NCBI GenBank assembly: GCA_012862575.1
Contig: BLSF01000012.1
Coordinates: 372,001 to 436,000 of the forward strand
Reading direction: 5' to 3'
Source of the DNA: Parietichytrium sp. I65-24A
Lineage: Eukaryota > Sar > Bigyra > Thraustochytrida > Thraustochytriidae
DNA: 64,000 nt
This document shows positions 1 through 64,000 of this stretch, piece after piece. The notes under the pieces were generated by a model. It did no database searches, was not told the DNA's origin, and saw only the letters and a list, made by a program, of their open reading frames with translations. Both the position numbers and the translations under genes were made by a program. Each line of letters starts with the position of its first letter. Within the stretch, counting starts at the first letter, position 1.

Positions 1-1945
1 GTGATCTAAAAAGCGAAGCGAAAAGGCGCCGACTGGCATTGACAGTATTGACTGCGAGTGAGCAAGTTTGACCGCACTTTGTTTCCAGACTTTGCCCCAC
101 CCTCCCGTCCTCTGGTCCTCTGGAGAGGAGCTCAGTTTGATGCTCATTGATGTTCATTGGCCCGAAGACACAGTCAGTACCGGAATGCTTAACGACTGTC
201 TCTAATGCTGCCTACGAACTAGTGCCTATTGATAAGTACCATGTGAGTACAGCTGCCGTCTTGTCTTGCGTGCACGCGAAGGTTGGATATCATTTCAGCA
301 TAGCGGCCGTAGAGGGAAACAAAAGTTAGATCTTCTTCGCCTTCTCCTCTCCCTCTTTCTGACAGTGAATTCTGATTTATTATTCGGTTTCTCTGTCTGT
401 CTGGGTGTGAGTGGTGTTTTCGTCTTGCTAAGGGAGGTTTATCAGCTTTGGCGGCGAACCACCCCGTGTGACTGTCGTTGCTTTGTGCTCGAGCTGTCCA
501 TCCCTCCTCCATCCGTGATACTCCGTGTCCATCGCGAGCCGCCTCTCAGACCGATCAGACTCCCAACGACAAAGCCATGGCACCACAAATCGCCCCAGTT
601 TTCTTTCAACGTTTTGCGCTCAGCTACTAACAGCGACAGAGAATACCGGCCAAAAATTGATTTATTAATTTACTGTTAATTCCTTGTTTCTTGGCAATTT
701 CAGCGTGACTCGCACCCAATAACAAATCCGAATTCGCAGCCACACTTTTGCTTTTGCTCATGGAGACAATGGAGACCAAAGATCAAAGACGGAGTCAGAT
801 TCCGTACCGGTATTGTACTACTTCTTGCTGAATTCTAAATTCTGTATTCAACGAACGGTAGTAGCTGAGTAGCTGAAGGAGGCGGCAAAATGATTGGCTG
901 GTTGCGGCTGTCGCAGTCACTCCCAGCAAACTAAACTTTCGCACATTCCGGGCAGATTACGCTCGTCAGTAGAGCTTACAGTATCGGAGGCTAGAAATAA
1001 TTATAGGTCAGGCTCGTAGGTACTATTACTATATCGATTGGCGGAGTTCGAGGAGTGACCGAGGAAAATTTACATTTTGCTATTATTGCTTATCTTGAGG
1101 GTAGAAGAGAGGGATTCCTGTTACTGCGCGCGCTATGACTTTGCATTGGTACAAAAGATTTTTTGTACTTGCACTTTTAGCGCATTCTTCCCACTGGTTC
1201 CCGAGAGGTCCTTTCGCAAACGACCACGGTTTTGTATTTGCCAATGCAAGGCTCATGTAACGAGTACGGGTCACCCGCGCCATAGCAGGATGAACGCTTT
1301 GCCTTCCTTGCCTCCCAGAAATGCTTCCTGAATCATCCTGGATCCATGCCTGGCCGCTTCTGCCGCTTCGAGGACATCTTTGGCTTTGTGCACTGTCACA
1401 GCTGTCAGCTGTCAAGTGGAGCAAGAAAGCGAAGCAAAAGGTGCAAAAGGAGCAGAAGGGATGATAACGTTGCAGACAGTTGCGCGGCCAGATTAATGGG
1501 TAAAAGCGAAATGTCGGAGCAACTGAGACAGCAAGTGAAACCCTCGCAGCTTTTTTGTTTCTCGACGGTGGTAAGCTCAGTTAGCGCTCAAGCGCGCGAC
1601 TCTCTCTCTCTGCCCCGGAAGCCCCGGACCATCCCAGGCCAGCGTTCTTAGTAACAACAAACTGCAGTATTGGTTTTTGGTCACTGTCGCAGCAGTTTCA
1701 TTGTGAAGTGGACTTTGTGCCTTGCCCGCAATTAGCACTTGGATACGTCAACACTTGGCTGGCAACGAGGCAATGAGGGGCGGTGTGGTTCATGAAAAGG
1801 ACGGGAAAGGGCGACTGAGAAGCACAAATTATATTCTTTTAAATCAGGCGCTTGCTGTAATACACTTTACGCAAGGCTAACTTATTGTGAAGTACACAAA
1901 AGCTTTGTGTGCAGTGCGAGCTCCGCAGATCTCCGCAGCAGCGAT
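1..1945. other. Intergenic, no gene recognised
   Basis: I see no conserved coding sequence on either strand. Short open frames lack protein-like composition. A pyrimidine-rich stretch ending in a good splice acceptor lies near 680-703, but no flanking exon could be recognised. Confidence 0.5.
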
Positions 1946-3643
1946 CTAATCATCTCGCTCAGGGGAAAGTATTGAAGTGGCCCCCCACAGGCGCCATCTC
2001 TCTTCCTCAAAGCGTATGATCTGGTTTGTGTTTGTGGTGCAAGGCTCGTGAGCGAAAACATTAGTGTCCTCTTGTTGCATGGCAAGCCGCTCTTTGTGTT
2101 CTACGTGTTGGGCGAGAACCCGCTCCTCGCGCAAAAGACTTGATTCCTTGAGATGCTCTAGCTTGGCCTGTGCAGCCTTGCGTCCTCGAGAGTCTTTAAG
2201 ATCTACGTTTAAAAGGGACGCTGGCAACGGCTGTTGCACGAACTCGTAGTGGCTAGAGGATTTCGGGTTGGCATCTTTCACCCCCACTGGAACTCCGATC
2301 CACTTCAGCTTTGTGGCCTCTTCCTCGTTCCCCATCGGCACAACAATCTTACTCGTGTCCGTGTTTGGAAGCACGATTGCAACTTTGCCCAGATATGGCT
2401 CCGACATTGCGGTAACGGATGGCGGCTCCGCAGGCTTTATACTCTCAAAATGGGCCAAATTTTCGGCGAGTACTTGCTCAGAGAACTCCGTCCTGGACCA
2501 AATGATGCGCTTGATGCGACGATGCTCTTCTGTCTCCACATGTGCAATCTTCTTGATCGCCTTATCAAGGCGAGCTTTCCATACCCTCCACACATCCACT
2601 TTGTGAGCGAGTAGCAACCGCTTCTCTTCTAATAAATAAGCCAGCAGGAGTCTCCTTTTGGCAATAAGTGCGCGGTATGCGCATTGAACTATAACAGAAG
2701 CTTTCTGCCGATCTTCATGCCAGACAAAGATTCGGGGAAACAGGTGATGCTTGACGATAGCACTTGATACGGCGTCCGCTTTATCCCGCAACAAAACTCG
2801 CCCAACGAGCTTTTCAAATCGCGCAACGACACGAGCCAAACGAGCTCGCAAGAACGCCTCATAAGCTCGTTTCTCGAGAACCAACCGCACGCCATCGCTC
2901 ATAGCATGGTTATAGCACCGCTCCCAAAGGCCGTTCGCTGCAAGTGCTCTTTGGTGACGCAGCAGCTCTTGCCACGCCTGCTCGGCCAACAGTCTTTGGC
3001 GCTCGAGCTCTCTTTCGATCCTTCGGCGCTCCATCTCGTCTCGTAGCGTTTTCTCCACCTGGTTCAAGGCTCGGAAAACTCCGGCTCTGGCGACACTATG
3101 AGCGATGACTTGCCAGTCCTTCACATAATGCTCTATGCGAAGACGCCGAGCTTTGGCCGCCGCGATTTGTTCTGGGCTCGGGGCAGTTTTGAACCGATTG
3201 ACGACCATGCTCTTTATTCTTTCCGCTCTGCGCACTACATTCTGAGCCTTGTGCTTTATAGTTTGACCCACGCTAACCAGTTGTTCCTTCGCTTTGCCGA
3301 GCACGGAGCCTAACTTGGTGCCTTCAGACTTTTTCTCAATGTAGTTGCCAAGATTCCGCCCCTTCTCTTTCACCTTGGCGACGGCACTCGATCCAACACT
3401 GAAGAACTTTCCGACCATGGCAGCGCCCTTTTTCGCCCTTGACTTGGTTTCGCCATCTCCTTTACCTGCAGCTTCAATCACGTGGTCGCCCGCGGGAGGC
3501 TTGGTCTCGAGTTTGACGTATTTTGATGCTGCTGCTTTCGCTCTCTGGAAAACGCTCTTTGTCTTTGACTCGATGATGGGCTCATTCTCTCCGGTGCTGG
3601 CCGCGTCTACAACTTTCCTCTGATGTTTGGAGAACAGCCGCAT
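1946..3643 (-). CDS. Basic coiled-coil protein with IQ-like motif, unrecognised family
   Basis: This is a 565-residue hypothetical protein. I start it at the ATG at 3643; the frame continues 13 codons further but only to a TTG. The N-terminal third is Lys/Ala-rich. The middle (about residues 170-390) is a long, highly charged helical region rich in Arg, Glu and Leu, typical of a coiled coil. Around residue 316 the run VQCAYRALIAKRR resembles an IQ motif (Q-x3-R-x4-K/R), so calmodulin or a myosin light chain is a possible partner by inference. There is no signal peptide or membrane segment. The C-terminal part is less charged and mentions no known domain. The next gene upstream (6.4 kb) is divergent. 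A structural or cytoskeleton-associated role would suit the composition, but no function can be assigned. Confidence 0.75.
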   Translation of the reverse strand: MRLFSKHQRKVVDAASTGENEPIIESKTKSVFQRAKAAASKYVKLETKPPAGDHVIEAAGKGDGETKSRAKKGAAMVGKFFSVGSSAVAKVKEKGRNLGNYIEKKSEGTKLGSVLGKAKEQLVSVGQTIKHKAQNVVRRAERIKSMVVNRFKTAPSPEQIAAAKARRLRIEHYVKDWQVIAHSVARAGVFRALNQVEKTLRDEMERRRIERELERQRLLAEQAWQELLRHQRALAANGLWERCYNHAMSDGVRLVLEKRAYEAFLRARLARVVARFEKLVGRVLLRDKADAVSSAIVKHHLFPRIFVWHEDRQKASVIVQCAYRALIAKRRLLLAYLLEEKRLLLAHKVDVWRVWKARLDKAIKKIAHVETEEHRRIKRIIWSRTEFSEQVLAENLAHFESIKPAEPPSVTAMSEPYLGKVAIVLPNTDTSKIVVPMGNEEEATKLKWIGVPVGVKDANPKSSSHYEFVQQPLPASLLNVDLKDSRGRKAAQAKLEHLKESSLLREERVLAQHVEHKERLAMQQEDTNVFAHEPCTTNTNQIIRFEEERWRLWGATSILSPERDD

Positions 3644-6088
3644 GACCCCATCGCGAGCCACCAGGCACCTGGAGCCCAGCAAAGATCAAACAATAGCCGC
3701 CTCTGCGCACTTGTGCCGCCCCCTATTAGCTCTACTCTGCACGCACTTTTCCTTGATCCTTGAACAATGGGGGGGGTCGCGCACGACCCGGCAAAGCAAA
3801 GGGCCAAGACCTCAGGTACGAAATGCCTGACGCTACGCCTGCCACTCCCTGTTCTCTCGACTGCCACTGGACAAAGTTAAGCGCGATCTTACCAGCGAAT
3901 CAGTGAATCAATGCAGCTTGCATGATCGTCAAGATTCCGAGAGGGTCTCGCGTCGGAAGAAAACACTTCATGCGATTCTCTGACCCTCATGATCGTTACA
4001 GGGCTCATGGCGTCCTTCCTCCTTGGTGTCTTGATCTTGACCCCCTTTCTTTCTGAAAAACTCCACTGTGCTGCCTGTGAGTACTACCACTCACTGGGAG
4101 CACTCCTACGGAGAATTATCTTGACCGTGGTTACGGTCACCGTGATTGTGCAAACGGATCTTTCCTCCATCCACTCCTGCCTCGAAACCCTACTTTTAGA
4201 AAAAGGAATGATGTGCCGCGCGGTACTGGTACTCCTTCGACTTTTGTCGACACCCATCATACTATCGCTCTCAATTGGGCATTTGGATTTCTTTGTACCG
4301 GTACAGGCCAATCAATTTCACGGTCAATCCACGGACCTAAGGACGTAGGCAATTCTATTTGGAGGACCATTCAGCTCTTAACTCACAGAGCCGTTTTAAC
4401 TTGAGTTTCCGGAGTCACCGTCACATCATGATGATCATTGATAGTCGATGATTGATTCAATTACTCTGAATGTGACGGCCGCGGCCGAGACTCATTCGAG
4501 CTGGACAGCGTTTTACATTTGCCAAGGCTGTATCTCGAGCAGCTCAAGCATACTTTTAAAAAAACAATGCATACAATCCTTGCTTGCAACTTTTTGACTT
4601 TAGCAGTGGATTCAATTGGAACTTTTGTGGGCCGGAGGTTTGGCTGGGCGACCCTTTGTAGTAGTATAAGCAGTTCCATCCAATGGTGAAAAATGCATTC
4701 AGCCAAAGAAGTGTAGTACAATATTTACCCGTTTGGCAAAACCAATCGATTAAAAAATGACTTGCGGGAAGGACGGAAGAGTAGAAGAACTTGGTATTGT
4801 TCTGCATCTTAGCATTCACTCTTTCATCGTCATAAGGATGACAATAACAATCCGGAAATGCAAATGAGTTTGGGGAAGGGAGAAGGAAAACCTTCTATCT
4901 CACAACTCGTAGCAACTGGCGAAAGAATGAGGAATCCGGCCCGACGGGCTACTTCTTGTTAACTGATTTCGACTGACGTGCTGCCCACTTTTTCATCTGC
5001 TACGACATAGACTTTCCCATCAGTTCCCAAAAGACCGGAGAAATCTTCACCCAGAGGCTGAAAATAAAAAATCGTGATTTGATGAAAGACTGCCACTCAT
5101 GTCAAGAGGACAAATACATTCCTCTGAGTTTTACGATTGAGAGAGGAGCAGAATTCTTGGTGTACGTTCTGACAGCCGCAGTCGCAGTCAGTTCCCTTGC
5201 TATGCATACGGACCGCAGGAGTCTGCTCGGGAACTACGACCCCTCACTACGCCTCAGAACACGAAGCACTTATCGCGTTCACATTGCCTCCCAAGCAGCG
5301 GGATGGAGTTCCGGTTTGGAAGCATAGTTGGGTTTTGACAGCTCTACGTAGACATAACATACGGCTGGCAGCTCATAGTCAGTATCTAATAATAACGCTA
5401 GTAACTCGAAATGACTCTTATAATGCTCTGAGAAGGCTCAAATCCGAACGCGGACGGAGTTTTAAGGGTCGCCATGCGTTGCCCGCACCTCTTTCCAAAA
5501 GCAGAGGCTACCCAGATGCATGGGGTTCTGCATGAGCGGAAGCGAGAAAGGTTGTCGGTGCTTGGCGATCAACTCTCATTGATTTATTGATTGATCGACC
5601 GATTGATGTTCCGCTTCTTCGTGCGTGTCGTTATGCATGCATCCATCAATGCTGATAAAATCTCCCCTCTTCGCGCCTCACTATGCGCACTACCTCTATT
5701 TCTACTGCGCGACTACCCTATAACTTAGATACTCAAACCAATTCTTCTTCCTTCCTTCCTTGCTTGCTTCCTGGTCTTCCTGATTTTCTTTTTCCTTCTT
5801 CCGCCGCCATAGGATGCCACAGAATGCCATAGGATGCCATAGGCTGGACACGCACCTCTCTCACTCACTCAGCGGAGGTGAGTACCGGACTGTACGAGTA
5901 CTGTGTAAACGGGCCTAATACTCCACCACCGTAACTCTGCAACTTGCAATGATTTGCAATGGCAGCAATGGCAGAGCTGAGACAACCAGAGTTGCACAGT
6001 TGAATGCCAAGTTGCGAGGTCGAAGAGGCAGGACGGCGATATCGCGCAGAGGACGCCTCGCTCACTGGTCGCGAGGACAAAGAGCGTA

Positions 6089-6122
<34 letters not shown>

Positions 6123-6416
6123 GGTGGCGTTGCTTCGGTGAAAGCCTTCGCCGGTGTCGCTTGCACTGCTGGCGGTGGTGGAGGATTCGAAACACTGCGG
6201 TGCACTGCACTGCACTGCTCCAATCTGCTTTGCTTTGCTTTGCTTTGCACGCTCGAAATTCTCCTGCGAGAAACACGAGGTTGAAGCCAGCTGCCCCTGC
6301 GAAAAGCAAGTCTACACAGCGCGAGGTTCGCTTCGATCTGGGCTTGTAGGCGCGGAGACGTGTTATGGCGAGGGAGCGATAGGCTTTTAGGAAAAGGTTG
6401 GTGCAGTCGCATCAAG
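3644..6416. other. Divergent intergenic region (2.8 kb)
   Basis: This lies between two divergent genes. It contains a possible terminal exon on the minus strand at 4959-5057 (see findings), a four-copy GGAGACA heptamer at 6091-6120, and GCACT and GCTTT short repeats near 6200-6250. No other gene is recognisable. Confidence 0.4.
6091..6120. repeat. GGAGACA heptamer tandem repeat (about 4 copies)
   Basis: Four head-to-tail 7-bp units lie about 300 bp upstream of the guanylate cyclase start. Confidence 0.9.
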
Positions 6417-8753
6417 ATGGGTGGCGCAGCGAGCACCGGGTCCTCTTCAACTGGAGCGAGCCAAAGGTATAGCACTACGAGGCAGAGCTCGGAGGGGAGA
6501 ATATGTGACCAAGCGACTCCGCTGCCTTCTATCGTCGGCAAGCGACAGAGCCGCGCAAAGACAGATAAGCGCTCCACGGGAGGTAGTTTCGTAATAGGTA
6601 ATGTAAGCCGCGACCGCCGCATTAGCTTTGTGCTGAAACGCGACAGCGCGAGTGCCACAGAAAGAAATATTCCTCCCGTTCACGAGGAACTTAACGAAGA
6701 GAGCAAACTAGAGGTGCTGCGGTTTGCCACCATGATCTCACTCAGCACCAATATGCGCATGATTTTGGAGACCGTTCACTCAACATTCCAGCAGCTTTTT
6801 GCGGCCTCTAAAGTTGTCATTCATTTAAATCCGGACTACGCTGCTCGTTACAATAGGTTTTTGCGAAAGCACGCAAATAAACGAGGGGTCTTGGCGACTC
6901 CGCTTATTGCAAGTCTTGAAATAGGTTTCGAGAACAGGTTATCAGAATTGTGCGGAGTGAGGAGCATAAGCACCAAGCTCCAATCAAGATTGCCAGCAGA
7001 CCTGGAGAGCCTTTCACCTGACACTCCGCAAGTTGACGAGGAAGAAGAGCTTGGGGCCGATGCGGATAAAGAGGCCGTTTTTGCGTTGGGCTGTCCAATT
7101 TTTTCACTTCTTCAACAAGACTACTCAGACCTTGGCGAGGGGTGCGAGGACGTGGTGAACGATATGCAAAAACGCAAAAGTAGGAATGTCATCGCAGTCT
7201 GTGAAATTAGACGAAAGAAAGGGACAGAGCCATTCATAGAAGAAGACGCCAGGCTATTGGCCGGTTTGTGTATCCACCTCGGCCAGAGCCTTGAGCGTGC
7301 ATGCATTGAGAGTGATTTGTCCAAGCACCTCGAATGGTCTAGAATGATGCTGCGCATGAGCGAAACACTCAATTCGAATTTGGATGCTGTAGTGCTGATT
7401 GAATCAGCCATTAAAATGCTTCGTGAAGCGCTCTTTGCTGAGCGCGGATCGATGTACCTCGTCGACACGACTAACAACCCGCCAGACTTGTGGACCATGG
7501 TGACCGGAAATGATGACGACTGTGACGAGTTGCGAGAGCTCCGAATTCCGTTTGGCAAAGGTATAGCAGGCTTCGTTGCGGAGTCGCAGGAAATTGTGAT
7601 TATCCCCGACGCCTACAAAGACTCCAGGTTCAATCCAGATGTAGACAAACGAACAGGCTTGAAGACTACCAGCATACTCTGCTTGCCAGTTTTCTCTTCC
7701 AACAAGGATCTTGTGGCCGTTATTCAAATGATCAACAAAAGGGACACCCAGGGAGGGTGGACAGCAGCTTTTGACCAAGACGATGTAGAGATTCTCAACT
7801 CTTTCTCGTCTCACGTCAGCGTTGCGCTCAACAATGCCAGAGTTACTGCGACGAACAAATACAACGAAGAGATAGCAAACAACCTGCTGGATAAAATGTT
7901 CCCAAAGCACATCACTGAGAAACTCAAGCGCATGAACGAGCTCCAGGCGCTTGGTCGAGGGACCTCGAATCGACGAGTTACTCTCGGTGGGCCACATCAG
8001 CCAATCGTCGAAAAGTATTCCAAGGTGTTTGTGTTCTTTTCAGACATTGTGTCTTTCACCACTCTCTCCATGGTTTGGGAGCCTTACGATGTCGTCAACC
8101 TTCTCAATGACCTGTTCACACAGTTTGACTTCCTCTCGACCAAACATCACGTCTACAAGCTGGAAACTATTGGGGACGCGTATGTAGCTTGCTCCAATCT
8201 GCCTTTTATGGATCAAGAGTCCGAGCGCCAAGCTGCGGAAAACCTTGCGAGGTTTGCCGTGGACGCCGTGGAAGTTGTGAAGAAGTTTACCACTCGAAAC
8301 GGAAAGAAAATCCAGATTCGCTCGGGCATGCACTGTGGGCCGTGTTTTGGCGGTGTTGTTGGTCTTCGTATGCCGAGGTTCTGCTTGATGGGGGACACGA
8401 TGAATACGGCCAGCAGGATGGAAAGTACTGGTTCGGCTGGTAAAATTCATGTCAGCGAAGAATTCAAAGCGGCACTTGAAAGTAAAGAGGGAGCCACTTC
8501 CACTTCTTTCACAGATTTCGGATTCGAGGACCTTGGACCTATGGAAGTGAAAGGGAAAGGTTCAATGCAAACATATTTTCTGAACCCTCCGGACGACCAC
8601 AAACAAGGCTTCTGCGTGAGCGAAGCGATGGCCGTGTCTAGCAGCCTGGATGTAGATATAAGCAGTGACGGCGATCAGTTCGGTCAGTTCAATGCGTCCA
8701 CTCCGATATCTCGAATTATGCGAAGATCCACGGTCAGCGAGGCCCAGGAATAA
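6417..8753 (+). CDS. GAF-domain class III nucleotide cyclase, predicted guanylate cyclase
   Basis: A 778-residue soluble cyclase predicted to convert GTP to cGMP. I start at the ATG at 6417 (context AAGATGG); the frame opens 19 codons earlier only at a GTG. The N-terminus MGGAAST fits an N-myristoylation signal (Gly2, Ser6), suggesting membrane tethering. About residues 100-300 form a degenerate GAF domain. Residues about 318-475 form a second GAF with an NKFDE-type signature (N440-K441-x-D ... F452 ... D455), typical of cyclic-nucleotide-binding GAFs. A short signalling helix follows, then the catalytic domain from about 535 to 725. The first metal-site motif is FSDIVSFT (Asp543). The substrate-selecting positions are Glu583 (KLETIGDAY) and Cys656 (RFCLMGDT), the pair found in guanylate rather than adenylate cyclases. 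Transition-state residues Asn663 and Arg667 are present. It likely works as a homodimer regulated by small ligands on the GAFs. It is convergent with the SAM-domain gene. Confidence 0.93.
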   Translation: MGGAASTGSSSTGASQRYSTTRQSSEGRICDQATPLPSIVGKRQSRAKTDKRSTGGSFVIGNVSRDRRISFVLKRDSASATERNIPPVHEELNEESKLEVLRFATMISLSTNMRMILETVHSTFQQLFAASKVVIHLNPDYAARYNRFLRKHANKRGVLATPLIASLEIGFENRLSELCGVRSISTKLQSRLPADLESLSPDTPQVDEEEELGADADKEAVFALGCPIFSLLQQDYSDLGEGCEDVVNDMQKRKSRNVIAVCEIRRKKGTEPFIEEDARLLAGLCIHLGQSLERACIESDLSKHLEWSRMMLRMSETLNSNLDAVVLIESAIKMLREALFAERGSMYLVDTTNNPPDLWTMVTGNDDDCDELRELRIPFGKGIAGFVAESQEIVIIPDAYKDSRFNPDVDKRTGLKTTSILCLPVFSSNKDLVAVIQMINKRDTQGGWTAAFDQDDVEILNSFSSHVSVALNNARVTATNKYNEEIANNLLDKMFPKHITEKLKRMNELQALGRGTSNRRVTLGGPHQPIVEKYSKVFVFFSDIVSFTTLSMVWEPYDVVNLLNDLFTQFDFLSTKHHVYKLETIGDAYVACSNLPFMDQESERQAAENLARFAVDAVEVVKKFTTRNGKKIQIRSGMHCGPCFGGVVGLRMPRFCLMGDTMNTASRMESTGSAGKIHVSEEFKAALESKEGATSTSFTDFGFEDLGPMEVKGKGSMQTYFLNPPDDHKQGFCVSEAMAVSSSLDVDISSDGDQFGQFNASTPISRIMRRSTVSEAQE

Positions 8754-9087
8754 ACTTTGCTTTTCTTTTTTGCATCTTATAGACGACTGCCTCTGATTTG
8801 TAGAATGGGGGCGATGAATATGATTAGTACTGATAAGACTTTATTCAACAAGTCGTCACTGTTTTTACTTTGCGTCTCCAGTTTATATTTTCTTCTCGTT
8901 ATTTAACATGTAAGGATGACAGGCGCTACATGGTTATGTTTGTGGATTCGGTTAATTTAAAAAAAACAAAAATGCTGTCTGGATGACAAGTCGAGTACGC
9001 AGCTTTGAGAATTGGAGAAAATGGGATAAATTTGCACATTGTCTTCACAAAATCATAATTTTGTTTTCTAAAATTCATAGAGATCAG
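8754..9087. other. Convergent 3' intergenic region
   Basis: This 334-bp AT-rich spacer holds the 3' untranslated regions of two convergent genes. An AATAAA on the minus strand (TTTATT at about 8840-8845) could serve as polyadenylation signal for the SAM-domain gene. Confidence 0.6.
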
Positions 9088-12000
9088 TCATTTCCAAGAG
9101 CTAACATACATATCTGCGAGAAGTTGGCGACGGTCTTGTCTTTCGCTCTTCTGCTTACTGGCCGCCTTTCTGGCCTTCCGCTTTTCGGCAACGACTTTCA
9201 TCAACTCTTCTTCTGAGTCGATAGAGTCCATACTCGAGTCCGAGTCCACCTCCACGAGATGGCGCGAGTGAACAAGGCTGTCCTCTTCCTCGTAGTCATC
9301 TCTTTGTTCTTTGCGCCTCTGTTTTGCAGCAAGGACAGCCAATTTTTTGGGCGCGTCATCCTCGGTAGAATAAATGGAATCCATGCCGGACCCAGAATCA
9401 TAGCGATTTCGATACGCCCCATCGTCATCTTCTTTCACTTGGAGCTCCCCGTTATAGCCCCCCGCCTCTTTGTCATCAATATCGTCATCATCGTACTCCT
9501 CTGATTCTGATTCTGACGAAAGGAAATCGTCCGTCTTTTCCGCGTTCCGCGCAATTTTCTGTTTTGTCGCGTAGAGAGGCTTACTCCAGTTCTTAAAGGT
9601 GCTCTTCTGCGGCTTGGGCGATTTTAAGCTTGCCGGGTTTGGTGTCTCAACAAAATGCGCATCATTCTCACAGTCTTCATCGTCTTGCAATCTCTGAGCT
9701 TCGAGATGCTCTTCTCTGTCCATCGAGGATTCATCCGTGAGTTCAGAATTTCCCGCGTCTAACTCCCCGAGGGAGTCTTGCCCGGCGGCGCTGTCCGACA
9801 GAAAGCCCGAGGACAGCAGCTCCAACGATTCGTCTCTCACAGAGCTCTCCAGACTTGCACTTTGCCCTCTAGCATACGGCAATCCCAACGCATCATCCTC
9901 TTCAGAAGCTTCGATGGACTTGAGCTCGGCCTCCGAGTCAAAGCGATTTCTATTTGAAAACGAAGCTGGTTCTGAAACGCTATCACAGCAATCGTCCAGC
10001 TCCTCAGAGCTAGCCAATGACACGTCGTCCTCATCTCCCGAGTTCTTTTCGCTTCCTTCCGAGTGTGACTCTTCATCATCCTCGTCGTCATCAAGGTCTC
10101 TGCTAATGGCCTTCTTTTTTGCAAGCACACGAGCCCGAGCTCTCTGTGCTGCAGACAAGAGTTTCTGGTCGATTTCACCGAACGAGTTCACTGATGTGGC
10201 TCGTGAAGCAAAAGATCGAGTCCTATGCGCCCGGCCGCCATTGGCCCCTTCCTCTTCGTCGGCCTCTTGTTCGCTTTCGCTGTTCATTTCGGCCTCCTGT
10301 CCGCTATCATTTTCTTCTTCGACCACCTGTTCGCTAATCACGGAAGCTCCATCGTCGTGGTCGAGGTGCAAGCCGCGGGAAGGAGGCACCTCTTGAAGCT
10401 TCTTCTCATGAATAGCCGTAGAACTCTTGGTGCATTCTTTTACCACCTCTATTTCATAGCTGCCATCATCTGCGCTCTGCCGGCGGTCGTCAAGTGAAAG
10501 TTGGTCCACATCACTTTGCGAGAGCTTGGTTGCCAAAGTCGAAGTATGAGAAACTGCGGATTCTGCTCGACCTTCCCTACCTTTCACTCTGTCGTCGCCC
10601 TGTGTTTCTGAAGCGGATTCGCCATCTTGGTAACCGTCAGAGTTGAAATAGCTCGGCAGCACAGACCTGCGACGCGGCTTAGGCTCTTCCACGCGTGTCA
10701 CAGATTCGTCTTTTGAGAGAAGGTTTTGCTGGTCACTGCTTTCTCGAACAGCATCTGAAAGGTTGATTTCGATGGTGGAGACCGGTTCCGAGATGGGCGC
10801 TTCATCGGTTTCCTCATCTAGTATATCGTACTCGCCCACATTCTCGCTCGGGTTGTGGAAATCAGTCCGCTGAGATGTGCGGCGGCCGGCGCGCATCGGG
10901 AGGTCGTGGATATGGTTATCATCGATGGTGACTTCTCCAGACTCGCTATCGCTGTCGGGTCCCTTCGCAGTGGTAGATATCGGGTTAGAGGCTGCCTCCC
11001 GAAATTTGACAGGAACTGACTCTTCTAGAAGCTCATCAGGGTCAGCAACGATCTCTGTCATTTTGGCGTCTTGAGTCGTTTCGTTGGTGTTGTATACAGC
11101 AGCCTTGGACGCTGCGGATTGCTGAGTTCGCTGTTGTCCTTGTTTGCGAGGGACACTTGTACTAATGTATTCCGTGGAAACCGTTGAGAATACCCTGACC
11201 TCCTCTTCTCCATTCGCACCTATTTGATAATCTACATTCCTCTCAGTCACGGTACGGACGGTTGCCACAACTTTTCGATCAGGCTTGGAGTGGTGTCGAC
11301 GCTCGAAAGATTTCGTAGCGGACGTACTCTGTTGGTCGCCTCTCGATGTAGCTCTGGCGCCAGAGTCCACGTTGTCCTCCTCAAACAATTCCTCAGCCGC
11401 AATATCTGCAAGACGATCTAACTCTTCAAGATCAAGGTCGTGATCAGAACCGCGCGAGCGATCCGCTTTAGGTCTCTTTCCTGTCGACCGCGCGTTATGA
11501 ACAGAACTGCCGAGGGAACTTAGGTCAGAATCTGCTCTTTCAACCATTCGTCCCATTGTGCTGCCACTTACGTTGCTGGTATCACCAGACTCGTCCAGCT
11601 CTTTGCTCTCTTCAATGACTGGCCCCGTCTTCGCGTTGGCGGTGTCCCTCTTGCTGTTCTTTCGCGCCGTCCGAAAAGTTTTCACATCTTGCTCCGAGCT
11701 GCCTTTCTCGGAAATGCCGTCCTGAAGCTGGCTTTGCAAGGGGTGAAGAGAATCCATGTCAGACTCGTCGATACTCGTGCTTGGCGAGAGTTTCACTGGA
11801 GCGAGACTCATGATCCCTTCATCATCATCATCGTAATCGTCAATGTCGAGGTAATCATCCTCACCCGCGCCGGCAAGGCCAAGGAGCTCCAGATTTACGT
11901 CTTTTAGTACCGGGCCAGTAGAGTTCCATCGAGCCTCCTGTTCTCGCATTTTCTTCTCCTTCTCCAAATTGCGAGCGGCTGCTAAATTTGCCACTACGTC

Positions 12001-14769
12001 AGCAAGCGAATGATTTGACGCATTCGATGCCTCCGAGTCATGTGAGCGTAATTGCTGCTTCGGCGCTGCCCGCAGAGAACCCCGCTTTGAGAGAAACTCG
12101 TTAGCTATTGACATCTGGATCTTGCGTTGAAGCTCTTCTGCTTGGGACATTCCTCTCGATCGTGCCGGGTTTGCGTTAGAGGAAGCGGCCGCCCCTGACT
12201 CTGCTTTGGTCTCTTCCTCTTTTTGTGGAGCATCCGTCAACGACGAAGTGGAGCTGCGACGGCGCTCCCTGACACCAGCTAAAATTACATCGAGCTTGTT
12301 TCGAATCGAATTATTCAGCTTTGCGAATCCACCATCTTTGTCCATGGGTGAAGATTCAGCGGTGTCTGACTTGCCAACGCTTTGTCGCGAGACATCGCCG
12401 CCACTGGTTTTTCGCTTAGAATCTTTTGCACCTCTTGCTTCGTCAGTTTTGTGGTCATTGTCCTCGTCAGTATCGCTGTGGTCAAGATCCTCCTCTTGGA
12501 CGCCACGAGACGATTTTCTGCCGTGTAAGGTCTTGCTCCCTTCTTCATCGCTGCTCTCATCGTCAAGGTTAGAAACAGCAGCGCGCCCGACCTTCTTTCT
12601 TTCAGAAGCATTTGGTTTAGTGGCCTCCTCGTCGGACTCCTCGCTTTCGACTTCCTCAGAGCTTGCATCTGAAGATGTCCTTGAAGCCTTTGTATTGGAA
12701 TGTTTTTGGCCACGTCGCTCTGTGTCTTGAGTGAGTCTCGCCTTCGAGGTTTCCGGGGCCGTGGCCATTTCTTCTTCATCAGAGATCCCAGATTCATCAT
12801 CAAGCTCTGCGCCCATCTTTTTCCGCATCTGCGACTTGGGCTGGGCGTCCTCGCCCTCATCTTCCGAACTGCCTTCGTCCAATGAGCCGTGAGACGCCTT
12901 TGTCGCCCTGACGTTAGTCTTCTTGTTGTCTTCGGATTCTGACTCATCTGACGAGGAAATGCCACTGGAACGTCTCCTGCTGCGGCCCACAATGATGCCA
13001 GCATTAGTAGATTGTGCCTCCCTGTCCTCGTCGTCAGGGACTTCGTCCAGGTCGTCTACGCTCGTGGATGGTAGCCGATTGCGTTCCTCAGCTGCGCGGT
13101 CCGAGTCCGACAAGTCGTCTTCGTCTTCATCTTGATCGCTGTTGTCATCATTTTCGCGGGCGTCGTCTCGCTCGCTGTCAACATTACTATCATCATCATC
13201 ATCATCGTCATCGTCATCACCATCGTCATCGCGGCCCGACTTGCGCCTAACAGATTTAGCTTTAGTCTTGCTTGCGAGAGTAGTTGCCTCGTCCAAATCC
13301 CGCGTAAGCATGTCCGCCTGGCGGGCAAGAGCTTCGTCTTCAGAGTCTTCAGCGTCGTCCTCGCTTTTCTCGCTCTCGTTCTCCTTATCAATCACCTTCT
13401 TCTTCCGCTTTGTCTTGTTTGCGTTGTCGTCACCATTTTGGTCCTCGCCCTCGTCATCTTCATTATCATCATCATCGTCGTCGTCCTCATCCTCCTCTTC
13501 ATCGGAAGAAGACGACAACGAAGCGGATGAAGAGCGCGCATTGTCAGAGGCGCGTGCTGTCGCAGCACTCTTGTTTGCAGGCGCACCGTCATCTCCGAGC
13601 CCAGCTCCCTCGTCGCCACCATCTTCGTCATCATCGTCGGAATCGTCGCTGGAAAGGTCGTCGTCATCGTCGGAAAGCGTCTCAGAGTTATTGTCAGTCT
13701 CGAAATAATGTACAGAATTGGCTTCCTCGTCGAACTTGACCGACTTGGCCTTGGCCCCTTTCTTCTTCCCCGTGGCCCTGGATCCCCGCTCGCCGGACTC
13801 TTCTTCATCGTCCTCTTCGTCGCTGCTGCTGAGCGGCATGCCCCGCAGCAGGCGGATGACGCGAAGGAGCTTGATTCGCTCGCCCAGGGCCAGATTCATT
13901 TCCTTGAGGTTATCCTGAGTGAGGAAGAAGAAGGCGGCAAGGTCCACGCCGTGCTGCTCGAAAGTTTGTGTGTGTTCTGCCATGTTGATGGCAGCGAGGA
14001 CGTCGGCGACGGAGCCTACGCGCGCGTCAGCCAGACCTCTAACGTCCATGGCGGTCATGCGCAGGTCCTGAAGCGACTTGTTGGCAAGTATGGCGCTGGA
14101 ATTGCCGGACACCTCGATCGAATTGTGTCTGTTCAGATGGCCGCTAGCGCGCAGCTGCTCAGAGTCTTTGCATTGCCGCACGAGCGCGGAGACGGACTCG
14201 CCGTTAAGAATGACCACACCCGGTCCGGTAGGGCGCTGCCCTTGCCGCCGGCCGGTCTTCTGATTCACATAGAACTTTTCCTTCTCACCGTCCTTGCCGC
14301 TCTTGGCGCGCGGGGATACGTTCGAGATCCAGATGTCCTCGTCCGCCACGGAAGCGCCGTCGTTCATCTCCACCGTAAGCACCGGCCGCCCACCGTTCGC
14401 CGCGTCTTCCGACTCTTCGTCGCCACTATCGTCGTCATCCTCCTCCGCAAGCACCGGCCGCCGCACGCTGTTCCTCTTGCGCTCCGGCGTGCGAGAGGAA
14501 CGTGCGGAGTCCTCGTCCGATTCTTCTGTGTCGCCCGGCCGGTTCTCGTTCTCATTCTCATTCTCATTCTCGTTCTCGTTCTCGTTCTCGGGTTCCGGGT
14601 TCTTGCGCTTCTTCCTGCGCCCCAGAGAGCGCACCTTGGACCCGCCCTTGCGCAGCGCACCGCTCACGCGCTTGGCGTTGCGCGACAGGTTCTTACGCAC
14701 CGCCGCTAGTAGACCGCTAGCTGACTTTGTACGCGCGCCCAGCGCGGTGGTCCCCGCGTTTGAAGCCAT
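9088..14769 (-). CDS. Giant acidic, Ser-rich SAM-domain protein
   Basis: A 1893-residue protein in one exon, starting at an ATG with G at -3 and +4. The first 55 residues are strongly basic. They are followed by an (Glu-Asn)8 repeat encoded by a GTTCTC/ATTCTC hexamer at about 14540-14590. At about residues 250-310 lies a SAM domain (core LAAFFFLTQDNLKEMNL, then GERIKLLRVIRLL), a protein-protein interaction or polymerisation fold. Almost everything after it is disordered: long Asp/Glu tracts, many SD/SE and SSDE casein-kinase-2-like sites, and Lys/Arg patches that could be nuclear localisation signals. The C-terminal 40 residues turn basic and helical, ending with RQLLADMYVSSWK. There is no membrane segment or enzyme domain. 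Composition resembles nuclear or nucleolar acidic scaffold proteins; that role is inference. Confidence 0.85.
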   Translation of the reverse strand: MASNAGTTALGARTKSASGLLAAVRKNLSRNAKRVSGALRKGGSKVRSLGRRKKRKNPEPENENENENENENENENRPGDTEESDEDSARSSRTPERKRNSVRRPVLAEEDDDDSGDEESEDAANGGRPVLTVEMNDGASVADEDIWISNVSPRAKSGKDGEKEKFYVNQKTGRRQGQRPTGPGVVILNGESVSALVRQCKDSEQLRASGHLNRHNSIEVSGNSSAILANKSLQDLRMTAMDVRGLADARVGSVADVLAAINMAEHTQTFEQHGVDLAAFFFLTQDNLKEMNLALGERIKLLRVIRLLRGMPLSSSDEEDDEEESGERGSRATGKKKGAKAKSVKFDEEANSVHYFETDNNSETLSDDDDDLSSDDSDDDDEDGGDEGAGLGDDGAPANKSAATARASDNARSSSASLSSSSDEEEDEDDDDDDDNEDDEGEDQNGDDNANKTKRKKKVIDKENESEKSEDDAEDSEDEALARQADMLTRDLDEATTLASKTKAKSVRRKSGRDDDGDDDDDDDDDDSNVDSERDDARENDDNSDQDEDEDDLSDSDRAAEERNRLPSTSVDDLDEVPDDEDREAQSTNAGIIVGRSRRRSSGISSSDESESEDNKKTNVRATKASHGSLDEGSSEDEGEDAQPKSQMRKKMGAELDDESGISDEEEMATAPETSKARLTQDTERRGQKHSNTKASRTSSDASSEEVESEESDEEATKPNASERKKVGRAAVSNLDDESSDEEGSKTLHGRKSSRGVQEEDLDHSDTDEDNDHKTDEARGAKDSKRKTSGGDVSRQSVGKSDTAESSPMDKDGGFAKLNNSIRNKLDVILAGVRERRRSSTSSLTDAPQKEEETKAESGAAASSNANPARSRGMSQAEELQRKIQMSIANEFLSKRGSLRAAPKQQLRSHDSEASNASNHSLADVVANLAAARNLEKEKKMREQEARWNSTGPVLKDVNLELLGLAGAGEDDYLDIDDYDDDDEGIMSLAPVKLSPSTSIDESDMDSLHPLQSQLQDGISEKGSSEQDVKTFRTARKNSKRDTANAKTGPVIEESKELDESGDTSNVSGSTMGRMVERADSDLSSLGSSVHNARSTGKRPKADRSRGSDHDLDLEELDRLADIAAEELFEEDNVDSGARATSRGDQQSTSATKSFERRHHSKPDRKVVATVRTVTERNVDYQIGANGEEEVRVFSTVSTEYISTSVPRKQGQQRTQQSAASKAAVYNTNETTQDAKMTEIVADPDELLEESVPVKFREAASNPISTTAKGPDSDSESGEVTIDDNHIHDLPMRAGRRTSQRTDFHNPSENVGEYDILDEETDEAPISEPVSTIEINLSDAVRESSDQQNLLSKDESVTRVEEPKPRRRSVLPSYFNSDGYQDGESASETQGDDRVKGREGRAESAVSHTSTLATKLSQSDVDQLSLDDRRQSADDGSYEIEVVKECTKSSTAIHEKKLQEVPPSRGLHLDHDDGASVISEQVVEEENDSGQEAEMNSESEQEADEEEGANGGRAHRTRSFASRATSVNSFGEIDQKLLSAAQRARARVLAKKKAISRDLDDDEDDEESHSEGSEKNSGDEDDVSLASSEELDDCCDSVSEPASFSNRNRFDSEAELKSIEASEEDDALGLPYARGQSASLESSVRDESLELLSSGFLSDSAAGQDSLGELDAGNSELTDESSMDREEHLEAQRLQDDEDCENDAHFVETPNPASLKSPKPQKSTFKNWSKPLYATKQKIARNAEKTDDFLSSESESEEYDDDDIDDKEAGGYNGELQVKEDDDGAYRNRYDSGSGMDSIYSTEDDAPKKLAVLAAKQRRKEQRDDYEEEDSLVHSRHLVEVDSDSSMDSIDSEEELMKVVAEKRKARKAASKQKSERQDRRQLLADMYVSSWK
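14541..14590. repeat. RTTCTC hexamer repeat encoding (Glu-Asn)8
   Basis: Eight in-frame hexamer units, GTTCTC or ATTCTC on the plus strand, encode alternating Glu-Asn on the minus strand within the acidic SAM gene. Copy number is likely polymorphic. Confidence 0.9.
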
Positions 14770-16716
14770 GCCCGCGCGGACCCTTTTCTCTGCCCCTCTC
14801 TGCTCCCCTCTGTCTCTCTGTCTCTGTCTCTTGTCTTCCCTCTCACTGCCAAGTGTGCAGTGTGCAGTGTGCGTCTGCCTTTCTATACTCGCTCGGCCGA
14901 TGGCGAAGCTAGTCGTTGCCCTAGTGGCTCACTAGCTTCGAAGGTACGCGGGGACTGCTCTCGGTGTCCTCGCCTCTTCTTCTTCTTCCCGCCTCTGTCT
15001 CGTTGCTTGCTTGCTCTCCTTCTTTCTTTCTCTCTCTCTTTCTTTCTTTCTTTCTGTCTTTCAACCCTTTTGTCATGGTCTAGTGTGTGTTTTTGAGTTG
15101 CAATGGCTAGCCAGATGTTAGGACGTCTTAGTGCCCGCTCGCGCTGGAGTCTTACAGGAGATCTAGGATGCAAGATAAGAGTGGCTGGGTCTCCTTTTGT
15201 CAGTAGGGGAGTATTAGGAGAATTACTTACTGTTGTTAGCCAATTATTTTCCAAATTCAGAAAAAGGATTTACTTTCTGTCAGAATTGGCAGAACTCAGA
15301 ACTGGAAAATAAAAAGAGAAAAGAGAGAACAGGAGACAGGAAGCAAAGAAGGGATTTTTTGCCGAGTTCTTTCGTCAGAGAGACGCACAGTCAATTCGAA
15401 CTAAAGACGACCAGCTGCAGTTGGCGGTAAGCTTTTGGGTGGACTTTTGTTTTGGACTTTTGGATATTTCCCTGGCTCAATGTTTCTCTCTCTCGGCCGA
15501 AAGAAGTGAGAGAAGGTGTGAATGCAAGGGTCTCCATCCCCAACCTTTTGCAGAGCGCTTGTTTCAGTCCTTGCAGTCTTTGCGGTCTTTGAACTTTTAT
15601 GATCGTGCATGTGCGTGCATTGTACGAATGACGAAAGACTTTACATGATGGCTCGAACGACACTGATTCGTTTAAAGTCCATGCCATTATCTGGTGAGCT
15701 AACTAATAGCTACTGTTCTTGGTAGCACCTTTCAGATCAACAATGAAAACCCATCTACTGCTACTGGAGACAGTAATGTCTTCGGTAAGCAAGTGCCACA
15801 CGAAGAGCCCCCCACTGTGGCGCAAGCCAGTCGTTGACTGACGGCTGGCTCTAAGCTTCCTATAGACGAAAGAATAGGAGTGAGACGTGCTCCAATGTCA
15901 TCTTTATGTGTGCATTTAAAGTTAATTTAAGACAAGAGTGTGCAAATGGTACTGACAGTGAGTACCGGTACCGAATGATGAGCGGAGAGAGCGGAGATGA
16001 GCAGAGGAACGAGGAAGCACAGTCTCCTTCGTTGATCAAGTAAGGCACGGAGCTTCCAAAACACTTGAACCCATGAGCTCGGGAGTCTCGGGAGAGAAGA
16101 ATATCGTTGATGAAGGAAGGAACTTGCAGGTATGCGGCTTGAATGATGTAGAGGTGATCGCGAAGAAAGAGAACCATTGTGGCAGGCAGATACAAGATAT
16201 GTTTTATAAGGATCGGAGAACAGAAGAAAAGTCATTCTCAGTCATTCACTCCTTTTATTTTAAAATCATCAGCAACAAATAGACAGATACACGAACAAAC
16301 CTTAACCCAACTCGGTTGTTCGTTGTGTTCCTTACCCGCTCCATGTACAACAAGCCAGCTGTGGATGCGGCGACTCATTGAACAGCGCCAACCTAGCAGT
16401 TCCACACCCTTTCCAGTTCAGACAGAACCAAGTCATATCCAAAAGGTTCGGGAGGCGCCAACACACTTTTACACACAATCTGGAAACATCGCGAAAGAGC
16501 GAGTTTGCAGAGATGCGTCGGGCGAACGGGAAGCAGGAGCTAGGCGGCAAAGCGAAAAGGGCAGAACAAATCACAAAAAGGTCGCAATTGCAGAGGAGAT
16601 GACAGACTGAAATCACCTCGTACAGGTTCAACGAATAAAGGGGCAGGCACAAGCAAAGCACATAATCCCTTCTAATGGTCAACGGCATACCATGATGCGT
16701 CCAGCGCCTACGGCTT
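14770..16716. other. Intergenic region upstream of the acidic SAM gene
   Basis: The first 300 bp are pyrimidine-rich on the plus strand (CTCT and CTTT runs to about 15060), that is purine-rich upstream of the minus-strand SAM gene. A GTAAGT on the minus strand near 15226-15231 could be a 5' UTR donor. The motif GTACTGACAGTGAGTAC occurs at about 15949-15965. No further gene is recognised. Confidence 0.5.
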
Positions 16717-18645
16717 TCACAGAGGTTGGATGAAGGAGCGAAGCCTACACCTTCCATGTCTGTGCCTTCCATTGCATTTGTCGCAAGGGCGATTTGGGCA
16801 CTTGCCAGCCACAAGGCCACAGTTCTTGCCGATTTCAGAGCAGAAATGGCACGCAGACTTTTTCCGCAGCATTGTGTATTGCCGCGCCTTTGGCGAGGGC
16901 TTCTTCGGCCGGACGACTCTTTCGTTGCTATGCGGGTTCGTATCTATGGATAGATTCGGCCGCTTGCGCAACTGCTCGTCCTTTGACGTCTGAGAAGCCT
17001 GAGCATTCATCTGCTGAGATAAGACAGAGCTAGGATGCACAGGTGCTGCCATGTGACTGTAAAGTTGCTGTTGTTGGGACACGGTCCCTCGGGGAGGTCC
17101 CAAAACAGCGGGAGTAGTCGGCTGTTGCTGTTGCGATTGCTGGGCAGTGTTCAGAGCGACCACAGCAGCATTCGCTGCAGCGATGAGGTCTTCCGAAGTG
17201 GCCTTGCTTCCCTTGGCCGTCGGGGATGCATTTGACGGGGTGAACGGGAACGAGTCGGGGTTCAGCGGGGTAATGTTAAGATGATGATTCGGGCCCCCTG
17301 GGGACACCTGGCTACCAAAGTTTGATGCCATCGGCGTGTTGCAATTCGAAATTGGCGTGTTTGGAAACGAAAAGTTGAGCGGATTGAAGCCCCCAGAAGG
17401 TGTTGTGAGGTTAAGCAGCGAGTTGAACATCATCTCGGCGCTTTTGTTGTTCACAGGCGATGCCATCAAGTTTTGCTGTTGAGCACGCTGCGAGTGAGGG
17501 TTTGGAAAAGAAAAGTGCTGCGGCTCGGATTGGAATTTTTGCTGCTGCTGCGCGTTTTGGTCACTGTTCTGCATTGCAGTAGGTGTGCCAAAAGGATGAG
17601 AGCGATCTCCCGTGCTGGTCTGCCCCACCGGTGTAGAATTCATTGGTGAGAGAAGCGCTGCGGCGAAATTTGTAGGTGACGGAATGCTCTGAACTCCAAA
17701 CAAGCCCGCGGCGCGCAGAAAGTCTGCAGCAGCTGGCGACGATGAAGGCGAGAGCACGTACCCATTGAAGTTGAAGCCGTAGTTTGCGGGGCTTGTAGAA
17801 GACAACGGGAAAGACGGTGTTGTGTGAGCGCTCTCTTGGATGTCAACTTTGAGTTGTGGTTTTCGTGAAAGCCTGCGAGGCTTGGACGGATCATTCCCGT
17901 CCTTTGCTACATCAGAAGGTTTGTTGGTGGCCGCATTCTTTGCTTCCGCAGGTACGTTTGGTGCGCCCATCACAACAGAGTTGGACTTGATCACCGGAAC
18001 TGGCGGGATAGGAGCTGTGCGGTCCTGGTGGAATCCACCAGCGGCGCTCGCTACCTTTGAGGTGTCGCTGCTTGGTGACGGTGATGGGCTGGTGGCTGGG
18101 GACTCCGCGGGAGACGCCGTGCCTGAAGAAATTGGGGTGGACGCCGTGAGGGAGTTTCCACGTTTTACGCCGTTGCTGGACGAACTCACCAAGTCCGACT
18201 TTTTGCACCTTCCGAGCCTGTGGCGTCCTCCGCAAGACTGGCAAGGCCTGTTTGGGCACTTGCCAGCGACCATCCCGCAGTTCTTGCCAAGTGGTTCACA
18301 GAAGTGGCAATTGGATTTGCGCCGCCATGCCGTAGATCCTGCCGCACCCTTGCTGATGAGGCCGCTGTTGCTGCTGGCGGGCTTACCTGATTGCGCTTGT
18401 TGCTTTTTCGAGCCTTGGCTGCGAACAGAGGACGGCTTGGAATCTAACCCGGCTAAAGAGCCGACTGTGGACGCGTCATCGTCTTCATCGTGTTTGCTAA
18501 GTGAGGGTTTCGTGGCCATCTCGTGGGCTTGAACTTTTTTGGGCATCTCTCTCTCGGTCGTGTTCTTGCCAGGCGATGTCACCGGCGTCTTGCCACTTGG
18601 CTCAATATGGGATCTCCTGGGCTCTTCACTTCGCACCACGCCCAT
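16717..18645 (-). CDS. Protein with two copies of a Cys7His zinc-knuckle-like motif
   Basis: A 642-residue protein starting at an ATG in context GAGATGG. Its only ordered parts are two near-identical 35-residue Cys-rich modules, at residues 113-147 and 599-633. Both have the exact spacing C-x2-C-x6-C-x6-C-x4-C-x2-C-x3-H-x4-C, and both are preceded by a basic RRKS/RKKS patch. The shared core reads GKNCGxVAGKCPNRPC. The eight ligands could hold two zinc ions; the last four (C-x2-C-x3-H-x4-C) differ by one residue from a classic CCHC knuckle. The 450 residues between are Ser/Pro/Asn/Gln-rich and disordered, with short poly-Gln runs, as in transcription or RNA-binding proteins. I do not recognise a named family. 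A nucleic-acid-binding regulator is the best inference. Confidence 0.85.
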   Translation of the reverse strand: MGVVRSEEPRRSHIEPSGKTPVTSPGKNTTEREMPKKVQAHEMATKPSLSKHDEDDDASTVGSLAGLDSKPSSVRSQGSKKQQAQSGKPASSNSGLISKGAAGSTAWRRKSNCHFCEPLGKNCGMVAGKCPNRPCQSCGGRHRLGRCKKSDLVSSSSNGVKRGNSLTASTPISSGTASPAESPATSPSPSPSSDTSKVASAAGGFHQDRTAPIPPVPVIKSNSVVMGAPNVPAEAKNAATNKPSDVAKDGNDPSKPRRLSRKPQLKVDIQESAHTTPSFPLSSTSPANYGFNFNGYVLSPSSSPAAADFLRAAGLFGVQSIPSPTNFAAALLSPMNSTPVGQTSTGDRSHPFGTPTAMQNSDQNAQQQQKFQSEPQHFSFPNPHSQRAQQQNLMASPVNNKSAEMMFNSLLNLTTPSGGFNPLNFSFPNTPISNCNTPMASNFGSQVSPGGPNHHLNITPLNPDSFPFTPSNASPTAKGSKATSEDLIAAANAAVVALNTAQQSQQQQPTTPAVLGPPRGTVSQQQQLYSHMAAPVHPSSVLSQQMNAQASQTSKDEQLRKRPNLSIDTNPHSNERVVRPKKPSPKARQYTMLRKKSACHFCSEIGKNCGLVAGKCPNRPCDKCNGRHRHGRCRLRSFIQPL

Positions 18646-19201
18646 CTCCAGCCCTCCAAGGGGTAAAATTTACACACACCAAATTTGGAGGCAACTCCCC
18701 GCAATTTACTGCTTCTCTCTCCTTCTCCGGCACACCAGTGCGCCACGCACTGACTTTCTACCTCTCCTTTCGCTCCTTTCACTCCTTTCGTTTCGTTCCA
18801 GCTCAGCCTCCGCTTTCCCTTTTCGTCTCTCCTCTTTTCCGCTGCTGGGTGAAAAGATCGCTTGCACACCCGGCAATAAAAACTCGCCACGCACGGCGCT
18901 CGGGCGAATCAGCGGGTTCCTGGGACGCCTGTTGTGGGACGCGCGGACACTCCAGTGACGGGACTGCCCAGTGAGGACACTGTGCGGGGACGCTTTTTCT
19001 GTGGGGGGACGCTCGAGGAAGAGAGTGGAAGAGAGAGAGAGAGAGAAAGCGCTACGGAGAGACACAAGAAGATGTGAATCACAGGTAGCTGGGAAGTAGG
19101 ACTGTGCTATGGATAACGTCACTGGCAAGGGTAAAGAGGCTTAGCGATGGGAGGATATGGGAGGCGGAGGCGACAGCGAGAGACACTGAGAGGGGAAGAG
19201 G

Positions 19202-19239
<38 letters not shown>

Positions 19240-22200
19240 AAGAGACAACAGAGTGAGGGAGACAGACAGCAAGAAAGGAAGAAAGAGAGGAGGAAAAGGA
19301 GAGGGAGCGAAGACGTGTGTGAGCTGTTTGTGAGGCAGAACGAGAGAGAGACATCAAGATAGAACGAACTACCTTTCTGGCAGATCTGACAGTGAATTTT
19401 GGTTTTCTCTTGTACTGGCGAGGAGTAGAGTGAATACGAAATCCGCGCCGCCATAAGCTTATATAGGGATACACTTGGGGCACCCAGGTCTTGTCTCAGC
19501 AAGAGCTGCTTGGATGTCGTTCCGCTTCGAGAAAGGGAGGGGGAGAAGGTTGAAGGAGGCATTGCTGTTTCAGTCTGAGTTGGCTGGCTGGGGGTCTGAG
19601 GAGGTTGGCATTCTTCCTTCTCCCGAGTTTCAAAGTTGCTCTGGGCCGTAAGAGTGCTGTGCAGATCTCTAGTGTTTCGATTGATTTTTCAGAGTGTTTT
19701 TTGGTGCTGCTGCGAGGTGAATATCGGGAATGAATGTTTGCAATGACGTAAGTTATGCGACGTTGTAGAAAGGGTCGAGGACTTGCAGAACAGCAAGCCA
19801 AAGTCAAAGAGGAAAAATCCTTTTTTTTTGTGCAGCCAATTCCACCTCCATACACCATGGACATGGCCCTCTTACCAGCTCCTTAATGGTCTGGGAGAGC
19901 ACTAACAAGCATTAAAGCTAGTCGCTAGGCTGAAGAAGCTAAGTTCTTCTAAATGTGCAGGCTCAGAGAACTAATTCAGAAGCAGAGCTTTAAGAGTTCT
20001 TCCTCATCGTGTTTGTCAAACAACACTCATTGACTGCATGCTTACTCATTGCGTGAAAACGAGAGGAGTCGGAACACTCAAGAGCAGCGCCGTAAATAAA
20101 TTGAGAATTCAAATCAGTCAAAAACAAAGGTTTTGAAGAAGTTTGTGCAAGGTATAAAATCTTACGAGAAGCATAGTGCAGTACCTATATCTTTGTACGG
20201 CGTCTGGCACTCCCAAGTTTCGAACTTGATTGTAGAATAGAATTTAGAATTTAGAAAGTGCTTTTATTTACAATAAGGTATCTTATACAAACTACTAGAA
20301 CGAGGCGGAGGGATAGGGTATGTCATGGATATGGATCTCCTAAGCGCCTAGGACTCGATGGGCAGAATGACAATGATGATGTTGCAGGTCCAAAAGTAGA
20401 GGTGGTTTCCTCTTTTTCATCTTTACAGACTCGAACATCACGTTTTCATGCGCGAGAGGCAATTATTCCTCTGTCAAGATGCAAGCAGAATGACTCACTC
20501 CCATCCGTTTTGAACTGAATTACATCTGAACTATTCTTCTGAAACAAGTTGTCTCTGAATTAGTATTCCGAAAACCCAAAAGCACTAACTTCTGGTACAG
20601 GAAAAGGTTGGATGCTCTCCGGATCTAGAGGACAGCCATACGTATCGATTCTAAGATTCCTTAGCCGAAATTATGTGTCGCGGAGAACAATACTGTCGTT
20701 CAAAAGACATCTGTATCGGGGAGCTAGGACCTGTGTAGTCCCCGTCCCGTTTTTGGGGAAGCTGCTAACCCCATCACAGCAAAAAGTGGCAAGAGAAGGT
20801 AGAAAGGTGTGGTGGGTGACACTTGTGCTCGCCACAGCGCGGAAGAAAGGGAGAAGAACGTCCACCGTTTACTGTAGCCGCGGTGTAGCAGCCCCAGTAC
20901 TAGTAGACGATTCTGGAACGGTGTAGAACACATTAACCCTTCTTCTACCTGCTTACTCAGGGTCCCTCCCAGTGTGAGTGAGTGAGAGTGAGTGAGACTT
21001 TCTCCGAGGGGAAGCACATTGGCGGCAGGAAAAGCTCCAGCGCATTCCGCGAACTTGTTTCTTCTCTCTTTGTGGAGCCCAAATTTCTGCCTCGCTTGCA
21101 TCAACGCTTCTTCACATCATTCATTCCATTGGCAAGTCAGTGCTCTGGACGGCCTGCTGTGCTTGCTGACGCAGCTTGCAATGGATTAGTCAGCCGGAGG
21201 CGCTAGAGTAGTGGGGACGATGGATGACTCCTACTGTACAAATGAGTCCGAGTTCAGGGTTTCGAGTAGGCGATGCAGTAGAGTAGGTGTGTTTTTGCTC
21301 GAAAATGATCGAAAATCAACCTTTTCATATATGGCTTCCCTTACGAAAAGGCCTGGTGGCGTATCCTCTTGTATGCATTCTGCGTAGACCGGAGTAGTTC
21401 TCTCTTTTGACTCATTCTTCTGTGTGTTCGATTGATCTGACTGATCTGACAGAGGAAACAAACCAATTTTCTTCCTGTTCTGCCTCAAAATCAACAAATC
21501 AAGACATGACGATCTACAGCACTCTAGCACCAGACTATGCAACTGCGTAGGGTACATATAGCGCACGATAAGACTGAGAAGCGAATCCATCGTGCGAGTG
21601 GTCTTAAGTTTCTAGGCTAGCTTGGACAGTAGCCACTAGCTAGATTTCGGAATTCCGAACCGAATATTTTTTGGAAAAGAGAAGGAATTGCGGAACCTCT
21701 CAAGTGTGTAGGAAAACGAAAAACTGACTGCAAACACCTTACATTCTAAAACTCGTAAAAGTTTTGCAAAAGTATATTCCACCAGCTTTCCAGTATTAAC
21801 CTCGCTAAGCCCACGAATTGGTATCCTATTTTCTATATATCTTGATACGGCTGGCCCAGAGCCGATGTTCACGGGAAGGAACTTACAAGAGTGCTCTTCG
21901 CGCCAGGTCGATGTAGTTAGAGCGAGGCTTAAAAGGCGACTACGCCACGCGTGTGTGGGAAAACGTGTCCCCCTCACAAATTGCTGTACACCTCCAAGTC
22001 GCCCCATTCTTCTCCTTTGCAGAGCCTAATCGTTTTGGATAAGAGAGAATAGCATGGCTAGTTTCAAGAAGACGTCGCTCCGAGCGTACCCAGCCTTACT
22101 CTATGTACTACCATGGGTCTTATTTTTGTCCACTCTCTTCACTTGGCCCAGTTTTTAGTCCCGCCTAAAAAATCATCGTTAACAAATACTCATGCGATTC

Positions 22201-23877
22201 GGTAGCACTCTCCCTTTCTTCTCCCCCCCTCTGTCCCTCCCCGCTCAATTCTCGCCCCTCCTTCCTCCCGTCGTCTTACTTTTTTCTCCTTTCTTTCCAC
22301 CACTAGCTTGATGCTTTCCTAGTCAAGTCTCTAGCTCGAAACTTGGCACATTTTCATATAACCAAAGAAATAGGACCAGCTAACACAGAGCCCGTGACTC
22401 GATGCTCTCTCCACACGTGCGAGAGGAGCACTCCCACGCTATTTTTATTCCTTCCATGTACTAAAAAAGAACCGTACCGTACTATCGAAAAAGAATTGAG
22501 AAGCCACGAAGTGCAGCGTAAACAAACCCTATCGGAAGGTGGGGTGCAGAATTGAGACAATTCAGAAAGTAAGGAGAGGATTCGCATCTGTCTGTCAGCT
22601 TTTGTCATCTTTTCTTTTTTGGGAAGCTAAGTTATAGTTAGTAATCCATTGGACAGAGCAATTGCAATTGCATCACGACTCGGAATGAGTCAGCAGCTAC
22701 TTACAACGACACCCGCTCCGATCCAGAGGACCAAGAGGATCAAGAGGATCAAGAGCGTGGCATTTTCCCGACTCGGAGCTCGTACAACAGATGCTTCGCA
22801 TGAGTTTCGGATCTCCGCATTACTTTTGGATTTTTGTCAGGAGGAGAGTTTTGGTTTGGAACAGAAAGTCTTAGATTGACCAAAAATGGACAGATGGCCC
22901 ACTCCTTTGCTCCACCTGTTCGGTCGATCGATTGTCGCTCAGCTCACAACTCAATGTAAATGGTGTAAATTTAGAGAAAACTAATGCAACAAATGCAACA
23001 CAGCGATTGCGTTACTCGGGTGATGAATGAATGTGTCGGACCCACTGGATCAGTGTCGACTAACAGGGAGCCTACTTGCTGGCCGTGCTTTTCGCATTCT
23101 TCGCATTGCGAAACCGTCGTAGAAAATTGGAGGGCGGAAAAGGGAGGAAGACGAAAAGAAAAGCGGCAAAAGCCCGAAACTTGCGCACTTGCTTTCTTCC
23201 GGTTGCACTCCTCAGTTTCGTCAAGACAGCGATTGACTTGACTTTTACAGACGACTACGCTTTTACTTTAATGATGATGTAGTCCCCTTCACCATCGGCG
23301 CCTACAGAAACAGTAAGGGACAGGCTCTGGACATCCCAGGCTGGGCCACTTCGTAACAAGATCTACATTTTTCCGTAAAGGTGTGCGACATGGTTATAAA
23401 ATGTGAATTCTGAAAGTACGCTCGACCTAATTACTACCGTTGTTGCCATTAACCGAGAACACTGGTTCTGGTGACAGAGAAGCCAAAACAATTTGCAGTA
23501 GAATTTTTCAAGTTGCACGAACATGAACATGAACATGAATAACGAACCGCCCACGTGGAACTGCTGCCGAAAGAGATGAAAAGAAATGTGGAACATTTGG
23601 ATTGTCTCGAGCTGGCTGTGAGACCAAGAAAAGGATGGTTACTATTCCCGCCACAAAACACTGATGGGTCTGCGCGGAGCGTCAAGGGGAAGCAAACAAA
23701 TTCAGAGAAAAGTAGAAAGCATCTCATCTGAAAACGAAATTGACATCACAGGGGATGTGTAAAAACAAACAACGATTCATTGGTTCGTCCATTTCCTCAA
23801 TCAATGCAAGTGATCGAGAGAAATGAAACTATAAGCTTATGTACTCTTAACGAACGTATATCCTCTGCTTTCCCCCA
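18646..23877. other. Long intergenic region (5.2 kb)
   Basis: No conserved gene was found. It includes a (GA)n tract at 19207-19238, a CTGACAGTGAATTTT motif at about 19386, and GAACAT repeats at about 23518-23538. A weak two-exon candidate on the minus strand (about 22354-22830) is described in findings. Confidence 0.4.
19207..19238. repeat. (GA)n microsatellite
   Basis: A nearly perfect GA dinucleotide tract of about 32 bp lies about 560 bp upstream of the minus-strand Cys7His gene. A shorter tract lies at about 19030-19048. Confidence 0.95.
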
Positions 23878-26800
23878 TCATGGTAAAAAGACGCCGCTTC
23901 GCTCTTCGATCTGGCCGCGGCAGATTGGACACTGCTTTAGGTCCTTGCCACACTTCAAACATGAAGAGATGTGATGACAAGGACTGAACAACAGTTGCCG
24001 ATCCGCGTCTTGGCATATGACACACAAATGTCTCTCGGCTCCACCCGATCCTCCTGCTCCATTGTCCCCGCCTGATACGTTCAGGCCGAGCGAGTCTACA
24101 GCGGAAGGAGGAGTGCGTGAATTCGGGGCCGGAACCGGAGTTGAGTGGCCCGGGCTACTACTGCTTCTCCGGTCTCCAAAGTCAACAATCATTTTGTTTT
24201 GATCCTCTTTGTAGTTCCCTTCATAAACTTCCTTCGTCTTCAGCACCTCGCCTTTCATGACCGGTGAGTCCCTCAACTCCTTAGTTACATCACCGATAGC
24301 TTTTGGCTCCTTAATCGGACTTGGCGGCAGCTTGTGGTCGATCTTGCCATCCTGCTTCATACCCTGGGCTTCAAGAGACTCGAGGTCGTCGTACGTCTTG
24401 CGCCTCTTGTGGTCCGGAAGTGCGGGGTTGTCCTCCCCAAGCCCACCGCGCTTGATATTTTTGGCTGGCGCATTTCGATACATCCCAACCGGGTCGCTCT
24501 CGTCTACCGTCAGGTCGATACTCTCAGGCTTGAGGCCAATCGGACCTTGCGGCGGAGTCGCTTGACGGCTGGGAACTACATGTTGAGCGAGCCCCCCTAG
24601 CGACCCTTGCCGGACCGCTCTAGGGAGCGGACCGCGTCCTGGAGGAGCTATGTACCCGTTTCCCGACGGAGAGTCATCGTATGAATAGCCTACTGGAGTA
24701 AAGGCATCGGGGCCATAATCCCCAAACGAGTCAAACGGGTCATTGGAAGGATTCGAGTAGCCATTGTAACCAGAAGAATAACCTCGGTGTTGCGGCGCTG
24801 AGGATCCACCACTTGAGTAGCTGTAGCTTTGCCGGGATTGACTTGATGAGCTAGAGGCGCGCTGTACAGGTGCCGGATGCCCTTGACCAGAAGCAGGGCC
24901 AGCTGCCGAAGCCGAGTTTGTTGGCCCGACCGGATGTGTAAATGTTGATGCAGGCCGACCACCTTCCTGCTTGTAGCCGCCAGAATAGTTCGTGTTCCAA
25001 CCTGAGTGAGATCCGCCACTACCACCGCCTCCACTTCCGCCTCCGCTGCCACCGCCACCACTACCTCCTCCTCCTCCACCACCACCACCACCGCCGCCGC
25101 TGCTCCCACCACTACCACCACCGTGAGAGTACGATCTCGAAGGCGGATAGCCAGAGGCTCCCCCGTTTCCTCCACTTGGACCCGGGGGTCCTCCAGAGCG
25201 AGAGTTGTAGTAGTCAGACTGCTGCTGCTGCTGTTGTTGTTGCTGCTGTTGGCGCTGCTGCTGCTGTTGTTGTTGCTGCTGCTGATGGTTGGTTTGTTGC
25301 TGTTGCCCGCCCCCTGAATTGCCAGGATAAGGAGATGGGTCGCCGCCGGAACTTGGAGCATATGGGTCTGACTTTAGCGGGGGGTACGCGCCGGGGTGGT
25401 TGTAGGAGGAACCACCATGCTCCGCTTTGACTGGTCTGTACGAATCAGATGACATTGGATGTGATCCAGGTGGAGGGCCATGGGAGCGGTCCATTCCACT
25501 CGCTTCGCGCTTCATCCCACCCGGTGGACCGCCACCTCCGTAAGGCTCAGACTTGACCCCTTCAGGTCCGCCGCCAGAGGACGGGTGGAGGTTATTGTAT
25601 CCGGAAGGCGGAGGTCCGCTCTTATTGTACGGTGCACTGCCGGGCCGGCCACTCCCAGGGTATGTCCCTGAACCACCTGGACGGCCGCCCTGGGAACTAC
25701 CAGGATAGCCTCCTGAACCATCGCCTGCTCCAGGATATGAAGGTGAGTTGTAACCACGAGGAGGACCATACTTTGAATCAGGACCGATGGATCCTGCACC
25801 GCCCAGAGCGTTCTGCCCTGGGTAAGACATTCCAGGCGGTCCAGGCCTCCCGCTCGCACCAGGTGGCAGCGGACCGGAAGGATATCGAGTTGGCTTTGAA
25901 TTGGGGTAATTTGAGGGCTCCATCTTCATGTGTTGGCCAGACCCGTTCGGCCGAGGAGGCTGAGAACCAGATCCGGGGTATGCATTGGCTGGCTGCGAAG
26001 GTCCGGTGCTCCCCCCCGGGCCATTGCCCCGAGGCGGTGGGCTAACATGCCCACTACCACCCATGCGATCATAGCCAGGCGCGGTTTGATAAAAGTGCTG
26101 GGCAGGACCTCTTGGAGCAGATCCTGCACCTGGCGGTCCACCTTGCGAGGGTGGAGGGCCGTTCGGGTACGAATTTTGCGAGTATCCGATCGTTGGTCCG
26201 GACCCTGGTGCTGGCGAACTTCCCGTTCTGGGAGGATACATTGGCCGCGGCTGTCCAGCTTGCTGAGCTGCACTGGAGGACTCCGCCTTTTTCTTACTAA
26301 AGTCTAATAGCTTCTGATACAAAATGCAATCTTTGCAGCCTGGGGTGCATGGCAGTTGAGTTGGCTTTCTACGACTCAGCTCCCTTTGGTGTGTCACGCT
26401 CGGTTTAAACTCCGCACACAGCGGCTTAGTACAATTGGGCACATCACACCGGCAAGTGTGGTTCCACGCACGAATTTGCATTGCAAAAGAAGCATCCTGA
26501 GGCCGTTCTCCGGTGCCACTAGGCGCTTGGCCAGGTGGACCGCCGGGTCTACCAGACGCCACTCCGGGATTATTCCCACCCTGCATGGCGTAGTAACTCG
26601 CGGGCTTTCCCCCTTGCGAAGGTGGTCTAGAGCCGGGGTAACCCCCACCGGAATGCGGGCGTTGACCAGGTTCCGTAGTATTTCTGATCGGGGAAACACT
26701 AGGCCCATTGGTCCCGCCTGCTGCCCCGGGCGAGTATCGCGAGGGACCCCCCGGGCCTTGGACGCTGCGGATCTGACTACTGTACTGCTTGACCTTAGCC

Positions 26801-29400
26801 ATCGTTTCCGTAACGACCTGCTTGCCACACAGGCTCTGAAGCCTATTCATAATCCTGCTGATCAGATTTGTGCGCTCGCCGCCCGCAGCCGTGGACGGAT
26901 CCACCTTTTGCAGCTCCGTGATAACAGCGTCGATTTCACTATGTAGCTTCACATCTGTGCGCTTCTTCAGTTCATTGCTCATCACCTGGAACCTCGCGCT
27001 ACCCGCAGACGATTGTGTTCTGGGCATACCGCCCATTCCCATAGATCCAGGCGGACCTCGACCAGCAGCATTTTGAGGTACAGGAGGTCCGGGCGGCCGT
27101 GTCATTTCAGCTGGCGGAACTTTGCCGCCGCCCATCTGCGGCGGCCCTCCCATCTGCGGCGGATAACCCTGTGGTCGATAAGATGAAGGGTACGATTCCA
27201 TGTACGGCTGTCCAGCTGAATTGGGCGCACCAGGCCGAGGTGGTCCCCCGGGATGTCCCATATTTGGCGGGTATCTTGGATCCGATCCGTACCCTTGGTT
27301 GGGCCCCGGGCCACCTCCTGGACCAGAGGAGTTGGCTGTATTTGCGCCCCCGGCGCTGCGATATGGATCTGCACCTGGGGGGGTCTTCCTTGCAGCAGAG
27401 TTCGCAGCGGACGAAGAGCCTGGCCTGGCACCAGGTGGCATCGATGAAGAGGGTGGCGCGCCAGAAGACGGGTTTCCAGGAGGGCCACCAGTGCTGCGGT
27501 TCCCGGACCCGTTGTTGGGAGGATAACCGGATGAAGGCTGAGAAGAATAAGGGTATTGCGAGGACGGCGGCGCATCACCTTGAGACTGTGGCGGATAATT
27601 TGGCGGATACTTTCCTCCAGGAGGCTGAGAGCTGTATCCCGATGCACTGGGCCCTGGTGGATAACTTGATGACTGTGGCGGATATCCCCCTGGCCCTGAA
27701 CTCCCGCTGCCATAAGATCCTTGCGAGCTCCCTGGTTGCCCGGGAGGAGTTTGACGCACGGCGGCGTTTGATGGCGGGTAGTTTCCCACAGGCGCACCAG
27801 GAGGGGGCCCTCTTGGGGGACCGTAGCCTGGCATGGAATTTGGGCCAGGCGGACCGCCGGACGATGCGCCGGCGGAGGGGGGCGGAGGGTACTGTGAAGG
27901 TTGCTGTGACATTGGAGGTTGCTGAGAGGACCCAGGCCCTCTGGCTCCAGGCCCTTGACCGTCATTGTTGTAGTAGTACGGCTGGTCAAAGTATCCTGAG
28001 TTCTGATCATAGTATGGGTTCGACGAGCCCGGCTTGCCAGGTCCAGGAGGCCCGCCTGGGGGCTTTGGAGCGCCAGCACGTTGCTGCGGTGGTGGCGGCC
28101 CAGATTGTTGCCAATATGCATTATCGTAGTACGACTGCTGTGGATCATACGAGTCCATGGGAGCGCCGGTGCTCCCATCTGGGCCGTGAGGGTGATTCGA
28201 AGGCATCATCCCACCTTGCTGCGAGGAGTACCGCTGAGGCGGCGCGCCAGGCTGCCCTGGAGTACCAGAAGGAGGCGGTAGCCCCCGCGGAGGGCCCTGA
28301 CCCGGGGGCGGCTGATTCTTGCCAGATACGGGACCCGCGCTGCTCGGAACAGCAGGTCCACTAGAAGTTTTCCGGGCAGCTTTCCGCTTTGTGTTTGTGC
28401 TCTGACGCCGTAGTAGATTTCCGGGGCCACCAGCGCCAGGGTCTGACTGCGCGGATGGGTCTCCATATCCGGGAATGGAGCCGTACGTAGGAGAAGGAGT
28501 TCCCGCGTTGAAGCCTTTTGTAGTCGCGTTTTGTTTCTTGGTACCTCGAGAACCAGTGCTTTTGGTGCTCGCAGTTCGTCTCACTGGTTTGGTGGGGTTT
28601 CCATCGTTGCCTTTGGAAGATTTGCGTTTGTTCATCCCTTTTGTGGTGGGGGGAGCATTGCCTGCAACGGGAGGAGGTGGGGCGCCAAAGGAGGGAGGCC
28701 CGGGTGGGCCGCCCATGTCTAATGTGTCATATCCAGAGCTGTCGTTAAAGTCCAAAAGTCCCATAGGGTCGTCCATTTGAAAGTTGCGACCCATGGTTTG
28801 TTGTTGTAGCTGGCTATTGGCAGGGTTGCTATTTCCAGCAATGTTGGTGCTGTTGCTTCTACCCATAGGAACGCTATCTTTGCTGAGATTCTCATTCTTG
28901 TCAAGCCACTCTTCTACTTTGCCTCGCTGGCACCAGATCTTGGTGTTGTCTGTGCGCTGCTTGACCCAGCTCGCGAACGAACTCCTTGGAACTTCAATCA
29001 TGTCCGCGAGCACTGAAAGCGAGATCTTCTCTCTTGTCAAATACGTTTGAACACGGGCAATCAGTTCGTCCGAATCTCCAGAAGAGGGAGGAGCCCCAGA
29101 TGGGTCCATTGCTGCAGCGGAATCTGTGGACTTTTGGCGGCGCACAGTCTTTTTCTTTGGCGGCGCAGCAGGTGCAGCAGCAGCAGGTGGCGGTGGACCT
29201 CCCGCACTGATACTGGCATTAGCAGCGATAGGTGGAGGCCCAGAAGAGCCGAGAGGAGGCAAATTACTCTGCCCGCCTCCATTGTTGCCGGTGTCCGGCA
29301 TCAGGTCATTCATTCCGTCCAGATCAAGGTCGAACTCCGTCATGCCCTCGAAGTTATCGAGGTCGGCCATGAAGGACATGTCAAATTCATCGTTACTCAT
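23878..29400 (-). CDS. Large transcription-regulator-like protein: CUT-like, TAZ-like zinc and RING domains
   Basis: A 1840-residue single-exon protein starting at AAGATGA. Residues 1-40 are acidic and hydrophobic (Asp/Phe/Met/Leu), like an activation domain. Residues about 112-170 resemble a CUT/HTH DNA-binding domain (start ELIARVQTYLTREKIS, end VEEWLDKNENLS). Around 970-1035 a Cys/His cluster contains PNCTKPLC and, later, TPGCKDC. These resemble the ANCSLPSC and GGCPVC elements of the TAZ zinc finger of CBP/p300. Just upstream is a 70-residue helical segment. The C-terminus is a RING-HC finger, Cys1793 to Cys1827, spacing C-x2-C-x11-C-x-H-x3-C-x2-C-x6-C-x2-C, implying E3 ubiquitin ligase activity. 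The rest is Pro/Gly/Ser/Gln-rich, with poly-Gln and poly-Gly tracts near 25040-25300. A nuclear coactivator or ubiquitin ligase is inferred; the TAZ and CUT calls are tentative. Confidence 0.85.
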   Translation of the reverse strand: MSNDEFDMSFMADLDNFEGMTEFDLDLDGMNDLMPDTGNNGGGQSNLPPLGSSGPPPIAANASISAGGPPPPAAAAPAAPPKKKTVRRQKSTDSAAAMDPSGAPPSSGDSDELIARVQTYLTREKISLSVLADMIEVPRSSFASWVKQRTDNTKIWCQRGKVEEWLDKNENLSKDSVPMGRSNSTNIAGNSNPANSQLQQQTMGRNFQMDDPMGLLDFNDSSGYDTLDMGGPPGPPSFGAPPPPVAGNAPPTTKGMNKRKSSKGNDGNPTKPVRRTASTKSTGSRGTKKQNATTKGFNAGTPSPTYGSIPGYGDPSAQSDPGAGGPGNLLRRQSTNTKRKAARKTSSGPAVPSSAGPVSGKNQPPPGQGPPRGLPPPSGTPGQPGAPPQRYSSQQGGMMPSNHPHGPDGSTGAPMDSYDPQQSYYDNAYWQQSGPPPPQQRAGAPKPPGGPPGPGKPGSSNPYYDQNSGYFDQPYYYNNDGQGPGARGPGSSQQPPMSQQPSQYPPPPSAGASSGGPPGPNSMPGYGPPRGPPPGAPVGNYPPSNAAVRQTPPGQPGSSQGSYGSGSSGPGGYPPQSSSYPPGPSASGYSSQPPGGKYPPNYPPQSQGDAPPSSQYPYSSQPSSGYPPNNGSGNRSTGGPPGNPSSGAPPSSSMPPGARPGSSSAANSAARKTPPGADPYRSAGGANTANSSGPGGGPGPNQGYGSDPRYPPNMGHPGGPPRPGAPNSAGQPYMESYPSSYRPQGYPPQMGGPPQMGGGKVPPAEMTRPPGPPVPQNAAGRGPPGSMGMGGMPRTQSSAGSARFQVMSNELKKRTDVKLHSEIDAVITELQKVDPSTAAGGERTNLISRIMNRLQSLCGKQVVTETMAKVKQYSSQIRSVQGPGGPSRYSPGAAGGTNGPSVSPIRNTTEPGQRPHSGGGYPGSRPPSQGGKPASYYAMQGGNNPGVASGRPGGPPGQAPSGTGERPQDASFAMQIRAWNHTCRCDVPNCTKPLCAEFKPSVTHQRELSRRKPTQLPCTPGCKDCILYQKLLDFSKKKAESSSAAQQAGQPRPMYPPRTGSSPAPGSGPTIGYSQNSYPNGPPPSQGGPPGAGSAPRGPAQHFYQTAPGYDRMGGSGHVSPPPRGNGPGGSTGPSQPANAYPGSGSQPPRPNGSGQHMKMEPSNYPNSKPTRYPSGPLPPGASGRPGPPGMSYPGQNALGGAGSIGPDSKYGPPRGYNSPSYPGAGDGSGGYPGSSQGGRPGGSGTYPGSGRPGSAPYNKSGPPPSGYNNLHPSSGGGPEGVKSEPYGGGGPPGGMKREASGMDRSHGPPPGSHPMSSDSYRPVKAEHGGSSYNHPGAYPPLKSDPYAPSSGGDPSPYPGNSGGGQQQQTNHQQQQQQQQQQRQQQQQQQQQQQSDYYNSRSGGPPGPSGGNGGASGYPPSRSYSHGGGSGGSSGGGGGGGGGGGGSGGGGSGGGSGGGGSGGSHSGWNTNYSGGYKQEGGRPASTFTHPVGPTNSASAAGPASGQGHPAPVQRASSSSSQSRQSYSYSSGGSSAPQHRGYSSGYNGYSNPSNDPFDSFGDYGPDAFTPVGYSYDDSPSGNGYIAPPGRGPLPRAVRQGSLGGLAQHVVPSRQATPPQGPIGLKPESIDLTVDESDPVGMYRNAPAKNIKRGGLGEDNPALPDHKRRKTYDDLESLEAQGMKQDGKIDHKLPPSPIKEPKAIGDVTKELRDSPVMKGEVLKTKEVYEGNYKEDQNKMIVDFGDRRSSSSPGHSTPVPAPNSRTPPSAVDSLGLNVSGGDNGAGGSGGAERHLCVICQDADRQLLFSPCHHISSCLKCGKDLKQCPICRGQIEERSGVFLP
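25040..25300. repeat. CAG/CTG poly-Gln and GGN poly-Gly coding repeats
   Basis: Interrupted CTG/TTG runs (about 25219-25295) encode poly-Gln, and CCACCG/CCTCCT runs (about 25015-25125) encode poly-Gly on the minus strand of the RING gene. Confidence 0.9.
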
Positions 29401-29842
29401 CTTGCCTGCCGGCCTTCAGCCGCAAGGACAAGGCAGCAAAACCTATGTGTCGCGGAGTCGGGTGGTGGGATCAGGCGCGCAAGGCTACCAGTTTACACAC
29501 TACCTTGCAGTCAGTTGCCGGTTGTCTCTTATTATCTCTTTCCGTTCCAGTCACGATTCCCTCGATCGCTTCTTCCAAGCAGCAAGTACAGCCCGCAATC
29601 GCGTCCGCGCGACTTTGACCCTCAACAGTTTGCGGTCTATCTATCTATCTATCTTCTATCTCCTGCTCTCAAACCTCTCAAGTTCACAACCACTCTCGGT
29701 CGCGACTGCCACCAGAGACAAGACAGAGACAAAACAGAGACAGACAGAGAGAGAGACCAGCGGAGAGGATGTACACTGTACACTGCCCACTGGCAACCGC
29801 CACTCTCTCGCCAGAGAGCTAGAGAACTAGAGAGCTGTTCCC

Positions 29843-29890
29843 CTTTCTTTCTTTCTTTCTTTCTTTCTCTCTTTCTTTCTTTCTTTCTTT
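29843..29890. repeat. (CTTT)n microsatellite
   Basis: A CTTT tetranucleotide tract with one CT interruption lies about 450 bp upstream of the RING gene start. Confidence 0.95.
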
Positions 29891-30172
29891 ATACACTCCC
29901 GTTCTTCCAAACAACAATATCAACAACAACAACAACAACTGAGAGAGGCACACCCGCTCGCTCTCTCGCGGACAGACGCCCTCCTTCTTCTTCCCGGGCG
30001 CGTACCCCGGCGCGCTCGGAAGAAGCACTGTGCCCCACAGTGACGCCGGGAAAAAAAAAAGTGTGGCGCAGAGAGGGGGAAAGGGGTCCGCACGGCAGTC
30101 GCTGTGGCCTGCGAGGACAGCCGACCGCGAACGCGGGAGAGAAATCTCGGTCTCAGTCTCAGCCCCGTCCCT

Positions 30173-30211
30173 CGAGAGAGAGAGCGAGAGAGAAAGAGAG
30201 AGAGAGAGAGA
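30173..30211. repeat. (GA)n microsatellite, interrupted
   Basis: GA dinucleotides with a few C and AA interruptions. Confidence 0.9.
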
Positions 30212-30763
30212 CGGGAAATGGGTTTCCCAAGCGCCGCGGATGAGGTGCGCGGGGACGCGCGCAAGACGGCGGGAGAGGGAAGGGGGGTGGGTGGGAAGGA
30301 TGGCCGAAGGTCGCACAGAGGTCCGCGGCCGCTGGTCCGAGGGTGCGCGTCGGCAAATTGCGCGTACGCTCGGCGAATTGGCTAACGTGCTTGATTTTCC
30401 CCAGTTTTTCTGGTGTGTTTTTTCGTTTTTCTGACAGTTTTTTCGGGCCTTTTTTCCCCTTTTCCTTTTTCTTTTTGCAGTTCTTTTTTTCCCCCCTCTG
30501 CAACGCCCTCCCTCTGACTCAGGGTCGTACCGATGACGGCTACTGCAAAGTGTAAGAAGCCACGAAATCGCAGCCAACACTCCGCTAAACTGTGAATCCT
30601 GGTAGTTTGTGAAAAGTGGCAAAATCCATCTTCCCCTCTCTGCGCCGCCTCCTTACAGTTTCCTTTTCTTTCACCCTCGCAGCTGGTCCCTCCCTCTGCT
30701 GCCTCTTCGAAAATCGAAAACTTTGAACGAAAAGAAGGAAAGAAAGAGAGGGAAAAGGTTTTC

Positions 30764-30811
30764 GCTGATGCTGATGCTGACGCTGACGCTGATGCTGATG
30801 CTGATGCTGAT
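30764..30811. repeat. GCTGAY hexamer tandem repeat (8 copies)
   Basis: Eight GCTGAT or GCTGAC units in a row in noncoding DNA. Confidence 0.95.
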
Positions 30812-31492
30812 GCCAATGTCGGGGGAGGGAGACAGAGAGAGAGAAAGAACGCGAGGAAGAAAAAAGAGAAATAAAGAAACAAAGAAAAAGAAAGTTGGGC
30901 AGCTTCTTTCCTCCCAGTCGCGCCGCATTTTTCCTGTCTTTTGGGAACTTTTCCACCTCTTTTGATCCCGGTCTTATCGGACGGCTACTGCGCCCGCTAG
31001 CCCCAGCGTGAGATGGAGAAGAGCTTGGTTTGTCATCCTTCTGGCTACGGCTATTAGCGCGAACGCTAGCCCTGATGGCTAGGACCGCGTGGGGTGGTGC
31101 AGAAAACGAACTGGGAGAAGCGACCCCGTCCCTCTCAGTCTCGTGTACTAGTCGCAAAGACTAGCTGCAGAGTAAAACTCCACGGCGGGAAAGTCAATTC
31201 TTCTCGTGAAAATGAACAATCGATCTTGATCAAACTGTTTTCATTTCCTTTTTCGCTTCTAGGATCTTGCCTTTTTTTTTTCTTTCGATCAATCAATCAA
31301 TCAATCAACAAACATCACATCAAGCAATGTATTTGTATTCTTTGAAATCTCTGTCACATGCCTCTTGTCGCCTGACGGAGACAAATGAGGCATGGACCAG
31401 CAACAACGGAGACTGTGGATTCTGCACTCTGCACACCGCCCCTCCTCCTCCTCTTGTAGAGAAAAGTGTTTGAGGCAAGAGGGGGCGCGAGT

Positions 31493-31496
<4 letters not shown>

Positions 31497-31527
<31 letters not shown>
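31497..31527. repeat. (GA)n microsatellite
   Basis: A GA dinucleotide tract of about 30 bp, flanked by GTGAGTGAG. Confidence 0.95.
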
Positions 31528-31529
<2 letters not shown>

Positions 31530-32164
31530 TGAGAGTGTAAAAGAGGGCCAAGTCAACGATGCAATGGAAATTACGAGTACTGACTTGTACTGACAGTGAG
31601 TACTGACTTTGTTTATACACTTATATATATACCTTACACTACGATAAAACAACAGCAACTTGATGGCTTCACAGTAAACCGAATGCCTCTTCGCAGTGAG
31701 GGTCCTATCAGCGTATAGGCACATCGCCTGAGAGAGCGCAGTTAAAGTAGCTGGTCCTGAGTTCTACACTAGTTTCTCTTTCAGCCCCTTCGCTTCAGTT
31801 TCAATCGAACATTTTTAATCAGCTGTAATTATACGAATCCGAATAGGACTCGTCACTTCTAACTGCATTTCGGATCTTGTCACTCCCGTCCTTCCTTCCA
31901 ATTCCTTCTAATTCCTTCCAATTCCTTCCCTCCGCTGTTGGGCGTAAGTGTGCTCTTTGGAAGCACAATCTGCACTCTGCTCGTGGCGGGTTGCAAGTCA
32001 CTGTCTGCACATGTGACAGACGTCAGAAAGGAGTTTACAGTTTGTCACAAGTTAGTTGGTCTCTCTGCTTGGACCAGATCTGTGGCATGCACGAATGCAA
32101 TGCATTGGCTTCGTTCATCCTGCGCGCATTACATTTCACTGTGCTCCCTCACATCCCTCACAGC

Positions 32165-32195
32165 CAGTGCAGTGCAGTGCAGTGCAGTGCAGTGT
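32165..32195. repeat. CAGTG pentamer repeat
   Basis: About six CAGTG-type units, one altered to TAATG. Confidence 0.9.
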
Positions 32196-33712
32196 AATGC
32201 AGTGCAGGAGGTGCTGCACAACTTGAACATGACTTGTGGTCTCCAGACTGTCCACACTCCACGTGGTCACTCTTTCTGTTTTTCTTTCCTTCTTTCTTTC
32301 TCTTGCCAAGACAAGACCTTTGACCATTTTGATCTTACAGTATCTTACAGTAATAATTTGAACTCCGTTCCGTGCCGTAAAGACCGTAAAGGCACGGCGA
32401 CTTGCTCGCGTGTCTCGCGTGTCTCTATGGATGAATGTAGGGAAGGATGTTGGTGACAGTGGGGAGGTGAGGTAGAGGAGGTACTGAGTGGCGCGGTTGA
32501 GAATGGAGTGAAGCGAAGGAAGTGAATGTTGCAGGAAGAAAGCTCAGGCTGGTTTGCGTCGTGGATTTGATGCTTGGCCTCGTCTTTTCTTCTAAAGCCC
32601 ACAATTCCTGCTTCCTTTGCGCTTTCGTTTGGAATATTCTCTAGTTTGTCAGGCTTTATCAATGACACACTCTCTCGGCATCTCGGCAATCCCCAAGCAC
32701 CGCGAATGACTATACTTTCGACTAGTACCATTTACTGTTACAGTCAGTCCACTGCAGTGCAACCTGGGTAGGAAGCTCCGTGTGGGACTGAGGTAAGCTA
32801 CTAGTACTAACTAGCGCACGAGAACCGCCAAACAGCCTCGTCCCGGTTCCAGCCGGGCTATGCACTATTGATCAAGAGACAGTGAAAAACGCTCTCCGGA
32901 AACGTCGCCGAGGTGCGCTGAAGCTTGTCAATTTGTTTCGTCAATTGCCTTTCATCAAGAATATGCATCAGACTTGGTTCACCGAAGCAGATCGGATTCA
33001 AACGGACTTGACATGACATGACGTGACGTGACATGGAGGAAGAAGTTGCCATCATGATTTCTGCGGTGTCATCGCCAGGGCATTGTCTTGCGCATCAGCA
33101 AGACAGAGCTCAAGAAAACGTTGAACACAACAACTTTCCCGACGACTTGCGATGCCGAGCAGAGTCGAGGGAAAGGTCTCTTTTCTTTTTTGTGTTCCGA
33201 ATTAGATAGGGACTCGACGTGGTGCATCAGGACTGGCGGAACGGAACGAGATATCACGCGCCATGCTCGCCGCGTCGAATGTATCTATCCAGTGTTTCCC
33301 TAGCTGTGCTTGTTCACTCAAGTCCAAGTGTGGCGCCCTTTGTTTTTCTGGAGCCGTCCCGCTTGCGCTTGCAAATGGCAAGTGGTCGTAAGGAGGAGGA
33401 TGAATGGATGTAAAAGGCAGCCATCCCGCTCGAAGAAGTTCAAAAAAATTGCAACTTTAGTGCGGCCACAGCCGCATTGGCGACGGCCAAAAGTTTGAGG
33501 TGGAGCAGGAAGGAATAGTAATTCATGCTGCTCGTGTAGAGCCGAAAAAAAAAATTCAGAGCGTCAAAGAGCTTTCATTGCTCGTTTCGTCATTTAGAAT
33601 TGTGTTTTGCAGGCCAGAGCCCGCGCCAGGTGTCTTTTTCCCTTCGTCCACTCTAAAAAAAAAAAGTAAATTGCAGAAAACAGAAATACTCACAGGAACT
33701 ACGTTTGGGTTC

Positions 33713-35707
33713 TTATACAATCTCATGCGGAAACACCTCGCCGGACTTGGGCAAACGAAACTCGTTGGGATTGAAGGACTTTTCGTGCTCTTTGAAAAGC
33801 TTCTCGAAAAGTTCCTGGTCCATCGATTCTATCAGCTTGTTGCACTTTGTGCCGGGGTATGGGACCTTTTTCTCGCGGCAAATAGTTTTCTTCTTCTCCT
33901 CAGTCTTCTTCACAATCCGCTTTTGTTCGTTTTCCAAGCGCTTCGCGGTGGCTTGCACTTTACCAACCTTGCGGTTGGATTTGATGAGATTCTTGTCATT
34001 AAAGTCAATAAACTCGTGGCACGGATTGTACACGATCTTGTGACAACTCTCGCGCAGCTCCGAAAAAATAAGCTCCCACGAGCCGTACTTGTCGCCCTTT
34101 ACCATGCCCTCAAACGCCACAGGCACCTCGTGGAGCTCTTGCACAAGATCATGCATGTCGGAAATCATACCGCTAAAGTCGATTCCTCGAACGTTGTCGA
34201 GCTCAGGCATACCCGATGTTTTCTCCAGGTACACGCGAAAAGACTGGTCTATCACATAGTCCACGCTGAACAACTGAAACGAGCCTTTCCGCCGCGCAAG
34301 TTTGGTGCGCGCGGCGTGGAACACAAACAAGCCGATCTGCTTCATTGAACTCTTCAAGAAGGTGTCCACGTAATGCGACCCCGTTATCTTTTCTTTGGCG
34401 AGATGGTCTTGAAGCGCGTCCAAGCTAATGTCCACTGCGCCTTTATCAAACATGTACGGAGAGCTCAGTACCGAGCCATCAGACTGCCTCACGTACCCCT
34501 GCTGAAAAAACACCATCATTGGCATCGTGCTGCCGACGAGAAGGTAGCCCCGGACATCAAAAAGCTTGCCTTGCAGCTTGAATGGCGTAGATGGAACCAG
34601 CGAAGCCAGTTGCCGCGCATCCTTGACTGAATGAAGCTTGGCATTTGTTTTGCAGAAGGAGGTGTCGAATGAACTTGTTGACTTCATCGTTGAAGTCTCC
34701 TGGCTACCGTCCTCTTTGAACGTCGAGATAAGCCATGAGTCCTTCGTTCGTTTTGGCAGCTGCTTCTCCAACTTTTCACACTCGCTGTATACATCGTAGC
34801 GAAATTGTGGCAGCTGAATTTTGAGCGCATTATATGTGCAACCAAACTGCTGAGTAAACAACGCGCGGGCTTGGAACTGGTCCAACAGAGACCCATCCAG
34901 CGCACTGGCACCTAGAACAGCGTTTAGGTAGGTGCTTCCCTCATTCACAGTGTACAGTTCGTGAAACACTTCTGGTTTGGAGTCTTGCAGACGGCCAAGC
35001 GTGTGAGAGTCCGTCAGCACAAATGTGGAGAGCAAGCGGTTTTCCAAGGCCAGCTTGCTGGGCTTGAATTTCCATTTGCGCGCCTCAAAGTCCTCCAAGA
35101 CACGGCTTGAGCACTCTTGTTTGTTGAGCCTCAGACAAGTATAGATACGTCTCTTCCACTTGGTCTTCTTGTTCACAATAAAGAATGGCGTCACCACCTG
35201 AGGCGCGATGCGCTTCACCATGCACTCCCTCATTGGCCGCTTGGTAACCAGGGGGCCCTGAGTCTTTGTCCAACCGAGACTACTGGTTTTCGACTCAATA
35301 AACTCCACGTCCCCCATCGATAGACTTTCGTCATCTCCATCGTCTTCGTCGTCGTCCTCCTTCTTGCCCTTGCTCTTCTTTGCAGGCTTTTCCGCTTTCG
35401 CCGCCTCTGCCTTGCCTTTCGTCTCCGCGCTTGAGGCGGCATCGATCGCCGCTGCGTCCCCCTTGCCATGCCGCCTGCTCAGCACGAAAATCAACACAAA
35501 TAACACCATTCCCAGCGCCATTAAAACCTTGTTGCTCCTTCGCGACCCGCCTTTCTTGTGATCTTTGCCGTCCGCTACATCCTTGCCATCGATGGAGTCA
35601 TCGCCACGTGACGGAGATGGCCCCTCCACATCCTTTGCGCGACGTCGGCGCTGCTTCTTTGACTTGTCCGACTTGCTCTTTCCTTTACCGTCGCCATCGC
35701 TGCCCAT
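33713..35707 (-). CDS. Type II membrane protein with tubulin-tyrosine-ligase-like (ATP-grasp) domain
   Basis: A 664-residue protein starting at the ATG at 35707 (AAAATG); upstream the frame has only a GTG. Residues 1-60 are hydrophilic and strongly basic. Residues 61-77 (VLMALGMVLFVLIFVLS) form one membrane segment, giving a signal-anchor topology with the large C-terminal part in the secretory lumen. A Lys/Asp/Glu-rich stalk follows. The rest shows TTL-family features. One is KLFDVRGYLLVGSTMPMM, matching the KFDIRxYxLV core, followed by the GYVR and SPYMFDK elements. The other is VDYVIDQSFRVYLEKTSG, matching the GxDxxxDxxxxxWLLEVN end. In the latter the metal-ligand Asn of E-x-N is Thr. TTL enzymes ligate amino acids to tubulin in the cytosol, so a lumenal member would need a different substrate or may be inactive. 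It is divergent from the dienoyl-CoA reductase. Confidence 0.8.
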   Translation of the reverse strand: MGSDGDGKGKSKSDKSKKQRRRRAKDVEGPSPSRGDDSIDGKDVADGKDHKKGGSRRSNKVLMALGMVLFVLIFVLSRRHGKGDAAAIDAASSAETKGKAEAAKAEKPAKKSKGKKEDDDEDDGDDESLSMGDVEFIESKTSSLGWTKTQGPLVTKRPMRECMVKRIAPQVVTPFFIVNKKTKWKRRIYTCLRLNKQECSSRVLEDFEARKWKFKPSKLALENRLLSTFVLTDSHTLGRLQDSKPEVFHELYTVNEGSTYLNAVLGASALDGSLLDQFQARALFTQQFGCTYNALKIQLPQFRYDVYSECEKLEKQLPKRTKDSWLISTFKEDGSQETSTMKSTSSFDTSFCKTNAKLHSVKDARQLASLVPSTPFKLQGKLFDVRGYLLVGSTMPMMVFFQQGYVRQSDGSVLSSPYMFDKGAVDISLDALQDHLAKEKITGSHYVDTFLKSSMKQIGLFVFHAARTKLARRKGSFQLFSVDYVIDQSFRVYLEKTSGMPELDNVRGIDFSGMISDMHDLVQELHEVPVAFEGMVKGDKYGSWELIFSELRESCHKIVYNPCHEFIDFNDKNLIKSNRKVGKVQATAKRLENEQKRIVKKTEEKKKTICREKKVPYPGTKCNKLIESMDQELFEKLFKEHEKSFNPNEFRLPKSGEVFPHEIV

Positions 35708-37075
35708 TTTCCGGTTCTGGTCCAGCACCAGCCGCGGCCAACCTGCGAATTTCGAATTTGGTCCCAAGAGTTCGCACGACCTAGCTTCACTAGCTCCTTC
35801 CTGCTTCACGACCCGCCAACTCCTGCAACAACATATGAACACAATCTACTGCCAGCGCCGCGTTGTCTGATGCTCGGGCTGCTCTTGCGCCGCGGTGGCA
35901 GGCAGGCGTGTGCGCGAATTTCACAGTATGCTCCTGTCTCCTGTCTCCTGCAAGTACGGAACACTGTCGCTGCGATGTGTCTATGTACCTCTGAGATCCT
36001 CCTGACGAACGCGCTGCTTTTCCCGACTTTGAGATATTTGAGAGCGGCTTGTCCCTTGCCCACTTGCTCCCTTTTGATCGCTCGTATCTCCACTCTGATC
36101 GCGGATGACCGGCTGCCTTGGCTGCCTCCGTCCTCTGCTCTGCTGCTCTGCTTAGTTCTGCTCCGCTTTCCGAGTCGATCTAAGTATGATGTGTTGTGTT
36201 CTTGCCGAGTGCCTAGCTGTCAGTACGTGTAGACGTGTAGAAGAGGTAAAATGGATGGGCAGACTCGGGGGCTCTTGAAGACAGCGAAATAGCGAAATAG
36301 CGAAATGCACGAAATGTATGAAAATCGCATCGGGTACTGAGTAGCATTGACTGTGAGCTGACTCCGAGCGCTTTCGCGTTCCGTCAATTGTTCAATCAAA
36401 TGCATTGTGCTCACTGTTCGATCAATCAAAATCGAAATCAACTTGAAAGGAAGAATCAACAAGGCGTAAACGTGAATTGTTGGAGTTCTAGTTCTAGTCG
36501 ATATGGATAGCCGATCGTGGAGTCGATGGGGTAGGGCGTTCGTGCGGAACGCTTATTCAGGAACGCTTCTCCGGAACGCTTTACTATTGCGGAACGCTTC
36601 TCTCCACATATCAGTAAATTCGGTAACGTGCGGTAGGTTACGGTAGGTTTGTGCTAGCGGCAGTAGTGGCCCGTCTAATACCTTGTCTACCTGCACATAC
36701 CTGCACGGAAGATGGAAGATGGGAAAGATCATCAACTTTGAAAGACGATAGGACAACTGAAGTGAGTAATGTGTCACAGGGATGGACTGTGAGATGTGTG
36801 AGATGGAAGAAATGGTCGGACAACGAACAGCGAGCAAGACAGCACATGCCACAGTACAACGTTGAGCATTGAGCATTGAGCATTGAGCATTGAGCATTGA
36901 GCATTGAGCATTGAGCATTGAGCATTGAGCATTGAGCATTGAGCATTGAGCATTGAGCATTGAGCATTGAGAATTGGGCGTCGAGCGCGGAGCGAGCATT
37001 ACGCTGGATCAAAAGAGCGTTGCGAATTGAGACAAGGTTGGGTACTCGCAGTCTTGAAGCTTGAGCAGGTTGGAG
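35708..37075. other. Divergent intergenic region with heptamer array
   Basis: This separates the TTL-like gene (-) from the dienoyl-CoA reductase (+). Its main feature is the TTGAGCA array at 36862-36973. No gene is recognised. Confidence 0.6.
36862..36973. repeat. TTGAGCA heptamer minisatellite (15 perfect copies plus one variant)
   Basis: Fifteen identical 7-bp units run from 36862 to 36966, followed by TTGAGAA. The array ends about 100 bp before the ATG of the dienoyl-CoA reductase, so it lies in its promoter or 5' UTR. Confidence 0.97.
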
Positions 37076-37933
37076 ATGACCTCGCCATTCAAGAATGACG
37101 CTGCGGCTGGCCGCGTGGTGCTCGTGACGGGCGGCGGGAGTGGGATTGGGTTTGGGATTGCCAGGGTCCTCGGCGAGCACGGTGCAAAGCTCGTGTTGAT
37201 GGGACGCAGACAGAATTTCTTGGATGATGCCTGCGCAAAGTTGTCAAAGTTGGGAATCCCCGCAGTTGGCTTTGCCGGGGACGTGCGAAAACCAGAGGAC
37301 GCGATGGCAGCCGTGCAGATGGCCGTGGACAAGTTTGGGAGCCTGGACACCTTGGTAAACTCCGCAGCTGGGAACTTTCTCGCTCTAGCAGAGGAGATGT
37401 CGATGAACGCCTTTCGAACAGTCATGGAGATCGATACCTTCGGCGTCTTCAACATGTGCAAATCTGCTTTTCCAGAACTGAAAAAGTCCAATAGAGGTGT
37501 CATTCTGAATATCAGTGCGACACTTCACTACGGTGCAACTTGGTTCCAGACGCACGCCACCGCTGCGAAGAGCGCTATTGACACGATCACCAAACAACTC
37601 GCATTGGAGTGGGGGACTTACAAAATTCGTGTGAATGGAATCGCCCCGGGCCCGATCGCCGGAACTCCTGGGATGGCGAAACTCGCGACCTCCAAAAAAA
37701 GCGTCAAGCAGATTGAGTCAACGATTCCTCTGGGCCGCGTTGGCGAAGTGGAAGACGTGGCGTACACAGCGCTCTTTCTATGCACGCAAGCAGGTTCATA
37801 CATCACCGGAGACACAATCGTCGTAGATGGCGCAAGTTGGCTTTGGACGCCCCCGCCACTTCAGCGTGAGGAGGTCTCAAGACTCTCGCGCGGCGTTGAA
37901 AGCGGTTCAAGATCAATGAAAGCTAAAATTTAA
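37076..37933 (+). CDS. DECR2: Peroxisomal 2,4-dienoyl-CoA reductase (SDR family)
   Basis: A 285-residue short-chain dehydrogenase/reductase. It should reduce 2,4-dienoyl-CoA with NADPH, allowing beta-oxidation of polyunsaturated fatty acids. I start at the ATG at 37076 (GAGATGA); the upstream in-frame codon is TTG. The cofactor loop TGGGSGIG is at residues 18-25 and MGRR at about 42-45. Family-typical elements are NSAAGNFL (95-102), EIDTFGVFN (118-126) with Asp120, NISATLHYG (145-153) with Ser148, ATAAKSAID with Lys165, and NGIAPGPIAGTPGM (187-200). This follows the DECR2/SPS19 pattern rather than classical Tyr-x3-Lys SDRs. The last three residues, AKI, fit the PTS1 peroxisomal import consensus [SAC]-[KRH]-[LMI]; human DECR2 ends AKL. 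The insertion before the tail is lineage-specific. Confidence 0.95.
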   Translation: MTSPFKNDAAAGRVVLVTGGGSGIGFGIARVLGEHGAKLVLMGRRQNFLDDACAKLSKLGIPAVGFAGDVRKPEDAMAAVQMAVDKFGSLDTLVNSAAGNFLALAEEMSMNAFRTVMEIDTFGVFNMCKSAFPELKKSNRGVILNISATLHYGATWFQTHATAAKSAIDTITKQLALEWGTYKIRVNGIAPGPIAGTPGMAKLATSKKSVKQIESTIPLGRVGEVEDVAYTALFLCTQAGSYITGDTIVVDGASWLWTPPPLQREEVSRLSRGVESGSRSMKAKI

Positions 37934-39046
37934 ACTCTTTTTCACCTGACAAAATTGCATGCAAGCCATCCTCTTCGCTGGTGCCACCTCCGGCAAGCCA
38001 CCTACGTACTGTTCCCTCTCGCAACCTAGCGACTTGGAGAGATGGGTATGGGCAACTTGCCCATCATCCATCTCCAGCAACATCCATTTTTCGGCTCCAG
38101 AGCCACAACAAAAAAACTTGACAAATCGAATCATGGAAATGATCGATGACATCTGACATCATCTGAATCTCTCTCTTTTGAGTTGTTTGATTGATCAAAT
38201 AAGTTTTCTTATGGACAGTTCATAATGCTAAGGCCGCTCGGAATCTTATGAATTATGTGTAGCTAGATGGTACTCAGTACTACCTGTAGTAATAAGCTCA
38301 CAGACTTGCTCAGACTATGGTAAACAATAGTCTACCTTAATAGATCTGGAGAGCGGAGAGTCAAGGAGAAGGAAAAGAGTCGAGCGAGATCTAGGCACAC
38401 ACGCAAACAGTTCTACCTAAACCTTACTCTAAACTTTAACACCACCGCACTGGCGGAGTAGAGAGTTTCATATGCACTCCTAGCATAGTTCGCTTGGCTT
38501 CGTTCTGTTCTCCTTATGCAAATGCGTATATAATCCACTACTCCAGACCGACCCACCGTGCAAAAGAAAAAGAGAAATCGAAATACTATGGAACAAAATC
38601 TATCCAATACTTTCGCGCTTTCTCAGCATCATACTATAGTTATACCCAGTCCGTACTATTTACGATTAATAAATTTCGCATAGGTATTTCTGCCTCGCTG
38701 TCGGCACCTCTCTCATGTGCTTATACACACCCCAAAGCTGTCGCATCTGTGGGCGAAACGTCCGCGAGTACAGAGTACGAGTGCCGAGGGCGTCCGCGCT
38801 GCTACGTTTCCACTAGCTAGAACGCTATCAGTCCGCTTGCGAAACGTCTATCGGTGAACTTTGGCGCGCGAGAAGGCGCCGGCGAGCGGAGCACCGGTCT
38901 AAACCCTGCGAGAGAAGTCTCTCGATCGTTCCTTGCTTTCTTTCTTTCTTTCTTTCTTTCTTTCGTTTCCACGTTGGCGCTGACGCTGACGCTGAGGTTG
39001 GCGTTGAGAACGAGAGAGGTTGTGAGGGAATAAGTGAGCCAAGAAG
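37934..39046. other. Intergenic region between DECR2 and MOB1-like genes
   Basis: Mostly AT-rich sequence, with a CTTT tract at 38935-38964 shortly before the MOB1-like start. No gene is recognised. Confidence 0.6.
38935..38964. repeat. (CTTT)n microsatellite
   Basis: About seven CTTT units, ending 80 bp upstream of the MOB1-like start codon. Confidence 0.95.
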
Positions 39047-40063
39047 ATGAACTTTCTCAAGGCGTAAGTGTTGGGGCGTGCCTGTGCAAGGTCTGCGGAA
39101 CGGTTCACGAGGATAGTACCAAGTTATGAGTGGGAAAGCTTGTGAGGAGCACGATGGACTGATGGTTTGATGGTTTGATGGACTGATTTACTGATTCACT
39201 GATTTACTGATTTACTGACGGATGTGAATGCGCGCGGAATTGCAGGAGGAACAAGAGCACGCTTCGGCCGGTGAAGAAGCATGCCACGGCGAAGCGCTCA
39301 ACGCTGAGCCAGTACACCAGTGAGTTGCTGATTGTGTCTGCGACGATGCAGTTTTTTTGCGCTAATTGCCGTGGAGTTTTTTTGTTTTGGTTTTTTGACG
39401 ATTTGCAGAGCGCACCCTTGGATCGGGAAATCTGCGCGCCGCGGTGATGCTGCCTGATAACGAGGATGAGAGCGAGTGGCTCGCCGCGAACACTGTGGAT
39501 TTCTTCAACGAAATTTCCTTGCTATACGGTCTCGTGACTGACGACGCAGCGCGCTTCACAAAACCTGGGGATGGATTTCCTCCTGGATTCGAATATCGGT
39601 GGGCAGATGGAGTCAATATCATTAAGCCGATGCGCTGCAGCTCGCCAGAGTACGTGGACTATGTCATGCTGTAAGTTTTTTTACTTAATAAAAGTCGTAT
39701 CGCCAGGCAGCGCTGACCACATTCTCATGATGTACGTCCATTCCCTGTAATAGTTGGGTGGAAGACCAGATCAACAACGAGGACATCTTTCCGGTCCAAG
39801 AAACCCAAGCCTTTCCCTCCGACTTTAAGGTGTACGTGCGGGATATCTTCAAGCGGCTATTCAGAGTTTTTGCAATCATTTACCACCGCCACTTCCAAAC
39901 TATTGAAAAACTGGAAGCAGCTGCGCACTTGAACACTTGCTTCAAGCACTTTATGTTCTTTTGTCTCAACTTTGAGTTGTTGGATGAGAAAGAAATGAAA
40001 GCTCTCAAAGGCCCGACCGAACGGATGATTGAACTTTTCAACGGCTCAGCCACTGAAAAGTAA
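39047..40063 (+). CDS. MOB1-like kinase coactivator, four exons
   Basis: Exons at 39047-39063, 39246-39319, 39409-39670 and 39754-40063 give 220 residues, the usual MOB1 length. The introns (182, 89 and 83 bp) have GT(A/G)AGT donors and CAG or TAG acceptors. The start is AAGATGA. MOB1 proteins bind and activate NDR/LATS kinases in Hippo/mitotic-exit signalling. Matching elements are RNKSTLRPVKKHA (7-19), TLGSGNLRAAVMLP (33-46), EWLAANTVDFFNEISLLYG (53-71), FEYRWADG (91-98), IFKRLFRVFAIIYHRHF (149-165) and AHLNTCFKHF (175-184). Compared with human MOB1A, three of the four zinc ligands are gone: Cys79 is Ala77, Cys84 is Lys82 and His161 is Ile159. Only the His166 equivalent (His164) remains, so the fold is probably stabilised without zinc. 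It is convergent with the histone deacetylase. Confidence 0.92.
39150..39222. repeat. Degenerate GATTTACT/GATGGTTT tandem repeat in MOB1-like intron 1
   Basis: Roughly eight related 7-9 bp units (TGATGGTTTGA, then TGATTTACTGA) fill the middle of intron 1. Confidence 0.85.
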
Positions 40064-40714
40064 GAGTAAAACCACAGGCTCCGCTTGCTTTCTCCCGAGC
40101 TCACTACGTATTTCGTTCGGACCAGAAGCGGCTTTGGCTCCTTTTGAACTTGTCTAGCTTTTACAATTTGTTAGTCTTGGGCGATGGTCTCAAGCTGGCA
40201 CCTCCCATAACGGATCGCATATTATGCTTTCGAGGCAGCTGTAGTTTATAATGGGAGGGAGGGGGAAAAGCTTCTTTGACTTCCAAAAAAAAAAAAAAAA
40301 GTGGAAGAAGCAAGCCCTCAGCATATCTTGTGCGAGCTAGTATTTCGGTAAGGAGGAGGCGTGATTCTGGTTCGCGACGCAGTAGCGTGTGGCAGGAGCA
40401 AGAGCAAATCGCAAAGCATACGTTCGTAACCGTGTTCAAGTAAAGGCTCGTTTCCCTTAAATAAGAAAAGCACTCAGTATTATTTTGAATCTCGGGTCTG
40501 GTGTATCCATGAGCAAGAACAACATCCCAAAGAAATATCACTCTTCGCGTCAACTAGTTCCAGTAAAATTATGGAAATGATGGAAATGATGAAAATTTGG
40601 AAGAGAAAAAATGTCAAGCTTTGGTACCACGGAATTTCGCAATTCTGAACCTCCCCGCTCTCTCGTTTCGACAAGCGCGACGGTACAAAGAGGTTGAGAA
40701 CCCGCTTCTTCCAA
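40064..40714. other. Convergent 3' intergenic region
   Basis: AT-rich spacer between MOB1-like (+) and histone deacetylase (-). It contains a run of about 16 A at about 40286-40301. Nothing else is recognised. Confidence 0.6.
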
Positions 40715-43324
40715 CTACGAGGATGAAGAGCTATCCTCTTGCATTTTGCGTTTTTTGGCCTTTAGCTCTTCATTCATCTTCTCGTTCAGTGCCTTGTAGT
40801 CCACATTGGCAGAAGCAGTTGAGCGCCGGCTGCGCTTGCGTTGGCCGTCTGAGAGCGCGCCGTCGTCATCGGCCTGCTCAGCTCCGTCCTTTGCTGCACG
40901 TGCGCGCTCCTCTGCGGCTTTCGCTCTCCGCTCTCGAAGCTCCTCTTCGTGCTTCGCCTCCCAAGCCGAGTCAGCTTCGCTGTACAACTCTTTCTCAGAA
41001 GCCTCCGTCAGAGCCGAGACATGCGAGCAAACAGATCTCGCAAAAGGTGAGACGATTTGACCATCGATCTTGTAACCGCCTTCCAGCACCGACACGACCC
41101 TGCCCTTGCAACAAGAATTTGCAACTTTGACGAGCTCATTCGTGAGCCAGTAATAGTCGTGCTCCACGATTGAAAGATAGCCAAAGTTGATGTCATCAAA
41201 CTTGTGAGCATCAAACCCAGCAGAGATGATGATCAGATCGGGCGAAAACTTTGCCAGGGCGGGAAGAATGTGCTTTTGCCAGTTACTGCGCCATTCAAGC
41301 CGGCTCTTTGAATTTTGGCCCACATCAATGATCTGCGGCTCACCAGTACCTGATTTGTCAAACTCGCCGAAACCAAAGTTCTTACCGTCACTAGGATAGA
41401 ACATCCCTACTCGAGGTGGCGCGAGGGGGTCCGGGTTGAGACCGGGCACGCGTTTTCCGAAACCGTGCACTGATGCAAAAAAGACGTGCTCGTGATCTTC
41501 TTCGTTCAGCCACGGTTTGTAGGTAGGCGTGGCCAGCTTGATGTCACAAAATGGGGACTGAAACTCAGTCTTGTGAACGGACGGGTTGAGATTCTTAACA
41601 CAAGCCTCTGTACCGTTTCCGTGGTGCACGTCAAAATCGATTATTGCAACGTTTTTGATCCCTTGGTGGCGGTACACGTGCCTTGCATAAGCGGCGCCAA
41701 TCGCCGCGTTGCTTAGCAAGCAAAATCCATACGACGAGCCTGTAGGGTCTGCACTGCACGACACTACTCCACGTGGCCCAGCGTGATGGCCCGGCGGGCG
41801 CACTGCACAAAATGCGTTCCTGTGCTCATCTGAACACACTTTATCGATTGCGTCGCAGACTGCGCCAGCAGCAAACATGGCAGCTTCAAAACTCAGCCCT
41901 GAAATCGTAGTATCGGCATCCAGTTCGCCAAGCTCAGACTCGCCAAGTTGGGCGACAAAACTCTGAAGCTTCTCAACATAGGCGTAGTCGTGCACACGCA
42001 GAATGTCGCCCATATTCGCCCTTGTAGCCTTCTGCCAATCCAGTCGGCCGTTCAGCCGGTTGCAGCGCAGGATGCCGAGGTTGTCGTCTAGAAGAACCTT
42101 CAGGCGGTTCACGTTTTCTGGTGGTACGCTAGCCATTGTGCGGCGGGACGTGTGCTTTGGTTTGCATGTGTAGTGCTTGGAGCAAACTTCGTGTGACAAG
42201 ACGAGGGTTTTCCGTTTCTTCACTTCGCCATCAGAATCAGTTTTATTAATCAGGCGCAAGACGTTTGAGGACCCGCAAAGCCGCGCCCAATCTGCAGCTG
42301 TTCGACCACGAGCGTCCTTCGCATTCTCCAACTCCGGGTATGTATCGATCAAAAGTTTGTAACCCTCAACAAAGTCGTGTTTGGCAGCAAAGTGAAGTGG
42401 GGTCATCTCGAATGGGTTGGTTCGCTTTGCTGCGACTTTTCCGTGTTTGTCGGAGAGTATACGTTTCAAGACATCTGCACTGCCGACCCTGCAAGCCACA
42501 TGAACACAATTCAGCCCCTCCACATCCTGAAGAACCCATTGCTCATTCACCTTCATCTTCTTCAGAATCAGATTAAGGGCAGCATCAAATTTGAATTCTG
42601 CGCAGAGATGCAACACTGTGCGACCTAGATCGTCACGGCCAAACAGCTCCACGGGCTTCTCGATGAGATCGAGCTTTGGCTCAAAGTCGAGGACATATTC
42701 AAGCGCCTGGAGAGCAAATTCTTGCTGCGCAGGAACAGAACCTACGCTAAGAATCAGATGACAGAGAGGAGCATTGTTGCACCGCGTGTTTAGACCTCCT
42801 CCAGCTTGCAACAGCACACGCATGCACTCGAACTGACGGTGAAGCACCGCAACGTGGAGTGGTGTACAACCTTCAGGGTCCCTTCGCCCAAGTGACCTAT
42901 TCACATTGTCGCGCTCTAACATTTGCAGCGTCAATTTCTTCTGCTCCGCAGAAAGCTCGCTTTTGCCCTCCAGCTCCTTACGCTTCTCTAGGTACACGCT
43001 GTTGGACTGCCTCATCACCAACACTTCTTTGACTTTGGCAGAATTTCCAGCTTCAACCAAATTGTGCAAAACGAATGGACTTCCGTCTTCTGAATCAGAG
43101 TCGGAGCTGTCCGAGTCCTCTTCCTGCATCGTTCTCGCCACTTGCGTGTTGAACGAACGCTCCTTGTCATCCATCTCGTCATCGTCACCTGCCGCTCCAG
43201 CCTCATCATCATCGTCGTCATCATCATCATCGTTGTCCTCGCCCCAATCGTCATTCATTCCGAGGTCTTTCTCATTTTTCTCAGTCCCCATTACGACATC
43301 ATCTTTCTCCTCGTCTTTCCCCAT
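40715..43324 (-). CDS. Class II histone deacetylase with N-terminal ankyrin repeats
   Basis: An 869-residue nuclear enzyme predicted to remove acetyl groups from lysines. I start at 43324 (AAGATGG). An in-frame ATG at 43471 would lie inside a likely 5' UTR intron (see the promoter region). Residues 1-80 are very acidic. About residues 85-350 contain ankyrin repeats (for example EGCTPLHVAVLHRQFECMRV, LGRTVLHLCAEF, MTPLHFAAKHDFVEGYKLL). The deacetylase domain spans about 370-790. The catalytic His pair is in RPPGHHAG (about 509), zinc ligands are in DFDVHHGNG (about 563) and AGFDAH (about 703), and the active-site Tyr is in LEGGYKID (about 748), so it should be active. The C-terminus is a charged helix with nuclear-localisation-like GQRKRSRRS and KAKKRK. 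Ankyrin repeats probably recruit partners. It is head-to-head with the nucleoporin gene. Confidence 0.95.
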   Translation of the reverse strand: MGKDEEKDDVVMGTEKNEKDLGMNDDWGEDNDDDDDDDDDEAGAAGDDDEMDDKERSFNTQVARTMQEEDSDSSDSDSEDGSPFVLHNLVEAGNSAKVKEVLVMRQSNSVYLEKRKELEGKSELSAEQKKLTLQMLERDNVNRSLGRRDPEGCTPLHVAVLHRQFECMRVLLQAGGGLNTRCNNAPLCHLILSVGSVPAQQEFALQALEYVLDFEPKLDLIEKPVELFGRDDLGRTVLHLCAEFKFDAALNLILKKMKVNEQWVLQDVEGLNCVHVACRVGSADVLKRILSDKHGKVAAKRTNPFEMTPLHFAAKHDFVEGYKLLIDTYPELENAKDARGRTAADWARLCGSSNVLRLINKTDSDGEVKKRKTLVLSHEVCSKHYTCKPKHTSRRTMASVPPENVNRLKVLLDDNLGILRCNRLNGRLDWQKATRANMGDILRVHDYAYVEKLQSFVAQLGESELGELDADTTISGLSFEAAMFAAGAVCDAIDKVCSDEHRNAFCAVRPPGHHAGPRGVVSCSADPTGSSYGFCLLSNAAIGAAYARHVYRHQGIKNVAIIDFDVHHGNGTEACVKNLNPSVHKTEFQSPFCDIKLATPTYKPWLNEEDHEHVFFASVHGFGKRVPGLNPDPLAPPRVGMFYPSDGKNFGFGEFDKSGTGEPQIIDVGQNSKSRLEWRSNWQKHILPALAKFSPDLIIISAGFDAHKFDDINFGYLSIVEHDYYWLTNELVKVANSCCKGRVVSVLEGGYKIDGQIVSPFARSVCSHVSALTEASEKELYSEADSAWEAKHEEELRERRAKAAEERARAAKDGAEQADDDGALSDGQRKRSRRSTASANVDYKALNEKMNEELKAKKRKMQEDSSSSS

Positions 43325-43510
43325 CTTGACTTTGCTTTCTATCCTTTGCCTTGGTCTCCTTCCAGTGTTCCCTTCTCCAAGCTGAAAAATCCCGCAGCCA
43401 AGAAGCGCCGCACCAGGCTCAGTGAGCTCCTTTCCCCTGCATTTCCATTCGTGGATTTCGCACACCGACATTCGCCATTTCCAGCATCAATCAAACAAAC
43501 GAACAAACAG

Positions 43511-44093
43511 ACAAACAAATAAATAAACAAACCACATCCGCAGCAGCAAGATCCCCACAGTATGTTCCAAACGAGCAAAAAATCATACACAAGTCAGCCT
43601 TCACAGCCTTTACAACAGCGCGCAGCTCCCTCTTTCCCTCTTTCCCTCTTTCCGGAATCCAGACGCAGACGTCCCGCCCCAGCGCACGAGCATCTCCGCC
43701 ACACATTTCCGCCTTAGACGCGGCCAGGATCCATCCCTATCCACGCGCTCCACGCTCCTTCCGCCGCCTCCGGTTCTCGTCTGGAGAACCAGGAGAACCA
43801 GGAGNACAAACAAACAAATAAATAAACAAACCATATCCGCAGCAGCAAGATCCCGACAGTATGTTCCAAACGAGCAAAAAATCATACACACGTCAGCCTT
43901 CACAGCCTTTAAAACAGCGCGCAGCTCCCTCTTTCCCTCTTTCCGGAATCCAGACGCAGACGTCCCGCCCCAGCGCACGAGCATCTCCGCCACACATTTC
44001 CGCCTTAGACGCGGCCAGGATCCATCCCTATCCACGCGCTCCACGCTCCTTCCGCCGCCTCCGGTTCTCGTCTGGAGAACCAGGAGAACCAGC
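43511..44093. repeat. Near-identical tandem duplication around a single N
   Basis: Copy 1 (43511-43803) and copy 2 (43811-44093) match except for about four substitutions and one CTCTTTCC unit. A lone N at 43806 separates them. This pattern fits two contig ends or two alleles joined without merging, so the true locus is probably about 290-300 bp shorter. Confidence 0.9.
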
Positions 44094-44234
44094 GCGCCAC
44101 GGGTTCCAGCCCCCTCGTCCGGCCAACTTACCTGCACGCGCGCGCTCTTGCCTCTTGCCTCTTGCCTCTTCCTTCTCTCTCTGTTTTCTGTCTCTGTCTC
44201 TCTCTCTCTGCGACGCACCTCACTCCTCCTCGGC

Positions 44235-44273
44235 TGACGTCATTGGCCAATTGTCGTGCGCCAGGTGACGTCA
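44235..44273. promoter_or_regulatory. Two CRE palindromes flanking an inverted CCAAT box
   Basis: TGACGTCA occurs at 44235-44242 and again at 44266-44273, 31 bp apart. ATTGG (an inverted CCAAT box) overlaps the first at 44242-44246. They sit between the divergent histone deacetylase and nucleoporin genes, as expected for a bidirectional bZIP/NF-Y-type promoter. Confidence 0.6.
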
Positions 44274-44721
44274 CATTGTAGAAGGGGTCTATTCATACCA
44301 GTAGTGGCTGATTTGAATTTATGGAGTGAATTTATGATGGCCGGTAAAGGTGGGACTAGTGAGGAGTAGGAATCTTGTGAATAGGTTTTGCTTCTCTGAG
44401 ATCCTGAGTGAACGCTTCGTTTATTCGCGGTAGGCTTGAATTTTCGGTGGATTTTTTTTGTCCAAGGATTTTCCCAAACCACAGAATCCCTCACAATGTG
44501 GCTACCAATCCCTTTAACTGCCGCGTAGGATCCGGTGGGAAACGCCCCCCACACTCTCACTCTGCTCTCTCACAGCGAGTACTGTAGTACCAGTACTCGC
44601 GCACACTACCCCACAGTTGTAATTCGCCGAAACGGTCCTCGTCTCCAGGAGAGACGGAGTGGAAGGAAAGTGTCACTCCGAAAGAGGACTGACTGTCAAG
44701 AGTGGGTGAGAAAAAGAAATT

Positions 44722-44742
44722 GAGAGAGAGAGAGAGAGAGAG
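44722..44742. repeat. (GA)n microsatellite
   Basis: A GA dinucleotide tract lies about 100 bp upstream of the nucleoporin start codon. Confidence 0.95.
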
Positions 44743-44839
44743 CGGGGTACAAGTGCGTTTGTCTTTCCTTTCTTTCCCCCTCTCAGCAGCGAACGCAGCA
44801 GGAGAGAGAGGCAAGAGGGAACGCAAGAAGGTGCGAAAG

Positions 44840-47800
44840 ATGTTTAACTTTGGTTCCCAGGAGAACAAGGGCGCCACGTCCACGTCGGGGTTCTCGTTCG
44901 GCTCTTCTAGTACGGAGACCAAAGAGCAAAGTGAAAAAAAAAGTGAAGGCTTTTCGTTCGGCCAAACGAGTTCCCCAAAGCTGGGATCGGCGGGATCGGC
45001 GCAAAGTGGCGGCTTCTCATTCGGAAAACCGAGCTCGCCAAAGTCAGGATCGTCAGGATCGGCACAAAATGAAGGCTTTTCGTTCGGCCAAATGAGTTCT
45101 CCAAAGCTGGAGTCGTCTCCTGGTGGTGGACTTTCGTTCGGGAAGAAACTGAGCTCTCCGAAACTGGATGCAGCAGAGCAGGGCACTCCAAAGAAGAGAA
45201 ATTCGTTCTCGTTGGGGCCTGCGGAGGCGGACGCTGAAGCTGGGGCCGTTCTCAGCACGCCGCGCAAGTCAGCCTCGCCAGCCGCTCCAGCCAAGGCCAT
45301 GTCTGCGCTGGTCAGTTCGGCGCCGAGTGGCCCACGGAAAGCGGGATTAGAGTCAGACGGCGTGGACTGGCTTGCCACGGAAGCGGTGGCGTTCACGTAT
45401 AGTTCCGTGGAGCTCGGAGGGTTTGGTGTTCGGGATTCGGGGTTTACGGAGGACCTGCACAAGTACTTTCCGCTGTCGATTCTTCAGCTGCTTGACGTCT
45501 TCGGGCAGCGGAGTAATAGCGTGACGAAAGACTCACGCGAAAGCGCCGCCTTGCAAGGCGCGTTCAAAGCTAGAATCATCCAGCAGCCCTTGCATTCTAG
45601 ACAGGCCTTCATTACGGTGGTAAGTGAGACCCTTGGGGTCCCGGAGGCCGGGTGCGAATCGTTGGTGAATCGACTCGTCGCCTCCTTGCTAGAAACTCAG
45701 ATAGGAGAAAAAAAGGCCGCAACTCGCAAACAAGAAATCGTCAAAAGGCTCACAAAAGACAGCAAGAAACATCAAGCGGCAAAGCGGGCTCTCGATGAGG
45801 CATATTCTTTCGCAGAGCTTGACGCAATTGACACAGTTGCAAGCCTGAGCTTGAGTGATGAGAAATTCGAAGAGGTGCTAAACAACGACCTGGAGCTCGC
45901 GCGCGAAAACTGCCAAGAGATTTCCTTCGGAGTGCCAATGTCAGACTCTTTGCTTGGTAAGGTGGTGCATAGATTCCACGATGAGCTGTGTGCCATTCTG
46001 CAGGCCATCCTTCTGATGGTCCGCTGCGCCGCGGACGTGGACAACCTTCACGAGAGCCAAGACGACTGGCACGAGTTTACCTTGGACTTCATCAGGGAGC
46101 ATGAAGAGGAGCTGGAGGACAAAATCTTCTCCCTGCTGCCTCGCAGCTTATCCACCAAGGAGGAGTCGCTGCTTTTGCGCATCTTGTTTTACCTCCCAGT
46201 TCAGAACAAGAGAAACCTTTTGCTGCGCATGCTCGCATTCGAATCAAGCTATATGAGCAAGATCCCATGGGCTGCTCGCATTATTCAATTGCTCTCAAAA
46301 TTGGAGGAGGTTTCTTTCGACTCCGTTTTAATGGACGCCATCACATCCTACTCCTCGTCGGCCGCTCAGCTCGCGTGGGCAGTGTTCGCATCGGATACGC
46401 AAAAGCTGGACGAGATGTACTTTGCTGGCATACAAGAGTTGCTTCCACTCGCTAGGAGTGAAAACTTTTCATTTGTCTTGGAGGAATTTGCAAGTCACAC
46501 GATTCAAACACTGAAGCAACTCGAGTACGAACTTGCAAGTCAGTCTGATTGTAGCAACTTGGCTTTTATAGCAGGGGCGGCATTTCGGAACCGTGAAGAC
46601 GCGTGCAATTCGGTCTGGGAGGACCTGATGCACCCCATGCACACCCTCTTGGCAAGCGTATCTAGATACCCGAAAGTTCTTTTGCAGCTGTTGGGGGACC
46701 TCGTGGCAGGACCCCAGAGTGCAGGCATCGTGCTGAAGTACATCGCTGGCTTTGAAGACCACTCTGTTTTATTTGCCTCCCTGGCCCTCTTGGAGAAGCT
46801 TGCCTGCCACCTGAGCAAAGTCACAATTGAGCAGTATGAATTCTTCCCCTCGGCCAGGGACCTGATTCGCCACTTCACGACGGACCCCGGCTTAATTCGT
46901 GTACTGAAATTCTTCTCGCAAAAGTTTCCACAGCACTTGCTGACTGTGTTGGTGAACGAGTCTGACGGGTCCACGTTCACCATCTTGGAAAGTCTCAAGG
47001 AGTCCCTCGAGTCGGAAAATGCTCAGGGGGACTATTCTCGGAGCCTACTCCCTGGCCTGCAGCTTATTTCGGAGCTGTTGAGTCAGGTTATCAAGGAGCA
47101 CGCCTCGAGCGAGTTGCGAATCGCCTTTGCATCAAAGTCAGGCAATAGGTCACTGGACAAAGATCAGCTTTTGGGAAGCTTGGAGATCCTTGGTTTCACT
47201 GCCGGTATCGATTCTGCGACTTTTCAACGAATCAGCACTGACGGAATGATCGACTATGAGAAATTTGACGCTCTGTTGCAGAGCGAGGAAGGCGGTTTCT
47301 TCAGAGTTCTGTCCTTGTCGTTGCAGAGCCGGCGTTCGCAAATACAAGATTTCGTTTACCAAGCCATAAAATTCGTTCGGGAAGTGTATTGCTCGCACGT
47401 TGGATGGCGGTACTCCAAGCTCGAACAGAGCCACAAAATTGGAATGGCGACCACAAGTATTATTCGCGGATGTATCTCCGCGTCAACTACGCTCGGCGAT
47501 GTCCGATCTAAAGTGATCGAGGACTTTTTGAACGACGCTTCGACTCAAGATGCCCTCATCACAAACATTCTCTCTCCGGTTGGGCGGAGTAGGACTGCAC
47601 AGATGCTCGTGTACGAGTCCCTTGACCTACTAAATTCGATTTTGCAGGAGAATGCCTTCGAACAGCAAAAAATTGACCTGTTTTGCCGCCAGAATCTGGC
47701 TGCTGGCGTGGCCATCCATATTGGCTTTCCGAAGACGCAGTCGATGCTTCCATGCATCTACCCGATTCCAAAACTTGCCGCCAAAGTACTCGAGAGCTTT

Positions 47801-50800
47801 GTTGTGGCCACCGAAATTGCAAAGCTGAAGCATCCTGGGATCAAAACTCCTTCCATCGTCGCAATGCTTGCCGAAGCGCCCAATCTACAGGAGGACGTCG
47901 CTAACCTGATTCAAAACCAGGAGATATCTGTCGTGTCTCTGCTCAGTACGGCCCTGGAGCTTGAGCCCGGTTTTGCCGCGATGTTGTTTCAGCGAGAAGA
48001 GACTCTCAAGAACGTCATGGACATTTTAAACGATCGCAAAAACTTCGAATTGCAACCGCGACTCTACTGTGCAGCTTTGGAGTTTGTTGGGGTGTTGTGG
48101 TACAAGGGTTTTGTGGGAACCATAGACCGCCTGCAGGAGATTTACCCCGACTTTTGGAAGATCATCTCTCACTCTTTGATGGCGGATGTTGAGCCTGTGG
48201 AGCTTGAGCCCGGAAATGTCGAGCTTATCACCAAGCAGTGCTACCAAGCGAACATCCGGTCGTGGTCCCTGGAGATCATGACGAACGAGCTCGAGCAGAA
48301 CGGGCTACAATCGAAAACGTTTGCTGATCGCCTCCGCGGCTTTCAAGAAAAGCAAAGGGATCAGGCCTGGCTCGAACAGTACCCAGTAATTATCTTTAGC
48401 CCAGAGGAACAGCAGAGACTCCAGGAAGTTGCCAAGCGAATCCGTGTCGACCTGGAAAAATTTGTTGTGCAACCACTCTTCAGCCTTGCAAATAACGGCG
48501 GGCAGTCACAGTCGTATGGATCTGACACAAGCAAGTTTGACAGTGGTACTCAGCGGCGCTCGCAGGGCGGATATGAGCACTTCATCAATCTGAAAGATTC
48601 CACGGGGCTAATTCTGGCAGAACGGAGGGTGTATAGGTTTGGGCCGAGCTATATTTATAACACGAGCCTACTCGAGAAAATGTTTGCTGACAGCCCGGAT
48701 TTGATCAGCGAAGCTCGGTATAACAACTGCCTGATGTCCCTCTCAGATGCACAATTGCTTCTACTGAGGTCATGGAAGGTGTACATGGAGACGCGGTGCT
48801 TGATCATGTGGGAAAACGACTCTACGGCTCTTGGGCAAGGAGCAAACCTGTGCAGCCCCAAGAATGGCCCGAGCGTGCTGTCAACCCCTGGTGGTCGGGA
48901 GAGCAATGGACAGAGAGGTCGATTTTTGTCAACCCTAGAGTCGAAGCACTTGGGCGACGCCACTTCGTTTATGCTTGTTGCCAAATTGGCGTCTCATTTG
49001 CAAGAGACTAAGCTGGACGCGCTTTTTAGCGATCATCAGCAGATTTTCCTCGTCGAAATAGCAAGCATGTTTGTCTCTATGCTGCACTTTAAGACATTTA
49101 CAAAAAACAATGCTCCTCAAGAGGTTACCGACCGCGAGGTTGAAACTGGAATCTGCGACCCGATCGTTTCCGCTGCGCCAACCATCTCCTTCTGCCGAAG
49201 ATCAAAGATGAACCGGAGTGACATGCTAGTTCTTCACAACACCAACCCCGAGTCACCTGGTGTGATCCAACTGATTGAAGGGGTGTCTTCATGCCTCTTC
49301 AAGGTTTTTCAGATGAAAGGAGCTGACCAATTTACTCAGCAAATTATGGTGCCTCTGCTGACGGGGCTTCTAATGTTGTTTCAGATCGCCGAAGACTTTG
49401 AAACGACTGAGAGCAACGCGAAGGTGCTGGAAAATTGCAGAGCACAGACCCTTGATCTTGTAGCCAAAGTGCTGCGAACAAATGTTGAGGCCACAGAGAT
49501 CTATGACATCTGCGTCTCCCTTCTCAATCTAATTCTAGCGCAATACAGCAAGTCGGAGCCCACATTGGGGTCCCTTATTTCTCAGGACACTCTTCGCATT
49601 TTGCACCGGGCTTATGTGCGCCACTCAGAGAAAATCTCACGCCTCTATCGCGAGCAAGAGGAGTTGTCCTCCTGGCTTGAGCGCAATGGCTTGAGCGACC
49701 TCCGCGTGAAGGTTCTCGGGGCCTATGGTGTGGAAGGTTCCCTTGATAGCATGGGAGAAGCTGATAAAGGCGGTAACCCTCGCTTCAATTCCCCAGTGGG
49801 TCGGCCAAACCCGAGCGAACTGGAGTACACTATTCGGCTCCGTGACATTTCCAAGCAACTGGGGTACAAAGGCCTTGATGTGGGAGTGAAAAACCGCTCT
49901 TCGCGAAACTATCGCGATATTGTATCGAAAGGCGCCCTTTTGAGCGGAGGAGAGGACGGGCTTGTCGAGATTAGTGTAGTTCATCTCCTGTTCGACTATG
50001 GCGTGACCAGCATTGCCGCGCTGACCTCACTTGACCAACAGGCGATGGAGAACATGGGCATTTACAAGCAATCGGATAGGAGGCGGCTGCTCGCTCTGAT
50101 CAAGCAGCAACAGCAGCAAGGTAGCCGGGATGGAGACGGCGTCGCGGATTCTTCGTCGTCTCAAGGAGGAGGGGAAGGTACTTCCTTCACCGGACCAAAC
50201 AAGAGACAGAGAACTCACTTTTCTCGTGAAACCGGCATGCAAAAGCAGCTCGAGATGAATCTGGGGCTAATGCGGATGCAAATTACTCTGCAAGCGTTGA
50301 ACTCAGCAGTACGCGCAAATAAGAATGCAGTTGGGCCGCATCTTGCAAGCCTGCAAGTGATTCAACGTTTTGCCATTGATCCTCTCCTGCGTGTTGTTGC
50401 AGGTGACAAGCCCATCACGGGCAGCTGGGGAAACGGCAACCGAATTCTATTTCGGGGCTACACTGTTCGTGGTGATCGCGATCCTGGTCACCAGATTTGG
50501 TGCGAAGCGCTGCGCCTGGTGTCAACGCTTCTGAGCTCTTCCAAATCGACCAAGGAGAATAAAAATGTGGATCAGGCCATAGAGTTTTTGAGTGCGCATA
50601 GAGGGTGCGTTATGAGCTGTTTGTCAGCCTTCAGCTCAGAAAACTCGGTGCTCACCATCGGTAGTCTGGAGGAAATCGACCAGGTGGTGAACTTTCTGCG
50701 TGAGCTGTCAAATCACACGCAGCGGTGGAGGCTCCAATCCAACTTGTACGGCCCAGTTTTAAGTGCTGCTTGGTATCTAATCGATGACCTGCTTTACTTG

Positions 50801-52939
50801 AACGACAAGAATCGGCGTTCGTGCTTCTTGGAAGATTTTGTCAAGACTTTCTTCTTTCAGCATTCAAAGCCTGTGCCGCGCCTGTGCATGGCGACTCGGC
50901 CTGTGACCGCCCGCGAGCATAGCCAAGATCGCAGACCTGTGATGGAAATGCTTCAAAAGAGACCAATTAGTGGCACGCCTCGAACGGCTTCGATTATTCG
51001 CACGAGCAGCATGACAGCCTCCGCCGATAGTAGCGAGGATATTCTTTCGAGCCCTCCGCCGGCGGTTTCTGGGAGCGGGCGTAAGATGCGGTCGACTTCG
51101 TCGAGCTCGCTCATGTCTGGAATGTCGCCTCTTGCGGAAGGGGATATAACGTTTTTGCACGTAAACATCGAGTTTCGTCTGTGCAAAATTATTCAAAAGT
51201 TGCTTTCAGTCTTCCAGAATCGCCAAGTGGTCAAGGTTTCCAAGCAGTTAGAAATGGATGAACACACTGGACAAGTTCTCCCAACAAGGTACTGGCTGCG
51301 CGCCACGATTCCGTTTCCGCTCTCTGAGGTGGCGGACGCAAATCGATGGACTGGTTTTGCAAACGCGGCTGGAAACTCAGTTGCAAGTGGACCCAGCTCT
51401 GCATTGGCTCTCCATGACAGCAAGTCAACTCCAAGCAACCAGCGGACGTCTTCCAGAACTGGGGCTCACAACGCCTGGGGGCGGCTCCCAAGTGCCCCAG
51501 CGCCAACCTTGAATACCCTGATAGCTCTCATAGGCTATGCGCGCTATCGTATCCATCTTTGCGCGCATGCAGAGTCAGCACTTCCAGACGACGTTGGGAT
51601 CGGAAACGCCGGGTCCAAGCAGTGGCGTGTGTTGCTCGGGTTGCTCATCACCAATGCCTTACAGTTGGCGATGGTTTCCCTAGACTTGGAGTTGCATGAG
51701 CAAGAAAGGCGGCTTGCGGAGTTGCAGGCTGGTACGCACACCAAGAAGACGGCGACACCGTCTAGCAGCAGCAAGAGACACATCCCGACCACGCTGTACA
51801 ATACTCTTGTGAACGCGCAGGTCAAAGTGAGGGAGGGAGTCGCCAAGTTTGTTGACTGTTTTGATCGGTTAGACATGGACCACGAAGTGCTGCGTTTACT
51901 TGGCGAGCGGATCGACTCCGCGATCCACCGTTTGTTGCCCGCAGAAGTTGCTCACGCACCGCAAGGACAAGGCAACGAAGTGGCCCCTCTTGCGCCGGCT
52001 CGCGGGCTTCGCGAGCAAAGTAGGGTGGTGCACTTGGGCCGTAAGGAAAGCCCTCAAATGCTGGTTCTTTGGCTTCACGGACAGGCATTGAATGGCGCTT
52101 CATCATGGGAGCCAATCTTTCGCAGCTTTGATATGCCAAACGTCAAATTCATCATTCCAGAGCTTGATAGCTACTATCAGCAGCATGTTGGCGGAGTTGG
52201 TGGTGAATCTGAGCAAGGCGTTTTGTGCTGGTACCGCGAAGGAGCGTCGGTTCCACCCAATGGGGCGGGTGGTCAAACGCTGGGAACTGAGCTTTTGCAG
52301 TCAAACTTGGACAAAATTGCAGACCTCCCTAATGCACGACAGGAACTTGTTCGACTCTTAGAGAGTTGCCAGGTTGCTGTACAGAAGCAGCAAATTGGCA
52401 TGACAAGGCATCTGAAAGAGTTGTTTGCTCTCTTAGCGTCGAAACGCGAGCCTGTCGACCAGTTGAAGAAGTTAGTGACGGAGGTCGTTGGCCTTGTGAG
52501 AGCAGAGGTCAACAAAGGCATGGATCCCAGAAACATTTTTATTGGCGGCTATCAGATCGGTGGAAGTGTGGCGCTCTTATCAAGTCTGATTTTGAGTCTC
52601 GATGAGCAGACAATTCAAATTGGTGGGGTGCTTGGAATCAATGCTCACCTCGCGCTGGCCAACGATGTCGCGGCCATGATCGAGCGAGCGATAGTAGAAA
52701 AGAAAAAGCTTTCATTTCCGGGCCGTTTACTGCTTCGAAATGGTGGCGACGATAGCGTTATTTCCCCAGTGTGGTCAGAGCTCATTGCAAGGGCCCTGTA
52801 CAACTGTGGCGCACCGGTGGACTTTGCTTGCAATCCAGGCCTGGACTATACGTCATGGGATGTAACTCAGATGCAGCCCCTCTGGGAGCTCTTGAAAAGC
52901 ACAGAGTCGGAGCTTGAATCCATGCGGCTGGAGGAGTAG
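44840..52939 (+). CDS. Giant FG-repeat nucleoporin, Nup188/Nup205-like, with C-terminal pseudo-thioesterase domain
   Basis: A 2699-residue single-exon protein. Start is the ATG at 44840 (AAAGATG); the frame extends 46 codons upstream only to a GTG. Residues 1-110 carry FxFG repeats (GFSFG, GLSFG), each followed by SSPK, a CDK-type site. About residues 180-2300 are all-helical with no known motif. Segments such as GWRYSKLEQSHKIGMATTSI resemble the Nup188/Nup205 scaffold family of the pore inner ring, but the match is by eye. Possible insertions are an EF-hand-like pair (about 770-820) and a SAM-like segment (about 1710-1760). From about 2400 to the end is an alpha/beta hydrolase of acyl-protein-thioesterase type (LVLWLHGQALNGASSWEPIF, NIFIGGYQIGG). 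The nucleophile Ser of GFSQGG is Gln2572 and the catalytic His position is Tyr2670, while Asp2637/2638 remain, so it is probably inactive. Known members are 1700-2000 residues. Confidence 0.82.
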   Translation: MFNFGSQENKGATSTSGFSFGSSSTETKEQSEKKSEGFSFGQTSSPKLGSAGSAQSGGFSFGKPSSPKSGSSGSAQNEGFSFGQMSSPKLESSPGGGLSFGKKLSSPKLDAAEQGTPKKRNSFSLGPAEADAEAGAVLSTPRKSASPAAPAKAMSALVSSAPSGPRKAGLESDGVDWLATEAVAFTYSSVELGGFGVRDSGFTEDLHKYFPLSILQLLDVFGQRSNSVTKDSRESAALQGAFKARIIQQPLHSRQAFITVVSETLGVPEAGCESLVNRLVASLLETQIGEKKAATRKQEIVKRLTKDSKKHQAAKRALDEAYSFAELDAIDTVASLSLSDEKFEEVLNNDLELARENCQEISFGVPMSDSLLGKVVHRFHDELCAILQAILLMVRCAADVDNLHESQDDWHEFTLDFIREHEEELEDKIFSLLPRSLSTKEESLLLRILFYLPVQNKRNLLLRMLAFESSYMSKIPWAARIIQLLSKLEEVSFDSVLMDAITSYSSSAAQLAWAVFASDTQKLDEMYFAGIQELLPLARSENFSFVLEEFASHTIQTLKQLEYELASQSDCSNLAFIAGAAFRNREDACNSVWEDLMHPMHTLLASVSRYPKVLLQLLGDLVAGPQSAGIVLKYIAGFEDHSVLFASLALLEKLACHLSKVTIEQYEFFPSARDLIRHFTTDPGLIRVLKFFSQKFPQHLLTVLVNESDGSTFTILESLKESLESENAQGDYSRSLLPGLQLISELLSQVIKEHASSELRIAFASKSGNRSLDKDQLLGSLEILGFTAGIDSATFQRISTDGMIDYEKFDALLQSEEGGFFRVLSLSLQSRRSQIQDFVYQAIKFVREVYCSHVGWRYSKLEQSHKIGMATTSIIRGCISASTTLGDVRSKVIEDFLNDASTQDALITNILSPVGRSRTAQMLVYESLDLLNSILQENAFEQQKIDLFCRQNLAAGVAIHIGFPKTQSMLPCIYPIPKLAAKVLESFVVATEIAKLKHPGIKTPSIVAMLAEAPNLQEDVANLIQNQEISVVSLLSTALELEPGFAAMLFQREETLKNVMDILNDRKNFELQPRLYCAALEFVGVLWYKGFVGTIDRLQEIYPDFWKIISHSLMADVEPVELEPGNVELITKQCYQANIRSWSLEIMTNELEQNGLQSKTFADRLRGFQEKQRDQAWLEQYPVIIFSPEEQQRLQEVAKRIRVDLEKFVVQPLFSLANNGGQSQSYGSDTSKFDSGTQRRSQGGYEHFINLKDSTGLILAERRVYRFGPSYIYNTSLLEKMFADSPDLISEARYNNCLMSLSDAQLLLLRSWKVYMETRCLIMWENDSTALGQGANLCSPKNGPSVLSTPGGRESNGQRGRFLSTLESKHLGDATSFMLVAKLASHLQETKLDALFSDHQQIFLVEIASMFVSMLHFKTFTKNNAPQEVTDREVETGICDPIVSAAPTISFCRRSKMNRSDMLVLHNTNPESPGVIQLIEGVSSCLFKVFQMKGADQFTQQIMVPLLTGLLMLFQIAEDFETTESNAKVLENCRAQTLDLVAKVLRTNVEATEIYDICVSLLNLILAQYSKSEPTLGSLISQDTLRILHRAYVRHSEKISRLYREQEELSSWLERNGLSDLRVKVLGAYGVEGSLDSMGEADKGGNPRFNSPVGRPNPSELEYTIRLRDISKQLGYKGLDVGVKNRSSRNYRDIVSKGALLSGGEDGLVEISVVHLLFDYGVTSIAALTSLDQQAMENMGIYKQSDRRRLLALIKQQQQQGSRDGDGVADSSSSQGGGEGTSFTGPNKRQRTHFSRETGMQKQLEMNLGLMRMQITLQALNSAVRANKNAVGPHLASLQVIQRFAIDPLLRVVAGDKPITGSWGNGNRILFRGYTVRGDRDPGHQIWCEALRLVSTLLSSSKSTKENKNVDQAIEFLSAHRGCVMSCLSAFSSENSVLTIGSLEEIDQVVNFLRELSNHTQRWRLQSNLYGPVLSAAWYLIDDLLYLNDKNRRSCFLEDFVKTFFFQHSKPVPRLCMATRPVTAREHSQDRRPVMEMLQKRPISGTPRTASIIRTSSMTASADSSEDILSSPPPAVSGSGRKMRSTSSSSLMSGMSPLAEGDITFLHVNIEFRLCKIIQKLLSVFQNRQVVKVSKQLEMDEHTGQVLPTRYWLRATIPFPLSEVADANRWTGFANAAGNSVASGPSSALALHDSKSTPSNQRTSSRTGAHNAWGRLPSAPAPTLNTLIALIGYARYRIHLCAHAESALPDDVGIGNAGSKQWRVLLGLLITNALQLAMVSLDLELHEQERRLAELQAGTHTKKTATPSSSSKRHIPTTLYNTLVNAQVKVREGVAKFVDCFDRLDMDHEVLRLLGERIDSAIHRLLPAEVAHAPQGQGNEVAPLAPARGLREQSRVVHLGRKESPQMLVLWLHGQALNGASSWEPIFRSFDMPNVKFIIPELDSYYQQHVGGVGGESEQGVLCWYREGASVPPNGAGGQTLGTELLQSNLDKIADLPNARQELVRLLESCQVAVQKQQIGMTRHLKELFALLASKREPVDQLKKLVTEVVGLVRAEVNKGMDPRNIFIGGYQIGGSVALLSSLILSLDEQTIQIGGVLGINAHLALANDVAAMIERAIVEKKKLSFPGRLLLRNGGDDSVISPVWSELIARALYNCGAPVDFACNPGLDYTSWDVTQMQPLWELLKSTESELESMRLEE

Positions 52940-53037
52940 TAAGGTACAGTGAAAAATTTAATTTCAAGTTTGAATGATGTTTTTCCAACAATTAAGTATA
53001 CACATGTAGTAGTCAGAGATGTTGTAGCGCAGTGCAG

Positions 53038-54021
53038 CTATGGTTCGCTGGTTTCGCGGCAGATGCACTTTGGGTGGGCGAGGGGTTTGGAAACAGCGAA
53101 AACATCCGAAACAGCAGCATACTGGGTCGAATATCTCATACTATCTAGGTTTTTCAAGTTGCTTCGAGAGCACAGAACCTGCGCGACCTTCTGCAGTGCC
53201 AACCCTGCATAGACAGCATTAGATCCTGCCAAAGTTGCCCCGTTGGCTTCTCGGGACGCATATACTTCATCAATGTGGCCTGCGGATGCGTTTGACCTTT
53301 CGTCACACGCAAGACAGCTGACGAGTGCGCCGTCTTCTTCGCTGCTTTGTTCGGTGAAACAACGTAGCCATCCGGGCTCTTTCGTTTTGCGGGGCACGCA
53401 CAAATCCATGTACGGGAGGCTTGCGGAGACACACCATTCGCTGACCGCAAGACGCCCTTGGAGACTATTTACACAGCAGATCACCAAATCCGGCTTGCGA
53501 CTGAACATTGTGCCCAGAGAATAGAGACCAGCTTCATTTTTGCTGACGTCGATGTCCCTCGCATGGACAGTCACAGCGCTATTCAGTATTTCGATGGCCC
53601 TCTTCATAGCCCTTGTCTTTTGAAGCCCCACATGCTTTCTGCGAAACGAGGTTGTCGCCAGATGCTCCAGTGCCACCTTGCCACGGTCAACTAATCCGAT
53701 ACAGCCGACGCCCGCGCGCCCGAGCCCTTCCGCTACGAACGAGCCTGCGCCTCCGACTCCAATTACGATCACCACTTTATTTGCAAGGGGGCTTTCCATT
53801 GCGTCGCTACCCCGGGACGCATTTGACTTTTGGGCAATCGCGAATGCGTTAAGCTTCTCATTACCAAATTTTTGTGCTGCTCGCTTCGGCTCGCACAAAA
53901 GTCGAGCCGCGACTTCAAGCTCGCCCACTTGCGACTGAATGCGTCGCACCCAGTGCACGACCTCTTCAGGGTTTGCGGTCTCCCACTTCGGCGTGTCCAA
54001 GAGAGAGCTGTCATCGCCCAT
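53038..54021 (-). CDS. UBA5-like E1/ThiF-fold protein lacking the catalytic cysteine
   Basis: A 327-residue ThiF-fold protein ending 98 bp from the convergent nucleoporin gene. UBA5 activates the ubiquitin-like modifier UFM1 with ATP. Residues 80-150 match its Rossmann core: VVIVIGVGGAGSFVAEGL with Gly88-x-Gly90-Gly-x-Gly93, then LVDRGKV and HVGLQK. PDLVICCVNSL (177-187) matches UBA5's DLVLSCVD strand. Zinc-ligand candidates are Cys236/Cys239 (SCLAC) and Cys319/Cys321 (KCIC, spaced closer than in UBA5). The region aligned with UBA5's active-site VCAAS reads EANGATLAG here, with no Cys. The Asn and Arg of UBA5's NMNR are also replaced (HLATT). The C-terminal UFC1/UFM1-binding tail is absent. 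It is either a pseudo-E1 or a diverged relative with another chemistry. Start context is AGAATGG. Confidence 0.78.
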   Translation of the reverse strand: MGDDSSLLDTPKWETANPEEVVHWVRRIQSQVGELEVAARLLCEPKRAAQKFGNEKLNAFAIAQKSNASRGSDAMESPLANKVVIVIGVGGAGSFVAEGLGRAGVGCIGLVDRGKVALEHLATTSFRRKHVGLQKTRAMKRAIEILNSAVTVHARDIDVSKNEAGLYSLGTMFSRKPDLVICCVNSLQGRLAVSEWCVSASLPYMDLCVPRKTKEPGWLRCFTEQSSEEDGALVSCLACDERSNASAGHIDEVYASREANGATLAGSNAVYAGLALQKVAQVLCSRSNLKNLDSMRYSTQYAAVSDVFAVSKPLAHPKCICRETSEP

Positions 54022-57000
54022 TCTCTCCGTCTCCAGAGTTCACTGCCTGCTTTCCGTCCAGAATCGTGTTTAGCTACTCAACAATCAGCTTCAAAATCTA
54101 AAAATACAATACCAAGACCAAGACCGTCTTGCAGAGTTCGCTTCTTCTCTCTTCTCAGACCAATACCTCCGTTGTGTTCCGGTCTTCAAATTCCACGTGC
54201 CAAGTCAACAGGATGAATGAATGATTGAAGTTAAAATGGTCGATGACTGGCACCTATACATGGAAAATATTCCACCCACCCGCACTTTAAAATTTAAGGG
54301 GGGGCACCGGGCACACTTTTGCGCGTACATACATACACGGACGTATGTATGTGTAGTACGCGAGTGAATGATTGCCTCACAAGCCGTCCCCTTATTCCCT
54401 TAAAAATTAAGACCGTTGCCGGTTCGGGGGAACTGTTCTATTGTGTTCTTTGTTCTAAGATGTTCGTTGGGGAAACTGGTCACTGTGACGGAAGATTAGC
54501 TAACAGCTATCAATAGCTTAAGCTGGCCTCTAGTGGAGCCCTACGTACTTTCTCTCTTTCACAGATTCATTTTCTTTTTCATCGATTTTTTTTTAACATT
54601 TAAATCTTGAACAAACAAATCTAAATTCTAAAGAATTTTCGAAAATCTCGAGCTTTCATAATCCGAGGTCTGCGAGCAAGGCACGAGCAAGAGCAAGCAG
54701 CAAGCACTAAACGTGCGTTCACAATTCACACTTCCATTTCGCACAGGCGCTAGATGGATTTCCAACTAAGTGGCTGTGGATCAGGTATGATCAGGCCTTT
54801 CCGACCACATGTGTGCGGTTGATTTGCGAGCGGAGCACTGGAGCTGGCAAAAGATTCGAGAATCGCATTGCTTTGCATTGTATTGCGTTGTATTGCATTG
54901 CATTGCGTTGCTTGCTTGCTTGCTGTGAACCCAGGCTGGCGAGAGAGCGTGATAGTTTGGACATCAGCCTCGCTCGTAACCAGCAAGGTGTTCACGCGAA
55001 TCCCCGTAGAAGGCCGATGCACTCTATGCACTCACTCGAACTTGGGCAGCGGTGGCCGATGGGGTTCCTGCCAGGCTCAGAGCCTCTACTTTTCAAGTCT
55101 TGTTCGGGATGTGTGCACTCATTCAGGCTGAAAGTACAACTGCTCATGGAGAGCTGAGCCAGTCGAACCTGCAGCTCTAGCCTAGCTACCTAGCGCAAGA
55201 AGGCAGTCTCGGTTGATGTATTAGTTGACACTGAACAGCCGGTGCGCTCTACGCAGATTCACGATGATTCACGGCTGATTTGTGACCTGCCATGGCATCT
55301 GTTGCAGCGAAACAATGTTCGCTTCTCCTCCGCAGATTACTTTTCTAATCCGACGACAACTTCTAGATCGGGAAGGAAACGGGAACATGACAGTCGGACG
55401 AAGCGAGCTGCTAGCCTCTTTTCTTAACTTGGTGCCCGCCAGAGCAACTCGTGGATCTGCGCGGAGATGAATGAAAATGTTGTGTGCCAAACAGACGTTC
55501 TCGAGTGCTTGGTATTAGCACCGCAGTCAAGTGCAGTCCAAGATGTCGAAGATGTCGCCACGCCACCGAAACAAGTGGCCTAATTGCTCGCATCGAGCAT
55601 CATCGAGCGGCGACTTTGCAATCGGTTGCAGCGAGTAGGCCACCTTCCGAGCACCACACTGTGCAACCATCTCGACTGGTGCCAGTGCCAGTGCCAGTGC
55701 ATACGCCAGTGCCGAGAGTGCGTCGAAGTGTAAAGGAGATTCTGTAGTGCAGCGTAGGGAGAGGCTCGCGACTTCTTGTGCCCTTCTACCAACTGGTACG
55801 TGCACACGGAGCTAGGGATGACGAACGAACAGCGGGGGACAACCTTACCATGTGCACACTATACACTGTTGTCACTGTTGCGCAAGAGATGGCGATGGCC
55901 TTTTCGACTGTGAAGCGGCAGGTGCGGTTGACAGATAAACTTGGATAAGACCACGAACTCTCACATTCATGCCACCCGGCAGCCCCGATCAAACAGGCAG
56001 ACAAGCAGGCGAGAGAGAGCAGAGCTTTGCGCACACCTTTTCCTTAGGGACGCCTGCAGTGGTTTGCCAGTCCTGGCATGTCCTGGCATTGACACTTCTC
56101 ACATGTCAGTGCCATGATGTGCAATGACAGTGACAACGAGCAGAAATCGCAGTCGCGGTCAACATTTGTGCCCTGAAAGACGACATCTGCCAGTGGGAAG
56201 AAAGTATGGAAAGGCGCGTCCCACCCGAGAGATCTTCGTCGTCTCACATGTCTCACATGCCTCACATGGCAAATTGATATCTAAGGGACTTGCTTCATCC
56301 CAACACTCCTGAACACGTCTCGACACGACTTCTCTTCCCCATCGCTACCTCCAATTACTACCATTCCGTTAAGAGTCCCTGCTTGGAGACGGCTGTGGTA
56401 CTAGGCCACTCGCAACTCACCATTGATGCCGAGACTCATCACTCCACGTCTATGATCTTCCTATTCTCATAAACAAAATTTAATTGCAGTTAGTTACTCA
56501 CTTCCCAACTCTCCCGAGTAACGGTAGTAGGCTACTTTACGGTCGTCAGCAATGGGGACAGGTTCATGGCAACAATTGTCCACGAGACTTTCGAGACTGA
56601 AGATTAGACTTTAGTAATAGTAGGGTGTGTACCTAAGTGCCGAGAATCTGGAGCAGTAGCGCTAGCTAGAGTAGGGGTGGGATGAGGGTAGTTGGCGAAG
56701 TGTGAGTGCGGTTGATTTCATTGATTGAAAGGAGGTGGATTGACATGTGAGTGGGGTGAGGATTCAGATGGACGGGTTGGGAAGTCTCGCTCGTAGTCCC
56801 AGTGAAGAAGCCGCGGCAATGGTGCTCGTACTTAGTGCAAACGACGCTCTGTCTAGTCCAGGTGATACATTATGTCGTGGTGCTGTTTTTGCCGTAACGT
56901 GCAAGGCTGTTCTCAAAACTCCGCATAAATTATGGCACAGCTGGTTTGACTAGCTAGATCATTGGAGGCATGGTTCAGGACAAGACACTGAAGAATATCC

Positions 57001-57767
57001 ACTCTTGTCTTGCAACGTATTTTGGGCAAATGGAGCTCGCTTTCTCGACAAGTTCAGAAGAAACAAGACTTTTGAATCTCATCCAGGCATTCACAGCGAA
57101 ATTTACAGAGTAGTTATAAGCCTCCTCTGCAAGGACTGCAAGGACACATTTATCTGTGAGTTCAAAAGATTTCGCAGCAGCGAAGAAGTGTTTTGAGCTG
57201 AGATAAGGATTTCTACTATCACCTATCAGCCAGTATTGGTTAGGTTTCCATTTGCAATTCATCGGTTCTGAAATCTGAAGGGATACAGAGGCGGGGACAC
57301 TGCCGAGAATGAAAACGATGTTGTCTGTCACTGAAGCCCATCTGGCCTTGTTGATTTTGCTCTCTCGCCAGAAAGATGGATGGAAGAAGGGGTGCGTTGC
57401 TTTTCGCTGCCTCTTCTTGTCTTGAATGCGAGTGGGTTCCATTAGAGAGGGCAATATCAGATTCGTGAGAGCGACGCCACATGGACCAATGCTATTGACA
57501 CCTTATCAGATAAAACAATTCTTTGTCGTTTGGCTGTGAGGCTTTCCAATCTCTCTCTAGGCGAAGTTATGAAAGTGAAAGCATTCACAAAGACTTTCTC
57601 ATAGTCTCTCTTTGCCTTCATATCTCGATATCAAATTGACCTTCGCCACGGCCGCCGTCAACTGGAGCAAAACCCAAACTCAGCTCGAGCTCGCTGAGAT
57701 CCGCAGCACCGAAACAAAGCAGAGAGACTCGAATCAGGTATTCGCTTCGTTGCAAAGAAAAGGAAAG
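54022..57767. other. Intergenic region (3.7 kb)
   Basis: No conserved gene was recognised. There is a 10-bp inverted repeat (ACATACATAC/GTATGTATGT) at about 54328-54353, ATTGC pentamer runs at about 54866-54910 and GCCAGT repeats at about 55680-55700. A 155-codon frame on the minus strand (56975-57442) begins with ATG but has no recognisable similarity and is not called. Confidence 0.45.
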
Positions 57768-60767
57768 ATGAAGGTCGTGGCAACCATCGGAGCTGCTGCC
57801 GTTATGGCCAGCAGCGCTGAGGCCCAGTCCCTCGGCAGCGTGTACAATGCTCTGAGCACTTGCGCCGTGACTATGCAGTCTTGTGTGACTTCCCACGGCC
57901 TGGCTGACATGTCCCGCGAAGCATGCGAGGCCACCGGCAACACCTACCATCAGCCATTCACCACCAGCGCAGCTTTTGAGGCCGCTGTTGCAAGCATGGG
58001 CACCTCCATCCAGAGTGCTGGAAGCAAGGGTGTATACTTTGTCCAGCTCAAGGAGGGACAGTCCCGCGACGACTTTGTCGCAAGCCTCGACTCTGCTGTC
58101 ACTGCAGGAGACTTTTTGTACTGTGATGGAGCTACCTTCGCAATCGTCGATGGAACCCCAGCTGCTGTCAGCGCCATTGATGCCCAGCTCAGCTTTGCCG
58201 TTCCACCTCAGCTCAAGGAATCCCCTGTGCTCAGCTCCTACGATGCCAAGTACCCATCTGAGGTTCTCGAGCGCAAGGTTCTCCTCGCGCCTTCCGCTGT
58301 CTCCAACTTTGCCGCTGCTGTTGAGTCCATCCAAACGGCCGCCAGGGTAGAGGGCCGCCGCCAACTCCGCTCAGGGGAGGTCACCGTCAGCCTCGGTCGC
58401 CGCCTCATCTCTGAGAGCTCTGCAGTGACGTCTCTCACTGTGAGTTCGACAGCTGGAGCCGGATCTCTAGACTTCCTCGCTCAGCAGCCAGAGGTGTATT
58501 TTGTCGAGCCTCAGCTTAAGTTTTCCCATGTCAACTTGGACGCTGCGACCATCACCCAGAGCGGATCCGTCCTCCCTACAGACAACGGAGATGTTGTTCA
58601 GCCAAGCATGACAACCGTGTGGGCCAAGGGCATCACCGGAAGCGGCCAGGTAATCGGAATTGGTGACTCTGGTATCGACACCGAGAACTGCTACTTCGCT
58701 GACCCGAGCGTTGATGAAGCTGCCAACAAAGCGGCTCGCACCACCGGAAACACCTACAACTACCCGGGCCACCGCAAGGTGATCCAGTACGTCGCAGCTA
58801 CCGATGGTGACGCTGGTGAGGATGGCGACCACGGTACCCACGTTGCTGGCTCCGTGGCAGGCGCCTTCGTTGACAACGGTGGCGACAGCGTCATGGCTGA
58901 CCCTGCTGCTTACAACGGTATGGCATATGATGCCAAGATTGCCTTCTATGACATCGGCAAAGCCGATGATGACTACATTTACCCTCCAGATGATCTTGCC
59001 GACATGTTCTCCCCGGCATACTCTGTTGGTGCGCGCATCCACACCAACTCCTGGGGTTCGGACTCCAACGTTTACAGCTCGGATGCTCGTGGATGCGATG
59101 TCTTCACCTTCAACAACCAGGACATGCTTATCCTCATTGCCAACGGTAACTCAGGTATCAGCACCTCAGGATCCGTCGGCACCCCTGCCACCGCCAAAAA
59201 CGTGCTCTCCGTCGGTGCCAGCATGAACTCTGACCGCATGTGGAACCGCGTCTCCGATGTGTGCCCAGTAACTGGATACACCTACTGCTCGGACTCAATG
59301 GCAGAATTCTCCAGTACCGGGCCAACCTTCGACAAACGTATCAAGCCTGATGTTGCTGCTCCTGGATACTTCATCATCTCTGCAGGCTCTGCTGCAGCCG
59401 GTGGAAACACCTGCGGCTTGACTGTGATGGCCGGAACCTCCATGGCCACCCCAGTTACCGCTGGTAACGCTGCCCTTGTTCGCCAGTTCTACACTGACGG
59501 ATACTACCCGACTGGATCAAAGACCACAGCGAATGCATTTACCCCAATGGGAGCGCTCGTGAAGGCAACCCTGATCCATGGAGCAGAGTACTTGACTGGC
59601 ATGCATGACACTGTGAACCTCGCCACAGACTCCAAGCCAAGCAACTACCAAGGATTTGGTCGCATCCACCTTGACAACGCTCTCATGCTCAACGGCAACT
59701 CCGACGACATGGCTGTCTTTGTTGACGGAGACTTTAGCAACATGCCAACTCTTACCTCCACTGGAGCCTCCAAGACGTACACCTACAATGTGCTCTCCAC
59801 CGCTAACGACTTGAAGGTCACCCTTGTTTGGTATGATGCTCCTGCAACTGTGTATGCCAGCAAGGCTATTGTCAATGATCTCGACTTGACGGTGAAGATC
59901 GGTTCTACCACCTACTATCCAAACGGTTTGACCACCGGTGACCGCGTCAACACCGTGGAGCAGATTATCATTCCAGCTGCAAGCCTCAGCACTGGAACCG
60001 TCACCATCACGGTCTCGGCATACAAGATCAGCCAGAGCACCCAGCCATTTGCTATCATTGCTTCCGGTCCAATCTCTGACTCGTCTTCGCCAACCTCTCC
60101 ACCAGTGACTTCCTCGCCAGTGACTTCCTCGCCAGTGACGTCTTCACCAGTGACCTCTCCACCAGTGAGCACCCCAACCAAGGCCCCAACCACCAAGGCT
60201 CCAACCACCAAGGCCCCAACCACCAAGGCCCCAACCACCAAGGCCCCAACCACCAAGGCTCCAACCACCAAGGCCCCAACCACCAAGGCCCCAACCACCA
60301 AGGCCCCAACCAACAAGGCTCCAACCACCAAGGCCCCAACCTCCGGATCAGGAATTCCTTCGACCTGGACCTGCTCTGAAAGCTGGTACAACGCCGACGA
60401 TGGCTGTGACTGCAGCTGTGGTGGACATGACCCAGACTGCGATGGAGACTACAGCAAGCTCTACTGCAACGGCAGATGGGCAAACTGGTGGTACATCTGC
60501 TCTGAGGATGACGAGTGCGTGAGCTACTACAACAAGGACGTGGATGCTCCAGAGGCAAGCCGTGTCACGGAGACCCAGCCTGACAAGGTGGCTGACTCCG
60601 AGAGCACCTTGGCTCTTCCACTCGGAATTGCAGGAGGCGTAATTGCACTTGTCGCTGCCGGAAGCGTCATGTACGCGAAGCGCCGCCAGGCAGCTCGTGG
60701 CCAGATGGACTTCAGCTCTCCAAAGAATGGAGAAGTGTCCTCCTTCAACCCACAATACTCTGCTTAA
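57768..60767 (+). CDS. Membrane-anchored subtilisin-like serine protease (S8) with mucin-like stalk
   Basis: A 999-residue secreted or plasma-membrane protease. Start is the ATG at 57768 (AAAGATGA), opening a signal peptide MKVVATIGAAAVMASSAEA (cut near residue 19). Residues about 20-280 are a propeptide-like region. The S8 domain has Asp300 (GIGDSGID), His355 (GDHGTHVAG), oxyanion Asn461 (ANGNSG) and Ser558 (AGTSMATP), so the triad is complete. A beta-rich C-terminal domain follows to about 775. Next come SSPVT repeats and about eleven (T)TKAP repeats, a Thr/Pro stalk likely O-glycosylated. A Cys-rich module then contains DGCDCSCGGHDPDC. Residues about 950-969 form a membrane segment, followed by a basic stop-transfer AKRRQ and a 30-residue cytosolic tail ending FNPQYSA, an NPxY endocytosis-type signal. 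It probably acts on extracellular protein or as a processing protease. Confidence 0.95.
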   Translation: MKVVATIGAAAVMASSAEAQSLGSVYNALSTCAVTMQSCVTSHGLADMSREACEATGNTYHQPFTTSAAFEAAVASMGTSIQSAGSKGVYFVQLKEGQSRDDFVASLDSAVTAGDFLYCDGATFAIVDGTPAAVSAIDAQLSFAVPPQLKESPVLSSYDAKYPSEVLERKVLLAPSAVSNFAAAVESIQTAARVEGRRQLRSGEVTVSLGRRLISESSAVTSLTVSSTAGAGSLDFLAQQPEVYFVEPQLKFSHVNLDAATITQSGSVLPTDNGDVVQPSMTTVWAKGITGSGQVIGIGDSGIDTENCYFADPSVDEAANKAARTTGNTYNYPGHRKVIQYVAATDGDAGEDGDHGTHVAGSVAGAFVDNGGDSVMADPAAYNGMAYDAKIAFYDIGKADDDYIYPPDDLADMFSPAYSVGARIHTNSWGSDSNVYSSDARGCDVFTFNNQDMLILIANGNSGISTSGSVGTPATAKNVLSVGASMNSDRMWNRVSDVCPVTGYTYCSDSMAEFSSTGPTFDKRIKPDVAAPGYFIISAGSAAAGGNTCGLTVMAGTSMATPVTAGNAALVRQFYTDGYYPTGSKTTANAFTPMGALVKATLIHGAEYLTGMHDTVNLATDSKPSNYQGFGRIHLDNALMLNGNSDDMAVFVDGDFSNMPTLTSTGASKTYTYNVLSTANDLKVTLVWYDAPATVYASKAIVNDLDLTVKIGSTTYYPNGLTTGDRVNTVEQIIIPAASLSTGTVTITVSAYKISQSTQPFAIIASGPISDSSSPTSPPVTSSPVTSSPVTSSPVTSPPVSTPTKAPTTKAPTTKAPTTKAPTTKAPTTKAPTTKAPTTKAPTTKAPTNKAPTTKAPTSGSGIPSTWTCSESWYNADDGCDCSCGGHDPDCDGDYSKLYCNGRWANWWYICSEDDECVSYYNKDVDAPEASRVTETQPDKVADSESTLALPLGIAGGVIALVAAGSVMYAKRRQAARGQMDFSSPKNGEVSSFNPQYSA
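60174..60345 (+). repeat. 15-bp coding minisatellite encoding the Thr/Pro stalk
   Basis: About eleven units of CCAACCACCAAGGCY encode PTTKA repeats in the subtilase. One unit has AAC for ACC (PTNKA). The preceding 60099-60160 stretch repeats SSPVT. Confidence 0.95.
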
Positions 60768-61459
60768 ATGCTTAGCTCTGGGTTCTCGGCATCACGGGAA
60801 ATAGTAGAGGATTCGAAGCGTGTCATACTTTGGACTGCTCGATCCTCGTTTCGTATATCCAAATTACCAACAAATGATGTGTCACCTTTCTTTCTTTCTT
60901 TCTTTCTTTCTTTTCGATTCTCTAAATCTCCAGCTTGTGTGGTCTTGTGAAAGCAACAATCAAATACTCTGACCAATTTCATGGCACGGCTTTCCCACAC
61001 CGCCGGATGTTTGCTTTAATTGATCGACCAGAGCTCTCAAACGAGCAGGTATGAATAAGAACTGGAAGAAGAAGAAGAAGAAGAAGTCAACTCAACCGCG
61101 ACACACTCAGTGCAGCCAGTCAAACCCGCGACGAAAGAAACACCAGCATCAATGCCACGGTCCTCCAGCAAGAAGGTTTTAACCCGGGTCGAATGCCTTG
61201 ACGGTACTCGCGCTCTTTGCATCCGCAGGGCAACCGCGAGACGAAGAAGAAAGCATAAAGTGTAGGAAGGAAAAGATAAAATCGTTTCAAGCGCCAATTT
61301 CGCAGCCATTAGTTCTGCATTCTGAAAACGAATGACCGACAATACATCTCATCACTTCGACCACCATGTCTGGCTCTGGCGATCTCCTTAGAAAGCACAA
61401 AAAAAAGGTGTCGAGCTCGCTAGAGAAATTACGTTCTGTACACAACGCCAACTCATTGC
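60768..61459. other. Convergent 3' intergenic region
   Basis: Spacer between the subtilase (+) and NOP10 (-). It contains a TTTC tract at 60887-60911 and a GAA run at about 61065-61086. A 44-codon plus-strand frame starting at 61366 overlaps NOP10 antisense and is not called. Confidence 0.6.
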
Positions 61460-61960
61460 TTATTGCGGCGCCGCAGGCATTTGCGAGGGCAGGAGGTTGA
61501 AACGAGTCTTGGTGATAATCCTCTGCTTGGAGTACTTGTCGTCTGGGGAGAAGCGCGCAGGGTGAGCAGACTCAGTCGGCTGGCCGTCCGGGGTGTCCTT
61601 CTACTCCGTCCAAAATTGCAGTCGCCATTTTCGCAGCGCATGATCCGATTCCCACATTTCCAGCGTCCAATTCACCCGTTTTACCAGTCAACAACGTGCA
61701 TCGTCGTTCGTTACGCAACCACAGAACACATTGTCGTCACCACAGCAAAGGAGACCAATTATTCATTTCCACAATTCCACATTTCCATATTTCCACAATA
61801 TCACAACATCACAAAAGAAAACCATCTCAGTCAGAAGACGCCTTGTGCGGCAAAGTATGCAGACAACCTTGGATGAGCCAAGTGTCAACGCGTCGACGAA
61901 ACTCACCTTCAGAGTGTACACCCTCTTGCCCTCATCGTTCAAATAGTACATCAAATGCAT
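61460..61960 (-). CDS. NOP10: H/ACA ribonucleoprotein subunit Nop10, two exons
   Basis: Exon 1 is 61907-61960 and exon 2 is 61460-61600, joined across a 306-bp intron with GTGAGT donor and TAG acceptor. The product has 64 residues, exactly the length of human NOP10. Exon 1 encodes [18 protein letters not shown]; exon 2 contains [18 protein letters not shown], then [12 protein letters not shown]. These match the human protein closely (MFLQYYLNEQGDRVYTLKK and [17 protein letters not shown]). Nop10 sits with Cbf5/dyskerin, Nhp2 and Gar1 in H/ACA particles that pseudouridylate rRNA and, in many eukaryotes, support telomerase. The start is AAGATGC. The gene is too short and split to appear as a long open frame; conservation makes it secure. 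Confidence 0.96.
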
Positions 61961-63464
61961 CTTGGTCGTTACACTTTCTTGTGTCGGTCCTCGCCGCGTA
62001 CACTTTCTGTTCCGTTTCTTGTCTATTCTTCCAGTCACTCACTCACTCTCTCATCACAGTTTCCAGCCACCCACTTTCGCGCTCATTGAAGCCTTAACCT
62101 CCTTATCTTCAGCTAGAATTACTGCCACCGCTTAAGGAACTTTGGTGGAGGAGAAGAGGTAGGCGTGGGCTACAGTTTACCATGGAAAATTGTATTAGTA
62201 AATTATCCAATTGTGGCGTAGCGGTCGCGCAGTTCGAGAAGAAAGCACTATATTGTTCGTGTACTGGGGAATGTTCTCTGGGAACCGAGGCCTTCCACAA
62301 ACAAGGTGGGTACTGATAGGACCAAGTGCACACGGCAGGTGGGTGAACGTCTACGCCATAGATAGATGATATGGTAGGATCGAGGGGAGCCGCGCCAATG
62401 TGGTTCGCACCCCCTGAGAGTGCCAATCTTTCCTTTCTTCAACAATTTGTCAACTTTCACTGTCAGTTCAAAACAGAATTCACATATCTGATGACCGCGT
62501 TGCGTCCTGTTCTCATCGCCTTTTCTTAAAAGTTGGGTGTCGGGTTGGTCAAAATAAGTTTTGGAGGGTACTCACTGTCAGCATCATCGTTTGCTGTTAG
62601 ACCAGTCAGAACCTGCCCTGCTAAAGGTTGCGATGCATGGCAGTGACTTGGGATAGAATCAGACGATCGGAAAGTTGATGCTGGAGATCACGCCTTCTTT
62701 GTTACTGACTGACGACAGTGTATTGGGTTGAGATTGGCTGATTGATTGACCAATGTGCGTGGGTGGGTTCACGGCTATGTCTCTTTTTATTTATCTCAGC
62801 ATACTTGCAAAGAGTTCTGAATTCTGGCAATCTGGCAATCTGAATCGGCAGCCTGTTGACAGCGAGTTCTGGCATCTCTGGCGTGGCTCTCTGAACCCCC
62901 AGGATCCCCCAGGCGTGGGCAATCGCATAGTTGACAGTCTGTGTTACCTGCGTCAGCCATCTATGCCACAGATCGCATCGTCAACCAGCTCACGGATTGC
63001 GCTTGGAGGTCTTGGAGGGCTGAAAACGTGAGTACTCACCGTCAGAACTTCTCGCTTTGCACGATTTGTTTTGGTAGTAGCAATGGCTTTTATTCACGTC
63101 ATGGCGAGCGAGCGCGTGCCACTACGAGCCGTCCCTCTTGATCCCCCTGCCCCCGCAATCAGAGCTATCCTAAGGCAGCACCAGCATCTACTCATACCCA
63201 TCCCCCACTATTCCGCCCCCCTCACGCCTTTCGCCTGGGTTCCTTTTGTTCGCCGCTCCTGGGTGTGCACCTGTAGTCCTGAATAGAGCTTCACCCTAAA
63301 GAGACCTCGTCAGAGCGTCTTTCGGGGCAAGATTACCCGAGCTTCAGCGAACCGTGCGAAACCTGGAGGCAGGGAAGCGGAGGGCTATGGTAAACCCTAT
63401 CACCGCACGTGTGAAGCCGAAGACTATCGCGGAGTAGCCACCGACTACGGAGCCCAGGGAGAAA

Positions 63465-63563
63465 GAGAGAGAGAGAGAGGGAAGAGAGGAGAGCCCACTT
63501 ACGCCCCACTTAATGTGGGCAGTAAGAGCGGCGGGTAAGAGGGAAGGAGAGAGGGAAACAAAG

Positions 63564-63595
<32 letters not shown>

Positions 63596-63620
63596 GGAGA
63601 GAGAGAGAGGAAAGAAGGAA
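63465..63620. repeat. GA and GAAA microsatellites
   Basis: GA at 63465-63479, GAAA at about 63560-63588 and further GA to about 63610, upstream of the probable myosin. Confidence 0.9.
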
Positions 63621-63825
63621 GGAGTATGTACTAGCTAGCAGCTGCTAGCCCTCGAGGTGAGTACTCATAGAAGGAGAAGAAGAAGAATGAGCTCAAAAAG
63701 TAGTTTTGCAAAATAGACAGTACTGAGTACCAGGTACTAAGCTTCTCTTAGTCCATGAATTAGTAAAAGCTTATTCAAGCTGCCATCGAAGCAAACCCCC
63801 ACTTGGCCAGTCGGGAACACGCTCG

Positions 63826-63862
63826 CAGAGAGAGAGAGAGTGAGAGAGAGTGAGTGAGAGAG
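63826..63862. repeat. GA-rich microsatellite
   Basis: GAGAGA and GAGTGA units lie about 75-110 bp upstream of the last start codon in the window. Confidence 0.9.
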
Positions 63863-63934
63863 CGTGTGTGTATGTGCGCGGGGACGGCGGATTAGGGGTG
63901 CGCGCAGTGAGTTGAAGATTGTGGATCAGGAAAG

Positions 63935-64000
63935 ATGGCGTACAGAGGACAAGGGAGTGGGGTCGTGAACGACCTGGTCATGCTTGACAGCTTGACCGAG
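63935..64000 (+). CDS. Probable myosin heavy chain, first 22 codons (cut by window end)
   Basis: The frame starts with the locally favoured context AAAGATGG and stays open to the window edge. It encodes 22 residues ending GVVNDLVMLDSLTE. This resembles the start of myosin motor domains, where a GV-x-DL/M-x-x-L-x-x-L-s/t-E segment precedes the ATP-binding core. With so few residues the call is tentative; another motor or an unrelated protein is possible. Confidence 0.45.
   Translation, partial: MAYRGQGSGVVNDLVMLDSLTE

Follow-up and report, generated by a model that had tools for sequence, protein, structure and literature searches.

Our results indicate that the open frame at 44840..52939 (+) of the window, the 64,000-nucleotide stretch of DNA that was analyzed, likely encodes a Nup188-type scaffold of the inner ring of the nuclear pore, which begins with an FxFG head and ends with a triad-deficient acyl-protein thioesterase (APT) tail that would act as a non-hydrolyzing docking module. 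The window corresponds to positions 372001-436000 of contig C12 in a genome of 42.5 Mb and 172 contigs; the whole finding is based on this one genome, and the single frame is read from the DNA sequence.

The open frame and its FG head

The frame starts at ATG 44840 (it is open in frame from 44702 if GTG is counted), its stop ends at 52939, and it encodes a probable Nup188 orthologue of 2,699 aa with an FG head and a pseudo-APT tail. An earlier note had claimed that FxFG repeats, a scaffold and a C-terminal hydrolase region are joined in a single frame, and the 2,699 codons indeed run uninterrupted, with zero internal stops and zero N, while the remaining two plus-strand frames of the same stretch contain 105 and 112 stops. 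Third-position GC, measured per 200-codon block, ranged from 0.50 to 0.65, with the minimum of 0.50 at residues 2401-2600, inside the tail. The sequence GTRAGT occurs once in the gene, at 45620.

The FG head occupies residues 1-103 (44840..45148, +) and contains FNFG at residue 2, FSFG at residues 18, 38, 59 and 80, and LSFG at residue 98. The FSFG motifs are spaced 20-21 residues apart, and the DNA beneath them forms a repeat with a period of 63 bases (2.8 copies, 75% matches). FG nucleoporins are recognized by clustered FxFG or GLFG motifs, and the head carries five FxFG in residues 1-110; in 20,000 shuffles, the mean FxFG count was 0.17 and the maximum was 3, with none reaching 5. A looser count gave six FG in the head, which was equalled in 70 of the 20,000 shuffles, and it is therefore the FxFG pattern that bears the weight. 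The Pfam FG-repeat model PF13634 did not match the head, though it found the heads of other proteins in this genome. Scanning of the first 200 residues also revealed six S/T-P-K/R motifs (residues 45, 66, 87, 106, 116 and 140; 44972..45265, +), which we take to be possible mitotic-kinase sites.

Three other frames of the window have domain arrangements that we record here. A histone deacetylase domain is preceded by ankyrin repeats within the single frame at 40715-43471 (-), and an adenylate/guanylate cyclase domain is fused to a GAF domain at 6360-8753 (+). The low-complexity frame at 23878-29400 (-), of 1,840 aa, ends in a C-terminal RING finger, and a Cys/His cluster further in was seen by eye.

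The scaffold and a second giant nucleoporin

The scaffold region extends from about residue 171 to residue 2367 (45350..51940, +), with spacers of few hydrophobic residues near 1751-1800 and 2051-2100. A phmmer search of the PDB matched Xenopus Nup188 (7wkk_B) with an E-value of 4.4e-4 for the whole protein and 9.4e-5 for residues 1501-2380, and human Nup188 with E-values of 0.053 and 0.011, respectively. The matching segment, residues 1887-1965 (50498..50734, +), aligned with residues 1388-1463 of the Xenopus protein and 1393-1468 of the human protein, and 7wkk_B provides a significant match to a solved member of the Nup188/Nup205 scaffold superfamily. Residues 1501-2380 gave three PDB matches, two to Nup188 and one, at E 0.12, to a cytochrome.

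Towards the N-terminus, residues 829-933 (47324..47638, +) matched the model of Nup188 N-terminal subdomain III (PF21093) below its cut-off, at 16-18.9 of 24.3 bits, and residues 824-911 weakly matched 9sob_B, 'Nucleoporin (DUF3414)', at E 0.22. The order along the chain is that of Nup188, with the N-terminal subdomain model preceding the C-terminal match. The Pfam models Nup188_N and Nup188_C (PF10487 and PF18378) had no match in the whole genome, and likewise none in 14 control genomes. A single-sequence structure model of residues 1786-2380 was helical, at very low confidence (mean pLDDT 38.1). The solid E-value for scaffold homology thus covers about 80 residues, to which one sub-threshold stretch is added.

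Some other resemblances in the scaffold were considered. A SAM-like stretch at residues 1718-1756 (49991..50107, +) scored at best 18.7 of the 23 bits of the Pfam cut-off, and it was retained as a possible insert. The EF-hand-like look of residues ~790-865 was dropped after neither Pfam nor the PDB gave a match, and isolated matches of residues 373-443 to pRN1 primase (E 0.016) and of another stretch to TOM1L1 (E 0.048) were regarded as chance. A search of viral contigs for relatives of the scaffold found none.

The same genome encodes a second giant of this class. The 2,278-aa frame L012, at 889-7725 (-) of contig C32, scored 110.6 bits with the Nup192/205 model PF11894, its sole significant PDB match was Nup205 (E 5.1e-10), and from its sequence it reads clearly as a separate Nup205/Nup192 orthologue. 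Its N-terminus contains five GSLFG motifs and one GSFFG and matches Nucleoporin_FG at 49.4 bits; FG heads are present on both giants and differ in type. Elsewhere in the genome, Nup98 was found on contig C9 (PF04096, 123.7 bits), and FG-rich frames are present on contigs C2, C9 and C21. As to lineage markers, searches for light-harvesting families had no match in this genome, and those for PfaA had none above the cut-off. On contig C26, a 2,531-aa frame, possibly another giant FG protein, has an FG-repeat match below cut-off (23 of 32.2 bits) at 62131-62376 (-).

Because a separate Nup205 is present, the scaffold of the window protein is probably Nup188, an assignment that draws on the PDB matches together with elimination. 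Among solved structures, Nup188 was the single significant relative, which favors the nucleoporin scaffold proposed in the earlier note; the choice that it had left among Nup188, Nup205 and Nup192 is probably narrowed by the PDB match and the separate Nup205, even though the Pfam models of Nup188 were below cut-off or absent.

Could the gene be something else, either in its family or in its extent? A second Nup205-type protein in place of Nup188 would fit with the contact of the Nup192 model PF11894 with residues 1880-1953 (E 0.0085), and also with the scores of PF21093, the Nup188 subdomain III model, which gave 25.4 bits, above its cut-off, on the Nup205 L012 and 18.9 bits on the window protein. 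However, the nucleoporins that the C-terminal part matched in the PDB were all Nup188, the only significant match of L012 was Nup205, and a BLASTP comparison of the window giant with L012 found nothing (best E 1.5); we consider this reading improbable. That the apparent fusion represents two genes or a mis-assembly is, in our judgment, very improbable. The linker between scaffold and tail, of about 26 residues (2368-2393; 51941..52018, +), is in frame and stop-free. An in-frame methionine, Met2346, is a possible start of a separate tail gene or protein, and a start at Met2407, near the junction, would remove the first hydrolase strand. However, the junction keeps the same frame throughout, without N and without a stop, and only 98 bases separate the stop of the frame from the next one, a convergent ThiF-family gene at 53038-54021 (-). 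From base composition alone, 312 codons would run free of stops with a probability of ~6e-7, a figure to be read with the fact that a real separate gene would be equally stop-free. A single gene for a Nup188-type scaffold is the preferred reading.

A thioesterase-like tail without the catalytic serine and histidine

The pseudo-APT domain spans residues ~2394-2699 (52019..52936, +) and includes a low-confidence insert at 2450-2538. The Abhydrolase_2 profile, with a cut-off of 23 bits, matched the whole protein at 36.2 bits (E 7.4e-9) and its last 399 aa at 43.2 bits (E 5.4e-11); the tail combines a profile match above the cut-off with a predicted alpha/beta-hydrolase fold. Among the 19 PDB matches of residues 2386-2699 with E-values up to 1, 16 were carboxylesterases, APTs, SOBER1 or LYPLAL1 (best E 1.6e-4), and the remaining three were homing-endonuclease entries (E 0.59-0.99).

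An AlphaFold2 model of residues 2331-2699, built from an alignment with five bacterial APTs, showed strand-helix alternation in the order expected for the fold. Its mean pLDDT was 57.6 and its pTM 0.60, with a pLDDT of at least 70 in 138 of the 369 residues; averages of ten-residue blocks were 56-89 within 2391-2450 and 2541-2699, whereas confidence fell below 50 in residues 2331-2388 and 2450-2538. Foldseek returned 573 matches with E-values up to 0.001, and of the best 50, the first 31 were APT1, APT2, SOBER1, LYPLAL1 and bacterial carboxylesterases, with E-values from 1.3e-11, TM-scores of 0.64-0.78 by target and 0.42-0.47 by query, and rmsd values mostly of ~6. Comparison with LYPLA1/2 had been proposed in advance as the check on this domain: the structure is predicted to be an alpha/beta hydrolase, with human APT1 and APT2 as the top matches (TM by target 0.67-0.75, rmsd 5.8-6.5). 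The bacterial APT rows in the alignment bias this model toward the APT fold; the Abhydrolase_2 profile match is independent of those rows.

The motif order of APTs, LHG (2412-2414), GGYQIGG (2569-2575) and GGDDS (2635-2639), was found at the positions claimed in the earlier note. Catalytic columns were read from alignments with three relatives from the same genome and five bacterial ones, and both proposed replacements appeared in them: Gln2572 (52553..52555, +) aligns with the nucleophile Ser, GGYQIGG standing against GGFSQGG, and Tyr2670 (52847..52849, +) with the catalytic His. Asp2638 (52751..52753, +), in the catalytic Asp column, is retained, and Ile2573 takes the place of the Gln next to the nucleophile Ser. 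With the Ser of GxSxGG and the catalytic His absent and the Asp present, the tail is most likely catalytically dead, as judged by the missing residues.

When the genome was searched with Pfam, five matches emerged, namely the tail, three stand-alone APT-like proteins (L002, L003 and L004) and a lipase-like one (L006, with GHSMGG). Ser, Asp and His are all intact in the three stand-alone proteins; L004, a 372-aa frame on contig C65, is extended at its N-terminus and retains GGFSQGG unaltered. When genome contigs were scanned with the stand-alone APTs rather than with the tail, five of 174 stretches were confirmed. BLASTP of the tail against seven APTs, a comparison from which L015 was excluded as near-identical to L014, gave L002 of its own genome at E 8.7e-6, with the bacterial L014 close behind (2.1e-5). 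On viral contigs, the tail had two pattern matches and the APT alignment 27, none of which was confirmed.

Two further roles for the tail were weighed against docking. In one of these, the tail would be a ligand reader, whose pocket binds an acyl chain or the S-acylated peptide of a pore-membrane protein and through which the scaffold would recognize lipid-modified partners or a lipid state. Fold, LHG motif and Asp all persist in the tail while the nucleophile and the His are exchanged, and GID1, a dead-hydrolase hormone receptor that binds its ligand, offers an analogy. Furthermore, the Ser119Ala form of APT1 with palmitic acid (6qgo) was among the top fold matches, suggesting, as far as the accessible description of that entry goes, that an APT without its Ser is able to hold the acid. 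However, the Trp-containing stretch conserved in APTs is unrecognizable in the tail, where ~90 low-confidence residues are inserted; this insert, together with the Ile in place of the Gln after the Ser, means that the pocket may be closed. A literature search on acylated nucleoporins gave nothing on both terms among the matches listed, and we hold the ligand-reader role to be possible, albeit unlikely. Retention of Asp2638 and of the hydrolase fold might also suggest that the tail remains enzymatically active through residues other than Ser and His. However, the His column holds Tyr, the Gln after the nucleophile is Ile, and we know of no Gln nucleophile in the alpha/beta-hydrolase fold; continued catalysis seems to us extremely improbable. 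Docking to a neighbor is ranked as the likeliest role of the tail, and the reading of a lipid group is the bolder one.

Proposed role and comparison with known systems

In the proposed arrangement, the scaffold would be an inner-ring neighbor of the separate Nup205. Its FxFG head would contribute filaments to the channel or grip neighboring scaffolds, and it may also fold back onto its own chain. The tail, with no hydrolysis left, would offer a folded surface onto which a partner docks, most plausibly a neighboring pore protein or a pore-membrane protein, and it was probably acquired when an APT gene fused in frame to the scaffold gene, followed by decay of the triad. Binding of FG repeats by both Nup188 and Nup192 of fungi is reported in the available part of the source (Andersen et al. 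2013, PMC3679522), and in the yeast pom34 nup188 double mutant some FG Nups are lost from pores, as cited in the accessible text of PMC2951903. The double-mutant phenotype agrees with a working link to pore-membrane proteins.

The tail shares the Abhydrolase_2 profile, the fold and the motif order with APT1/APT2, SOBER1 and LYPLAL1, and differs from them in the replacement of the Ser, the His and the post-Ser Gln and in its fusion to a nucleoporin. Neuroligins, NDRG and GID1 are non-catalytic alpha/beta hydrolases that serve in binding; the tail resembles them in a retained fold and, on the reading proposed here, in lost catalysis and use in recognition, whereas they belong to separate hydrolase families and act elsewhere in the cell.

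The window protein resembles Nup188 of Xenopus, human and Myceliophthora as a giant scaffold, in the match at residues 1887-1965 and in the presence of Nup205 alongside it in its genome. In the available text on Myceliophthora Nup188, the C-terminal helical arc ends the chain at residue 1827, and the N-terminal part of Nup188 carries an SH3-like insert (PMC3679522). Compared with Nup188 of other species, as described in such partial sources, the window protein adds the FG head, the SAM-like stretch and the hydrolase-fold tail. Tetrahymena Nup308 (Iwamoto et al. 2017, PMC5450191), 2,675 aa long, is a Nup205 orthologue that carries a GLFG region at its N-terminus. The accessible text of that paper calls a GLFG-headed Nup205 unique to Tetrahymena, states that Nup188 was not found there, and describes Nup205 and Nup188 of other species as being without FG repeats. 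Nup308 is likewise a giant inner-ring scaffold with an N-terminal FG region, and it resembles L012 most; unlike the window protein, it is of the Nup205 type and from a ciliate, and the available text does not mention a hydrolase domain. On this description, L012 adds a second FG-headed Nup205 to the one known from Tetrahymena, Nup308.

The earlier note knew of no pore protein with a thioesterase domain, and in the literature searched, no hydrolase or thioesterase domain on Nup188 was found among the matches listed. For FG repeats, a giant scaffold nucleoporin that carries them has a precedent in Tetrahymena Nup308, on the accessible account of that protein. An FG-headed Nup188 was likewise not found among the matches listed in the literature searched, in the parts of those sources that were available.

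A bolder combination, which we regard as unlikely, would make Nup188 a reader of lipid modification: it would have gained a once de-acylating domain whose catalysis was then lost and whose acyl pocket, kept or reshaped, holds S-acylated pore-membrane proteins. This combination would also have the inner ring build part of the permeability barrier through the FG heads of both giants. The available text of PMC8421043 presents the inner ring as well conserved. If the preferred reading of a docking tail is true, an FG-headed, pseudo-enzyme-tailed Nup188 together with an FG-bearing Nup205 would mean that both ends of even such inner-ring hubs are open to new modules. Altogether, the finding opens to test the idea that scaffold Nups may themselves supply barrier filaments and docking surfaces.
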